This document shows, piece by piece, positions 1-64,000 of a stretch of 64,000 nucleotides of DNA. Location of the stretch: NCBI GenBank assembly GCA_033182465.1, contig CP137326.1:186001-250000 (forward strand), in the 5' to 3' direction. The notes under the pieces are model-generated. The model searched no databases. It worked only from the letters and a program-made list of their open reading frames with translations, and was not told the origin of the DNA. This stretch comes from Sanghuangporus weigelae. Lineage: Eukaryota > Basidiomycota > Agaricomycetes > Hymenochaetales > Hymenochaetaceae. Position numbers and translations under genes: made by a program. Numbering within the stretch: the stretch's first letter is position 1; the number at the start of each line of letters is the position of its first letter.

Positions 1-1579
1 ATGGTAGGCCCATAAGGATATCGTAGTCGAAGTCTGCTCCTCCACGACCAGTTCTAGCAGCAATTATCTCATCTCGGAGGCGCTTCTGTACGTCTGGATG
101 CAGAGCGAGTAGGTGTAGAGCCCTGCTTAGAGCATGGGAGGTAGAGTCTTGACCTGCTGCGGTGAACGTGCTTTACAATAGAGAGTTGGTCAATCGATCC
201 GAAAGGGTGACGGGTGCAGAAACTCGCTTTAATTGCCCAATGATTTCTTCCTCCGGTAGCCGGTCCTTTTCGTCTGCAGACATGTTTGCCTTGACTAGAA
301 ACTCATTTGAGAAGAGGTTTCGGTTGTCGGAGATATTATGATAATCACGTAGTACACTCAAAATATCTTTTCCCTGGCCGATCCTCTTAAGTAGTGCTTC
401 ATCCCCCTTCTCCAAAGCCCTTTTGCTTTTTTCATAGATGGACTTGGAGTAATCATCGAGCCTGTCGATGGACTCGATGAACTCTTTGATGAGCTTGGAC
501 GGAACACACTCCAGCATTTTGCGGCGAAATGCTGGAGGACCGAGTTTTACCAGCCAAGGTAGAAACCGCCTTGGGAATTCGGTCTTGAAAATCAGGAGTC
601 TGTATAAAGAATAAGATTTAGATTGAAGTCGGGTAGAGAAAACCAGTATACTCGCATCGTTTTCTTGACGTGATCGCCATATTCACTCGACTTTTCATCA
701 TGAAGGGCATTGAACGTGTAACCAAACCCAGCCTGACCGATGTACTCAAGGGCTGCTCTAGAAAGCCACGACATAAGATCAATCTCCTTTGGTTCGTCTC
801 TAACTCGTTTCAAAAGGATATCGCGGAGCTGCAACGCTGTATTAACATATTGAAAAGTAATGTCTTTGATGCAACCTACGTCATATGCGATTGGATAGAA
901 CACAGGAAGGAGGTCTCGCATGTGTCTCATCGAGAACACAGGATTTAGCATCTTGCGTTGTCGCCGGTGATGATCTCCTGAACAAGGGTAATCATCAGAA
1001 TATCAGGTTCGTTAAGGACGAAAATGTGAATAAACAATAAACACACCAAAGGTAGATACAAGGCCCAGGCCGAGAGTCAAGGCATTCGAGCTTCAATAAG
1101 AGATATGTATGAATGTTCGACGGCCACGACCTCAAATTTACCTACACTAGGAATGAGCTAGTCTCTTCATAGATGTACTGATCCTTGACGAGGATATGAT
1201 GTAGAGCTAATGGATCAGATATGTATAGGTCATCTTTCTAAGGAGCCAAGGTTACCGTTACCAATGGAGTCCAGGACTTGAGACTTGATTCTAACTCACC
1301 CCAAGCATCATAGGCAACCTGACTAAGCCGCCGTACTTGTGAAGCATATCATCATGGAACTTCCATTCAGAAGCGTCAAAGAGTTGAAAGAAATATCCTG
1401 CGAAAAACAGCGATCAGCAACTGAATACTAGAACATTGGGAGTCGTGTCAAGGACCTTTCAACCATGACGTTCTCGGAGGGCCGGGAACGTTCTTGAGAG
1501 ACTGACCGCGCAAGAACCATCGCTGTATCAAGTAGACGCCAGTGACGACAGCAAACGCTTGTGCAAGTAAAAGCGACAT
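1..1579 (-). CDS. Cytochrome P450 (copy 1), 3' end beyond the window
   Basis: This is a haem-thiolate monooxygenase of the fungal microsomal type. The chosen start, at 1,577-1,579, opens an N-terminal membrane anchor (MSLLLAQAFAVVTGVYLI) and a proline-rich hinge (NVPGPP). Further exons leftwards encode a B-helix region with LYISDPLALHHILVKDQ, the block RRQRKMLNPVF and the segment KRALEKGDEALLKRIGQGKD. The I-helix block is read at about 20-180 and resembles AAGQDTTSHALSRALHLLA. The K-helix and haem-binding exons lie off the left edge. The part seen reads open once introns are removed, so this is probably the working copy. The substrate cannot be told. The whole locus is duplicated at 24.8-28.0 kb, and copy 2 shows the same exon layout. 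Confidence 0.85.
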
Positions 1580-3480
1580 GGACGGAGAATAAGTGAGCTC
1601 TGAGGAAATCAATACTGGAGTGCTGGTAGTCTATAATCCATATCGTTGCATCTAGGAGTGAGAAGGTCGCTTACCGAGATGGAACGGCTATTAGCGGATC
1701 TTCGAAGCATCAAATTTCCCGCGAGACCGCGCATAAAAGCTGTGTTCAAGAGGAAACATACGTTACATATATCCTGAACGAGTATGGTATGACGAGACCA
1801 TTGCTGACAACCTTAGAGAGTCTTATCAAGAGAAGAAAGTCTGCTTATCGAGAAGTTTGCTAGTATTGAGTTACCATTGGATGTCCGAGAAGTATGAACA
1901 TATTGCTTACAATCAGTTGGTGCAGCGTGCCCCACAACGTTGAAATCGAATCATAAGTTAGGACCCTGCCTCGCGTCTAGCTCAAGAGATAACGACCGCT
2001 CTTCGATTTTTCCCGCAATATCGTGTGTGACATCCTCTGTCTCGCCAGCATCTCTGGATAGTCTGTCCTTTCGATCGAGAGGAGATTTCGCAGCGTCAGA
2101 TTAAGGTTTCGGAGGACCAATAAACCGGTGCTTAGCGCTTCTGATAAGTTAGGCCAAATTCTAAATCAACCGATATTTTCATCAGGTCCAGAAAAGCATG
2201 ACAATGAGATAACTTGCATAAAATCAAGTTTTCAAAGCATCATTGTTGCTGACACGAATAATGATGACAGCGGAATGGAGTTCGGCTAGGAAGAAGCACA
2301 ACCTTCGCTTTGAGGGGATCCCAGAACGGACATCTATTTGGCAGATAAACCATTGTGGCAACTTTATCCATACTCGGCTGTAGAAGGTCCGAAGACCAAG
2401 GTGATATCAAGAAGAGAAGGTCGTAAAGCACGGTGTCTGTAAAGATCAGGGAGTGAAAAAGTGATCTTAAGCAGGAGCTGTGTACGTTTATCGGTCTAGT
2501 CCTTTGCCGACATTCAGATTTTGGAAAGTAAATATCGTTTCCATCTCGACAACTTTGAACCCACTTTGAGGACTTGTTAGCGAATACGTCCTCAAGAATC
2601 AGATGGAACTCACATGCAAGCCTAACCTCCGTAAATAAAGCTCATTCGAGTCCTATAGAAGCATTGACTATAGGTACTATACGGAGGGGTTCACGGTAAG
2701 ATGGTTGCGCCGACTGCGAACAAAAGGTGATGCAAAACGGGAAACTATCGACTCTCTGATCACCAAAACGTGCACGGAATTTTGATTATTGTTGGGGGTC
2801 TTGCTTCCAGTTGTAACCATAAGGTGTGTTCGCTTATAATTTGCATCATGCGTTCGCAACGGAATGCCATCCCATGTGTCTTTTGGTGATGGTCGTCCAG
2901 CTATGAGTTACAGCCGTTTGCAAAAGTAATGAGAAAAGCCTAAATCACGTGATTTTTTGACACATGTCGTGCCCTTGAACAACAAAAATGAATTGAGTGC
3001 TCTATTTCTCGGTCAATACTGCATGTAAAAATATGATATGGCTATGTAAAAAAAGTGCTCGAAAATTCGCTTCCAACGGTGTAAGAATGTATGAGAAATA
3101 TAGTGTGTACATGACAGAACAAAACAGACAACCTTGTCAACCCATCTCTCACAACCATCCCTCAGGCCATTGAAAAATCACCACTCCTGAAATACTCCAT
3201 GTAATGATATAATTCAGGTGGCATAATTCATGCAAGTGCAGAAGGTATCTGTGTACAAGTTCTTGTGGCATATTGATAGGCCCTTCAATGGTAGAGTAAG
3301 GCAACAGCCATTCATGCCCACTTGCGGAACCCTCCTTAGCCTCCTCGCAGGGCACTAGCACTCATCGTTTCAATTACCAACAGGTCAGTACTTGCCCTTC
3401 ACTGCCTATCCCATCCAGTCAAAGCTCTGAAGAGAAAATGCAGCAGCCTTTGGAGCCAGGTCCGTCAACATCTTCATATT
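1580..3480. other. Upstream region of P450 copy 1; no supported gene
   Basis: From 1,580 to about 2,870 this is the 5' flank of P450 copy 1. It matches, with many substitutions, the 5' flank of copy 2 (26,878-27,985), so the duplication covered promoter sequence as well as the gene. From about 2,870 to 3,480 I see AT-richer sequence with no gene. The 70-residue minus-strand ORF at 3,149-3,361 resembles nothing I recognise. Confidence 0.5.
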
Positions 3481-4932
3481 TGTTAGAGAGTAGGCCCGGG
3501 GTTACACCGGTTCGATCCTTTTGCCTAAGCAGCGGTATGTTGTGCAGAGGTGATCTTATCTACCCACGTCTGGCTGTACCACGCGGTCCCTTACTAGCCT
3601 TCCTAGTTGCGGTCCGAGTTATGGATGCTTTCAGATACGAGGTGATAGTAAAGCAGATTGGGATTTCCAAGAGGCGTGATAGTACAAAGCACACAGTAAT
3701 AGCTCGCTGTAGGGCAAGCTTTACACCAGTGTGTTAAGAGGATCGAAAGATGGGGAAATGAGGGCCTAATCCTACAACTATTTATGCTCCCAGATATTCC
3801 ATTTTCTGTCCTATTTCTTACTCATCCTGTCTCCACTTTACTCCACTTTTCTCCACCTTTCCCCACCATTACATCTGTTCCTTTGTCATCCTGCTGCGCT
3901 TCGCTCCACTTTGCTCCAATCTTTGTAAGGTCGTCTCCACTATGACAGAATTCTTTGGAGTTGCTGACTGAGACAATAGAGGTGGTGCTCCGATATGGAA
4001 TGCTCTACTGTCAGTACTCCATAACGATGTCATTGCCGTCATTAAGTGGCATCTTTGCCCTTGGAGCGATGTAGGCTGCTCAGTATGTGATTCTTCGGAA
4101 TTCATCTCGAGGTCCAGCGAGGGTAAGCATAACTCGCACGTCCGTGTTAAGGTGTCGGGTTGGTGTAGAGTATGGTCCAAGGCATATCATGAACTGCATA
4201 AGCTCTGCTGGTGGGTTCTGCTGGGTTCTGGTGACTAGCCATGCTTTGCCTTCATATCGTATGTCTCGAATGTAATGCCATATCCTTCGTTGTATAAGGA
4301 GTTGTAATTGCTTGGTCTCCAGGTTCGCATCTCTTAGTAAATAAAGGTTTGCCTGTATCGTAGATGCTGGACATGGTGTGTGCAACTCCGGTCTATACCA
4401 TCCAATCATTCTCCAAGTTATCGGGTTTGCAGTTCGAGGGGTCCGAGTTGTGATCGTGAGTTCCTCTCGTTTCTTGGGTACTATTGGATTTGGTGGATTG
4501 GAATGCATTGTATCTTGAAGGTGTCGCTCGGTTTCAATGTGACAGTCACGTGTACCAACTGTTGCCATGCATACTATGTAGTATACTTCATAAAGGACCA
4601 TGTAAACTCGTGCACAGACTTGACAGTGCTGAAATGCCAGTGAGGTCTCCATAAACCTTATTAGCCTTTAGCCTTTTAGTGTTTAGGCTTTAGTAGTTGT
4701 GCTTCTGGACTTCTAAGAAGTTTGATCGCTTCTTTTGATCGAGGTCTCTCTGGTTGCTTGGTCGGCGGCGTTAGAGTGGTAGTCCGCGGTAAGAGGCGGT
4801 CGGCGGTGTTAGCTGTTAGCGGGATTACGTATCTGCTTCGGTGCTTCTAGCGCTCGGGTGGTAACGGGTTACTGTTGCCTAGGCCGCTCGATCGCTTGGG
4901 CCTGTGATAGCTGGCTTGGTTACCGGTCGCGT
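3481..4932 (+). mobile_element. E1a, TG-ended LTR-like element, main part
   Basis: This is one member of a repeat family E1, seen again inverted at 18,110-19,621. It starts TGTTAGAGAG and, in the family, ends CCTTTCA. The copy is cut at a GCGT site by insertion X-B, and its last 74 bp now lie at 22,854-22,927 because of the inversion described in the findings. Parts seen are a minus-strand 190-codon ORF (4,080-4,652), an overlapping 103-codon ORF (3,869-4,180) and a run of imperfect CTCCACTTT repeats near 3,830-3,870. No matching flanking duplication is visible at the outer ends, so the LTR assignment is weaker than for X, Y and Z. The element is a fossil with one large insertion. Confidence 0.55.
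4080..4652 (-). CDS. Unknown 190-aa ORF inside E1a
   Basis: This open frame lies on the minus strand of the repeat. It has a near-identical open twin in E1b (18,460-19,032), which differs at only a few residues. It carries a CxxC pair near residue 10-13 (CQVC) and a tryptophan-rich middle (WRMIGWYRPEL). I recognise no domain. Survival of the same frame in two copies may mean selection, or only that the copies are young. No function is proposed. Confidence 0.3.
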   Translation of the reverse strand: METSLAFQHCQVCARVYMVLYEVYYIVCMATVGTRDCHIETERHLQDTMHSNPPNPIVPKKREELTITTRTPRTANPITWRMIGWYRPELHTPCPASTIQANLYLLRDANLETKQLQLLIQRRIWHYIRDIRYEGKAWLVTRTQQNPPAELMQFMICLGPYSTPTRHLNTDVRVMLTLAGPRDEFRRITY

Positions 4933-5142
4933 TGTCGGTCGGCGGTGTCGTATCTGAAGGTGCTACAGATGTCCGTCCTACTAAGGGTGCTGAATGTATG
5001 AAGGAACCTCCAAAAATGGGATGCCGACGCTATCAGACTCTCAAAGACCTACTACCCGGCAGGTGCCAGGAACCGTCGGAGACGTAATGGATGGGTCTAG
5101 GGATGCCGCTGGATAAAGGGAATAGGATAACAGGACCGCCGC

Positions 5143-6785
5143 TGTAGCGCACTGGCTCCTCCTGTGCCAGTACACTCATACTATGGCTCCCTCTTACTGC
5201 AGATACCATATCCCAGCACTGCCGACACCTGAGAGTGTGAGGGCACACTCCTATTGCACTCGGGACATCATTTGAGCACGTATCCATTGATTCCAGCACA
5301 CGTACTGTACTGCGGCGCCCTCCTATGACCCAAATCGATCCGCCGATGGCTCCCCGACACTCAGACAGGTCCGCTGACAGCTCCTACCCAGCACCAGGCA
5401 CTATAGGACACATCCCTCAGTGACTACGTGCTGCCGATCTTATGATTTATCATACGTACAGCCATGCGGCGACTCTGGATGCCTCCGAGTCGGCCCCCCT
5501 TGGCGCCGATCAATGCGGCGGACACTCAGACATCCTCAGGTACCCTCGCCGATGCCTCCTACAGCTTACCAAGCAGTCCCCCATTGTCTAGGGAGCTATA
5601 TATTGTCATATGTGCTTATATGCCTCATTACGATGTATCTGCCACCAGTCTGGCAGTCCCCCACAGCACTGCCGCTCCGGCCACTCATATTAGTCACTAG
5701 GGATCGCCCACACTCTGTATTGAGTGCCGCCGATGCATCGGACACCTCAGGGACATCGGCTGATGCGCCCTTTGTCTCATATACGCGATATCAGCCTCCA
5801 ATCATCGGTTCCGATGTTTCCCGACTTCCTCCCGACGCGGCGGCCCCCATTAGACCATGTATGGAAGGTAGGCATGTGGTACATCGGCGTGCCAAGCCAC
5901 CGACTCGCGCCGCCAAGCCCAACTCCGCCGGCGCCCGTGTTATTGCAGATACTCAATATTTCATGTGATTGGATGCCCACCTCACGTTGCCACTCTCGGA
6001 TTTCACCTGGGCGCTCCGGCAGCGGCCCTTGGCGACCCAGATGACTCAGGAGATGTTGTCAGACAGTAGGATGTGTCGGCGACAGCAGTAGAGTATATAT
6101 AGAGCTTATACTAGCTTGTAGACGACAAGGATTCCAAGCCTAGCAAGGATTCCAAGCCTAGCAAGGATTCCAAGAGCATGTACCAGACCGAGCGCCAGAG
6201 TTCGAGATATCCCTCACTCTGAGTCTCCCCTCATGTACTGAGCCTCCCCCTTGACTATATACTATCCTTGACATCTCCTCTTGTTTGACTCCACATTCTA
6301 CTTGCCTTCGCCGCCTCCGGTACGCCTCTGCCGCTCTGACGTTCAGTGAGTGAGTAGGGCTTGGGATTTAACCCTGAGCCTCCTCCCCACACTTTATACC
6401 TGTCCGGCGCCCCTCTATTTGACATCGGCGACCCAGGCTTCTTATCAGACTCCCCTTCGGCGCCCTTTCCAGCCTTTCACTCCAGCTTAGTCCATATATT
6501 CATCTTATACGGTCCTTTCTCTCCATCTATTGTGTTTACGCTACGTCGGCAGCCCCCTGTGATCCCCCCTCTCAAGCGGCGGTCCTGTTATCCTATTCCC
6601 TTTATCCAGCGGCATCCCTAGACCCATCCGTTACGTCTCCGACGGTTCCTGGCACCTGCCGGGTAGTAGGTCTTTGAGAGTCTGATAGCGTTGGCATCCC
6701 ATTTTTGGAGGTCCTTTCATACATTCAGCACCCTTAGTAGGACGGACATCTGTAGCACCTTCAGATACGACACCGCAGACTGACA
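5143..6785 (+). mobile_element. X-C, complete solo-LTR-like X element inside X-B
   Basis: This 1,643 bp element is flanked by CCGC on both sides (5,139-5,142 and 6,786-6,789). It starts TGTAGCGCACTGG and ends GACTGACA. A TATATATA box at about 6,094-6,101 is followed by 18-bp direct repeats (AAGGATTCCAAGCCTAGC). It is 195 bp shorter than X-A: it lacks one 183-bp tandem unit and a 12-bp unit that X-A carries. A 182-codon ORF at 5,420-5,968 recurs in other X copies but shows no recognisable domain. The TG...CA ends, short duplication, TATA box and lack of internal genes fit a solo LTR. Confidence 0.75.
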
Positions 6786-7929
6786 CCGCTTGAGAGGGGG
6801 GATCACAGGGGGCTGCCGACGTAGCGTAAACACAATAGATGGAGAGAAAGGACCGTATAAGACGAATATATGGACTAAGCTGGAGTGAAAGGCTGGAAAG
6901 GGCGCTGCAGGGGTGTATGATAGGAAGGCTGGGTCGCCTGGTGGCCGCCGACGTCGAATAGAGGGGTGCCGGATTGAGGGGGAGGCTGCACAAATCTGCC
7001 GAAGTAGCGTAAACGCGATAGATGAAAGGAAAAGACCGTATAAGATCAATAGATGGGATAAACTGGAGTGAAAGGCTGGAAAGGACGCCGAAGGGGAGTC
7101 TGATAAGAAGCCTGGGTCACCGAAGGGTCGCCAATGTCAAATAGAGGGGCGCCGGACAGGTATAAAGTGTGGGGAGGAGGCTCAGGGTTAAATCCCAAGC
7201 CCTACTCACTCACTGAACGTCAGAGCGGCAGAGGCGTACCGGAGGCGGTGTAGACTATCAGACCCTCTTAAGCAGCAGCGAAGGCGACGGTGTTCGACCA
7301 CAGAGAGGCGTCGGCGGTGTCAAAGATCGGAGAGGTAAGAAGGGATCCAACTCGTGGCTAAACCTCCTGGACAGCTTGGTGCCGTGGTGGACAATTTGAC
7401 CCGGTGTAGTGCGCCGCACTTGCCTGTACCGGTACGTCGGTACAGGCCCCTCAGTACTCCGTACAGTATACCATCGTGCGGCGACCGCTACACCTCCGCC
7501 GCTCCTTAAGACCTTCCAAACCGCCGCTCCTTGATTCGCGGCTCAACCAATACGTCCGCCGCCTCCCGTCCTTCGAAGACTTCCCAAACCGAGTATGCTT
7601 GGCCAGCCGCACTTTCTGATACACGGGCGCCTGGACCGTTGCAGCGGATGTATCGGCTACGGCGGCGGAAGGATATCGAACCGTATAGCCGATGGAATAT
7701 TCGTCGGCTCCTGTTAATTGGCTTATCCGACGTCGGGTAGTGGTTTTACAAGGTCCCAGGTACCACGTTTCATGTTCATACTATGCTGCTTCGTGCGCCG
7801 AGTCCGATTGTCGGACGCGGCGGCCACTCGCGTATTCCCCTTTTAGTATTATTGCCTCCCCTGACGTTTCATATTCGTGTGGTGTGACCACTTAGCGATC
7901 CGAGCGCGCCCGATGATGATGCGCCGCAC

Positions 7930-9377
7930 TGTAGACTATCAGACCCTCTTAAGCAGCGGCGAAGGCGACGGCGTTCGACCACAGAGAGGCGCCGGCGGTG
8001 TCAAAGATCGGAGAGGTAAGAAGGGATCCAACTCGTGGCTAGACCTCCTGGACAGCTTGGTGCCGTGGGGGACAATTTGACTCGGAAGCACTGCTGCCGA
8101 TCGGGATGCGCGCTCAGTCGTGGGGAGAGCTCAATCGTAAGGGCTATGGTATGATCCGCGTATAAAGGGGACGCCGCCGATAATGTACGAGACAAAGCCG
8201 CCGACGAGTCAAGATGTCGGCGTCGCGGATCAGCAATAGAGCGACGGCGCTGTCGAGTCCTGCGAGCGGCGGCGATTACTAGTAGAGTGACGGTACCGCC
8301 GATTACCAGGAGAGCGACGGTGTCGCCGATTACCAGGAGAGCGGCGGTGTCGCCGATTACCAGGAGAGCGACGGTGTCGTTGATTGTCAAGAGGGCGATG
8401 GCGCTGCCGATTCCCAGGAGAGCGGCGGGGTCGCCGATTACCAGGAGAGCGACGGTGTCGCCGAGTGTCAAGAGGGCGATGGCGCTGCCGATTCCCAGGA
8501 CGGGGGATAGCTCTGCCGATCACTTGCGCAGTGGCGAGTGAGCACGTGCCCCTGTTATTCCCTTAAACGGGGGCGGCGTCTTGTGTCGGCACACGATCTT
8601 CGGCGGAGGCGATAGAGAGCAAAAGGGCTAATAGAGACGAGAGGAGTGCACTGAGATCTATTCTGAACTACTGCTTCTGAACACTACATACATGAGGTCT
8701 ATATATACTGGGGAATGCTGGGGAAGAGCGTCACAGAGGCGGCGACAGTGACGGCGCGTCACAGGCGCGCAATCGGTGCGGACCCGAAGATCGGGGCGCG
8801 CCGCGAAGCTGCCAAGACACGGGCGCGCGCTGATCGGGCTGGTGGTGATTGGCGCGGCGCATCATCATCGGGCGCGCTCGGATCGCTAAGTGGTCGCACC
8901 ACACGAATATGAAACGTCAGGGGAAGCAATAATACTAAAAGGGGAATACGCGAGTGGCCGCCGCGTCCGACAATCGGACTCGGCGCACGAAGCAGCATAG
9001 TATGAACATGAAACGTGGTACCTGGGACCTTGTAAAACCACTACCCGACGTCGGATAAGCCAATCAACAGGAGCCGACGAATATTCCATCGGCTATACGG
9101 TTCGATATCCTTCCGCCGCCGTAGCCGATACATCCGCTGCAACGTTCCAGGCGCCCGCGTATCAGAAAGTGCGGCTGGCCAAGCGTACTCGGTTTGGGAA
9201 GTCTTCGAAGGACGGGGGGGCGGCGGACGTATTGGTTGAGCCGCGAATCAAAGAGCGGCGGTTTGGAGGGTCTTAAGGAGCGGCGGAGGTGTAGCGGTCG
9301 GCGCACGATGGTATACTGTACAGAGTACTGAGGGGCCTGTACCGACGTACCGGTACAGGCAAGTGCGGCGCACTACA
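7930..9377 (-). mobile_element. Y3, uninterrupted Y element inside Y2
   Basis: This is the only Y copy in one piece, 1,448 bp. On the plus strand it runs from TGTAGACTATC to GCGCACTACA. Its flanks are GCAC (7,926-7,929) and GCGC (9,378-9,381), again a 4-bp duplication apart from one CpG transition. It lies opposite to its host Y2, which makes 7.4-10.1 kb look like a giant palindrome. The minisatellite has about eight units, so it is 135 bp (5 x 27) shorter than Y2 and 108 bp (4 x 27) longer than Y1. Confidence 0.8.
8283..8512. repeat. 27-bp minisatellite of Y3, about 8 units
   Basis: The unit is close to ACCAGGAGAGCGACGGTGTC plus GCCGATT, repeated head to tail. It alternates between a common form and a variant with TTGTCAAGAGGGCGATGGCG. 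Because 27 is a multiple of three, all frames give nine-residue repeats and spurious long ORFs. No spacers are present. Confidence 0.9.
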
Positions 9378-9734
9378 GCGCCAATCACCGCCAGCCCGAT
9401 CAGCGCGCGCCCGTGTCTTGGCAGCTTCGCGGCGCGCCCCGATCTTCGGGTCCGCACCGATTGCGCGTCTGTGACGCGCCGTCACTGTCGCCGCCTCTGT
9501 GACGCTCTTCCCCAGCATTCCCCAGTATATATAGACCTCATGTATGTAGTGTTCAGCAGCAGTAGTTCAGAATAGATCTCAGTGCACTCCTCTCGTCTCT
9601 ATTACCCCTTTTTGCTCTCTATCGCCTCCGCCGAAGATCGTGTGCCGACACAAGACGCCGCCCCGGTTTAAGGGAATAACAGGGGCACGTGCTCACTCGC
9701 CACTGCGCAAGTGATCGGCAGAGCTATCCCCCGT

Positions 9735-10076
9735 CCTGGGAATCGGCAGCGCCATTGCCCTCTTGACACTCGGCGACACCGTCGCTCTCCTGGTAATCGG
9801 CGACCCCGCCGCTCTCCTGGGAATCGGCAGCGCCATCGCCCTCTTGACAATCGACGACACCGTCGCTCTCCTGGTAATCGGCGACCCCGCCGCTCTCCTG
9901 GGAATCGGCAGCGCCATCGCCCTCTTGACAATCGACGACACCGTCGCTCTCCTGGTAATCGGCGACACCGTCGCTCTCCTGGTAATCGGCGACACCGTCG
10001 CTCTCCTGGTAATCGGCGACACCGTCGCTCTCCTGGTAATCGGCGACACCGTCGCTCTCCTGGTAATCGGCGGTAC
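9735..10076. repeat. 27-bp minisatellite of Y2, about 13 units
   Basis: This is the same 27-bp unit as in Y3, in the opposite orientation. The last five units are nearly identical, which suggests recent expansion at that end. Confidence 0.9.
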
Positions 10077-10080
10077 CGTC

Positions 10081-11619
10081 TGTTAGGACCAGTGTTTTTA
10101 GACGAGGTGGTCAGTCTAAGCGTACCGGAACAAGTCCCTGCTTATTCCTTCTGATGATAATTGATTGGAGACGGAATGAAGGTTATGGATGTACTACTTT
10201 AGAAGCGAGCGATAGGCTCAAGCTTGACCTCAGTAGTGGAACAGGGTTTCAATCAAAGGGTACAGTTTTCGATTGAGAGTACAAAATAATTTTGCTGAGG
10301 GACAATGCCCCGCTCAGCTGGCCCTTAAATAACCTATTTACCAAATAGTACCGACTACCTATTACTACCGACTACAGCCTTGCTATTGGTCTAAACAATA
10401 TGTTTTCTCTGACACCAGTACTCTACTCTGGTGCCAACACCGATACTTTCCTCTAGTGTTGAATCGCAATACTTCTACCATATTAGGAGGGTTTATTTGA
10501 GTCCTACTACCCCGATGCTTCGAGAAGCTTCTTCCGTGCTTCCTCCGATCTGCAATCGTTATCACATGTTAATCTCTCCTTATCTTTACCCCGCGATCCT
10601 TCTCCGTTCCCAGACGGGTTCCCATGATAGTTGCCAAGCTATCGCTTCTCTGGCGCTCCGTTCCCGGGCCGAGCTTCTGCCGCTTAATCCTCGATCATGG
10701 GGGAGATAGTGATATCAGGGTTAGGGATCGGCAGAGCTTGCCGATCTTCTCCCGGCGCATGAGTGTACTCCGCTACACTCCTTCTGTGCCTCGCCGCGAC
10801 TTCAATGTCCGATAGTTGTAGTCCTGGGCCCGTGGTTAGCCGTAGCCTCTGTCCAAAGTGCTCGCGGCCATTCCACTCATCGACTGTAATTACCCCTGGC
10901 TCTGACGCTCGCCAAGCCTGCATCAAGCGTTCTATCGCTTCTTCCGTAAGATGTTCAATGTCCGAAGGTGGCCGCTTGTAAACTGGCCAATCTACTTCCA
11001 CTGCCGTGTGACTGCACAAGGTCTGGTGCCGATGCTGATTGATCCAAGCTCGCACGCCGACCTTTAATGCATAGACATCCCTATCGCTAAGCCATATGGA
11101 TACCTCATGGTCGTATGCACTCATTCCGTGGTTCGGTAATGGTTGGTCTTCTGTTCGTTCCGAGGGTCCGGGCTTATGCCGAATCTTGACATCGGCTGCT
11201 TCCCTTGACACTAACCGTTCCGTGAAGTTCTTCATGAGCCATTCCGCAAGTACCCAGCTTCGTTGGTAGGCCAAGTAACAATTGGCGCACACCAAGCTCT
11301 CATGTACAAATCTTCTAGTTGCACCACGCCGATAATGTCTTCGTTGCAGGAGTTCCGTATACCTTGCGACATTTCTTTCTTCCATCGCCGCCAGACTGCG
11401 TTCCGGCGGTGGAGTATGTCCAATGTGCATATTAGTTAGTCCTAATTGCAAATCATTAGAGTCCTCCGTGTCTTCTCCAGACGATCCGTGGTTTGCTACT
11501 CTTGAGTCGCCACCACTGTTCTGCCGTAGTAGCCTTTCGAAATAGTCTTGATTTGGCATCGCAACTCGGTGTGTAAAATTTAGCCCACGCCGTATTAGAT
11601 AACCACAATTTTCGTAACA
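10081..11619 (-). mobile_element. Z, complete TG...CA element with an intact ORF, inside Y2
   Basis: This 1,539 bp element has termini TGTTAGGACC and TTCGTAACA and a 5-bp flanking duplication CCGTC (10,076-10,080 and 11,620-11,624). On the minus strand it starts TGTTACGAAA, and 60 bp later opens a 291-codon frame that fills more than half its length. It is the only Z copy in the window and looks whole as a solo-LTR-like unit. It must be among the youngest insertions because it sits in Y2, four levels down. The ends and duplication fit an LTR, but a long LTR carrying an ORF is unusual; a non-LTR origin cannot be excluded. Confidence 0.7.
10684..11559 (-). CDS. Unknown 291-aa protein encoded in element Z
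   Basis: A single uninterrupted frame begins MPNQDYFERLLRQNSGGD and ends PDITISPMIED. It has an acidic, Ser-rich N-terminus, then an Arg-rich stretch with a CxxC pair near residues 90-93 (LVCANCYLAY), then a helical C-terminal half rich in Trp and Glu. I see no DDE, RT, protease or zinc-knuckle signature. The E1 ORF also has a CxxC beside aromatic residues, but I would not claim homology by eye. Function is unknown. Confidence 0.4.
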   Translation of the reverse strand: MPNQDYFERLLRQNSGGDSRVANHGSSGEDTEDSNDLQLGLTNMHIGHTPPPERSLAAMEERNVARYTELLQRRHYRRGATRRFVHESLVCANCYLAYQRSWVLAEWLMKNFTERLVSREAADVKIRHKPGPSERTEDQPLPNHGMSAYDHEVSIWLSDRDVYALKVGVRAWINQHRHQTLCSHTAVEVDWPVYKRPPSDIEHLTEEAIERLMQAWRASEPGVITVDEWNGREHFGQRLRLTTGPGLQLSDIEVAARHRRSVAEYTHAPGEDRQALPIPNPDITISPMIED

Positions 11620-12189
11620 CCGTCGCTCTACTAGTAATCGCCGCCGCTCGCAGGATTCGACAGCGCCGTCGCCCTATTGCTTATTCGCGACGCCGATATC
11701 TTGACTCGTCGGCGGCTTTGTCTCGTACATTATCGGCGGCGTCCCCTTTATACGCAGATCATACCATAGCCCCTACGATTGAGCTCTCCCCACGACTGAG
11801 CGCGCATCCCGATTGGCAGCAGTGCTTCCGGGTCAAATTGTCCCCCACGGCACCAAGCTGTCCAGGAGGTCGAGCCACGAGTTGGATCCCTTCTTACCTC
11901 TCCGATCTTTGACACCGCCGATGCCTCTCTGTGGTCGAACGCCGTCGCCTTCGCCGCTGCTTAAGAGGGTCTGATAGTCTACACCAGAAGCACTGCTGCC
12001 AATCGGGATGCGCGCTCAGTCGTGGGGAGAGCTCAATCGTAAGGGCTATGGTATGATCCGCGTATAGAGGGGGCGCCGCCGATAATGTACGGGACAGAGC
12101 CGCCGACGAGTCAAGATGTCGGCGTCGCGAATAAGTAGTAGAGCGACGGCGCTGTCGAGTCCTGCGAGCGGCGGCGATTACTAGTAGAG

Positions 12190-12297
12190 CGACGGTGCCG
12201 CCGATTACCAGGAGAGCGACGGTGTCGCCGATTACCAGGAGAGCAACGGTGTCGCCGATTGTCACGAGGGCGATGGCGCTGCCTATTCCCAGGACGG
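12190..12297. repeat. 27-bp minisatellite of Y1, about 4 units
   Basis: This is the shortest of the three arrays, in the same orientation as the one in Y3. The differences in unit number explain all length differences among the Y copies. Confidence 0.85.
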
Positions 12298-14325
12298 GGG
12301 ATAGCTCTACCAATCACTTGCGCAGTGGCGAGTGAGCACGTGCCCCTGTTATTCCCTTAAACGGGGGCGGCGTCTTGTGTCGGCACACGGTCTTCGGCGA
12401 AGGCGAGGGAGAGCAAAAGGGGCTAACAGAGACGAGAGGAGTGCACTGAGATCTATTCTGAACTACTGCTCCTGAACACTACATACATGAGGTCTATATA
12501 TACTGGGGAATGCTGGGGAAGAGCGTCACAGAGGCGGCGACAGTGACGGCGTGTCACAGGCGCGCAATCGGTGCAGACCCGAAGATCGGGGCGCGCCGCG
12601 AAGCTGCCAAGACACGGGCGCGCGCTGATCGGGCTGGCGGGGATTGGCGCGGCGCATCATCATCGGGCGCGCTCGGATCGCTAAGTGGTCGCACCACACG
12701 AATATGAAACGTCAGGGGAGGCAATAATACTAAAAGGGGAATACGCGAGTGGCCGCCGCGTCCGACAATTGGACTCGGCGCACGAAGCAGCATGGTATGA
12801 ACATGAAACGTGGTACCTGGGACCTTGTAAAACCACTACCCGACGTCGGATAAGCCAATCAACAGGAGCCGACGAATATTCCATCGGCTATACGGTTCGA
12901 TATCCTTCCGCCGCCGTAGCCGATACATCCGCTGCAACGTTCCCGGCGCCCGCGTATCAGAAAGTGCGGCTGGCCAAGCATACTCGGTTTGGGAAGTCTT
13001 CGAAGGACGGGAGGCGGCGGACGTATTGGTTGAGCCGCGAATCAAGAAGCGGCGGTTTGGAAGGTCTTAAGGAGCGGCGGAGGTGTAGCGGTCGCCGCAC
13101 GATGGTATACTGTACGGAGTACTGAGGGGCCTGTACCGACGTACCGGTACAGGCAAGTGCGGCGCACTACAGCGGCGAAGGCAAGCAGAATGTGGAGTCA
13201 AACAAGAGGAGATGTCAAGGATAGTATATAGTCAAGGGGGAGGCTCAGTACATGAGGGGAGACTCAGAGTGAGGGATATCTCGAACTCTGGCGCTCGGTC
13301 TGGTACATGCTCTTGGAATCCTTGCTAGGCTTGGAATCCTTGTCGTCTACAAGCTAGTAGAAGCTCTATATATACTCTACTGCTGTCGCCGACACATCCT
13401 ACTGTCTGACAACATCTCCTGAGTCATCTGGGTCACCAAGGGCCGCTGCCGGAGCGCCCAGGTGAAATCTGAGAGCGGCAACGTGAGGGGGGCATCCAAT
13501 CACATGAAATATTGAGTATCTGCAATAACACGGGCGCCGGTGGAGTTGGGCTTGGCGGCGCGAGTCGGTGGCTTGGCACGCCGATGTACCACATGCCTAC
13601 CTTCCATACATGGTCTAATGGGGGCCGCCGCGTCGGGAGGAAGTCGGGAAACATCGGAACCGATGATTGGAGGCTGATATCGCGTATATGAGACAAAGGG
13701 CGCATCAGCCGATGTCCCTGAGGTGTCCGATGCATCGGCGGCACTCAATACAGAGTGTGGGCAATCCCTAGTGACTAATATGAGTGGCCGGAGCGGCAGT
13801 GCTGTGGGGGACTGCCGGACTGGTGGCAGATACATCGTAATGAGGCATGTAAGCACATATGACAATATATAGCTCCCTAGACAATGGGGGACTGCTTGGT
13901 AAGCTGTAGGAGGCGTCGGCGAGGGTACCTGAGGATGTCTGAGTGTCCGCCGCATTGATCGGCGCCAAGGGGGGCCGACTCGGAGGCATCCAGAGTCGCC
14001 GCACGGCTGTACGTATGGTAAATCATAAGATCGGCGGCACGTAGTCACTGAGGGATGTGTCCTATAGTGCCTGGTGCTGGGTAGGAGCTGTCGGCGGACC
14101 TGTCTGAGTGTCGGGGAGCCATCGGCGGATCAATTTGGGTCATAGGAGGGCGCCGCAGTACAGTACGTGTGCTGGAATCAATGGATACGTGCTCAAATGA
14201 TGTCCCGAGTGCAATAGGAGTGTGCCCTCACACTCTCAGGTGTCGGCAGTGCTGGGATATGGTATCTGCAGTAAGAGGGAGCCATAGTATGAGTGCACTG
14301 GCACAGGAGGAGCCAGTGCGCTACA

Positions 14326-14602
14326 GCGGATTCAAATTCTCCGAAATGGAAATGAGTGGGAGCAGTTTACATTCTATTTCATTGAAAGCATTGCTGACCT
14401 GCACCTCGTGAAACTAATTTACATGATCTCCTTCCATGTATGGATAGTACTTGTGCTGATGGTTCTGCTCGAGTCACTCGCCTTCGAGCCTGGACTGGAG
14501 TTGGAGTGGGAGATGTCAGGAATATCTAGGTCGGTTTTGAAGAACTCTGAGAATAGAACTCCCCAGACTCCCTTGAAGGTTTCACTCTTCAAGGGGAACT
14601 AA
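14326..14602 (+). pseudogene. Displaced C-terminal exons of P450 copy 2
   Basis: Directly after the end of X-B, and overlapping the 4-bp GCGG, comes GFKFSEMEM, the residues that follow the haem cysteine in this P450 family. A GT-AG intron follows (GTGGGAGCAG...TGGATAG). The last exon reads VLMVLLESLAFEPG and PLKVSLFKGN and then stops at 14,602. The matching upstream exon, ending FLGGGRAC, is 10 kb away at 24.8 kb on the other strand. Its phase fits: an AT left over there plus the C here makes Ile, giving GGGRACIGFKFSEMEM. An inversion between X copies moved this piece. Confidence 0.85.
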
Positions 14603-14911
14603 GAATTGCATGGGCTGGAGAAATCGGACTATACATGTAGTAATTTATGTCCCAAGGAAACACCTTCTAGAAATATAGTGTCAATCCCTACGATCTGCTC
14701 AAAAGTATATTGGTGCTAGTTCTCGGATCTGCCAGTTGCCAGTCTATTTATGGATTTTTTAGATACTTTGCAAGATCTTCAAATGATGCCTGAAAGAGCT
14801 AGTGAGAAAATTGTTCTTTGCGAGTGCATAAAACAAACTCTTTAGCGTCGTACCTATGTTCTGTGATCGACTTCGTTCTGAGTTCCCTACTCTCCATCAC
14901 CACAACTTCGT
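14603..14911. other. No gene seen
   Basis: This stretch lies between the displaced P450 tail and the PEX1 fragment. It is AT-rich with no recognisable repeat or coding sequence. It may be old 3' flank of the P450 together with the 5' flank of the PEX1 copy. Confidence 0.4.
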
Positions 14912-15374
14912 ATGCCTCGACGAGCACGGATTAAGTTTGTCTCTCTTCGATCCTCGCTCATCAATCTTCCTATATCTGTCTATGGCCCTCTCGTTGAACA
15001 CCATGTCGTAAGTATTCTTCATCCAAATGACCTTCAACCGATTTAGGTGACATGTAATTATGTATGAAATAGCTGCGCGAACAACGTAGCACCCTCAGAA
15101 CCTTGCTGTGCATTTACTGGTAGTCTCGAGTCCAAGCTCAGATCCCGTGTCGAATACGAATAGTATAGACGCAAGTGGAAATAGAAAGGAAGGGGAAAAG
15201 AAAGGAGTATATGTAGGATGGACTAGGATGGTGAGTTCATCGTCCTTGGCATGGTTCAACTCTGATCCTCTTGCTAATGAACCTTCTGCTCCTGGGCTAG
15301 GAACGATTAGCAAGCAAAACGTGAAGGTCATCCACGCGTCTGAAGATTCTCTGCAGAATGGTTCTGCAAAATAG
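14912..15374 (+). pseudogene. PEX1: N-terminal fragment of peroxin PEX1
   Basis: Exon 1 (14,912-15,007) begins MPRR and continues RARIKFVSLRSSLINLPISV, then YGPLVEHHV. A GTAAGT...GTAG intron follows, and exon 2 (from 15,090) reads HPQNLAVHLLVVSSP and later VYVGWTRMVSSSSLAWFNS before stopping. These are the N-terminal signatures of fungal Pex1, the AAA ATPase of peroxisomal import-receptor recycling, which is over 1,000 residues long. Only about 125 residues are present and both AAA domains are missing. The retained intron shows a DNA-level copy and not a retrocopy. It is one of three host-gene fragments in the inverted segment. Confidence 0.7.
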
Positions 15375-16509
15375 AATCCAGGAGAGACATCAGTCAAGGC
15401 TCCAGAGACAAATACTTTTAGTTGGTCGAGAGAAGTGCCCATTGGACACATTGTATATGGAGTCAAGGATTAGAATAATTGGTCAGAGTCACTTTATATA
15501 TCGTGTCTCTGAAGTGTCCAGAGGTTAGGAGAGCGGGGAGACGCCTTTTAGCTCCTTACTGGGTTATTTAGAAGTTTAGAAAGTGAGATGGTGAATAGTT
15601 GTTGAGGGAAAAGTCAGAGAAGTCATTATTTTCACTGTTGGTGTGGCACAGTTACTACAGTGCACAGTGCAGAGCATCTAAAGCCATCAACTCAAGTTTT
15701 GTCAACTTCCGACAGTAACTCTCCACCACAATACCTCAGATTGGCCTTGAAAGTATACCAGAGAGTAGATAGATAGGCATAGGAGGCATATGATTTGCAT
15801 TTTTATAGAATTTTATCTTGAGGTCGAAAATTTGCTTCAGCAAAAATTGAAACAAATATTTAAATAAATAAAAACTATTTTCATTTTATTAGTAATACCA
15901 CCAAAAGCAACCAAATCGGGGCAGTTACAAATACAATCACGTCGATCATTGCCTTGTCAGGAACATTGGCCATCTTCAATCTAGCATTTCCTGGTGGCAT
16001 TCCAGGAGCCTGCTGAATACCAGAATGTGGAGAGAGGAAGAGAGGATATGCCGCAGCCACCTCTATTTTTTTTTTTCATTTTTTTTCATTTTTTTCCCCC
16101 AAAATATTAAAACATTTTGATAGCCCATCAAAGACCTTAGAAAAACAATCACGTGCACCTAAGGCAAAACCCTATTTCCAAACCTGAAAAAATTGATCCA
16201 GAACTGGAATCCAGCCAATTAGAGGTGAGCTTTCCAGTTCTGGATCAATTTTTTCAGGTTCGAAAATAGGGTTTTGCCCTAGGTGCGTGCGAGTAACTTT
16301 GTTACTTGTATTACAGTCATTTACCTGTCCTTTAAACAGTACTGCTCCTTTGAACACTCAAATTTCCTCCCTCAATTCTTCTTCCCTTGTAACAACAAAA
16401 ATCACACAGATACAGAGAATATGCATCAATGATAATACCAAATTTTAGAAAATTTGAGTGAGGCATTCAGTGTAGAGAAATTGTGCACTGGCTAATTTGA
16501 TTGTATTTG
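15375..16509. other. AT-rich repeat debris with a hairpin and a MITE end
   Basis: No gene is supported. The stretch holds homopolymer T tracts near 16,060-16,100, the long hairpin at 16,151-16,290, and at about 16,309-16,365 a sequence (CAGTCATTTACCTGTCCTTT) matching the terminus of the MITE at 20,053-20,723. The rest looks like decayed single-copy DNA. Confidence 0.5.
16151..16290. repeat. Long near-perfect hairpin, arms about 58 bp
   Basis: The left arm (16,151-16,209) contains GGCAAAACCCTATTT and AATTGATCCAGAACTGGA. The right arm (16,232-16,290) contains their reverse complements, with a few mismatches and a loop of about 22 nt. It may be a fold-back element or a tiny palindromic MITE. 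No second copy is in the window, and I see no convincing flanking duplication. Confidence 0.75.
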
Positions 16510-16610
16510 TGAAAGGATCCGCTCAAAATCTTGCATCAGGATCAACGCAATCAGCAGATCTACACAATCGGCCTTCCAAACGCAACCGGTAACCAAGCCA
16601 GCTAACATGG
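16510..16610 (-). mobile_element. E1c, fragment of an E1 element
   Basis: It starts TGAAAGGATCCGCTC (the E1 end read in reverse) and matches about 90 bp of E1 up to AAGCCAGCTA, where X-D begins. The remainder of this E1 copy is not present beyond X-D. Confidence 0.65.
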
Positions 16611-18109
16611 TGTAGTGGGTGGTGTATGTCTCTGAAGGCGCTACCAATGTCTATCCTACTAAGGGTGCTGAATGTATAAAGAAACCTCCAAAAACGAGAT
16701 GCCGACGCTATCAGACTCTAAATCCCCACTACTCAGCAGATGCCGGGGACCATCAGAGACATGATGAAGAGGTGTATGGATGCCGAAGTTCGAAAGGAAT
16801 AGGCTAATAGGGCCGCCGCTCGAAAGGGGGGATCACAGGAGGCTGCCAACATGGTGGAAACTCGGACACAGGGTTGGCAGGAGTGTATGAGATGAATATA
16901 AGAGATAAAATGGAGTGAGTGGGTGGAGAAGGCGCCGCTGGGTCGTCTGGTACTATGCCTGTGTTGCTGGATAGCCGCCAATGTCAAATAGGGGGGCGCC
17001 AGAACAAGGGGAAGGCTGCACGAATCTGCCGAAGTAGCGTAAACGCGATAGGTGAAAGGAAAGGACTGTATAAGATGAGTATATAGACTAAACTGGGGTG
17101 AAAGGCTGGAAAGGGTGCCGCAGATGAGTCTGAAAGGAGGCCTGTGTCGCTGAAGGGCCGCCGATGTCAAATAGAGGGGCGCCGACAAGGTGTAAGAGGG
17201 GTGAGGGAAGCTCAGGGTTAAATCCCAAGCTTCTACACACTCGCTGAATGTCAGAGCGGCCGAGGCGTATCAGAGGTGGTGAAGGTAAGTGGAATGATGA
17301 GTCAAGCAAGAGGAGATGTCAAAGATAGTATATAGTCAAGGGGGAGCTCAGTACAAGAGGGGAGACTCAGAGTGAGGGATATCTCGAACTCCGGCGCTCG
17401 GCCTGGTATATGCTCTCTTCCTCTAAGATGATCTCTTGTCTACCAACCTGATATAAGCTCTATATATACTCTGCTGCTGTTGCCAGCACATCCTACTGTC
17501 TGACAACATCTCCTGAGTCATCTGGGTCACCAAGGGCCGCTGCCGGAGCGCCCAGGTGAAATCCACAAGCGGCAACGTGAGGGAGGCATCCAATGGCATA
17601 GAATATCGAGTATCTGCAATAATACGGGCGCCAGCAGAGTTTGGCTTGGCAGCACGAGTCGGCAGCTTGGCACGCCAATGTACCACATGCCTACCTTCCA
17701 TACATGGTCTAATGGGGGCCACCGCATCAGGGGGAAGTTGGGAAGCGTGGGAGCCAATGATCAGAGGCTAATATCGCATATATGAGACAAGAGGCGCATC
17801 AGTCAATGTCCCTGAGGTGTCCGATACATCAGCGGCACTCAATACAGAGTGTGGGTGATCTATAGTGACTAATATGAGTGGCCGGAGTGGCGGTGCTGCG
17901 GGGGACTGCTGGATCAGCGCCAGATACGTCGTAATGAGGCATGTAAGCACATATGACTATATATAGCTCCCTAGGTAATGGGGGACTGCTTGGTAAGCTG
18001 TAGGAGGCATCGGCGAAGGTATCTGAGGATGTCTGAATGTCTGCTGCATCGATTGGCGCCAGGGGGGGGCCGACTCGGAGGCATCTAGAGTCGCTGCAAG
18101 GCTGTATGT
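16611..18109 (-). mobile_element. X-D, old diverged X element, truncated
   Basis: It aligns over its length with X-A, X-B and X-C but with many more differences. A large share of these are CpG to TpG or CpA, as expected of an older, methylated copy. It starts TGTAGTGGGTGG beside ATGG. About 320 bp short of the far end it meets E1b, where family sequence GCTGTACGTATGG would be expected. It is a relic with many small changes and one truncation or insertion. Confidence 0.65.
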
Positions 18110-19621
18110 TGAAAGGATCCACTCAAAATCTTGCATCAGGATCGACGCGATCAGCAGATACACACGATCAGCTTTCCAAACACGACCAGTAACCAAGCCA
18201 GCTATCACAGGCCCAAGCAATCGAGCGGCCTAGGCAACAGTAACCCGTTACCACCCGAGCGCTAGAAGCACCAAAGCGGATACATAATCCCGCTAACAGC
18301 TAACACTGCCGACCGCCTATTACCGCGGACTACCACTCTAACGCCGCCGACCAAGTAACCCAAGCGACCTCGATCAAAAGAAGCGATCAAACTTCTTAGA
18401 AGTCCAGAAGCACAACTACTAAAGCCTAAACACTAAAAGGCTAAAGGCTAATAAGGTTTATGGAGACCTCACTGGCATTTCAGCACTGTCAAGTCTGTGC
18501 ACGAGTTTACATGGTCCTCTATGAAGTATACTACATAGTATGCACGGCAACAGTTGGTACGCGTGACTGTCACATCGAAACCGAGCGACACCTTCAAGAT
18601 ACAATGCATTCCAATCCACCAAGCCCAGTAGTACCCAAGAAACGAGAGGAACTCACGATTACAACTCGAACCCCTCGAACTGCGAACCCGATAACTTGGA
18701 GAATGATTGGATGGTATAGACCAGAGTTGCACACACCATGTCCAGCATCTATGATACAGGCAAACCTTTATTTACCAAGAAATGCGAACCTGGAGACCAA
18801 GCAATTACAACTCCTTATACAACGAAGGATATGGCATTACATTCGAGACATACAATATGAAGGCAAAGCATGGCTAGTCACCAGAACCCAGCAGAACCCG
18901 CCAGCAGAGCTTATGCAGTTCATGATATGCCTTGGACCATACTCTACACCAACCCGACACCTTAACACGGACGTGCGAGTTATGCTTACCCTCGCTGGAC
19001 CTCGAGATGAATTCCGAAGAATCACATACTGAGCAGCCTACATCGCTCCAAGGGCAAAGATGCCACTTAATGACGGCAATGACATCGTTATGGAGTACTG
19101 ACAGTGGAGCATTCCACATCGGAACACCACCTCTATTATCTCAGTCAGCAACTCCACAGAATTCTGTCATAGTGGAGACGACCTTACAAAGATTGGAGCA
19201 AGGTGGAGCGAAGCGCAGCAGGATGACAAAGGAACAGATGTAATGGTGGAGAAAAGAGGAGTAAAGTGGAGACAGGATGAGTAAGAAATAGGACAGAAAA
19301 TGGAATATCTGGGAGCATAAATAGTTGTAGGATTAGGCCCTCATTTCCCCATCTTTCGATCCTCTTAACACACTGGTGTAAAGCTTGCCCTACAGTGAGC
19401 TATTACTGTGTGCTTTGTACTATCACGCCTCTTGGAAATCCCAATCTGCTTTACTATCACCTCGTATCTGAAAGCATCCATAACTCGGACCGCAACTAGG
19501 AAGGCTAGTAAGGGACCGCGTGGTACAGCCAGACGTGGGTAGATAAGATCACCTCTGCACAACACACCGCTGCTTAGGCAAAAGGATCGAACCGGTGTAA
19601 CCCCGGGCCTACTCCTTAACA
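18110..19621 (-). mobile_element. E1b, end-to-end copy of E1
   Basis: This 1,512 bp copy runs from TGAAAGGATCC to CTCCTTAACA and is near-identical to E1a in the opposite orientation. It still has an intact X target region (GTGT where E1a has GCGT), so it shows E1 without that insertion. The outer flanks are X-D on one side and a transposase-like remnant on the other. They do not repeat each other, so at least one end has been rearranged. Its 190-codon ORF is at 18,460-19,032. Confidence 0.6.
18460..19032 (+). CDS. Unknown 190-aa ORF inside E1b (twin of 4,080-4,652)
   Basis: It has the same length and almost the same sequence as the E1a ORF. The differences are scattered, several of them conservative (for example PNPIVPKK against PSPVVPKK). 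It is followed by the overlapping 103-codon frame at 18,932-19,243. No domain is recognised. Confidence 0.3.
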   Translation: METSLAFQHCQVCARVYMVLYEVYYIVCTATVGTRDCHIETERHLQDTMHSNPPSPVVPKKREELTITTRTPRTANPITWRMIGWYRPELHTPCPASMIQANLYLPRNANLETKQLQLLIQRRIWHYIRDIQYEGKAWLVTRTQQNPPAELMQFMICLGPYSTPTRHLNTDVRVMLTLAGPRDEFRRITY

Positions 19622-19730
19622 CAATGCCTTTTACATCTAGTCCACAGTTCGTGGACATGTGCACAATAACACGACGCAGGTCATCTGAGATAGGAACCCC
19701 ATGCGTCATGCTGGCAGTCACTGTGTTACG
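19622..19730 (-). pseudogene. Possible N-terminal piece of a Tc1-type transposase
   Basis: Read leftwards toward E1b, the strand encodes HGVPISDDLRRVIVHMSTN followed by GLDVKGIV. This resembles the start of the helix-turn-helix region of fungal DDE (Tc1/mariner-like) transposases (IS-DL-RWVIV-M). E1b interrupts it directly after that point. It is short, so the assignment is tentative. Confidence 0.4.
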
Positions 19731-20052
19731 AAAGAGATAATGCATATGTGTGTAGATGTGTGCTAGGTCACAAATCGTGTGACTACACACAAAGTTTAGA
19801 TAATCTAAGACTCAGTATGTGATAGGCAACAAGTGTCGGACTACTTGAACCTAGCACACTTGATTTAGTTGACCTAGGTAGTACAAAAATGTAAATTGGT
19901 ATAGCTGCATTACAATCATTTCTGTACATGTATGTTAGATGGACTACGAAGTCAGTGTAAATGCACCTTAGCTCTGAGTTTGAATTTCTGTGATCCACCC
20001 AAATATTTCGATATTGCTATATCAAGATATAAATTGCTTAATATAGAAATTA
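19731..20052. other. No feature seen
   Basis: AT-rich DNA between the transposase-like remnant and the MITE. It holds no ORF of note and no repeat that I can match elsewhere in the window. Confidence 0.4.
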
Positions 20053-20723
20053 CAGGCATTTACTGGTCCTTTAAACAGTACCCTTCCTTTGAACACCCTA
20101 CATTTACTCACTCAAACCTCCAATTTGCAACTTGAAATTTTTATCATAGGTGGACAGAATACACATGAGTCATGCTGCGAAATTTCAGCAAATTACTATG
20201 ACCCGTTAAATACAGAAAAATTATTTACTGCTGAATTTCAGTGAAACTCAATGAGAAACAATGAATCAGATGCATTTTGCTATTCATTCATGCTTTGAGC
20301 ATGACTCAAAAGCAGATATACTAGTACTCCACTACTGTAAGTACATGCAGCCTAGTTTGTGTGGCGAAAGAGCTGTCCAATGAATTAATATAAGACATAC
20401 AATAAAGGTGACTTGAAAAGCGTGACAGGCAGACTTATCAACATTATTATGTAATCGGGCAGTTCTCATCTCGCGAATATACATGCACTAGCATGACACT
20501 TATGTCACAAGGTGTTCAAAGGAGTTAATTTTGTGACATTTACCCTACTTTTTTCACACACACAATTTGATTTTTTTCTGCACATTTTACAGCTCAAAAA
20601 AATTTCAGCATATAGCCTCCATAGCAGACTACTCAGATATATAATTAGGTTTTTTTAAAAATGTTTGTGGTGTTGTGTACGAGTGGATCTGTATTGAGTG
20701 TTCAAAGGACCGGTAAATGCCTG
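20053..20723. mobile_element. Tc1/mariner-like MITE with TA duplication
   Basis: The termini are inverted: CAGGCATTTACTGGTCCTTT at the left and AAAGGACCGGTAAATGCCTG at the right. The left end also carries a second GAACACYC block that the right end shares. TA flanks both ends (20,051-20,052 and 20,724-20,725). The interior, 671 bp in all, has no transposase. A related terminus occurs near 16,309. It abuts the truncated end of the MLP1/TPR fragment. Confidence 0.75.
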
Positions 20724-20739
20724 TATATTGATCTAGATT

Positions 20740-22190
20740 TCGTATGCGACAACCATCTTGGCTAGCTACTAGGCCTTACCTATCTGCCAATGCACTGATC
20801 CGTTCACGGTCTGATACAGAAGGTTGTGTCGTGTTTGATCCATCTCGTCGAGAAAACATCATCCAAGTCCCGGGCTACATCGCATACACTTACGGAGCGA
20901 TCAACCTTGGTTCGCAGTTCCTGAACTTCGATATCTTTTGGCAATGAAACTTGTCGGACTGTGTCGCGCTCGCAGGACAGCTGAGTTCGAAGATCCTGAC
21001 TAAAGCATCAAAAATTGGATGTTACTGCGTTAAAACAAACGTGATATAGAGGAACACTTACGCTTGGCCCTCCAGATTATGGATTTGGGACTCAAATCTT
21101 CGCCCATCGCTGCCGTTCGCCCTGTCAATGTCATTGTGCATTTTCTGCACGTTGGCAATCAAGTCCGTCATACGAGACCGCTCCTGAGACGAAATTTTGT
21201 TCTCATCAATTGCTTGAGTCTGCACATTCTACATCTCGAGTTAATATGAATCACAAGACGAGTAAGTTGACGGCTACGCACCTCCCAGATCTTCTTTTCT
21301 GCACGAAGATTGGAACATTCATTCCGCAATCGCTCGATCTGGGTATTAGCAGAGGCTAATTCCTCGGCAGCATGGTTGCATGCGATATCCAGACGTGTGT
21401 ATTGATCGTGCAGTGGTTGGTTCCGTTTCTGCAGACTTTGAGCTTCTCGCTCGTGCATGATGTACTGTTCCTGAGCCATGCGATGCCGCTCTGGCCCAAA
21501 TGGTGAGCTCGACCCGTTGAGGACAAACAGAATAAATTCACCATTGAGGAATTCAATCCTCGCGATAGCCTTTGCGAGTACCGCACCCGGTTGACTGGAT
21601 TCAAGCTGGTATTGAAGAACTTCTTCGCGAAGCTTGATAGTATCAACCCCCATTTCTTTTCGGTACGCCTCGAAGTTAGTTCAGACTTCCTCAAGCTCCT
21701 TTGGCTCGCCAACAGATCCATTCAGGAGACAATGGACTCGCTTGTTGAGTAGAAGTAGCAGCTGGAAGTGCCCCGCCCCGTTCATAACGAGAATCATAGT
21801 CTTCAGCGTGTCCCTCTCTTTGATGTAAGCCTGAATCGACCCCTGACGGGGCTTGGATACTCGCAGGTTGTGCGTGCAGTGTCATGATTGCCTCGTGCGC
21901 CTCACGAATAGCCTCGCTCTGCTCGTTCTCCATTCGCGCCTTGTACTCCTCAGCAAGAACTCCACCAAGCGTACGATCAAGATTTTCCATGTCGCACTGT
22001 TTCTTAGCCAGTTCACCTTGCATCCCGACATATTCAGCGTAAACCCCGGTGAACGTCTTGCTGCTTTTCTGCATGCGGTTGATCATTGAAATATTTGGGC
22101 TAAAGTTGAACAAGTTATCCGCAGATACGTTCGATGAAATTTGCGCTGCCGAGAGAACCGGAAACTCACCCAAATTGATGCGGTCCATTA
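20740..22190 (-). pseudogene. Fragment of nuclear-basket nucleoporin MLP1/TPR
   Basis: Blocks in order are VSADNLFNFSPNISM, KTFTGVYAEYVGMQGELAKK, DRTLGGVLAE, YTRLDIACNHAAEEL, LRAEKKIWEV, MTDLIANVQKMHNDIDR and QDLRTQLSCERDTVRQVSL. These follow the coiled-coil N-terminal third of fungal Mlp1/TPR, a protein of about 1,900 residues at the nuclear pore basket. A clean GTAAGT...TTTAG intron survives at about 21,000-21,061. Both ends are missing, and the frame is lost in several places between the blocks. It is a DNA-level fragment and cannot make the protein. Confidence 0.75.
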
Positions 22191-22194
22191 AGCC

Positions 22195-22500
22195 GCATTT
22201 ACTGCCGGGTCGACACCATCGAGATCGTCCAAAATCTTCCATGCCGTATCCATATCCGTGCGCGTTCAATTCAAATCACCGTAGAGGAGTTTTGCATGTG
22301 CGAAGGATCAGAGGAGGACTACTTGAGCTTTGGGTGATTCTTCGGTGCTGATTCGAGAAAGGAGGGCAGTGAGGTAGTTGAGGATGGTGACACGGTCCGA
22401 GTACGTTGGCATTCTAGATAAAACCGTAAGAATCATCCAGTCTGGACATGATTCCTTACCAGGGACGAGTGGTGGGCACGATGTCGGATGCATGACGACC
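22195..22500 (-). pseudogene. Fragment of proteasome lid subunit RPN9
   Basis: The blocks TILNYLTALLSRISTEESPK, SFAHAKLLYGDL and WKILDDLDGVDPAVNAA match the middle of Rpn9, the PCI-domain subunit of the 26S lid. The frame is interrupted: a stop stands before SFAHA where Arg is expected (CGA to TGA would explain it), and there is another before TRTDMD. It lies head-on to, and on the same strand as, the MLP1/TPR piece, with almost no sequence between them. A full Rpn9 has about 390 residues; roughly 90 are recognisable here. Confidence 0.65.
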
Positions 22501-22853
22501 GTGCAGCAGAAGAGAAGAGAGGTGATGATGGTGGCAGGCAGGAAGAGAGAAGTGACGCGTCGAGATTTCCGTAAAGTCCTCAGGACTCACCTGATCACGT
22601 AGATCTGTGTGTGTTGTAGAGTTGCCTATATCAGCTAGCAATATTTCGTCATTTCTGTAGGCCGTCTAGGCATATCTACAACTTGATGTGCATTAAGACA
22701 CCAATACATAAATTTCTAGGTCATAAACAGACAACTACAAATGAAACTTTCATGGACTAAAACAACATTTTTTGTAGGTTTGTATTAGCTCATATATGAT
22801 AGACTACACGGATGTGTGTTAGGAACCCCTGTAACGCGGTGAGTGGCAGTGGG
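22501..22853. other. No gene seen
   Basis: This is the upstream flank of the RPN9 fragment, perhaps with a further decayed exon up to about 22,640, then AT-rich DNA up to the E1a tail. Confidence 0.4.
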
Positions 22854-22927
22854 TGAAAGGATCCGCTCAAAATCTCGCATCAGGATCGACGCAATCAACA
22901 GATCTACACGATCAGCTTTCCAAACGC
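22854..22927 (-). mobile_element. Displaced last 74 bp of E1a
   Basis: It runs from TGAAAGGATCCGCTC to TTTCCAAACGC. In E1b the same sequence runs on into the CCAGTAACCAAGCC block. Here it stops at the X border, and the continuation of that block is at 4,932 and leftwards, next to X-B. The ACGC at 22,924-22,927 is the reverse complement of GCGT at 4,929-4,932. Confidence 0.75.
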
Positions 22928-24765
22928 TGTAGCGCACTGGCTCCTCCTGTGCCAGTACACTCATACTATGGCTCCCTCTTACTGCAGATACCATATCCCA
23001 GCACTGCCGACACCTGAGAGTGTGAGGGCACACTCCTATTGCACTCGGGACATCATTTGAGCACGTATCCATTGATTCCAGCACACGTACTGTACTGCGG
23101 CGCCCTCCTATGACCCAAATCGATCCGCCGATGGCTCCCCGACACTCAGACAGGTCCGCCGACAGCTCCTACCCAGCACCAGGCACTATAGGACACATCC
23201 CTCAGTGACTACGTGCCGCCGATCTTATGATTTACCATACGTACAGCCGTGCGGCGACTCTGGATGCCTCCGAGTCGGCCCCCCTTGGCGCCGATCAATG
23301 CGGCGGACACTCAGACATCCTCAGGTACCCTCGCCGACGCCTCCTACAGCTTACCAAGCAGTCCCCCATTGTCTAGGGAGCTATATATTGTCATATGTGC
23401 TTACATGCCTCATTACGATGTATCTGCCACCAGTCCGGCAGTCCCCCACAGCACTGCCGCTCCGGCCACTCATATTAGTCACTAGGGATTGCCCACACTC
23501 TGTATTGAGTGCCGCCGATGCATCGGACACCTCAGGGACATCGGCTGATGCGCCCTTTGTCTCATATACGCGATATCAGCCTCCAATCATCGGTTCCGAT
23601 GTTTCCCGACTTCCCCCCGACGCGGCGGCCCCCATTAGACCATGTATGGAAGGTAGGCATGTGGTACATCGGCGTGCCAAGCCACCGACTTGCGCCGCCA
23701 AGCCCAACTCCACCGGTGCCCGTGTTATTGCAGATACTCAATATTTCATGTGATTGGATGCCCCCCTCACGTTGCCGCTCTCAGATTTCACCTGGGCGCT
23801 CCGGCAGCGGCCCTTGGCGACCTAGATGACTCAGGAGATGTTGTCAGACAGTAGGATGTGTCGGCGACAGCAGTAGAGTATATATAGAGCTTATACTAGC
23901 TTGTAGACGACAAGGATTCCAAGCCTAGCAAGGATTCCAAGCCTAGCAAGGATTCTAAGAGCATGTACCAGACTGAGCGCCAGAGTTCGAGATATCCCTC
24001 ACTCTGAGTCTCCCCTCATGTACTGAGCCTCCCCCTTGACTATATACTATCCTTGACATCTCCTCTTGTTTGACTCCACATTCTACTTGCCTTCGCCGCC
24101 TCCGGTACGCCTCTGCCGCTCTGACGTTCAGTGAGTGAGTAGGGCTTGGGATTTAACCCTGAGCCTCCTCCCCACACTTTATACCTGTCCGGCGCCCCTC
24201 TATTTGACATTGGCGACCCTTCGGTGACCCAGGCTTCTTATCAGACTCCCCTTCGGCGTCCTTTCCAGCCTTTCACTCCAGTTTATCCCATCTATTGATC
24301 TTATACGGTCTTTTCCTTTCATCTATCGCGTTTACGCTACTTCGGCAGATTTGTGCAGCCTCCCCCTCAATCCGGCACCCCTCTATTCGACGTCGGCGGC
24401 CACCAGGCGACCCAGCCTTCCTATCATACACCCCTGCAGCGCCCTTTCCAGCCTTTCACTCCAGCTTAGTCCATATATTCATCTTATACGGTCCTTTCTC
24501 TCCATCTATTGTGTTTACGCTACGTCGGCAGCCCCCTGTGATCCCCCCCTCTCAAGCGGCGGTCCTGTTATCCTATTCCCTTTATCCAGCGGCATCCCTA
24601 GACCCATCCATTACGTCTCCGACGGTTCCTGGCACCTGCCGGGTAGTAGGTCTTTGAGAGTCTGATAGCGTCAGCATCCCATTTTTGGAGGTCCCTTCAT
24701 ACATTCAGCACCCTTAGTAGGATGGACATCTGTAGCACCTTCAGATACGACACCGCCGACCGACA
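22928..24765 (+). mobile_element. X-A, uninterrupted solo-LTR-like X element
   Basis: This is the longest whole X copy, 1,838 bp, from TGTAGCGCACTGG to GACCGACA. The right flank CCGC (24,766-24,769) matches, as its reverse complement, GCGG at 14,326-14,329 beside the displaced P450 tail. It carries the 183-bp tandem unit twice (about 24,260 and 24,443) and three copies of the 18-bp repeat. The left flank belongs to E1a, so its present ends come from two original insertions joined by recombination. Confidence 0.8.
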
Positions 24766-26877
24766 CCGCTGCGACAAGAGATAATCGTCCAGTTGAACGT
24801 GACACTAAATGAGAGTATACAATGACTGACATACATGCTCGACCACCTCCAAGGAAGGTCATCCTGTGAACAGATGAATGAACTGAGCCCATACAAATCA
24901 GTTGAAGGAAAATATTTACTTACATCGACGAATAGACTCTAGATAAATGTGCCTTGCTCACGCTCTCCGGAAGAGGATTCAGCCATCGCTCAGGCTTCCA
25001 CTCCTCCGCATCCTTGCCCCAGATCTTCTTGCTCCTGTTTGCACCGTAGATCGAGATGTGTATGTTTGTGTTACGCTTGATTGGTATCTCCGTGATTTTG
25101 GTCTTTCCGTCTGCACTGAGGATAGGCCAAGCGAGTGGCATAACCACATCCTTTCTGGCCCTATGCACGGCGATTATTCGAGCACAGGTATATATAAGTA
25201 CGAGGAAGAGAGTAAACTGGAGAAAGATTGCTTATGTGCATGCTACCATAACAGCTGGAGGAAATACACGCAGAGTCTCACGACAGAAAGCATCGAGGTA
25301 TGGCAGACCTATAAGAGTATCATAGTCGAAGTCTGCTTCTCCACGTTCATTTCTAGCCGCAACTATCTCATCTCAGATGCGCTTCTGTATGTCTGGGTGC
25401 AGAGCGAGTAGGTGTAGAAGCCTGCTTAGAGCATGGGAAGTAGTGTCTTGGCCTGCTATAGTGAATGCACTATTTTTAAAGGAAACAAGGGCTTTTCAAG
25501 TAATCCAAAAACTTTGATGATTACAGAAACTTACTTTAACTGCCCGATGATTTCTTCCTCTGGTAGCCGGTCCTTTTCATCTGCAGACATGTTTGCCTTA
25601 ACTAGAGACTCATTTGAGCAGAAGTTTCAGTTGCCAGAGATATTATGATACTCACACAGTACACTCAAAATATCTTTTCCTTGGCCAATCCTCTTAAGTA
25701 CTGCTTCATCCCCCTTCTCCAACGCTCTTTTGCTTTCATCGTAAATGATATTAAAGTAATCATTAAGCCTGTCGATGGTCTCCATGAACTCCTTGATGGG
25801 CTTGGACGGAACAAACTCTAGCATTTTGCGGCGAAATGCTGGAGGACCAAGTTTTACCAGCCATGGTAAAAACCTCCTTGGGAATTCAGTCTTGAAAAGC
25901 AGGAATCTGTACAAAGAATAAGATTTAGATTGAATTTAGGTAGAGAAACCCAGTATACTCGCATTGTTTTCTTGACGTGATCGCCATATTCACTTGATTT
26001 GTCATCACGAAGGGCATTGAATGTGTAACCAAACCCAGCCTGACCAATGTACTCAAGAGCTGCTTTGGAAAACCACAACATAAGGTCGATCTCCTTTGGT
26101 CCTTCCCTTACTTGATTTGAGAGGATATCGCGGAGCTGCAATGCTGTATTAAAATATTGAAAAGTACCGTCTTCGATGTACCTACGTCATATGCGATTGG
26201 ATTGAACACAAGAATGAGGTCTTGCATGTGTTTCATCGAGAACACAGGGTTTAACGTCTTACACTGTCGCCGGTGATGGTCTCCTGATTAAGGATGAACA
26301 TTAGAATACCAGTTCCTTTAGACGCAAGAATCGTTTTTAAACGGACAATGGACGCACCCAGGGTAGATTCAAGGCTCACACCATTGATCAAGCTGCTTGT
26401 GCTTCATAAGAAATGTATGGGAATGCCAAACAGTTACAACTTGAAAACCACCTACATCAGGAATGCGCTAGTCTCTTCATAGATGTACTGATCCTTGATA
26501 AGAATATGATGCAGAGCCAGTGGGTCAAAAATATATAGGTCGTCTTTCTAAGGATCCAAGGTTAGTAATGAAAACTAAGGCTTGGGGCGTTAATTCACCC
26601 TGAGCGACATAGGCAACTTGACTACGCTGCCGTACTTGTCAATGATATCATCATGGAACTTCCATCCATAAGCATCAAAGAGCTGAAAGAAATATCCTGT
26701 GAAACCTGTGGTCAGTAACTGAATACCAGAACATCGGGAGGTGTTTCAAGGACCTTTCAACCATGACGTTCTCGGAGGGCTGGGAACGTTCTTGAGAGAC
26801 TGACTGCACAAGAACCATCACTGTATCAAGTAGATGCCAGTGACGATAGCAAACGCTTGTGCAAGTAATAGCGACAT
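24766..26877 (-). pseudogene. P450 copy 2, 5' and middle exons, cut by X and inversion
   Basis: It starts at 26,875-26,877 with the same anchor as copy 1 and the same exon order. Late exons read IPIKRNTNIHISIYGANRSK, EEWKPERWLNPLPE and FLGGGRAC, the last being the haem-binding loop, followed by an intron whose acceptor overlaps the X insertion. The rest of the gene is at 14,326-14,602. It also has an early stop: codon CGA after YLIQ in copy 1 is TGA here, next to two more CpG transitions. It is therefore a pseudogene twice over. Divergence from copy 1 is clear but the exon structure is kept. Confidence 0.85.
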
Positions 26878-28401
26878 GGACAGAGAATAAGTGAGCTCTG
26901 AGGAAGTCAATACTGAGGTTCTGGTAGTCTATAATCCATACCCTCGTCTTTTAAGCTTTCCGTGGCTAGAAGTAAGAAGGTCGCTTACCGAGATGGAACC
27001 ACAGCTATTAGACAATCACTAATCTTCGAAGCCTCAATTTTCCCGCAAGACCGTACATAAAAGTTGTGTTCAAGAGGAAACATATGTTACATATATCCTT
27101 AACGAGAGTTTGGTATGACAAAATTATTGCTGACAACCTTAGAGAAGACGTGAACATATTGCGTACAATCAGTTTGTGCAGTGTGCCCCTGAACATTGAA
27201 ATCGAATCACAAGTTAGGGTCCTGCTTCGCGTTCAGCTCAAGAGATAATGACCTCTTTTTGACTTTTCCCACGATATCGGGAGTAACATCCTATGTCTTG
27301 CCAGGATCTCTGGAAAGTCTGCCTTCGGGTCAAGAGACTTTGTGGCGTCAGATATGGGTCGGTGGGCCAATAAAACGATACTTAGAGCTACTGATAAAGT
27401 TAAGCTAAATTCTAAATTAATGATATTGTCATCAGGTCCAGAAAGCATGACAAGGAGATAACTTGCATAAAGTCAAATTGATGCTGACATGAATACTGAT
27501 GACAACGGAATGAAGTTCGGCTAGGCAGAAGCACAATCTTCGCATCGAGAGGACCCTGAAAGGCACTTATGTTTGTCAGATAAAACATTGTGCCAATTTT
27601 ATCCGTAGTTAGCTATAGAAGGTCCGAAGGCAAGGCAATATCATGAAAAGAGGGCCGTAAAGCACGGCGTCCGCAGAGATCAGGAAGGGAAACGGTGCTC
27701 TCATTGTCTCAAGGGAAGCTATGGACTTTGATCAGTCTGGCTCTTTACCATCCCCGAGCTCCAACTTTGCAGTTTGAAGACCTGTTAGCGAATACGCCCT
27801 CATGGATCGAATAGAACTCATGTGCAGGCATAGCTTCCGACAACAAAGATCATCCGAATCGAATAGAAGCATTAAGACAATAGCCACTATGCGGAGCAGT
27901 TTACCGTAAGATAGTTGAGCCAATTGCGAATGAAAGAAAATATAAAATGAGAAGTCATCACCAAAGTGTGCACGAAAGGGCATTCCGTTGTGGTTGTATC
28001 ATGAGTAACATGAGCAGATATAAGAAGCAACATACTGATATGAGCGGAAGAGTTGGACCCTGCAATAAGCATAATTCCATGCACGTTTTAGTGACGAAAC
28101 TATCCTGAAATTGAATCCCTATCCAGTATCAACTTATAAGTTGACAGATACAGTTTCGAATGGATGAGGAGAAAGAAATAAGAGCTACTAACTGTGTAAA
28201 TCTCGAAAGCAAAAAGAAAGAGTCTCTCACCAACACCTGACTCGGAGTCCAGCCTTAATAAAATCCAATGAAAATAATGACTTCTCTCTTTTCCCCCAAT
28301 AGCAATCCATCTCCTCACTTTCTAGACTGTAAATACCTCAGTAAGGAGCTAAAAAACGTGCTCCTCACTTTCCTTTTGGAAGATGAACAAGAAAAACAAT
28401 A
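26878..28401. other. Duplicated P450 upstream region, then AT-rich spacer
   Basis: Bases up to about 27,985 are the counterpart of 1,580-2,870. Shared stretches include GGAATG(A/G)AGTTCGGCTAGG. The remaining roughly 400 bp before the tRNA have no ORF or repeat I can support. Confidence 0.5.
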
Positions 28402-28502
28402 GGGCGCAACCGGGAATTGAACCCGGGGCCTCTCGCAACGCCAAAATATGCGACCCCGCAATGCTACCCGAAGCGAGAATCATACGACTAGACCATTGCG
28501 CC
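28402..28502 (-). tRNA. tRNA-Pro (anticodon CGG), with intron
   Basis: The acceptor stem is GGCGCAA with TTGCGCC. The D-arm reads TGGTCTAGTCGTATGA, the anticodon stem-loop is CTCGC-TTCGGG(T)...GCGAG, and the T-arm is CCCGGGTTCAATTCCCGG. The anticodon is CGG, following the TT of the loop. An intron of about 28 nt sits one base 3' of the anticodon, the normal place. The discriminator base is C, typical of tRNA-Pro. It marks the edge between the repeat island and gene space. Confidence 0.93.
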
Positions 28503-29170
28503 TTTACCAACATACTCTTCGGCTCATAGCAGAGCTGACAGGTGAGCCAGGCGTACGGAAAGAACGATATTATATCGTTGAGGCCATCTAATGTCGATCC
28601 TTCCCAGGTTTCTTACCACGTCCTTGGTCCGCACCGAAGCACAAGGACTTAGAACCTTGCGCAGACCCAGCGCTTAGCCTTCAGGGCTCACTGTGACGAA
28701 CACAACAAAACTGCTCACACCGAGGCTAGGTAGTGCATTACAATGCGTCGCATCGCAGCGCTATGCGTGTAGATTAGTGAGAGTACAGCAAGGTATGGAA
28801 AACAAGATACTTGAATCACTATGAGTGTGACAAGACGGACGTGCCAGTGGTCAGAATTATCCAAGAGAGCGCGTATCCAAGTGCGATAGATGGATGTGCA
28901 AGATGTGTGAAATTGTGCGGAGATGTTGATGCGGAGGATACGGATTCGAAAAGCGGCAAAAAAAAAGCGTCAGCTAGAGTGGGTTCGTGTGGGGTGTTTC
29001 CTCTACATGGTAATCTCGATGCTCATAACGGGTATACTCCAAGATCAATCCCAGTCAGTCTTGATATAATCGGGAAGATAACTCTCCGCGTCGGGCTTAT
29101 AAGAGGCGGGATGACCATCCCTCCCGCGAGGCCTTTCTTATGCCATGCATCAACTACAAAGAACAGTCAG
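28503..29170. other. No gene supported
   Basis: Spacer between the tRNA and the 3' end of the wax-synthase-like gene. A 132-codon plus-strand frame (28,811-29,209) has no recognisable content and overlaps the neighbour's end, so I do not call it. Confidence 0.4.
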
Positions 29171-30631
29171 TTACCTGATAAAACCCAAGACATTGAGATG
29201 CATACCTAAAGGCTGCCCAAGCACCCCAATAACGAAATACACCCAAACGGTTCCCGGCCAACCACCTACCCTCCTTCCGATAACAATCATCCTCAAAACT
29301 CTCTCCAGAATAACAAGCACGCCCTGGAACATGAAGAACAGCACCACGCGATAATCCATGCCATGGTCCATCGAAGTGGAAGACAACTCGTGGTACGCCT
29401 CAGACGCAACGAACGTGCCCAGTACCATCCCGAGCTTTCCTAACGTCCCGTTTCCGAGGAGCTTTTGTGCTGGATGGCCGCCGAAGACGAGGAACGTCTG
29501 TCTGAGAAGCTGGTGCCATCGCTTGGCCCAGAACTCATGCAGGCTCGTCGCTGCCCACGGCCGATCCATAACAGGCGGCCAGCTCGTCGGGTCGTGTCCC
29601 AAAAGACCCACACCGATCTGCGTAGTCAGATCGTAACACATCTGGAACTCCGTCAGCAGCGAAAACCCGCTCGCGAAATGGATCGCCGTGCTCAGCGCGT
29701 AACGCTTTGTCGGAGGAAGGTGGGGAAGGAAGATCGTCCCTCCTGTAGGCAAGCCCACGCCCGGTACGAGCTTGAGGCAAAATTCGAGGAAGTCGAGGAG
29801 GAGGAAGCTCCATAGGAACGATGACAGCGTCGCTAGTAGGAACGGTCTCCTTACGAGGGGCTTCCGTTCCGGCGGGATGTACACACCCTTGCCCCAATCC
29901 CATCCTACACCCCTCGCAGCACAGAACAGCTCCAATCCATCTTGCAGCCAAAGTGGTAGTAACTTGGAGCCTGGGCGATTCGTACCTGAAACAGATATAG
30001 AATGCGGAGACGCGTTTCCGTTGGAAACCGAGTGCGAAAGGTCCTTAGGATCGTAGTCTTTCTTTCTTGCTAATCGTCGGTCTACTATCCTGCCCAGGCT
30101 GCTTCTCGCCCACTTTGTAATGACCATTCGGAACGAGGGCGTAGTCGATCACTTTGCCCGTAACCATCATTCCCCCACCAGCGCTGCTCAAAAAAGAGAT
30201 AAATGTCATTTTACTATCGGCTCGTTGAAAGCCACTCGTACGCACCTTCACCCCAGTTATACACATGAAGCCCCCCCCCCCCCTTCCCGACCCATATGTA
30301 CCCATAACACGAATGCAGTGTCACAGCAATCGCACTCGGGAGGATGAGCAGCCTGATCAGCTGTGTATCAGGTCTCCGCGCCAGCCTGAGGTACGCCATG
30401 TACAGCACAGGGAGGGAGAATGCGAGCGTATTGGGAAATGTCCGCCATGTTATTCGTGTACGATCCTCGAGAGGCGAGCAGGTGAAAGAAACGTGTGGCG
30501 ACCAAGGCGATTCTCTAGAACTTCTATCTACATGTACTACTTGAAGAAGAAAGGCACGTGTCGTGGAAAAATAAAACTATTAATTTCTTTTGCAATACTC
30601 ACTTGTCGAAAAGCCCACTACCCGACTTCAT
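29171..30631 (-). CDS. Wax-synthase-like membrane-bound O-acyltransferase (MBOAT_2)
   Basis: This is a polytopic ER membrane acyltransferase of the type found in many copies in agaricomycetes, often in terpenoid clusters. The C-terminal exon (29,171 to about 30,127) holds the family blocks SLHEFWAKRWHQLLRQTF and, after FVASEAYHELSS, the putative catalytic His, plus several membrane spans. N-terminal exons read TWRTFPNTLAFSLPVLYMAY and LILPSAIAVTLHSCYGYIW. The start at 30,629-30,631 (MKSGSGLFDK) is inferred because its intron joins in phase with ESPWSPHV. A run of 14 C (G on the coding strand) near 30,271-30,284 falls in an exon, making the frame there uncertain. The acyl acceptor is unknown. 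Confidence 0.8.
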
Positions 30632-31143
30632 AGTCGATGAACAAGAGACGAGGTGCGGGCGTACTGCGGTGGGTAGGTCGTGTGCGCTCTTCTTAATTAC
30701 TTATACCTATCCATCACGTATGATCAGAACTTGATGAGTCAAAACGGCTGATAATGGGACAGCACTAGCTAAGATAATAGCGACTACTTGGATTACAATA
30801 AAATTATCATTACACAAAGTCTACGACTAGACTCGATCCGTGTGGAGTACGAATAAGCGGGATGTCTCGATGAGAGCGAAACATACATAAGGATGATGAA
30901 ACATCGAAAGTTCGAGCGAGCGGTAAAATGAAAAGCGGAGGCAAAACAATTTCATCATGTCCAAGAGAAATCAAATCGATGCAAGAGTACGAGTCCGATG
31001 GGAACAAGAGTCCGTGTCAACTAAAGTGCGAACAATCGTCCTGAAAATAAAATAATACAATCCCAAGAAAAAGTCCAGGATGCAAGTCCGAAGGCGGAAG
31101 AGTATCCGATTAAAAGTCCTTTTCAAGCTATCGCTGTCCAGAA
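30632..31143. other. Intergenic, no feature seen
   Basis: This is the promoter side of the wax-synthase-like gene and the 3' flank of the secreted-protein gene. There is no supported ORF. Confidence 0.4.
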
Positions 31144-31857
31144 TCAAGAACTCGTCGAAGCATTCGTAGCGTTATACATAATCATATTCGCAGCCAAGCT
31201 GAATTGATTGCCAATCGTCGGCTGCTCCAGCGAAAAAAAAAGTAAAAAATAAAATCCGTCAGTAAATTAGTAATGAACAATTAGAATCCTTACCTCGCAA
31301 GCATTCCATTCTTCCATAACGGCGAGATACATCGGCGATGAGGATACGTTTTGTCCGATGCTGTTTACACCCACCGATTTTGAGAAGTCAGGCATCGTCA
31401 GTTGGCTCGGTGCGGGGTTCGGTGGGTAATGGTTGCCTAAATAATAAATAGATATTCATATCAGTTAACCAAGTAATAACTCAATATGTATGAATAACGC
31501 ACTATAACTCGAATACGCAAACCTCCCAAAATACCATCCCGTCACTTTCGCACCACCGTCCATAATCCCCGACAAACTCGACGACGGACTCGTCAGAAGC
31601 CAAACGGTAAAGTTCGAACTCGAGACGCAGTAGTCCGAGTGTGCGTTATAGTAAAAGTCGAAGCTCTCCCCGGGCATGATCGCAGTGCCGTTTACGGGGG
31701 AGGAGATGGTCCCTTGCGAGCCGTATCGTTCTTCGAGAGACCGAGCTTCCAACGCGGAAGGATACATAGGCGTTGGAGAGGATTGGACGGGTAACACGAG
31801 TTGGCTGAGGGAGGAAAGGATGCATGCGAGGAGGGATAGAGAGAGTGGGAAGTGCAT
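31144..31857 (-). CDS. Small secreted protein of unknown function
   Basis: Three exons give about 190 residues. Exon 1 starts with a signal peptide (MHFPLSLSLLACILSSL, cleavage probably near PVQSSP), then a beta-rich part with PGESFDFYYNAHSDYCVSSS and TVWLLTSPSSSLSG. Exon 2 reads HYPPNPAPSQLTMPDF to VMEEWNACE. Exon 3 ends YNATNASTSS at 31,144. All junctions keep frame. Two cysteines and several N-glycosylation sites (NGT, NFT, NVS, NAT, NAS) are visible. There is no catalytic motif or GPI signal. This looks like a secreted beta-sandwich protein seen in wood- and litter-decay fungi, but I cannot name a family. Confidence 0.8.
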
Positions 31858-33472
31858 CGTGCTTGTTTTGGTTTGTCTGGGATCATGAAAGTAGAAGAGG
31901 TGGGTGCTTTATAGGATATTAGATGGACGGACCCGAGCGGGATGTCAGGTATGGTTCGGGTTCGGCACGGCGACTTCCTCGGCGAGGTGAGGCTGTGGAG
32001 CGCGATCTGTTTGTTTTGATGTTCGTTTAGTACATGGCGCGGATCCGGCCTCCCTGCATCGTGGGGGTGTATTCAAGTTCATGCAGAGCAACTGCACAGC
32101 CAATCTGCTTCCGTCGACCAGATCAAGTATCGTCGGCCGACAAAACGCAGATTCGTAAATTCAATCACACACTAGAACACCGGAAACAGACCAAAGGGCC
32201 ACATGCCCATAGATGCCTGTGTGAAGATCGGCGGTCTTTATACAGTCCTATACCTATTGAACGATATCTTCTCGAGTTCATTTCGCCATCGCGGCGAGCA
32301 CCAGCACTGTCCTTCTCTAGCCTCTCCTTTCCTTTTGTTCTCCGTAAGTTCTCGCAAAACACACATCTTTTGAAAGAAAAGAACTTGCTGAAGAAGGTCT
32401 GTACACGTTATTGAACACTAACCACCTACACGAACGTCAATCATCGTCGCGAATTCGACCCCTATGTCGAACCGGTAATTCCCGCTCCTTGAAGATGATA
32501 TTGCCAAGAGCCTTGTGGCACCCGTCGTGCCGCGCACTATATATAACCACTCCCCAAACATATTCATCCGTCGGTAGCCGCCTCCTGAAGAGACCGACCG
32601 ACCGTGACCAATTTCAAGCCGACAGCACAAATCACGGCTACCCTCTCGCTCAGAAGCATCGTGCTATACGAAGGAACTTCACCCGTAAAGTCCGTAAGTA
32701 GTTGAAGGACGAACGCACGGGCAGGGTATGTGGGGGCAGGGGATGTGGTGTGAATAACCATTCTCGGCCCATGAAACGTTCTCCATCGAATCCCAATACT
32801 TTCAATCCTTCGATTATAAAGGATACAGATCCGACGAACAATAGGACCATATGAGATATGGCTACCAAGGGAGGTTGTGGTCGTATTGGAGGAGCTGAGA
32901 CACGCATAAACGATGAAGTCAACAACTCCAGACAACTCCCTAAATACTGAAGAACCCCATCTCAATTTCGCACAGCAACTAGCAGAGGAGCTTGCAAGGA
33001 AGTCAATTTACATAAAGAATGTAGTAGAGTTGACGACCTCGAAGCATTCCTCCTATTGGAGAATCCCCAGACAGCATGACTGCATTGAGAAAGTGAGGGG
33101 GGTGCTCATTTGCTGCCCAGCAATATACCATCTTCATATAGAAAAAGACATTGTCCGTAAGACAATCAAATTAAGGATTGAGATATTGGAGAGAGAAGAA
33201 GAAAATGGTTTTCTTCCAGCGTGCGTGGAATGTAAGCAGGGAAACTAGATTATTCAATGCGAGACGTCGAGTTCTGCTGCTGCGTGATAGCGATCCCCGC
33301 CTCTTCGCTTGGACCCGACTTTCCATCGAGGAAAGTCTCTACTCATCAGATATAACCAACCAATAAACCGACTCCGTAGATTTAACCACCTGGTCCAAAT
33401 CACCAGAAAGGAGGCAGGGAAAAATCAAATGCGTCCAGCAGTACGTTGCAGAAAGACACTCCGCAGACGCCC
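31858..33472. other. 1.6 kb without a supported gene
   Basis: Short ORFs occur on both strands (for example 32,913-33,248, plus, 111 codons). None has a domain, a good start context, or an exon partner that I can see. The sequence is single-copy in this window. Confidence 0.4.
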
Positions 33473-35066
33473 TTAAATGGCTCCAACAAACCCTTCAGGC
33501 CTAAACATGAACCTCACAGTCCCTTCGTTCTTCCCAAGTCCCTCCGTATCGATCGCACCGCTCCGGCTAAGTACATCTTCCACGCCCCCCGTCCATGAGC
33601 CAAAGGCACCATGGTCGCCGGACATTCCAGATCCCCACGACGTCGTATCGCGCGGTCTTGGAGGGTGCTCGTGCTCCCGTAAGTGGATCTTCAACCGCAT
33701 GAGCCAGTCTTGTTTGTACGGTGCCGGAGGAGGGAGGGATTGTTGTTGCTGAGCATGCGGGTGTGGATGCGGATGAGAGTGATGCGGATGGGGTGTTCGT
33801 GGAGAAGGAACGTGCGGGGAGGGCGAGGATGGTGTGCTGGGTAAAGTCGTCGCAGATGGATTTTGGGCGGCGTGGATAAGGAGGTCGAGTAGGAGGTGGC
33901 ATATCTCTATATGATAAGCCGTAAGATCAAAGTTTGATTGAAAATGGCGAGGGTACGAACCCTCTAAATCCTCGACGCAGGTTTTGTACGTCTTTTCCCA
34001 CTCTCCATGACCTCCGAGGAGGGTGACCAGTTCAAACGTGATTCGAATACCAGATCCAGATGCAGCTTTCTCTGCGGAAGGAGGCTGCGGTTTCTCGAAA
34101 GTCCAGAGCAGCGCAGCAAGATAGATACATGCAAGCGCAACGACGTGTGGGGGATATTGCAGAGGTGCGAGAGTTCGATTACTATAAGTTCAACATCTCA
34201 TAAGTATCAAAGTTGAGAAGACTTGTGATACAGCCGTACCTATCAACAGCCAACCTCCATGCGAAGCGCGTGAGCGACTTCGACGCACGCAATGCACGAC
34301 CGATCTTGATTACGTATGGAAACGACATGCGCACGGTGAAGTTGAAGCAGACCGTCTCGAGGATGAGACGCTCGATGCCCAGGAGGTTTTGTCGGTCTTG
34401 TTCGACAGTCTACACAATAGAAATATTGAAGTTCCCGGCCGAGGTTTGAAGCGTGGAAACGTACAGTAGGATCGATCTCCACCTCGCCTCCCATCGCCTT
34501 CGAGCGTGCTGCAAGTTCGGGAAAGCGTACAGTGTAGGCTACCATTAAGATGTCGCGCGGCTTCTTGAGCGTATCGTGCATTTTGGTTGAGACGTATAGA
34601 CATGCCATCGTTACATCCTACACAATGACACAAGTCATCAGACCAGGTTAAGGAATAGGAAAGATATTGACTATTTACGCACGTAATAGTTGAAGTCCTT
34701 CCATGGAAAGAACAGATGAAACCGATGATACAGCGTTTGAGCTGTCGCGATAGTCTTCCTCGGACTGCACACCATCGTCAGGACCATACAACTATCAAAT
34801 AGCTATACGTACAACCCAGCCTTGAGCCCAACAGCCTCAATAAACCCACACGCCTGTTGACGGAGTCTCTCCTGCGGCATAGACAGCTTTCCGCGCTGCT
34901 TGTCAGATAGATACTCGACCTCTGCAGGCGAGAAGTATGGGTGATGATGCTTGACGTGAGATGCAGGTAGTTGTGAGGGTGACTGAGGTGCGATGAGGCG
35001 ATCTGGATCCCCTGGCGGTAGATTCATGTTCGGGTGTTCGTCGTAAGAATTCAAGTCAAAGGTCAT
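33473..35066 (-). CDS. Ctk2 / cyclin-K-like cyclin
   Basis: This is probably the cyclin partner of a transcriptional CDK (CTDK-I or Bur-type kinase) that phosphorylates the RNA polymerase II tail. Six exons read in frame: NLPPGDPDRLIAPQSPSQ and PYFSPAEVEYLSDKQRGKLS; PRKTIATAQTLYHRFHLFFP; DVTMACLYVSTKMHDTLKKP with RDILMVAY; NLLGIERLILETVCFNF; PPHVVALACIYLAALLW; and a His/Pro/Gln-rich tail ending FRPEGFVGAI. The first half is the cyclin box with the usual MACLY(V/I)S-K block; a second fold follows. It is about 470 residues long. It shares a 189 bp divergent promoter with Rpt5. Confidence 0.82.
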
Positions 35067-35255
35067 TGGGAGCGCAGGTCATGATCATCCCGCCGATCAG
35101 GTGAGATAAAGTAAGCAAGGGATCCCATTACCGAAACTGGAGGACGCGTACGCGTCACCGTCGAATTGTTAGCATTCAACTTCCTGAACTCAACACTCGA
35201 CACCCGACACCCAACACACTCTCGTATCCTTTTCCTCGACTCTATTAGTGCCGTC
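35067..35255. promoter_or_regulatory. Divergent promoter between cyclin and RPT5
   Basis: Only 189 bp separate the two start codons, so both genes must share control sequence. I see pyrimidine-rich stretches but no TATA box, and no certain proteasome control element. Confidence 0.6.
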
Positions 35256-36836
35256 ATGTCTGAAGCAGAGAAGGAAGCCACTTCAGAGCCAGTGGCGATG
35301 GACACCACGCCAGAAGAGACGAAACCAGTCGAAGAGACGTGGGATGATATCCCGGAGGAGATTATGGCGCTCAGTACCGACGAGATTAACTCACGGATAC
35401 GACTTATTGAGAATGATATCAAGGTGAATTCCAATTTGTCTCTTGAGGTAGGTCAGAATATATGAACTTATGTGAGGGATAGGTCATGCGTTCCGAGACG
35501 TTACGATTACAACACGAGCAAAGCGTTATGAAGGAGAAAATCCGTGACAACAAGGAGAAGGTCAAGCAGAACAAAGTCCTTCCATACCTCGTCGGGAACG
35601 TCGTAGAGGTGTGCTTTCCTCCTATATCACACATCTCAACCTGCAGACTCACTGTATATATTAGATTCTCGACATAGACCCAGAAGGCGAAGAGGATGGC
35701 GCGAACCAGGACCTCGACTCCATGCGCAAGGGAAAGAGCGCCGTGATCAAAACCAGTACACGACAAACCGTCTTCCTCCCACTTATCGGACTCGTCCCAG
35801 CAGAGAAACTCAGACCGGGTGACCTCATCGGCGTAAACAAAGATTCATATCTCATCCTCGACCAGCTTCCGGCAGAATACGACTCCCGTGTGAAAGCTAT
35901 GGAAGTGGACGAGCGGCCCACCGAGACGTATACTGACATCGGTGGTCTGGATAAGCAGATCGAGGAACTGGCCGAAGCGATCGTCTTACCGATGCACCAA
36001 GCAGACAAGTTCAAAATTCTGGGTATCACGCCTCCGAAGGGTGTATTGATGTACGGTCCGCCGGGAACAGGCAAAACACTCATGGCCCGCGCTTGCGCCG
36101 CACAAACACAAGCATGTTTCCTCAAACTCGCTGGCCCGTCCCTCGTCCAGATGTTCATCGGCGACGGTGCGAAGCTTGTAAGAGATGCATTTGAACTGGC
36201 GAAGGAGAAAGCACCGGCGATCATATTTATTGATGAGCTGGATGCCATTGGGACGAAGAGGTTTGACTCGGAGAAGAGTGGAGATAGGGAGGTGCAGAGG
36301 ACTATGTTGGAATTGCTGAACCAGCTTGATGGTTTCAGTAGTGACGAGCGTATCAAGGTCCATAACAGCTTTTTTCTCTACCCAGTCTACCTTTCGTTTT
36401 ATTAACATATTCTATTCATGTCTACAGGTCATCGCCGCCACGAACCGAATCGACATCCTCGACCCCGCACTGCTCCGCTCTGGCCGTCTCGACAGGAAAA
36501 TCGAGTTCCCGCTCCCTAACGAATCTGCGCGTGCTCGGATCCTCGAGATCCATTCCCGCAAAATGACCTTAAGGGACGACGTGAACTTTGAAGAATTGTC
36601 GCGGAGCACGGACGAGTTCAACGCGGCTCAGCTCAAGGCCGTTTGTGTTGAGGCAGGTATGATTGCGCTTAGAGAAGGCGCGAGCATTATTAGTCATGAG
36701 CATTTCCATTCGGGTATTGCTGAGGGTGAGATATTTTTATCTGACTGTTATGATATCTTTTGCAAAACAGTGAGACTAACTGTATTTTTCTACAGTGCAA
36801 GCGAAGAAGAAGAACGACCTCGTCTACTTCGCCTAG
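35256..36836 (+). CDS. RPT5: 26S proteasome regulatory ATPase Rpt5
   Basis: This is one of six AAA ATPases of the 19S base that unfold substrates into the 20S core. The five exons are 35,256-35,423, 35,483-35,608, 35,665-36,357, 36,428-36,725 and 36,796-36,836. The protein begins [12 protein letters not shown], has an N-terminal coiled coil ([20 protein letters not shown]), an OB domain, Walker A (GPPGTGKT), Walker B ([12 protein letters not shown]), the [14 protein letters not shown] arginine-finger region, and ends [10 protein letters not shown]. The C-terminal HbYX motif (YFA) is the Rpt5 tail that docks in the 20S alpha ring. Length is about 440, normal for the family. Every junction keeps frame. 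Confidence 0.97.
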
Positions 36837-37002
36837 ACTCTCTCGTCTCTCATATGCACCGGTTCCTTTTCAATTCAACTATCATTTTGTCCGAACATAC
36901 CACAATACAAGTTGCAATTCCATAATAGATCCATAAGGTCTCTTCGTTTTACAAGACAAAAGACAGAGTGGAGGAGATGAAATTTCCAAGGTTACAATAA
37001 AA

Positions 37003-38877
37003 TTAATCATCAAAGATATCAAAGTCGAGACCCCAGTCTTTGCTCGGGTTCACGGTTCGTAGAGGCTTGTGCGACACTGCAGCCTCTTCAAGCTCGGTGA
37101 ATAGGTCGACCGGGAGGGCTGACACTGTGCACACTTTCAGCCAACGACCAACCGAACAGCAACAAAATACAGACCTTGGAAGTTCTCCACGACTCGCGAG
37201 GGAGTGACACTCTTGGGGAGTACGATCGTCTAGTCACATAAAGAGACATCATTGGATTTATTTGTACAATCGGTTGAGATATATACGCACGCCTCGTTGA
37301 ATGTGCCACGAAATGATGACTTGCGCGGGTGTCATGCCCAGCTGGTTTGCGATTTTCTTGACCTGTGAAGTAGGTAGATGTGTGATAAAGAGATGCAGCT
37401 ACGAGTATTGTAGTTAATATGGGTAGAGCGACGTACCACAGGCAGCTGTAGCGTCTCCTTGACCTGCTTGTCACCGCCTAACGGGGAGTACGCTTCAACT
37501 GGTAAGTTGTTTTCTTTCGCCCACTGTACCCAGTCAGCAGTCAGCGTTTAAGACAGCTTAAAAAAAAAAAATTCTGTGCGAATGGCTGACTTTGACCAGG
37601 TCAGGTTGCGGGTTCCAATAACTAAGCTCGACTTGTAACGCGGCGGGCTTGATTTTGAGTGGGTTCGCCGTGAGGTTTTGAATTCTACATGCCGGAAAAC
37701 AAACATCAGTCGAAATGCGAGACAAGATTGTCTTGTAAGGGGGTACTAGTCACCGTTTAATGTTGAAGCTAACGAGTGAGATAGAGGAAAAGAAATCATA
37801 AGCATATAGTTCGCGTAGAGGTACGGAACTCCCGTAAGGGAGACGTACTTGCTGAGGCCGATATTTCTTACTTTCCCTTTCTCCACCATCTCTTCCAGCT
37901 TCTGCCAAGTCGGATATGGGTTCTCGGTCAGCTCTTTCTCATACACGCTGCCGCCTTTTTTAAATGCAATTGGCCTGATTACGAAATACGGATCAGCTCC
38001 GTGTCGCCAATAGGAGAAAACGCAAGAAATGAATGGGTGCGTACCAATGAATGAGGTACAAGTCGAGGTATTCTGTTCCGAGATTATTCAGTGATTCGTC
38101 AAGAGCCGGTTCGATATCTTCAGGTGCGTGAAAGCTATTCCATAGCTTCGAACAGACCATATATTAGTTTGGAAAATGTGAGAGGACTCGAATATCTAAC
38201 CTTGGAAGTGAGCCAGATTTCCTGACGAGGGACGCCACTTTCTCTTATTGCTTGCCCAACCTCTTTTTCGTTCTTTAAACCAAACAATTCAACCTCAGTT
38301 GTGCTTCATTCTGACACTGGATCACATACGCGATATATCCAGGCATCGTCGATGTGCCGGTAGCCAGTCCTCAAAGCTGTCTAGATTAATCAATAATATT
38401 CGCCATCAATTCACATTCTCCACTTTAAGACGTAGTTGATAAATCATACCTTGACAGCAGCACCGACTTCACCTGGTTTGGCCTTCCAAACTCCTAGAAG
38501 AACTTCAACACGCAAAGGAAAGACAACGACATATATCCGATCTTACCGAGTGCAACAGAAGGAATCTTGTCACCCGACGGAAGGTCAAAATGCGAAGGCA
38601 AAGTACTCAACCCGGCTTTCAGACTTCCATTTCTATGACAGGCACTACCAATCCCAGATGGCCAAGCAAAACGCGAGGTTGATCGGCTGAGAGACCGTAA
38701 ACCTGAGAACGCTAGGTACATGACGACGAATGCGATGAGAAGACGAGTGAAGACTAATTTTACAAGTGGGTGAGTTCTGATGCTCTTAGTTGATTTGGTA
38801 TCGGATCTGTCGTTTGATGGTGAGGAAGTGTTATCGCGTTGAGAGGGGTCGCTGGTGGATAAGAGTTCATACGACAT
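37003..38877 (-). CDS. Aldo-keto reductase with N-terminal membrane anchor
   Basis: This is an NAD(P)H-dependent carbonyl reductase of the AKR superfamily, close to the xylose reductase/GCY1 type. The core follows [13 protein letters not shown], with the catalytic tetrad seen as HIDDAWIY (Asp, and Tyr in IYRNEKEVG), LTSKLWN (Lys) and [10 protein letters not shown] (His). The cofactor-site block [15 protein letters not shown] and TIVLPKSV follow, and the protein ends [11 protein letters not shown]. Roughly ten short exons are needed. Unusually, about 65 residues precede the barrel and include a single hydrophobic span ([20 protein letters not shown]). The start at 38,877 ([10 protein letters not shown]) is preferred; an in-frame ATG at 38,916 is possible. 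It converges on Rpt5. Confidence 0.85.
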
Positions 38878-40961
38878 GCTGAGTAGTAGGCTGGTGTGAG
38901 AATAAATGTTTACCATTTAGCGGAAGGTAACATAAAATGACGTGACGTCGATCAAGATTTTTTCCCTTTTATGATCATGGACTAATAGTTGATCCGCTTC
39001 GTGCCGATATCATCTTACGTCAATAGAGCATATTGGCAACAGTCAAAATTTCGGACCACATCAAAAAATGATACCCGCACTATCGAAAAATGACAGTTAC
39101 CTAAATCGCTACGCGGTAGCCACGTCTCGCTTACGTTGAGTCTCAGTTTTGTGACCGAACTTCTGCTTGTATTGCAAACTTGTCCCCTCCAATATGCAAA
39201 CTGACATCACATAAAGAGCAAAATAGTGAATGCTAAGTGAATCACGGAGCTGCCAACTTATGCAGCATTTTCTATGAGTTTGGCTGTGGTCTTCAGTGTG
39301 TGCATCCGACTGGTTGTCACTTACTATTCCTCGAAAGGCTATCATTAATTAGAGCCCCACCTTCCTTACAGGGCTTACAAAATTATGAGCCGTCACCTTA
39401 TCAAAACTTGAAACACGTTGCCAATATGCTCTAATGAGGACTTGTGAAGATAAAATAACTCTCTCCTGCAACCATATTCGTACGATGCTTTCCGGCAGAT
39501 GGCTATATATCTCGGGTGAAAGGTCCTGTCCCTTACGAGTTATCTGGAGCCTGCGGGAAAGAACTGCACGAAAAATTCCTGAATCTGCTTCGAGGACGGG
39601 CCGTTGTAAGTGCTTACTTCTTGTGTGTGGTAGGTAAGACTGAACGCCCTGTGGAGATGCCATTTATCAGGGCTTCTGGTCATGGATAACGTGGTATTGA
39701 TGATAGCATAAGTGCTCTTCGTCTCACGAGAATGACTTCTTTATATTCATGCTGGAGACGATGGAGAAAAGCAGCTCTTCCCAATATTAGTGATCGACCT
39801 TGTGCAAAATAACAAGGTAGTGTGTGAGGGAACATAGTATTGCACTGTCAAGATTTTCGGAATCGGCTGTGATGCTATTCTCGAAAGATGCTGCGAGCCG
39901 ACGTCGATGAATGAGACGAATGATGTACAAAGCGAATGCTCCGCTAGCAAGGGAGGCTGAATCTCATCTTACTTGTCTCTATCGACAGCTCAAAACTGTC
40001 TCATCGCTCTCACGACCTTTTTATACCTTTCATCATGCTAGTCTCATTATCGTAACGGCAGCGAAAGGCACCAATCGCACGGCGTACCGAGAAGCAGAGG
40101 CGCATTATAATAAAGACATCGATGATGAGCCGAACGGTAAATCCAAAATTCCGTATGCGGATCAACACCATGATTGGCCGTACCTGAAAATCAATAGCTC
40201 AGGTCCCTCATCACGTCCAGGTCGTGGAAGCGGTGGAAGTAGTGAGGATAGAGAGGCACGAGACGAGAACCAACAATGTCCTCGCTGAGAACTCAAAAGC
40301 CAGACGCTTCAGACGCACGCACCAGGCGCATTCCGATCTTTTTTCAGGTCATCTTTCTTCTTCTTTTTTTTTTTTCTCGCTCGGCTTCTACTTCGGACTG
40401 GTTCCGCTCTGTATGCGGAACGAAAGAAAGCTTGCATAGCTGCGTTTGATGATGGTTTTGGTACCATGCAAATGTTCAAGTTCATTCGACTCGCACAAAC
40501 GTGCATAAAACATTGATTTATCGGCTGGTAGGTACTCATAGTCTGATGAAATGGACCCGGAAACGGAATAAAGATAAATTTCGTTTGTGTTTGTGGGCGT
40601 TGATGATATTGATTGCCGTTGATCGACATCGGTGCGGCCACCAAAGATTGGATCCGTCGGATTGAATACGCGACTGCTTCATTCCGCTTCTGCACCCCCC
40701 TCTCTCACACCTACACTATCCTTCAAAAAAATATTTTTCATCTTCCTCTTGTATGCTATAAACCAACCCTTGCTGGTCTAGGGTGTATCTTTCCTCCCTC
40801 TCTTTTCTCTTTTTCTTCACTCTTTCGCTAGACTCCATTATTCTACGTATACCCCACCTATATACAATCTATCTTTCGAACAACGAAAAGGTTGCAGACG
40901 CATAACTTCTGCAGGCCACGTACACATAGCCTGAATAACGACCGATACTACTGGCTTGCAG
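38878..40961. other. 2 kb intergenic region; inverted repeat and GH16 promoter
   Basis: No gene is supported. The 125-codon frame at 39,911-40,288 has no recognisable content. An 18-bp inverted pair built on AGAGCATATTGGCAAC lies at about 39,024 and 39,433. Before the GH16 gene there is a long CT-rich tract (about 40,770-40,830) and a TATAAA at 40,757-40,762, a usual fungal promoter layout. Confidence 0.5.
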
Positions 40962-42470
40962 ATGATGACGATAACTAAAAGCGCTGCTCTGGCAGCTGCG
41001 TTTGTGGCAACGTTGCCTTGGATGGCGAGTGCCACTCGGTATAACTATGCGATGGAATATTCTGGGTCTTCGTTCTTTGACAGCTGGTCATTCTATGATC
41101 ATTGTAAGTTCCTTTCAGAACACGATCGAAGCGCTATCACTGACACGTTGTAGTTGACAACCTTACAAACGGTGACGCTATGTGAGTATTATTCCAACTT
41201 TCTTTTCATCAGGATAGCACTAACGCTGAATGGCACATCAGGTTTGTGAACGATGCCGTTGCACAGAAGAATGGACTAGCTTTCGTGAACGACAACGGCA
41301 ATGCCATCATTCGCGTAGACAATTCTACGACCCTCAGTTTTGGTGAAAAGCGGGAATCAATCCGCATGACGTCGAAGGATCGATTCAAAGCTGGAAGCGT
41401 ATGGATTGCAGATTTCCTGCATGTGCCTTATGGAGTATGTCTTCCACCAACTTCCTTCCAATTCGTGAATTGAACAGTAGCGATGTCCCTTTAGTGCTCC
41501 ACCTGGCCCGCATTCTGGTCAACGACGCCAGATTGGCCAATAGGTGGCGAGATAGACACGTTTGAGGGAATCAACGATGTGAAAAATAATAGTATGACGC
41601 TGCATACCGAGCCGGTAAGGCTTTCATAACATTTTCAATAATCGCATGCTTACCTACGATTATCATCAATAGGGATGCGTGCAAGCGAATGCGACTCAAA
41701 CAAGCAAATTAGTTCAGTCAACCGATTGCAGCTATTTGCTTAATGGTAACCAAGGCTGCACCACGTCTGACCCGGATCCATCTTCCTATGGTGAGGCGTT
41801 TGCGAAGGCCGGTGGAGGTATGTACGTTACGGAGTACGCGGAATCCGGAATTTCGTAAGTTCCCTCCGTTGCACTATACGGGCAGTTGGCTGATTGCTTA
41901 CTTCACGCAGCATCTGGTTTTTCAGCGTAAGTCCAAAATAGCAGTTGAAATTTATGATGACGAAGGGTATTTCTTCAGCGGTCATCTATCCCAGAGTCGT
42001 TATCTGGCGGAAACGTAACCTCATTCGATACTTCTACCTTTGGGACTCCTACTGCAAACTGGCCAAATGCAGGATGCGATATTGAAACTTTCTTCAAGCC
42101 TCAGAACCTCGTCTTCGATATTACGCTCTGTGGTGACCTGTAAGTTCCTTCACCCTTCAGAGTCATTCGTTGTCTTATCACCTCTACATCGTCTAGTGCC
42201 GGATTGCAATCGATCTTCCAAGAAACTTGCCCAGGAGATTGTTATCACGACTGGGTGACTGGACCACCATCGAACTACGACAACGCTTACTTCGAGGTCA
42301 GAAGCGTCAAGATCTACGGATCTGGGCCAGGCGTATTCTCCAACGTCATCCTAGCAAATGCTGGAATCCATCATAGTAAGGCAGAGACGAATTGGATAGG
42401 GCTCACCGTACTCGCTGCATCATTGTTGTTCACCGTGAGCATGCAGTTCAACGTGCTATCTTTGTGGTGA
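40962..42470 (+). CDS. GH16 endo-beta-glucanase, probably GPI-anchored
   Basis: This is a secreted retaining glycoside hydrolase acting on beta-1,3(4)-glucans, in the cell wall or in food plant material. The signal peptide is MMTITKSAALAAAFVATLP, cut near ASA-TR. The start at 40,962 is the first ATG of the frame. The active-site block is GGEIDTFEGIND (nucleophile and acid/base Glu of E-I-D-x-F-E), after CSTWPAFWSTTPDWPIGGE. The C-terminus has a spacer and a hydrophobic tail (LTVLAASLLFTVSMQFNVL) typical of GPI attachment. At least seven introns, all in phase. Length is about 400, usual for the fungal MLG1-like group. Confidence 0.9.
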
Positions 42471-42859
42471 GGGTAGTCGAAGATGAAGACTTGTGCCGAT
42501 GTATTTCTATACCATCATTCTTTATTCCGTCTAATTTCTCGCATGTTTTTGGGTACTTTCGGGACTATACATCCAGAGCTTAGAATTTAGTGGAACAAGG
42601 CGAATGTAGCTTCTAGCATAACTAATCATGACAACAAATTAGGCTATAATTTGACTAAGCCGTCTAAGTATAGGAGATATTTCTCACACTCCTGCTGATG
42701 CTCATTTCACCGACTTGAATCCATATCGTTGTCGCTGACCTCCATCGCGATTGGCTTGCGCAACGACAGACTCTCTCAGGTATTCAAACAGCTATTTTCA
42801 AGCATAGCCTTCAGCTTACTCGTTGAAAAGCCTTGAACGAGGAAATTGACGTCCAAAAA
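42471..42859. other. Intergenic
   Basis: 3' flank of the GH16 gene and 5' flank of the splicing-factor gene, same strand. No other feature seen. Confidence 0.5.
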
Positions 42860-45083
42860 ATGCAAGGATACCCAGGCATGAACCGGCCTGGTCTTGGTCT
42901 ACGTCCGCCCATGCCTTCGTACGGTCAGGGACCTTCTATGATGACACTTGCTCAAAGGCAACAGGCTCAATCGCACTTGCGCATGGGAGCGCAGGAGGGC
43001 GTGACGCTCTTTGTTGGCTCGATTGCTGGTGGGATAACCGATGCGTTCTTGCAGCAGTTGCTTGGGGTGAGTGTTATGTTTTCGTTAAATTTTTTATATT
43101 GTGTATACTGATTGATGGTTGTGATTTTTTTAACGGTTGCGGTTGTGATTACGATGTATCTAGGCATGCGGAACGTTGCAGGCCTTCAAGCGACTCATCA
43201 CTCCCGCGAACAAACCTCAAGGGTTCGGCTTCGCGACGTTTGAGGGACCCGAGTCTGCAGCGCGTGCGATCAAGCTATTAGACGGAGCCGAGCTTCCAGG
43301 GATGGAAGATGGTGCACCTAATAAGAAGCTTCTGGTGCGTCTATGATGTATTATATCGTGTTTTGTTGACTAGATCCACGCCGGCTTGTTTTGCACGTGC
43401 AGGTGAGAGCGGATGAACAAAATAGAGGGATTATTGACGCTTATCAAGCCTCGCGCATGAACACTGATGTGAGCAATCATTTTTTTCTTCTTCTGTTCAA
43501 AATTCGACTTATAAGAGCGAATTATAGACAGATGACGCCCTGGTGCTGAAGGCGAGATCCGAAATCGATACGCTCCTGCAGAATATTAAAAGACAGCACG
43601 ATGAAGCAGCTCATAGTGGTAGCTTTGACAAGGACAAATACATCATTCCACCTCATCTGCACGATCTGCATGAAACAGACTTACCAGAGACGCAGCGTGG
43701 ACTTGTTATCTCCGAGATTGCACAGTTCCGAGAGCGTGCGGCGAAGAGAGAACGCGAGAAGATGAATGAGGTGACCAGTGCGATTCCGAGTGTAATGCCC
43801 TCTGGTCCGAGACAACGAGAGTGGGGCAGGCAGCAAGGAAGTGCCAGTTCTCCGCCTAGGCAGCAGGGTTTTGGCACTGGACCGCAGGGATACAATAAAG
43901 CCCCTGGATTTGTGAAGGAAGACAGTGTTGGTCCTCCGGGTCGACCGCGAAAGACAGACGAGGAGATGGAAGAGGAGCGAAGAGAAGCAAGGCGGAAAGA
44001 CGAGGAAGCTTCTTTCAGAGATGTACGTTGCGGTATCGTAATGTGTGTGCGGCGCGACACTAACAGCTTGACAGCGAGAACGCCGTTACGAACCCCGAGA
44101 ACGGGCGCGCGTCAGCACTCTTGAACGGACAATTGCGCGACAACGTGCGATGAAAGAAGCCGAGGAACGAGACAGGGTTGAGATGAAGTCTCGTTTGCAC
44201 ATTTGGGACGACGATGAAAGTGACGAGCTTTTCTATACAGACCGAGCTCGTTGGAGAGCTTCGCGGGTACGTCGTTTGGCTGCTGAGGAAGCTGCTGATG
44301 AGAAGTCTCGGATGTACGAAGAGAAAGAGGCTGAGAATCTCAGGCGAGAATCCGAGGCGTTCCTTGCGAGACAGATGGACGAAATGCAAGCATTGCAGGA
44401 CGAGCAACGCAAGGCTGGCATGTTACTCGACGATGGTGCTCCAGTCAAGCTCAACGTCTCTTTGCAACCGACCAACGCCCAGAAGGCGGAAGCGGCTGAG
44501 TCGAAGCCTGGTGCGGCTGCTGCATTCGCTGCACAGGAGGAGGAGGAAGAGGAGTTCAAGAAGCGTAAAGTCCCGCTTGTGAAACTTGACTTTAGTGTGG
44601 CGGAGGGGGAGAAGGCGAAGGAGAGGCTTGAGAAGATACGTGTTAGTGTTCCAAGAGACAAGGAGACGTTATTCAAGTCCAAGGTCCGATGGGATGGCAT
44701 TACGGATGTAAGCCAAATCATTAAAGCCTCCGATGTTAAGCTGAACTTTCTCTCAGCAACTTATTGATCGCAAGCTGGAGCCACTCATCAAACGCCAGAT
44801 GATGAAGTACTTGGGAGAGCTCGAAGATGACGATTTGGTGATGTTCACCGTTGAGCACCTCAAGGACCACAAAGGACCTCAAAAACTTGTTGAAGGTCTC
44901 GAACCTGTACGTCCGGTCCATTTTTCTTATGCCCCTCTTCTTCAAGTTCACCCACGCTAATGGTGTTACTAGGTCCTGGAAGAAGAGGCCGTAGACCTAG
45001 CCGTCGCAGTCTGGCGTCAAATCATCTTCGAAAGCATGGCGTACGGGGAAGGTCTTCATACGGAGCGGATGATCGTCGAGTAG
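42860..45083 (+). CDS. RBM25-like RRM/PWI splicing factor
   Basis: This is a nuclear pre-mRNA splicing factor related to RBM25 and yeast Snu71, which link U1 snRNP to splice-site choice. The start is the first ATG (42,860, MQGYPGMNRPG). A Pro/Gly/Met leader precedes an RRM (VTLFVGSIAGGITDAFLQQL as RNP2 and QGFGFATFEGPESAARAI as RNP1). An Arg/Glu/Lys-rich middle follows (KTDEEMEEERREARRKDEE; SRLHIWDDDESDELFYTDR). The C-terminal PWI domain reads LIDRKLEPLIKRQMMKYL, DLVMFTVEHLKDH and AVAVWRQIIFESMAYGEG. It is about 600 residues in eight or so exons and ends ERMIVE. RBM25 homologues share exactly this order. Confidence 0.88.
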
Positions 45084-45849
45084 ATGGTCTGGCGTAGTCT
45101 CAGGTGCGTTCCTTCTTGGAACATACTCGGCTTGACTTCGATGGTAGCATTGCCGTTCGCACTTCTATGGGAAACGAAAGTGTTCGTTTGAAGCGGAATT
45201 CACCTTTGATATTGCTTCCTGGGAGAGGCCAGCCGTGAGTTCACATTTTGTCGTTGTTCATCTGACTGTAAATCATATTGCTCTCCTTTTCCTCGCTTTG
45301 TGTCTGTCTGAGTCTTCCGGCGTATCCCGGACTTGGATCCATAGTTTACGGTTTTGATGAATCTCCCATTTCTTTAACGTTCTGAAAATTTTGATCAAAT
45401 CCGCCGTCGGATATGCTGCCCAATCAAACCTCTCCAACCTCTCCTCAAGTGACTTCTGGGATATTCTTACAAGCGTGTTGAAGGTGAGTATCATGCCTCT
45501 GTCCTAAAGATAACCGCGATACTATTTCCGGAAACTGTGAGAAATGAGAGTTTACATCAACTCGATAATCCTGCTTGTGATTCCCCCCACACCTTGGGTA
45601 TTTCTTTTGCCAACTATCACAGTTATCGTTATTGTGCCTGGTTTCGAGATCCAGCCTATAAATCTTATCTTGAAGGATATTCATTCTGATAACCAACTGA
45701 ATCCCGTCTATCTTGCTTGCTGCAAGGAATGGAAATTTCAGTGAGCGTGGGAAGCCGACGGTTCCGCTACTACTTATCTGTGTTTTGTTATCTGACGTCT
45801 CGTATGGGAACCAGTATAATTCAAGTTCAAACCATCTTGCGCTGTAGCA
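45084..45849. other. Intergenic, no supported gene
   Basis: Two minus-strand frames (45,273-45,494; 45,445-45,873) overlap here but show no domain, and the second runs into the next gene's first exon. I leave them uncalled. Confidence 0.4.
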
Positions 45850-47388
45850 ATGACCATCGACAGTGTTCTGCAAGCAGAAAGTCGTGCTGATTATGGTTTC
45901 AAGAATATACCTGTTATGTACGTTTAATAACTGTCCTTTGCCTTGTTTTCATTTGCATCATTTACAATTTAATATCCCGTTTAGTGATATGAAGGATGCG
46001 GATAGTACTGATCCGGCTGCTCGACAGCAGCTTGCAAGAGATATTAGGGATGCATGCGTTAATGTCGGCTTTTTCTACGTCAAGAATCACGATATACCGG
46101 AAGAAAGCATCCTCGGAGCGATAGAGGCCGGAAAGAGATTCTTTGCTCTTCCTGAAGAGACGAAATTGAAGGTGTGTCCAGGATTTCGTGTACCACGGGC
46201 ATCAGAAGGGAATTAGCACCTCTTATGATGACGGTCATTCTAGTATGGCGTCAATCACTCTCCGAGTTTCAAAGGGTACACTGCGCTTTTGAAACAAAAC
46301 ACCGACCGAGAGAACAGAGGTGACCTCCATGAATCATTCAACATAGGACCGGAACAGAATGGATCAAGCAAGAAGAGCGGCCTGTTGGACGCGAACCCGT
46401 GGCCTGCTGAAGTCGATGGATTCAAGGAAGGATATCTTGGCTACTAGTAGGACATCGTTTGATATTTCATGGCCCCGGAATTCAACGAGATCTGATAATT
46501 TTGTCAGCAACAAAGCGATTGCATTCGGCAAGAAATTCTTCCCACTTTTTGCTCTCGCACTTGGTTTGTCGGAGAACTTCTTCGAGGATAAGGTAGTTGG
46601 CTCTCGTTTCGCTGTTTCAACACTCTAAATTGATATTCCAATTTAGACAAAAGAAAATGCTGCAATTATGCGCGTTATTCGATATCCACCCCAATATGGC
46701 ACTGTCGACGATAGGGTCGTCGGAATTGGCGCACATACCGAGTAAGTCGTTCCTTGCCTAATTAATCCTATGCTAAATCGAACTCGGATGATTTTTGATA
46801 GTTTCGAGGTAGCTTTACTGTTACAGTATTGAAATTCATTGCCATTCATGAGACCCCATTTTTAGTGTTTCACAATTCTATGGCAAGAACCTGGGATTGA
46901 AGCACTACAAGTCTTGAACGCCAATAAGGAATGGGTGAATGCGACGCCTATTCCTGGAACTCTCGTAATCAAGTGAGTTCGACCTATGGTCAGCGCCCTT
47001 TGCGAGCAGACTATTCACAGTTTGTAATAGTATCGGTGATCAACTCGCTCGATGGACAAGTATGTGTGACCTGCACTTTGACCATGCATTACACTGACTC
47101 TACGTCACTTCCCAGACGACGTCTTCAGATCTACAGTCCACCGAGCGGTCAACCGTTCCGGAGTCCTGAGACATTCAATGCCTGTATTCTTCGGCGTTGA
47201 CTACAGTGTACCGCTCGAGGTAAATCATCTTTTTGAAACTTCTCGATAAGATAATCCTGAAATTTATGGTCGAATAAAAGCCTATTCCGAGCTGTATCTC
47301 GGAGGAACGGCCCCCCAAGTACGAGGTCATTACAGCCGGCGAACAAATCAAAGCACGACTTCATGCTGCTTACTCAACCAAGGTTTAG
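45850..47388 (+). CDS. 2-oxoglutarate/Fe(II) dioxygenase, isopenicillin-N-synthase type (copy 1)
   Basis: This oxygenase uses Fe(II) and probably 2-oxoglutarate to hydroxylate or desaturate a small molecule; the substrate is unknown. The N-terminal DIOX_N part reads RDACVNVGFFYVKNHDIPEE. The Fe site is HTD in GIGAHTDFECFTIL and the distal His in STVHRAVNRSG. RHSMPVF supplies the 2-oxoglutarate Arg-x-Ser. It ends AAYSTKV. About nine exons are used, including a 7-nt microexon (46,802-46,808, TTTCGAG) that encodes most of D-F-E; without it the metal Asp is lost. All joints keep frame, so the gene looks intact. Copy 2 follows 0.4 kb downstream. Confidence 0.9.
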
Positions 47389-47800
47389 CAGAAACGGCGT
47401 GCTAAGAATTATTTCTTCTCTTCATTCCACTTCAAGTTGGATTCGTATCTATGATTAGCACAGCTTGAAAATAAGTATCATACTTATGAATATGCGTCGT
47501 TTCTTCGTAAGTAGTTGTTTTTGCCGTGTGTATAAATGTATAAGTAGTAATTGCCCATGTCTATTATGTGCCTAGATATCGAATTTTATAGCCTTATCTT
47601 CTAGGTGACAAGAGGTATTTCCCTTAAGAATGCAGTTCAGCCATCAGCCGAGCAGTTTCAGCACGGACTCCGCCGAACTGAACCTAAAAATGGAAATTAT
47701 ATAGGCGTCGTGCGGACTTCTACTTATCTGCGTTATCTCAGCTTTAAATACCAGCTTCGCAGACTCCACACCCCAATTCCTACCGTATCGTACTGTAGCT

Positions 47801-49358
47801 ATGGCTATCGACAGTGTCTTACAGGCGGCAAGTCGAGCTGACTACAGCTTCAAAAGCATCCCCGTCATGTACATCCAATTCTCTTCCTTCGATACCTGTT
47901 TCACTATTGTCTTTTGGGTTTTACTGACGATCGACGTTAAATTCGATATTCAGTGATATGAAGGATGCAGATAGCACTGACCCTGCTGCGCGCCAACAGC
48001 TTGCGAGGGATATCCGAGACGCATGCGTGAATGTTGGCTTCTTCTATGTCAAGAATCATGGCATTCCAGAGGAGAGCATCACTGGAGCTGTCGAAGCCGG
48101 CAAGAGATTCTTCTCTCTCCCTGACGAGACTAAATTTAAGGTATGCTCAGTGCATTCTACCTTTACAGCAATGTAATCACGACGTTCTTTACTATCACCG
48201 AATGTGACAACAGTACGATGCCAAGAAAACCGCAAACTTCAAGGGATACACTGGACTCCTTAGTGAGAACAACGATCCGGAGAATAGAGGTGATCTCCAT
48301 GAAGCGTATGATATTGGACCCGACGAGAACGAATCGTCGAAGAAAAGTGGTCTGACTGGTGGCAATCCGTGGCCTGTTGAAGTCCCCGGTTTTAAAGAGG
48401 GCTACTTAGATTACTAGTGGGTTTCGACACCTGTTCTGAATGCAAAACCTATCCACCTAATATAGGTTCGAATAGTAAACAGGCAATCTCTTTTGGGAAG
48501 AAACTCTTTCCGCTTTTCGCGATTGCCCTGGGTCTCCCAGAGAACTTCTTCGAGGACAAGGTAACTGCACCCCTTGCTTCTAAAAATTCGCCGCTTGACG
48601 CTCTTTGTTCTAGACCCAGGAGAATGCTGCAGTCATGCGCGTAGTAAAGTATCCGCCTCAATTCGGACCTGTTGACGATAGAGTCATCGGGATTGGTGCA
48701 CATACCGAGTACGTCCCGATTTTCTCTAAAGTCCGAATGAATTCTAATCAATCGATTGAGTAGCTTCGAGGTATAGTTGCTTAGAAATTTTTGAAAGGCC
48801 TTTTGACGAACACGGTCTTCGTTTCAGTGCTTCACGATTCTATGGCAGGAGCCTGAAATTGAAGCACTTCAAGTCTTGAACGCCAACAAAGAATGGGTGA
48901 ATGCAACACCTATTCCGGGAACTCTTGTTATCAAGTAAGCTCCAGGACTCCAACTTCTATGATTGCTGATCTTAGCCTACACGTCTTCATATTTAGTATC
49001 GGTGATCAGCTTTCTCGATGGACGAGTATGTTTCTTCTCTGATCCAGATTGACTGAACGCACGGCTAATTCGATGCTGCAAGATGACGTCTTCAAGTCAA
49101 CGGTCCACCGCGCCATAAACCGTTCTGGTGTCTTGAGGCACTCAATGCCCGTATTCTTCGGAGTTGATTACAACGTGCCGCTCGAGGTATTTCTTTATTC
49201 GTTTTTGTTACGTTAGTCTTGCTGAGTCGACGTTATCGATGTAGCCAATTCCTAGCTGCGTCTCACCAGAGCATCCTCCCAAGTACGAAGTCATCACCGC
49301 TGGCGAACACGTCAAGACGCGTCTTGCTGCTGTGTACTCCTATTCTTTCAAGCCTTGA
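47801..49358 (+). CDS. 2-oxoglutarate/Fe(II) dioxygenase (copy 2, tandem)
   Basis: This is a tandem paralogue of the preceding gene with the same intron positions and very similar sequence: AIDSVLQAASRADYSFKSIP, RDACVNVGFFYVKNHGIPEE, GIGAHTDFECFTILWQEPE, STVHRAINRSG. The microexon is at 48,764-48,770 (CTTCGAG). It ends AVYSYSFKP at 49,358. Metal and 2-oxoglutarate ligands are all present. The DNA is diverged in the introns but the exons are close, as expected when both copies are under selection. Length is about 350, normal for the family. Confidence 0.9.
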
Positions 49359-49761
49359 AGTAATCGGCGCAGTGGTCGGAGATGAGGAAGTCTATTTGAA
49401 GAATTCTTGTTCGCTTGGATTGAGGTCTTGAGGATGGACCGGCATGAATATATTGCTCGTGCTTGCAAGGAGAAAGTTGTTAATCGTAAAATGTACTCGG
49501 TTTTTGTCTCTACCATTGTATGAAAATATCTATCTGGATAGCTACAACAAAGCAATATAAGACAGCAGGATTGCTTCCGCTCGCTGGTTATTAGAGCAAC
49601 AGACAGTGAAAAGCGTTCTTTGAAAATGGCGTGAAGCCCACCTGGAACGACATCTTGATGGTTTATTGTCAGGCAGCTGCGTTAGTGGAAGAGGGTGCGC
49701 TGTTGTAGAAAGTTTAATATGACAAGGCAAGTTCACTGAGACACGGAGAACATGCACAGAC

Positions 49762-50071
49762 CTTGCTTGTCCTTCATTACTTCCGCTCTCTACAGCAGCA
49801 GCTTTCTTGCCCTTGCTCTTCTTCGACTTCCTATTGATTTTCATAGAATGACGAACTAACAGATGTACATTGAACAATAGTCTCACCCTTTCGACTTCTT
49901 CTTTTTCTTGTCCTTCTCTGGGACGGGTGGGACACCACCCGCAAAGCCATACGAGGACATGAGTGCCCCAGCAGCGGCCTCGTAGTCTTTAGGTTCAGAA
50001 GGCTTTGGTATGAGCGGTTGGTTGCTGATGGATACGGCATCATCTCCAGCAGAGGTAGGATAGTTTGACAT
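49762..50071 (-). CDS. Small Lys-rich protein with YGFxG motif (member 1)
   Basis: It starts MSNYPTSAGDDAVSISN and has the motif KDYEAAAGALMSSYGFAG, then PPVPEKD and a lysine run. The first exon alone would stop after KKKKKSKG (62 residues). A GTGAGA...AATAG intron at that point joins in phase to more of the same composition (KSKKSKGKKAAAVESGSNEG), so I favour a longer product; its last exon is unclear. The basic tail suggests nucleic-acid or membrane-surface contact, which is inference. It shares the motif and the N-terminal layout with the genes at 51.4 and 55.5 kb. Confidence 0.6.
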
Positions 50072-51363
50072 TGTTCAGAGATATACGTTCACAACAAGCT
50101 TGAGATCAATATAGCAAATGAACTGGAAGTTTGGATGAGGACAACGAAGTGTCGTTTCTCCTCTTTTAAACAATTATCTTTGTCTATCTTAGTACAGATG
50201 AGCGCCGTCTGACAAGCGCAATGAGTATTGGACTCCAGAGCACTATGTGCACCATGTGGATAGCCGCAGTCGGCGGCCCTCTGTTTCGTACCATTCAGGG
50301 AATCTAGGGAATAACACAGTCAGAAAGGCACAGCCGCGGAGCCGCTCATTCGGTCGATTTGGATTCTAAGATAGCACAAATCCCGAAAGAGGCGCAGCAA
50401 GAGCACTGTTGTTGGTTTATTTGGGTATAAAAATAAACCGTTAAGATACAAGGTTCGGGCAAGTTCAGCAGTGTTGCGTGCATCGGATCGCGATGTGAGT
50501 CATCTATCGAGTCAGGGAGGACAAAAACGCGATACTGCTCTCCAGAAGAATATTTTTTGGTCTTAACGGTATTAAGTAACACCAGGGGCAAAGGTTCGGG
50601 ATGAGTATGGCGTAAAAGTAGACCACCGAGTCATAAATCATGATTAGTGCCGAAATAGGGTTGAAGGTCGATCACAAAAGATATTGATGGTGAATAGAAC
50701 AACATCCGGACAATCCGTCTGGTGGCCGTGCTGCGCTGATTCCAATACCGAATGACTCCGCAGAAGCATCCGCGTGGACTATCGCAGCGCGCAGACGAAA
50801 CTGGGGTGAAGGCGTCATCTACGAGGTCCTCGCGCCATATCCTTACTGAAGTAAATTTCACAGAATGATGAAGGCGGATACTTGTTGATAGTTGCGCAGA
50901 GCGCAGCTAGATTTCTGAAAACTTACGATAGCGAACGAACAGAATGGGAGTCCATATTAACCTGAGATGCAAACCCTTCGAAGAGAGGGAGAAGGGTGCA
51001 AGATACAACATACAATACTGCAGACACAAAGTTTCGAAACCTAAGGCAACATAGACGGAGCGAACATAATCAGAGGCTAACAAAGACATCTTCTGACTCG
51101 TCTTGCATGAGAATGAAGAACACTGAGTTAGCGCCGTAGCGTCGTAATAAATAAGGTATGGCGTCGAAGTCAGAATGAACTGGCCAGGAACAAAGAAAAA
51201 AAATGCCGAGCTCGCGATCTGACTGACTGCTGCTTTCTATCTTCCTTTCAGAATTGCATGGGCGCAGGGCGTTCCTAGATGATATGGTGAGGGTATATAC
51301 AATGGATGGTTCAACTTGCCGTCATTTGCTCACTTGAGCACAGAGCACATTATGCCATTGTTT
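50072..51363. other. 1.3 kb without a convincing gene
   Basis: A minus-strand frame at 50,907-51,089 starts MSLLASDYVRSVYVALG, is hydrophobic and ends at a GTAAGT, so it might be a first exon of a membrane protein. I cannot find a convincing partner exon. Nothing else is seen. Confidence 0.35.
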
Positions 51364-51568
51364 CTATTCTTTCTGTCCTTGAGAGAAAGCGTGCTTCTCC
51401 GGGGTACGTGGAAAGCCGCGGGCTCTCCCACCGAAACCGTATTGCGATGCAAGCTCGCCGAGCGCACGCTCGTAATTCTTGATTGGCGCTTGAGGCTTGA
51501 GGCTTGATAATGAGCGCGTCGCCGCTCTCCATGGAAGGCGAGTTGAACATGATAACAGCGATAAACAC
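51364..51568 (-). pseudogene. Small YGFxG-motif protein (member 2), probably frameshifted
   Basis: One frame gives MFNSPSMESGDALIIKPQA, like the start of member 1 (Ser-Gly-Asp-Asp/Ala then Pro-rich). The next frame gives PIKNYERALGELASQYGFGG, then FPRTPEKHAFSQGQKE and a stop. The switch falls at a tandem 7-bp repeat, TTGAGGC TTGAGGC (about 51,488-51,502). One extra 7-mer is what separates the two frames, and with a single unit the halves would read through. It is either a recent duplication that broke the gene or an assembly error. Confidence 0.55.
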
Positions 51569-52105
51569 GGAATTTTTTTGTTCAAGTAAGTGATTGATGT
51601 ACGGGACCTCAGCGCGCTTGAAACCACCTAGTAGTTTATACGGTTACTGGTTGAGGTGATCCTGTCCCCGCAGGCTCGCCCGTCCTGCCATGCCAATTCC
51701 GAAATGCGAGAACATGAACGGTTTAGGCATCTGTGTTCTAAATTTACTCGCGCGAGCACGCCAAGTTTCTGCGTCCCAATTCCGAATGGTCTGAGAAGAG
51801 AACGAATTTGAATAATAATATCAGCGAAAGATTCCATTGGTTGTCCGCCTCCTAGACCTCTCTTGATGGGGAGTCGAGAGTCACTCATCACAAGTCAAAT
51901 GGGCAGCGCACGGAACACCGTCGGAAATGGCATTGAGAGCCTTGAAATATTGATCTGTGCAACGACAACAGAATATTGCTAGTGATACAAGAAGCAAAAT
52001 AAAACTTCAAAATTGTAACAAGAAGACTTCACCTGACAGTCCGAATACGTTGAATGAAAATTTCTAGATAAAGAGCTCCCAATCCCTCTGAAGTGCCTGC
52101 GATGT
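51569..52105. other. Intergenic
   Basis: 5' flank of the small YGFxG gene and 3' flank of PRMT3. The 87-codon minus-strand frame (51,628-51,891) has no recognisable content. Confidence 0.4.
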
Positions 52106-54326
52106 CTACCGTACTTTAAACGATTGCACGAACATTGGGCTTTCCTCTGTATGACCCGTTCCACTGTCTGTATCACGGATGACATAGTGCAATTCGACGT
52201 CCAATTCACGAGAGTTGTCTGCACTTTTCCGGCAGTGGAACGTTCCAGATACAGTCGTACCTGTGCAAATTGAAATTCCCGGTCAGCATTCCATCACAGA
52301 TGGATTGATTTAAATTCACCTTCGCGAACAACGATAGGCTCTTTTAGCAAGAATATCGTCTGCTTCCAGTGCGTAGGTACGCTCTCAGGTCCAGTTGTAA
52401 AGCTCTTCCAAGGTTCTTCCCTCATGATCTTCATGCTGCTTGCGCGGCGCATACGCTCCCGACGACCCGGTGATCTGGGCAACGACGGCGAGCGTGCACG
52501 ACTGGGCGAACCAGGACGCCATACTTCCGCGAGAATAGCTTCACCGTCGCCAGATGCGCTAGCACGTACTTCGGGACCCACTTGAGCGCCATCTTGAGTG
52601 AAGAATACATCGAAGTAAAGGACAAAAGCATGTGCGACGGTACGGCGAGCAGAAGTTCCGTGAAGCTCAAAGGGCGTGGAGAAAGACAATTGATGTGGGG
52701 AGACGATAGCCGTATTGATATCCTACCAGGCAACATAGCAAAAATCAGTCAATCGTCCTGACGAAATAGCCGCTACATACCTTGATGATCGCTGTGTCGG
52801 ATAGCATGGTCTCGTTAGAGACGACTTCAATGATAGCATCATCGTATACGCCGTTGATCATTGGGCTCATATCGTATCCTGCAAAATTTCGAAGTGAGTA
52901 TCGAACGGAGAGATGAATTGAGCTAAACACGGACCATGGACATCTGACCAGAACTCAATGCGATCCTTGACTATCTCTCCAGCAGAACATAGCCCGAGCA
53001 ACATGCGCGCCTGGCTAGGCGCAAGTACACCGCCTTTATCCTTTTGCTCTTCTCGGTCCTCCCTACCGCGCTCTTCGCTAATTACTGTGTGCGCTCTGAG
53101 TGGTGGCTTTAGGAAGCGGTCGCGTGCGGCAAGAACAGAGTCAAGCATGGACTCATAGAGAAGAGCGTAGCCCATCCATTCCGAGACAATCACGTCCACC
53201 TGCGTTATTCCATCGGGCAGCGTGATATCTTCGACTTTGCCATGAATCACACTGAGATTTCTTTTTTAAGCAATGCACCAAAACTTAGTCGCTGCGGCAG
53301 GACTTACGTGATGACATCGTCCATTCCATTAATCTTGATGATCTTCGCTGCCTTCTCTGCGATGTTTTTACTGGCGTCCACAGCAAACACACGTTTCGCT
53401 CCTGCTCGCGCAGCGAAAAGAGAGAGAATTCCAGTTCCACATCCAACATCTAGTACGATGGCATCCCGGAAGAGGTCAGGAGAATTGAGTATGAAGTTGG
53501 CGTATGTCGATGTTCGTACTTTGTCGCGGAGCATCACGTAGTGGATCTCTGCAATGGCTTGTTAGCATGATTCACAGCATGAAGGCAAAATGCTACCATT
53601 TTCTCCGTAACTTTCAAAGTAATGAGAATCATCGTCCCTTTTGGCCACACCTTCTCCCTTCGAAGATGGCTCGGGAGACGTAGAGTCCTCCTGCAGCGCT
53701 CGCTTGACTTCCGAAAGGTTGAATTGCTTCTCAACAAGTGCACGAAAATCTGCCAGGTCCTTCTTTGCCTGTTCCAACTTCTTCGAAAGGACCCGAATCA
53801 TCTTGTCTTTATCATCATCCTTCGCAACTACGCGCTCCACATCTTCATCTTCAGACCAATCATCCGACGCAAGTTGTAGAAGTGGATCATCCTGGATCAC
53901 GGGAATGAGATATTCGTCGGAAGCAAAGAAAGCTTCTTGACCCGTCAGAGCATTAACGTCAACTGCGCTCGGTCTTTCTTTCCGAATGTAGTTCACCAAA
54001 CGCGCTCGTCCATGGAAATCTAGACGTAATCGCGCCACGAGCGCCTGTAGATCGACGTCAAATTTCTCCTTGTCGTGTGCAAGTGCCGCGTCCGCACTTG
54101 GATGGGAAGAGCCATCAAACAGGGATTGGCATGGTTTTTGGTCTTCCTCATTCGAAACCCAGTCGTTCCAATCTTCGTCGTTATCTTCACCAGTTGAGGA
54201 AGAATCGCCAGAGACAGATCCGGCATCTTCGCGTCCAGCGTCCTCGGAGCTCCGTTCCGGGGCTCGCTGCCGGGCTTGCGCCTTTTCGAGCTCGTTCGCA
54301 GATGCCGGAAACTTATGTACACTCAT
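52106..54326 (-). CDS. Protein arginine N-methyltransferase 3 (PRMT3-type)
   Basis: This is a type I arginine methyltransferase; in fission yeast Rmt3 modifies ribosomal protein Rps2 in the cytosol. The acidic N-terminus ([17 protein letters not shown]) precedes the degenerate zinc-finger region of PRMT3 ([11 protein letters not shown] and [13 protein letters not shown]), then a coiled coil. The SAM site is [19 protein letters not shown] and the double-E loop [13 protein letters not shown], with [11 protein letters not shown] before it. The last exons read [20 protein letters not shown] and LDVQLHYVIRD. An Arg/Ser-Pro insert ([15 protein letters not shown]) lies in the C-terminal barrel. It ends FVQSFKVR at 52,106. 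Only one clear zinc Cys remains in the finger. Confidence 0.92.
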
Positions 54327-55458
54327 CTGGATGAGCTATGTGCGCAGCCAAGAAGAGCAGATGTTGAAAAGGATAAGGCGCTCTAACAGCGTTTACACAG
54401 AACGCGACACGCGATCAATTCCGATACAATCGCCGGAAACGCGAAATTAATTATATGCGCTTTGGACAGTTGAGTATTGTCAAGAAAGCACTTATAGGAA
54501 GTTCATACAAGAATCTGCAGACAGAACGCCAGAACGAGCGAGGACAAGAAGGAGACGGGCTTGTGAATGACTGAAACAGGCAGGCGAAGCCTTCAACTGA
54601 GCTTACGTAAATATATCAGTATTTTTTCCAGAGTTTTCGACGACGTTCTCCTTCTCCGCCAAACACGTTTCAGTCTTCATCAGAAAAACTTCTTCGAGTT
54701 ACTGTCGTGCCGCCTTTGCGAGTAACGAACTGCTCTGATCATGTTATGTTGCAGCAGACAACGTGTGGCCACTGAGCCGTTTTTAGGGGAACATGATCTG
54801 ATGTTGGATTGATTCGGAGGTAACGGCCGCAAGAGATCGGACCTCAGAGAGCAAATTGCTGCTAAGGTGTAATGGTGAGGCCCTAGATTGCTCCAGGAAA
54901 GACGGTATTTACTATACGGCAGACAGACAAAGTCACTGCAAAGTACAAATCTTGTTGCTGTGCTAATCAGACACTCAAACGTTAACCCAACCAAATGACC
55001 ACAGTCGCCTATACCTATCGTATCTTCATCACTCGAGTCATCCTAGTCTCATTTCGATTTGTACATTCCGTATCGGACGGGTGAATTCATCAACATTGTA
55101 TTGTCCCCAAAAGGCAACTTCGATTCCTGATTGGCTGGCTGAGAGGAAGGACGCGTCGCAAACTGCGATCTCTGCGCTTTGATCTCCGACTCGTTTGCTT
55201 GTGTAATAAGCAATGAATGCGCAGCCTCACCAGACGCGTGCTGTGCGAGTCAGACGCGGATAAAGCGCGCGCGTATGGGCGCAGCCGCAAGTGTGTTCCT
55301 GGCGGGTTATATGGGGTAGAATTCAGTATATAGGGGCTGACCCTTGGCTGGGCTGACTTCACAAAAAGCTACTTTCTCTTGCGTATCAGCTTAGACTCAG
55401 CCTAGTCAGCCAGCTATATCATCTCGAACGCGTCTATCTACTACACAAACTTCACAAT
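54327..55458. other. Intergenic between divergent genes
   Basis: No gene is supported. A TATATAG at about 55,326-55,332 lies 130 bp before the next start codon and is a plausible TATA element for the small gene at 55,459. Confidence 0.5.
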
Positions 55459-56013
55459 ATGCCTATGACTTCTGGTCACAACTACTATCCTATGTCTGTC
55501 GCCGACATGCGAGACGTTTATGGTCTCATGGACAACACCTCTGCACCTTCGTCTACACGTTCCAGTCGCGTCTCAAGCACGCCTGAATCCCAGCGCTCGT
55601 CTTCGTCCTTCTCGTTTTCGCGTATATTGCGAAAGAAGAGTCGCGTCGACGCTTCCGCTACTCCCGTCTCCGCGCCAACACCCACGCCGTCGAACTCTCG
55701 CCGATCGTCCTTGGACTCTCAAAGGACGCTAACGACTCCTTCCGCTACCGCCACAGCATCGAAACCCATGCAAGCTCCACGGAACTACGAGGCTGCCCTC
55801 GGCGCCTTGTCATCGTCATACGGCTTCAGCGGATCTGGTCCAACATTCGTCCCCGTAGTTGCCACTGCTCCCTCGACGCGTACTTCGAGTCGGAAGGCGC
55901 GTCATTCTCAATCGCCGCCTCCACAAATGGACGAACAGACCGCACGTCTCGGTAACTTGCTCTCGCAGTATGGTACCAGCTCAGTACCCACCGTAGGTGG
56001 ATTTCGGAGGTGA
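55459..56013 (+). CDS. Ser/Thr-rich protein with YGFxG motif (member 3)
   Basis: A single-exon 184-residue protein. It begins MPMTSGHNYYPMSVADMR. A long, low-complexity Ser/Thr/Pro section follows, with SFSFSRILRKKSRVD as a basic patch. The motif RNYEAALGALSSSYGFSG falls at about residues 110-127, and a weaker echo near the end (EQTARLGNLLSQYGTSS). It is probably disordered apart from the motif, which looks like an amphipathic helix ending in Tyr-Gly-Phe. The open frame, good start context and upstream TATA support it. No known domain is recognised. Confidence 0.75.
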   Translation: MPMTSGHNYYPMSVADMRDVYGLMDNTSAPSSTRSSRVSSTPESQRSSSSFSFSRILRKKSRVDASATPVSAPTPTPSNSRRSSLDSQRTLTTPSATATASKPMQAPRNYEAALGALSSSYGFSGSGPTFVPVVATAPSTRTSSRKARHSQSPPPQMDEQTARLGNLLSQYGTSSVPTVGGFRR

Positions 56014-58112
56014 ATGCCTTCGATAAAGTCCAGGATTTGTATTCTTTTAGGTTCGTTTCTTAAATTTTGGCACTTCTCTTCCAATGGAACTGACGGCAAT
56101 GCAGGTCTCCATGTTAGCTTACGGGATGTATAGGAATCAGAAGTTTTTCCCTTCTCCCTCGTAAATAGTCTATTATAGCGAAGAAAACTAGTGTATGGTT
56201 CCCGTGGTATTTTTCCTCTTGCGTAGACATCTCAAGATGTCCTATATGCATGTAATTATCAAAGTCATTGAGGGTTTCAAACATTCAATATATCGCATGC
56301 GTCCTCAACCGCGAGGTGATATTGTTTCAACAGTCCATTCCACTTTTGATGAAACAAAGGGCTGCCGTCCGCACAAGCATTGTACAATAAACTTCAAAAC
56401 AGCTCTAAAAACAAAATATGTCGGGTGAAGATTCGTAATTTGTTGATACTGCTTTTCTGTTCAGTACTGATAAGCATTATCCATTCTCTAACGGCCACAG
56501 GAGGCTAACATGGTGATAGACGGAACAAGACCTCTCATCGCACGGCCGACATAGCTCGCTCAGCAGGCAGCAAGACAAACCTACGAACGGAAGCATTATA
56601 TTGTTTGAAGTTCGATCAAATTTGTCGAATAACAGCCATATTTGTACAAGCACTTAGTAAGGTTAGGGTTAAAAACCTGAAGGAACCAAAAAAAGAGCCC
56701 ACCCAGCCCGAGGGCCGTAGTGGGACAGGAAAATATTCGGACGGTGCATACGGCATAAACCGCATACAAACCACGGGCTCCCTCTGCGGACAAGGTCGCC
56801 GTGCTATGGAAGAGTCCCAAAGCCCACACTCCCAATACATGAAGGGGAGTGCACCATCAAGGTAAGTATGCAGAACACGAAAGCAAGGGGAGAGGTTTAT
56901 ATAGCCCGGAGTCAAGTCGGAGTTCGAATGGACACATCATGTGACTTGATTGAAGCTGGTCCGTGCGCGCTGTTGTGTTCACTACGCTCCGTCGATACGT
57001 ACTTACGTACGAACCTAGTCTTGTATCACTTCAATCACTTAAGCATAAAATTGATCTAGCACTCCACACAAAACCTGATACAAGTGAAACTTGTCTTCTG
57101 ATCTGTTGATTTCTCCGTTGCTGCTCTCCTTGAGAGTTCTTTAAGTTTGGCACTTGAATTTTCATTTGAGAATACCAAACCGACCTTGGATTATGCTGAA
57201 TATCCCGCTTTCCTCTTGAGCAAGACAATGATGAACAACTGGAGTCGGCTTCGCTGCGGCTCGGTGGATCTAGGGACCGACGCAAAGCATCTTTTCATGC
57301 ACAACATCTTTCTTCACATATTGATTGACACACTCATCTGCATCAAACGGCGTTTTTGGCTCCTGGTGGCAAGCAAGAATGTGTGTATATTTTTGCAATC
57401 TGTTTGATGAACGCAAAACGCTACTCTTTTATATCCATCCTTCATCTCGTTCGTGATTAGGTTCCTCCATTCTCGTCGTTTGATTCTGATGAGGGGCTCC
57501 TACTTCAACAATGATACGTTTTGCATCTTGATGTCGATGGGAATGAAACGGTACTTTTATCCTTGCAGTTTTTCTTGCTGCATAGAACTCGGCATATAAA
57601 CAGGTACGCTTTGCTGCATCTCTCATCTAGCAATCATCCCGTCATCGGCTTACAATGACTGCACGCTACATCTCCAGTTCTATATCGGACTCAACTACAA
57701 ACCTGCTATGCGAACGACGTAGCCAAAAGGACTGCGCTGCAACCTTCGGTGTCCTAGCAGATGCGTGCGGTTTTAGCGTTCCTAACGGAGCGAGCCGCGC
57801 CCCCCTACGGTCGATGTAACGTACTCCCCCTAGACACCGTCGTCGTCGTCGGTCTCATCATCGACTAAAGACGCTGAGTTTGAAAAGTTATAGACGTGAT
57901 TTGCTCTGAGGTGGTCCGTGAGGGGCGGGAAAAGTTACTTCTGAATTCTCTCTGTGAATTGGTATGAATGTGTCCTTGGTTCGTGATTCTCCAGGTCTCT
58001 CAGTAAGTAATCATCGCAAATCCATTACAACATTGCCATAATACATAAATTAGGTCGCTGCACGGGCTCGCGAAATTTACTCGCTATTAGAGCTGACATC
58101 TATGCCCTGTGA
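56014..58112. other. 2.1 kb without a supported gene
   Basis: Short overlapping frames occur (for example 56,605-56,865 and 57,147-57,407) with no domain. A short TTAGGGTTA near 56,663 is telomere-like but is a single copy, so I attach no meaning to it. Confidence 0.4.
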
Positions 58113-58432
58113 TCATCCCCGGAAGGCCTTGTCAAAGTTGTCCTTGTCCCTCGTGAGATTTGTCTTGTTCGCCTCTGCACGATAGTATTCTCTTCTGGGT
58201 TGGTTGTAGTCGCGGCTAGAGTTACTCGTGCCATCCCTGATACCCCTCATCTCCGCAGACGCAGAGTCGGAACTGCTTTGCTGCTTTTTTATCTGTCCGC
58301 TGTAGTACTCGCCTTGAGCGTCTGCGATCGCGCCGCGCTCTGTGCAGTAGGGTCGAGGTAAGCACTATATGGGATGAATAGAGAACGGAGTGAGAGCTTA
58401 CTGTTCTTATCATTCACGTTGGAGTTGGACAT
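58113..58432 (-). CDS. Small hydrophilic protein, unknown, two exons
   Basis: Exon 1 (58,402-58,432) encodes MSNSNVNDKN. An intron (GTAAGC...CACAG) joins in phase to exon 2 (58,113-58,339): GAIADAQGEYYSGQIKKQQ, SAEMRGIRDGTSNSSRDY, PRREYYRAEANKTNLTRD, ending DKDNFDKAFRG. About 85 residues, highly charged, with no Cys and no hydrophobic core, so it is probably disordered, of the kind seen among stress-induced or conidiation proteins. An earlier acceptor (ATATAG) would give a different, less natural tail. The long open reading frame after the second acceptor and its even composition favour this model. Confidence 0.55.
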
Positions 58433-59580
58433 GTTGATCCCTTAGAATATACTGGAAAAAACGGTCAGCCTCTGGCGTTGGATTACGCTAGTGGACACTG
58501 TTTTTAGACTCACAGTTCGTAGACGATTACTGATTGCTTCCTGGACTGCAAGCGATAATGTCGCGTCAGAACAAACTCGAGGAAGATGCGAATGAAAGGT
58601 CGGAGACGTACAGTTGAGAGACGCTGAGTGATGTCCAATCCATCCGAATCTCCCCAGCTTTTATACCTTCCAGATTGCAGGATCCTAAGACAAGTTCTAA
58701 GTAAAGTACTATGTGGTATGCATTCTATGCGACATGCATTCAAGTGTTTTGTCCTCCAAGTATTTCAGCAGCTGGAAAGCTCGAGATCGTTTGGGGAGAT
58801 TTTGCTCTCGAAGACTCCTAATAATAGCAGCGCTGGTCGGGAAGGAACTAAAAATAACCGACTACGCACCGCAAAGTAGGTGAACTAGGTATTGATTAAG
58901 GGATTGGAGGAACCGCAATGTGCGGTCTTATCTCTCCTGGGATATAATAAAATCAGTTCTAAAAATACAGAGCAAAATTACGCGCAACGTGAACAGGAAG
59001 ATATCGGGAAGGTGAGGTACGAGCTTGCAATATGGATATTCTTGGGTACTTGCAGAGAAGATGGGTGGACTATTTCGGCTGCATTGACAGTGGTTCAAGT
59101 CAACAGGCCTGGCTCGCCTGGTTACGACATTGCGCGCTTGTTCATGGACCCTCCAATGTTCTAGGACATTTCCTGGGTTCTTTGCCAACACAGAAATGCG
59201 ATTGCTCAAAGTACGTTGAACTTTGACTTATCTTTCGTGACTTTCTTGTAGCGGTAAAAATACACAGCTCAGCGCCCAAGCTATTCGCAGGGCGTTGAGC
59301 ATATTACATCGCAAGGCACAGTGCACTGGACTAGACGATGGAGTATGCATTATCAATAATCTAAGCGCAAAAATACATGTAGAGTGGTTTGCACAGTATT
59401 CCGTTCGTGCTCTAGCGTGAGATGAGGGCAATGCCCATGTATGTTTCGCAGCCTATGGGTGACGTGTCAGCGGAACATAAAATGCTGAGGGGCGCGGCGT
59501 GTTTATGAGGGCGTCTTAGCGACGATAGTCGCGAGTCGAAATTCTAAGGCACTAGCACATCGACAATCACCGGTGGTGAT
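58433..59580. other. Intergenic, no supported gene
   Basis: Short frames on both strands only (for example 58,892-59,164). It is the 5' flank of the small hydrophilic gene and the 3' flank of MSP1. Confidence 0.4.
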
Positions 59581-61044
59581 CTATTCCGCGATTGGAAGGT
59601 CGAGCCCATTGGCCACATGTCCATTAGCAAGCGCAGGAATCGGATTTGACGAGTCGTCGTCATCGACATCAAGGAAATCCTTGATTTCCAACGGTCGGTA
59701 GGAGAAACCCTATAGCACGGTTGATCAGTCTGAGAACAACATAACGACGAGCGGAAAATGGCATACTTCTTCTCGGCTCTTCTCAAGTACTTCCCGATCT
59801 CCGCCAGCTTCCTTCAAGAATTCACGTACTGGCTTCATGGCGGCATCTCGACATAGTTCTTTGAGGTCTGACCCTGACAGGCCCGCTGTACGATCCGCGA
59901 GTAGCTCCAGGGAGAATTCTGGAGCAAGTTTTGTCCCTTTCAGCATCTATACGTAGTATGAGTTAATGGTCTTCTGAGAGCATATACAGAAGCCGTACGA
60001 GACTAAGAATGTATAGTCGTTGTTGCTTGTTCGGCAATTCCACAGGGTAATGTTTCGGCATTCGTCGAAGGATTGCTGGGTCAATGTCGTTCGGTCGGTT
60101 TGTTGCACCAAGAACAAGTATACGATCCGAAGCAGACATAAGACCGTCCCAAAGACTGCAATATTCCGTCCATCAAGATCAACCAGCAACATGAGAAAAC
60201 AGCATACGCACGTCATAAACTCAGCCTTCATCATAGCAGTTACTTCATGATCGCCTTGACTCCGTTGTCTCAAGAACGAATCAATTTCGTCAATGAAGAT
60301 GATGCTCGGTTGCACTTTTCGCGCTAACCCGAATAGGCCCGCGATAAGCTTGTTCGACTCGCCGTACCACTTGTTTGTCAATGAAGAGACAGCGATGTTG
60401 ATGAATGTTGCGCCACTCTCTTTGGCAAGTGCCTTTGCGAGCATTGTCTTTCCGCACCCTGGTGGACCGTAGAGCAGTACGCCCTTAGGAGCACTGAGTA
60501 GTGATGATGACGAGGAGAATAACGACGGGTAAACGAGAGGATATATCACGGACTCTCGCAAAGAAGATATGATGTTGTCTAAGCCTCCGATATCTTTACA
60601 ACACAAGAGCGAACGATGGGAAAGAGCTCTTGACGCCAGAGCGAAAAATTGAGACGCACCGCTAAACCGCACGTCGATGTCATCTGGGTGAATGACTTCA
60701 GAAGCAATGGCCTCTGTTGATTCTCAGTACTTCCGCATATAACCGTTATACAATCACGACGTACCCTCATATTCATTGAGCTTCAAATCTTTATGCCCAA
60801 GTCGCTTCAAGTTGTCGTTCTTTGCCTTTGCCGTCTTTCGTTCGCCACCGGGACCGATAGATTCCATTAACCACTGCAGATAGAAGAACTTAGTTCAATC
60901 AGATACAGCCCATGAAATCACTCACTTTTACAGTATAGTACGCTGCTACCTTACAACATGAATTGTCAGGAAAAGAATGCACGGGGAAAACACATGCGCT
61001 CTCACTTGAGATGCGAGCAGCATCGCGACTAGGACGGACGTCAT
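59581..61044 (-). CDS. MSP1: Msp1/ATAD1 AAA ATPase of the mitochondrial outer membrane
   Basis: This protein extracts mislocalised tail-anchored proteins from the outer mitochondrial and peroxisomal membranes. Two short exons supply the N-terminal anchor ([13 protein letters not shown] and VAAYYTVK), followed by [19 protein letters not shown], the cytosolic linker with [15 protein letters not shown], then the AAA module: [20 protein letters not shown], Walker A GPPGCGKT, pore loop KWYGES, Walker [10 protein letters not shown], sensor [18 protein letters not shown], and [20 protein letters not shown]. It ends GLDLPIAE. About 400 residues. Short anchor, IHP-DDI linker and Lys-Trp-Tyr loop are specific to Msp1. 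All exon joints I checked are in phase. Confidence 0.93.
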
Positions 61045-61558
61045 TTCAGAAAACTCGGTATATATTACAAGTCATTGCACGCACTTTCAAAAGCCACCTT
61101 CTTCGTTAATACATTAGAGGAGGACATGGTGAACGGGAAGCGACGAAGGCCAAGACTCAAGAGACGACCGAGTGAACCGTCATCGGTGCATGCGTCACGT
61201 GCGATTTACATTGACTTCTTTCGGAATACGGTGATCGACAACTCGGACTACGGTGGCAGTGACATAGTGAAGGTACGAAACTAACATTGCACAAAGGATA
61301 CATTGACAACAATAACAACAGACGCAGAACGCTTGACTGCAATAAGTGACATAACACAGCATGAACATGAGCCGAAACACAAAACAGGACAGACTACAAA
61401 AGATGGAAATTCTGTGGATTTGTATAATATGTGACAACGCATTGGGACTCTTGCCAGCAATCGAAGAATTATGGAGCATCGCAGGGCATGATCGAACGTG
61501 ATGAGCTTAAAAATGGCGACGAAGATGGGGTCGACGGTTAATCTCTCCGAAGGTCGTG
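61045..61558. other. Intergenic, no feature seen
   Basis: Promoter side of MSP1 and 3' flank of the next gene. Short frames only. Confidence 0.4.
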
Positions 61559-62052
61559 CTATAAATGCGCAGTGATATGGGCTGGCTTCGGTTTCGACAA
61601 GTGGACGTCGTCTCCCGTGTCATAACTAGTGTGCGTAGCTAGCGTGCTCTCTGACGCTCGACGCGTATGACCTTGCTCGCGAAGAGCATTCCCGGGCGAT
61701 CCGGGGGCTTGCCCACCGTGAAGAACGTTATCCTCCCAGCGAGCAAGCGTCTCCTGCGCGAATATGTCGTCCTCGGTAGTCGCCTGCGGCTTCTTGCGCA
61801 AACGCCATATGAACCAGAAACTGATGAGGATGGTGAAGAAGCAGACTTGTAACGGGATAGGTCAGTCTCGTGAAGAAGGATGGCAGCGAAAAAAACTTCA
61901 GACTTACTTAGCCCGATGGCGATTCCAACCTTTGTGCTCGTCTTCAGACCACCGTCGTTCTCGTCTCTAAGAACGAGTTTACTGGCGGTATTTGAGATGA
62001 TGTGCTTGTTCGGGGCATAGTATACAGCTGGTACGACCGGCATCGACAACAC
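61559..62052 (-). CDS. Single-pass membrane protein, unknown
   Basis: Two exons give about 145 residues. The N-terminal part (MPVVPAVYYAPNKHI; ASKLVLRDENDGGLKTSTK) is followed by one membrane span, which the intron splits (GIAIGLI then CFFTILISFWFIW), then a basic stop-transfer (RLRKKPQ) and a hydrophilic tail with DIFAQETLARWEDNVLHGG and LSKPKPAHITAHL. The intron is GTAAGT...ACAAG and is in phase. The layout matches small fungal proteins with a glycine-rich span of mid2-like type, but there is no clear signal peptide. Function is unknown. Confidence 0.65.
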
Positions 62053-64000
62053 TAATGGGTTTCTGACCGGAGCGACGCGAGAGTGATGGTGGTAAGAGCA
62101 AATGCTACGAGCCCTTCGTGACGCTGTGCGTGGCTTGTTTTAACGACTCTGGGGAACTCTTGGCAATCTAATATTGTTACGGGACTCTGGAGTTTGATGG
62201 CATGCCGTTTGATGCTGACAGACCGGCATCACCTCCATCATTGTCGCCGTGCTCTTGGACAAGCGCTTCAGCACCACTCCGCCGGTATTCCGTACATCTT
62301 CCCTTGCTGGAATCGCCATTTCACGCCTTGGCTCTTCTTCAATGACCATTACCGCTAGAATGGGACTGAAAGCCGAATGCAGCGTGCCATTTGCCGTGTC
62401 ACGGCTTGCATATGTACGGCTCTTCTTTCAGACCCAAATGATGAGGGTTACCATCCATGACTCGATCCTGTGCATCCCGTGAATAAAGAAACCCAACCGA
62501 TAACCCCGCCAATAAATTAACTTCTCTCATGCGCTTGTTCTGCTGCGGATTCTACTTCTGCTGGAGCGTCATCCGGACTGGGACAGCGGCTGGATGATAG
62601 TTCACTGCGATGAGAGCGGAGTCAAGGGCTGAAAGGTAATTGCCGCCGGGCGTCTAACGTGCACCTCCGTCTTTTACATTATAAGTCGCATACTCCAACG
62701 TGTTCTTTACCATTTATGAAAAGAACCGGACGTCGGTGATTGCACAGTCTGACAGCTTCGTGAGTTCGGCATCAAACCATCTTCTTCTCCTTTATCGATG
62801 CACTCAAGTATGAGCAGGCATGAACCTCTCGCGTACGTCGGCTGCCTGATGACGTGCTTCCACCGACGACTCGAGGTCCGAATGATTTCCTTAGGCTGCG
62901 CTGAGTCGAAGCAGTTTCAGTGATTCAGTGATTGATCTCTGTTCAAATTCAATCACTTTCCCGCGAATCTACTTTATTTCGTTTCGATTTAGAGTGTATT
63001 TCTCTATCTGTACTTCTATTTATATTCATATAGGGCCACAGCAAAAAGGACTCGCGAGGATTACAAATACTATATTGGACCCCCACGAAAGAGTCATCAT
63101 CATCCATCGCCAAGTCGAAGATTCTTGACTTTATACAAAGGTAAGTCCTTGTTTTGTATTGGCCCGTTGCACTTCCTTAACAAAAAGCCTCCGAGTCGGA
63201 GGCTCAAGTGACCCGGAACTGATGCGGACAGAGAAGAACGGCAAAACTACGGCAAAGCGACTGCTTCAATATACCAGAACCAGTACCAGCCACCCGCGAA
63301 TCAATTTATTCAATTTTCTACTTTTACTATTTATTAGGGCCACAGTGAAAAAGACTCCGTAGTATATCATATGGACCTACGACCATCCATTGCCAAGACT
63401 GATACTTTGTCAATTGATTCGTCTTGGCCCGCCGGCATAAATAAATGTGTGCCGATCTGTGCCGATCTGACCAGGTTTCCTTGCCGACGTTCGAGGTTGA
63501 AGCGGAGATAGACTCGGAAATGCAGAAAGCTCCGAAGCAGGGGCTGAGGCCTCCGTGCGGCATGAATATTTTCCATAATGATAGTGTAAGAATATACCGC
63601 TCTGGCATGCTCATGCACGGTCATATTGTAAGTTGACTTCTCAGTCTCGATGTTGATGTGGTGGATCATTAACGGTACTTATGTACTTACAACACTGTGG
63701 TATATCCGCGACTTGTGTGCCAACAAATGTAAATTATATGAACATCATCATGCACCATGCAAATGACAATGACAATGATGATGAGTAGCAAATGGCTCAT
63801 ACTCCAAACCAAGTACAGTGCATACAAGACCTACTTTCGTAGCGTCCTCAAATAATTATTTTCGTACAGTATTCATCGACGATAGCAAAAAAGGAGAAAA
63901 GGGAGAAAAGAAGAGGAAAAAAGAAAGCACGACCGGAATATAAACGAGGGACATGACTAAACGAGCGGAGATCGTCAAATTGAAGAAGTAGACAAGCGGA
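62053..64000. other. 1.9 kb end region without a supported gene
   Basis: No ORF has a recognisable domain. It contains the tandem repeat at 62,950-63,400, a short perfect palindrome GCCTCCGAGTCGGAGGC near 63,187, a doubled 11-mer (TGTGCCGATC) near 63,445, and CAAATGACAATGACAATGAT near 63,760. It may be the 5' side of a gene beyond the window. Confidence 0.4.
62950..63400 (+). repeat. Diverged tandem repeat, two units about 310 bp apart
   Basis: Shared landmarks in order are CCCGCGAATC, a T-rich stretch, AGGGCCACAG, AAAA(A/G)GACTC and CATC(G/C)ATTGCCAAG or CCATCGCCAAG. They occur at about 62,960-63,115 and 63,293-63,397. Identity is patchy, so the duplication is old. Function unknown. Confidence 0.6.

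Follow-up and report, generated by a model that had tools for sequence, protein, structure and literature searches.

How did a P450 gene come to lie with its 3′ part 10.4 kb from its 5′ part and on the opposite strand? We addressed this question for P450 copy 2 in a fungal-looking window of 64,000 nucleotides, the whole stretch of DNA that was analyzed. The simplest reading, and probably the correct one, is a single inversion by homologous (ectopic) recombination between two copies of a repeat, X, here called X′ and X-A. The minimum inverted segment is 14,326-22,927, the DNA between the two X 5′ ends. It is a minimum because the crossover would fall somewhere inside X. Turning this segment back restores two target duplications, an E1 repeat and the P450 gene.

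Two opposite-facing X copies border the segment

X-A (22,928-24,765, plus strand), a complete copy of X, has inserted into P450 copy 2. Read at base level, it runs TGTAGCGC...GACCGACA. Its 5′ side adjoins ...CCAAACGC, which is E1 sequence, and its 3′ side adjoins CCGCTGCGACAAG..., which is P450 sequence in antisense. The X copy at the other end of the segment, X′, lies on the minus strand between 4,933 and 14,325 and is broken into three pieces (4,933-5,142, 6,790-7,248 and 13,176-14,325). Its 5′ end at 14,325 is followed by GCGGATTCAAATTC, the P450 tail, which starts at 14,326. At its 3′ end (4,933), ...GGTCGCGT of the repeat E1a directly precedes it. A sequence-only reading of the window had named the element at this edge X-B. 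X sequence was indeed found there (13,176-14,325), but it represents only the 5′ 1,150 bp of the larger minus-strand X′.

Other elements are nested in X′. X1 (5,143-6,785, plus strand) is a further X copy, with the duplication CCGC at 5,139-5,142 and 6,786-6,789. A second insertion at 7,249-13,171 is a stack of elements, delimited by self-comparison plus reading of the sequence. Here N1 contains N2, which itself contains N3 and M, and the duplication GCGG is found at 7,245-7,248 and 13,172-13,175.

The three pieces of X′ were joined and aligned with X-A. The alignment revealed 1805 identical bases out of 1819 (99.2%) with 19 gap positions, the differences being 14 substitutions, an 18-bp unit and one base. 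Exact runs common to both measured 493 and 395 bp. Within the window X′ and X-A are each other's closest X copies, with 14 substitutions between them versus 25-26 to X1. At the 14 substituted sites X1 agrees with X-A at seven and with X′ at seven, interleaved. No block switch or chimeric pattern was seen in X′ and X-A against X1 at these sites, a comparison of low power. Comparison of X′, X-A, X1 and the older X-C likewise gave no block structure, and no crossover point within X was mapped. The earlier proposal of ectopic recombination between inverted X repeats is supported as a single inversion between inverted X copies, but the interleaved pattern does not demonstrate recombination inside X.

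The P450 gene is continuous across the rejoined joint

The head of P450 copy 2 (24,770-26,703, minus strand) comprises the modelled exons up to the haem loop and matches Pfam PF00067. Its first exon or exons lie further upstream, outside the model, and self-comparison revealed resemblance to copy 1 in pieces as far as 27,936. The haem exon (24,863-24,831) ends ..GGGRAC AT/, where the slash marks the joint, and an in-frame TGA is present at 25,373-25,375. The displaced C-terminal part (14,327-14,602, plus strand) has two exons, 14,327-14,355 and 14,448-14,602. From 14,327 it reads /C GGA TTC, translated as I G F K F S E M E M, giving a rejoined haem loop of AC/IGFKFSEMEM. The second exon ends with TAA after ..PLKVSLFKGN.

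Reading frame, intron phase and profile all run on across the rejoined joint. The head alone scored 97.5 bits against the Pfam p450 profile (positions 270-411) and the joined protein 124 bits (270-436). The gene model behind these scores is approximate: its join before ARKDVVMPLAW, where placed, is out of frame, and the scored protein was bridged there manually. The tail alone had no Pfam match at E 0.01. The donor of the haem intron, GTCAGT, was picked to fit the motif, because GTATGT, which is nearer, would leave the protein without its haem cysteine and out of frame. When all six frames of the window were scanned with a few haem and post-haem motifs, three matches came up: the post-haem motif at 14,328, the haem loop at 24,856 and a presumed chance match at 16,168. 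These data confirm that the tail at 14.33 kb continues the head at 24.77 kb with matching intron phase. The accompanying statement that the inversion cut the gene has to be corrected. The gene had been cut earlier, when X-A inserted at the 3′ splice site of the haem-loop intron; what the inversion did was to move the severed tail away. A role of the locus as a switch turning the P450 on was also considered and is ruled out, since X-A remains in the gene and the in-frame TGA is present.

The E1 repeat is made whole by the same turn

The body of E1a (3,481-4,932, minus strand) is broken at GCGT (4,929-4,932) by the 3′ end of X′. It matches E1b (18,110-19,621) at 1400 of 1438 aligned bases, with 10 gap positions. 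The displaced 74-bp end of E1a was found at 22,854-22,927 on the plus strand, and its last four bases, ACGC (22,924-22,927), are the partner of that GCGT. This end matches E1b at 67/74 and E1c at 68/74 positions. With the segment turned back, the E1 element is whole again. Its joint is in register with the uninterrupted E1b, being identical at 44 of 48 positions without a gap. No target duplications were seen at the ends of E1a and E1b, and E1 was therefore left unclassed. Against the inversion speaks that the 74-bp end diverges from E1b more than the body does, at 7/74 positions versus 38/1438, although five of those seven are changes of E1b itself, as judged by E1c.

Both target duplications become exact

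As found, the flanks are GCGT/GCGG for X′ and ACGC/CCGC for X-A, each mismatch being a single base. Turning back 14,326-22,927 results in GCGT/GCGT for X′ and CCGC/CCGC for X-A, both exact. The GCGG at 14,326-14,329 (plus strand) is the displaced partner of the CCGC at 24,766-24,769 (plus strand), which is the duplication at the P450 side of X-A. Three X copies have both of their ends within the window. Of these, X1 has flanks that match as found (CCGC/CCGC), and only X′ and X-A do not. The duplications of N2 and N3 are each imperfect by one base as well, and neither element is touched by the inversion. Two random NCGN 4-mers from the window agree by chance in 6.5% of cases. The sequence-only reading was right that one inversion of 14,326-22,927 explains both mismatched pairs at once, as it restores the two duplications, E1a and the coding order of the P450 together. 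As independent proof the two pairs, though mended by one turn, are weak, given this chance agreement. With mismatches of a single base, and with N2 and N3 likewise imperfect, the case for the inversion rests mainly on the continuity of E1 and P450.

X resembles a solo LTR

X has the ends TGTAG...GACA and 4-bp duplications, seen for X1 as found and, once the segment is turned back, for X′ and X-A. This fits a solo LTR (TG...CA, 4-6 bp), and going by these features solo-LTR-like appears a reasonable label. No full element with X as paired LTRs around gag-pol was noticed within the window. To look for terminal inverted repeats in X, N3 and M, the two 150-bp ends of each were locally aligned and the result was compared with 300 shuffles; no repeat stood clearly above the shuffles. 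Shuffles equal to or better than the real ends numbered 216 for X-A, 234 for X1, 52 for N3 and 258 for M. Ginger1 DNA transposons have TGTNR ends, terminal inverted repeats of 40-270 bp and 4-bp duplications centred on CG, such as CCGG and CCGT (PMC2836005). X shares the TGTNR ends and the central-CG duplications with them. In contrast to Ginger1, neither X nor N3 has terminal inverted repeats above the shuffled controls. Membership of X in Ginger1 is therefore not accepted.

Other searches in the window gave little. ARAGORN found no tRNA gene. At E 0.01, Pfam had no match for the open reading frames of M (10,684-11,670) and E1 (18,445-19,029, and the frame 3,300-3,734, partly in E1a) or for that at 21,694-22,275. 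The frame 21,171-21,680 had two Pfam matches, both below Pfam's cut-off. The X 5′ end had no matches to viral contigs.

Alternative explanations

The same signature would arise from an assembly error. In the genome the segment would then have the opposite orientation, X-A lying within the P450 and X′ within E1a, and the assembler would have misjoined near-identical inverted repeats. The X arms of 1.15 to 1.8 kb, about 99% identical and with a 493-bp exact run, are enough to confuse short reads, and the corrected arrangement would be indistinguishable from the turned-back one. There is also a precedent at maize centromere 10, where, according to the cited part of the report, five elements with mismatched duplications were misassemblies fixed by resequencing (PMC4806543). 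However, the window is without N and resolves nested copies roughly 88-98% alike as well as 27-bp tandem repeats, which weakly argues for long reads or finished clones. We consider an assembly flip unlikely, yet a serious rival.

If X were a cut-and-paste DNA transposon, aberrant (hybrid-element) transposition could also give an inversion with exchanged duplications, and in the relevant part of their report the Galileo authors call the outcome strikingly similar to that of ectopic recombination (PMC2775673). The mutual closeness of X′ and X-A and the lack of a visible chimeric pattern are compatible with such an origin. It predicts, however, copies identical at birth, while X′ and X-A differ as described above (later mutation is possible). 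It also sits badly with the lack of terminal inverted repeats above shuffled controls and is not applicable to an LTR element, so that we regard it as highly improbable. Equally hard to credit are separate events, in which other E1 and P450 copies would have supplied the 74-bp piece and the tail, and independent deletions or recombinations would have placed these against X ends. Both E1 (E1a, E1b, E1c) and P450 (two copies) are multicopy, and P450 copy 1 runs out of the window at its 3′ end. Yet two independent events with exactly complementary halves would be needed, each half meeting the 5′ end of an X copy with the correct duplication, whereas one inversion suffices.

Discussion

A single inversion between X′ and X-A would have come about as follows. 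Two opposite-facing copies of the LTR-like X would have inserted about 8.6 kb apart. X′ would have entered an E1 repeat, where ACGC was duplicated; X-A would have landed at the 3′ splice site of the haem-loop intron of the P450 gene and duplicated CCGC there. Homologous recombination between them, somewhere within the 1.8 kb of X, may then have inverted the intervening DNA. Each X copy would thereby keep one flank of its own site and gain one from the other, and E1a would be divided between 4.93 and 22.93 kb. The sequence itself shows how the copies are built, what flanks them, that E1 and P450 are continuous and that both duplications match on turning back. We infer that the event took place in the organism and not in the assembly, that homologous recombination caused it and that X belongs to the LTRs.

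Unless the assembly is at fault, the locus is a fresh, clean example of an already known process. In the Galileo-generated inversion 2z3 of Drosophila buzzatii, opposite-facing copies of one element border the segment and duplications are exchanged after ectopic recombination (PMC2775673). X′ and X-A show the same orientation and exchange. Secondary elements are nested in the breakpoint copies, in both copies there and in X′ only here. In that study non-inverted chromosomes were sequenced and the copies proven chimeric, whereas the X′/X-A case is known from one sequence, with no chimerism seen; Galileo, moreover, belongs to the DNA transposons and has terminal inverted repeats, whereas X is LTR-like (PMC2775673). 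Mismatched duplications of LTR elements at maize centromere 10 were also read as recombination between elements, as here. Resequencing there showed some mismatches to be assembly errors, whereas X′ and X-A are read from the assembly alone (PMC4806543, in the part cited). A literature search on this locus found no title, and we do not claim absence in print.

It is rather improbable that the 8.6 kb segment is a standing flip-flop, in which the ~99% identical inverted X copies keep recombining and both orientations coexist between nuclei or strains. If so, sequences on either side would be alternately joined and parted. The P450 would not be activated by this, because the gene would still contain X-A and, in copy 2, a nonsense codon.

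If the inversion is real, the locus would be an unusually legible case, since a single window contains the two recombined X copies, the two exchanged duplications and two host sequences, one a repeat and one a gene, that were interrupted separately. With all these parts together, the order of events, insertions and then inversion, could be read without a relative. Such reading is limited by the fact that an assembler flipping a segment between inverted repeats leaves the same signature. Scans for exchanged duplications could thus both detect inversions and audit assemblies.

Repeat families and X copies

The 64,000 bases contained no N, had a GC content of 48.4% and carried split genes of fungal style, suggestive of a fungus and perhaps a basidiomycete. 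Repeat families were recognised by self-comparison and by reading of the window sequence. These were the X family (1.84 kb in copy X-A, ends TGTAG...GACA), the N family (1.45 kb in N3, ends TGTAG...CTACA), the element M (1.54 kb, ends TGTTA...TAACA) and the E1 family (approximately 1.5 kb). Because of its TG...CA ends, its 4-bp duplication and TATATATA at 952 of 1,838, X is likely a solo LTR and is treated as putative. A tandem duplicate of approximately 1.4 kb with 67% identity was also present (45,980-47,375 and 47,949-49,339).

On the plus strand, X-A spans 22,928-24,765. What the sequence-only reading called X-B (13,176-14,325) is no separate element but the 5' portion of one longer copy on the minus strand, X', which has its 3' end at 4,933 and is interrupted twice: by X1 (5,143-6,785), with its own duplication CCGC/CCGC, and by an element stack (7,249-13,171), with its own duplication GCGG/GCGG. 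With its three pieces joined, X' was identical to X-A at 1805 of 1819 aligned bases, and the 19 gap positions correspond to one 18-bp tandem unit plus one base. X1 matched X-A at 1617/1643 positions and an older, truncated fourth copy, X-C (approximately 16,609-18,109), at 1246/1503. An E1 head fragment, the truncated X-C and a complete E1b lie in a row at 16,510-18,207, and X-C is without approximately 311 first bases at the point where E1b starts.

The nesting in 4,933-14,325 has five levels. X' lies in E1a, X1 and N1 in X', N2 in N1, and N3 and M in N2. Duplications were CCGG/CCAG for N2 (7,405-11,983), GCAC/GCGC for N3 (7,930-9,377) and the 5-bp CCGTC for M (10,081-11,619). The N elements contain 27-bp tandem repeats (8,243-8,527 and 9,653-10,111) that differ in number among copies. 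A minus-strand open frame of 329 codons in M (10,684-11,673) had no Pfam match; its first codons lie outside M, which ends at 11,619.

Continuity of P450 copy 2 and E1a

The main evidence for an inversion is the continuity of E1 and of a split P450 gene (copy 2), base-exact at the X ends, together with the one-to-one pairing of the P450 head and tail. The head exons stop at the haem loop FLGGGRAC (24,831). As had been proposed from the sequence, the tail at 14.33 kb continues the head from 24.77 kb in fitting intron phase: a split isoleucine codon at 14,327 leads into IGFKFSEMEM, followed by an intron, the last exon and a stop at 14,600-14,602. The haem intron donor GTCAGT was chosen because it yields the haem motif. 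The head alone matched Pfam PF00067 at positions 270-411 (97.5 bits), the tail alone gave no match to this family at E 0.01, and head and tail joined matched positions 270-436 (124 bits). The joined protein aligned with PDB cytochrome P450 3A4 to beyond the haem loop. In a motif scan of the window the post-haem motif occurred once (14,328), as did a clear haem loop (24,856); one further match at 16,168 is probably due to chance. An MBOAT_2 acyltransferase-like open frame (PF13813; 29,174-30,148) lies close to the P450 copies.

The claim that E1a was broken by X-B (here part of X'), with its missing end beside X-A, was borne out. With the segment 14,326-22,927 turned back, the E1a body (3,481-4,932) and a 74-bp piece (22,854-22,927) join into a single element whose register agrees with that of the uninterrupted E1b, matching it at 1400/1438 and 67/74 positions, respectively, and at 44 of 48 bases around the joint. 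The end diverges more than the body (7/74 versus 38/1438 differences). With the copy E1c as referee, five of the seven end differences are changes in E1b and two in E1a. Both long copies contain an E1 open frame of 195 codons (18,445-19,032 and 4,080-4,667), and a scan of one copy (18,445-19,029) gave no Pfam match. The ends of E1a and E1b showed no target duplication.

The inversion had also been held to have cut the P450 gene. Here the data point elsewhere. The X-A insertion occupies the 3' splice site of the haem-loop intron, which is enough on its own to break copy 2. Copy 2 also looks like a pseudogene apart from X-A, since an in-frame TGA (25,373-25,375) replaces a CGA (arginine) of copy 1.

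Target duplications and order of events

As found, X' is flanked by GCGT/GCGG and X-A by ACGC/CCGC, a mismatch of one base each. One inversion of 14,326-22,927 does mend both pairs, to GCGT/GCGT and CCGC/CCGC. The duplications of N2 and N3 are also off by one base, which this inversion leaves unexplained, and two random NCGN 4-mers from the window are identical 6.5% of the time. Taken alone, the duplications are weak evidence for the inversion. A central CG was present in all six readable 4-bp duplications (X1, N1, N2, N3, and X' and X-A turned back), for N2 and N3 in one of the two duplication copies only. These lie at 5,139, 7,245, 7,401, 9,378, 24,766 and 4,929 (CCGC, ACGC, GCGG, CCGG, GCGC). 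The product of background CpG frequencies in host sequences for six central CGs is 6e-8, and therefore the X and N families seem to prefer targets with a central CG. Ginger1 has similar central-CG duplications, but its long terminal inverted repeats are absent from X and N.

The turned-back order is the only one that leaves both duplications whole. Accordingly, X' would have inserted into E1a, and X-A into P450 copy 2, ahead of the inversion.

Inversion or assembly flip

Segment flips between inverted repeats are a familiar assembly error, and the X stretches at the junctions are near-identical over 1.15 kb (the X-B part of X') and 1.84 kb (X-A). X-A and the contiguous X' arm share exact runs of up to 493 bp. 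For maize centromere 10, resequencing led to the correction of five elements whose duplications did not match (PMC4806543). The nested stack of similar copies was assembled gap-free, which suggests good data, but no more. We consider a real inversion through recombination the probable explanation, and an assembly flip of the segment between the inverted X copies unlikely.

X' and X-A differ by 14 substitutions (13 transitions, one transversion). At these sites X1 agrees with X-A at seven and with X' at seven, interleaved, and thus no chimeric signature was seen, although without parental copies in the comparison such a signature may be invisible. In the Galileo case (PMC2775673) the copies were chimeric and this was the clinching evidence.

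The arrangement works like an inversion produced when transposable elements recombine ectopically. Of the three defining features of such events that were examined, two are present, namely oppositely oriented X copies at the ends and exchanged duplications; for the third, chimeric copies, the X1 comparison gave the even, interleaved split described above. In the mushroom Marasmius oreades, one inversion is among at least 63 transposon-related variants, and the region concerned carries a single element twice (PMC9674265). This type of event is therefore known in such fungi.
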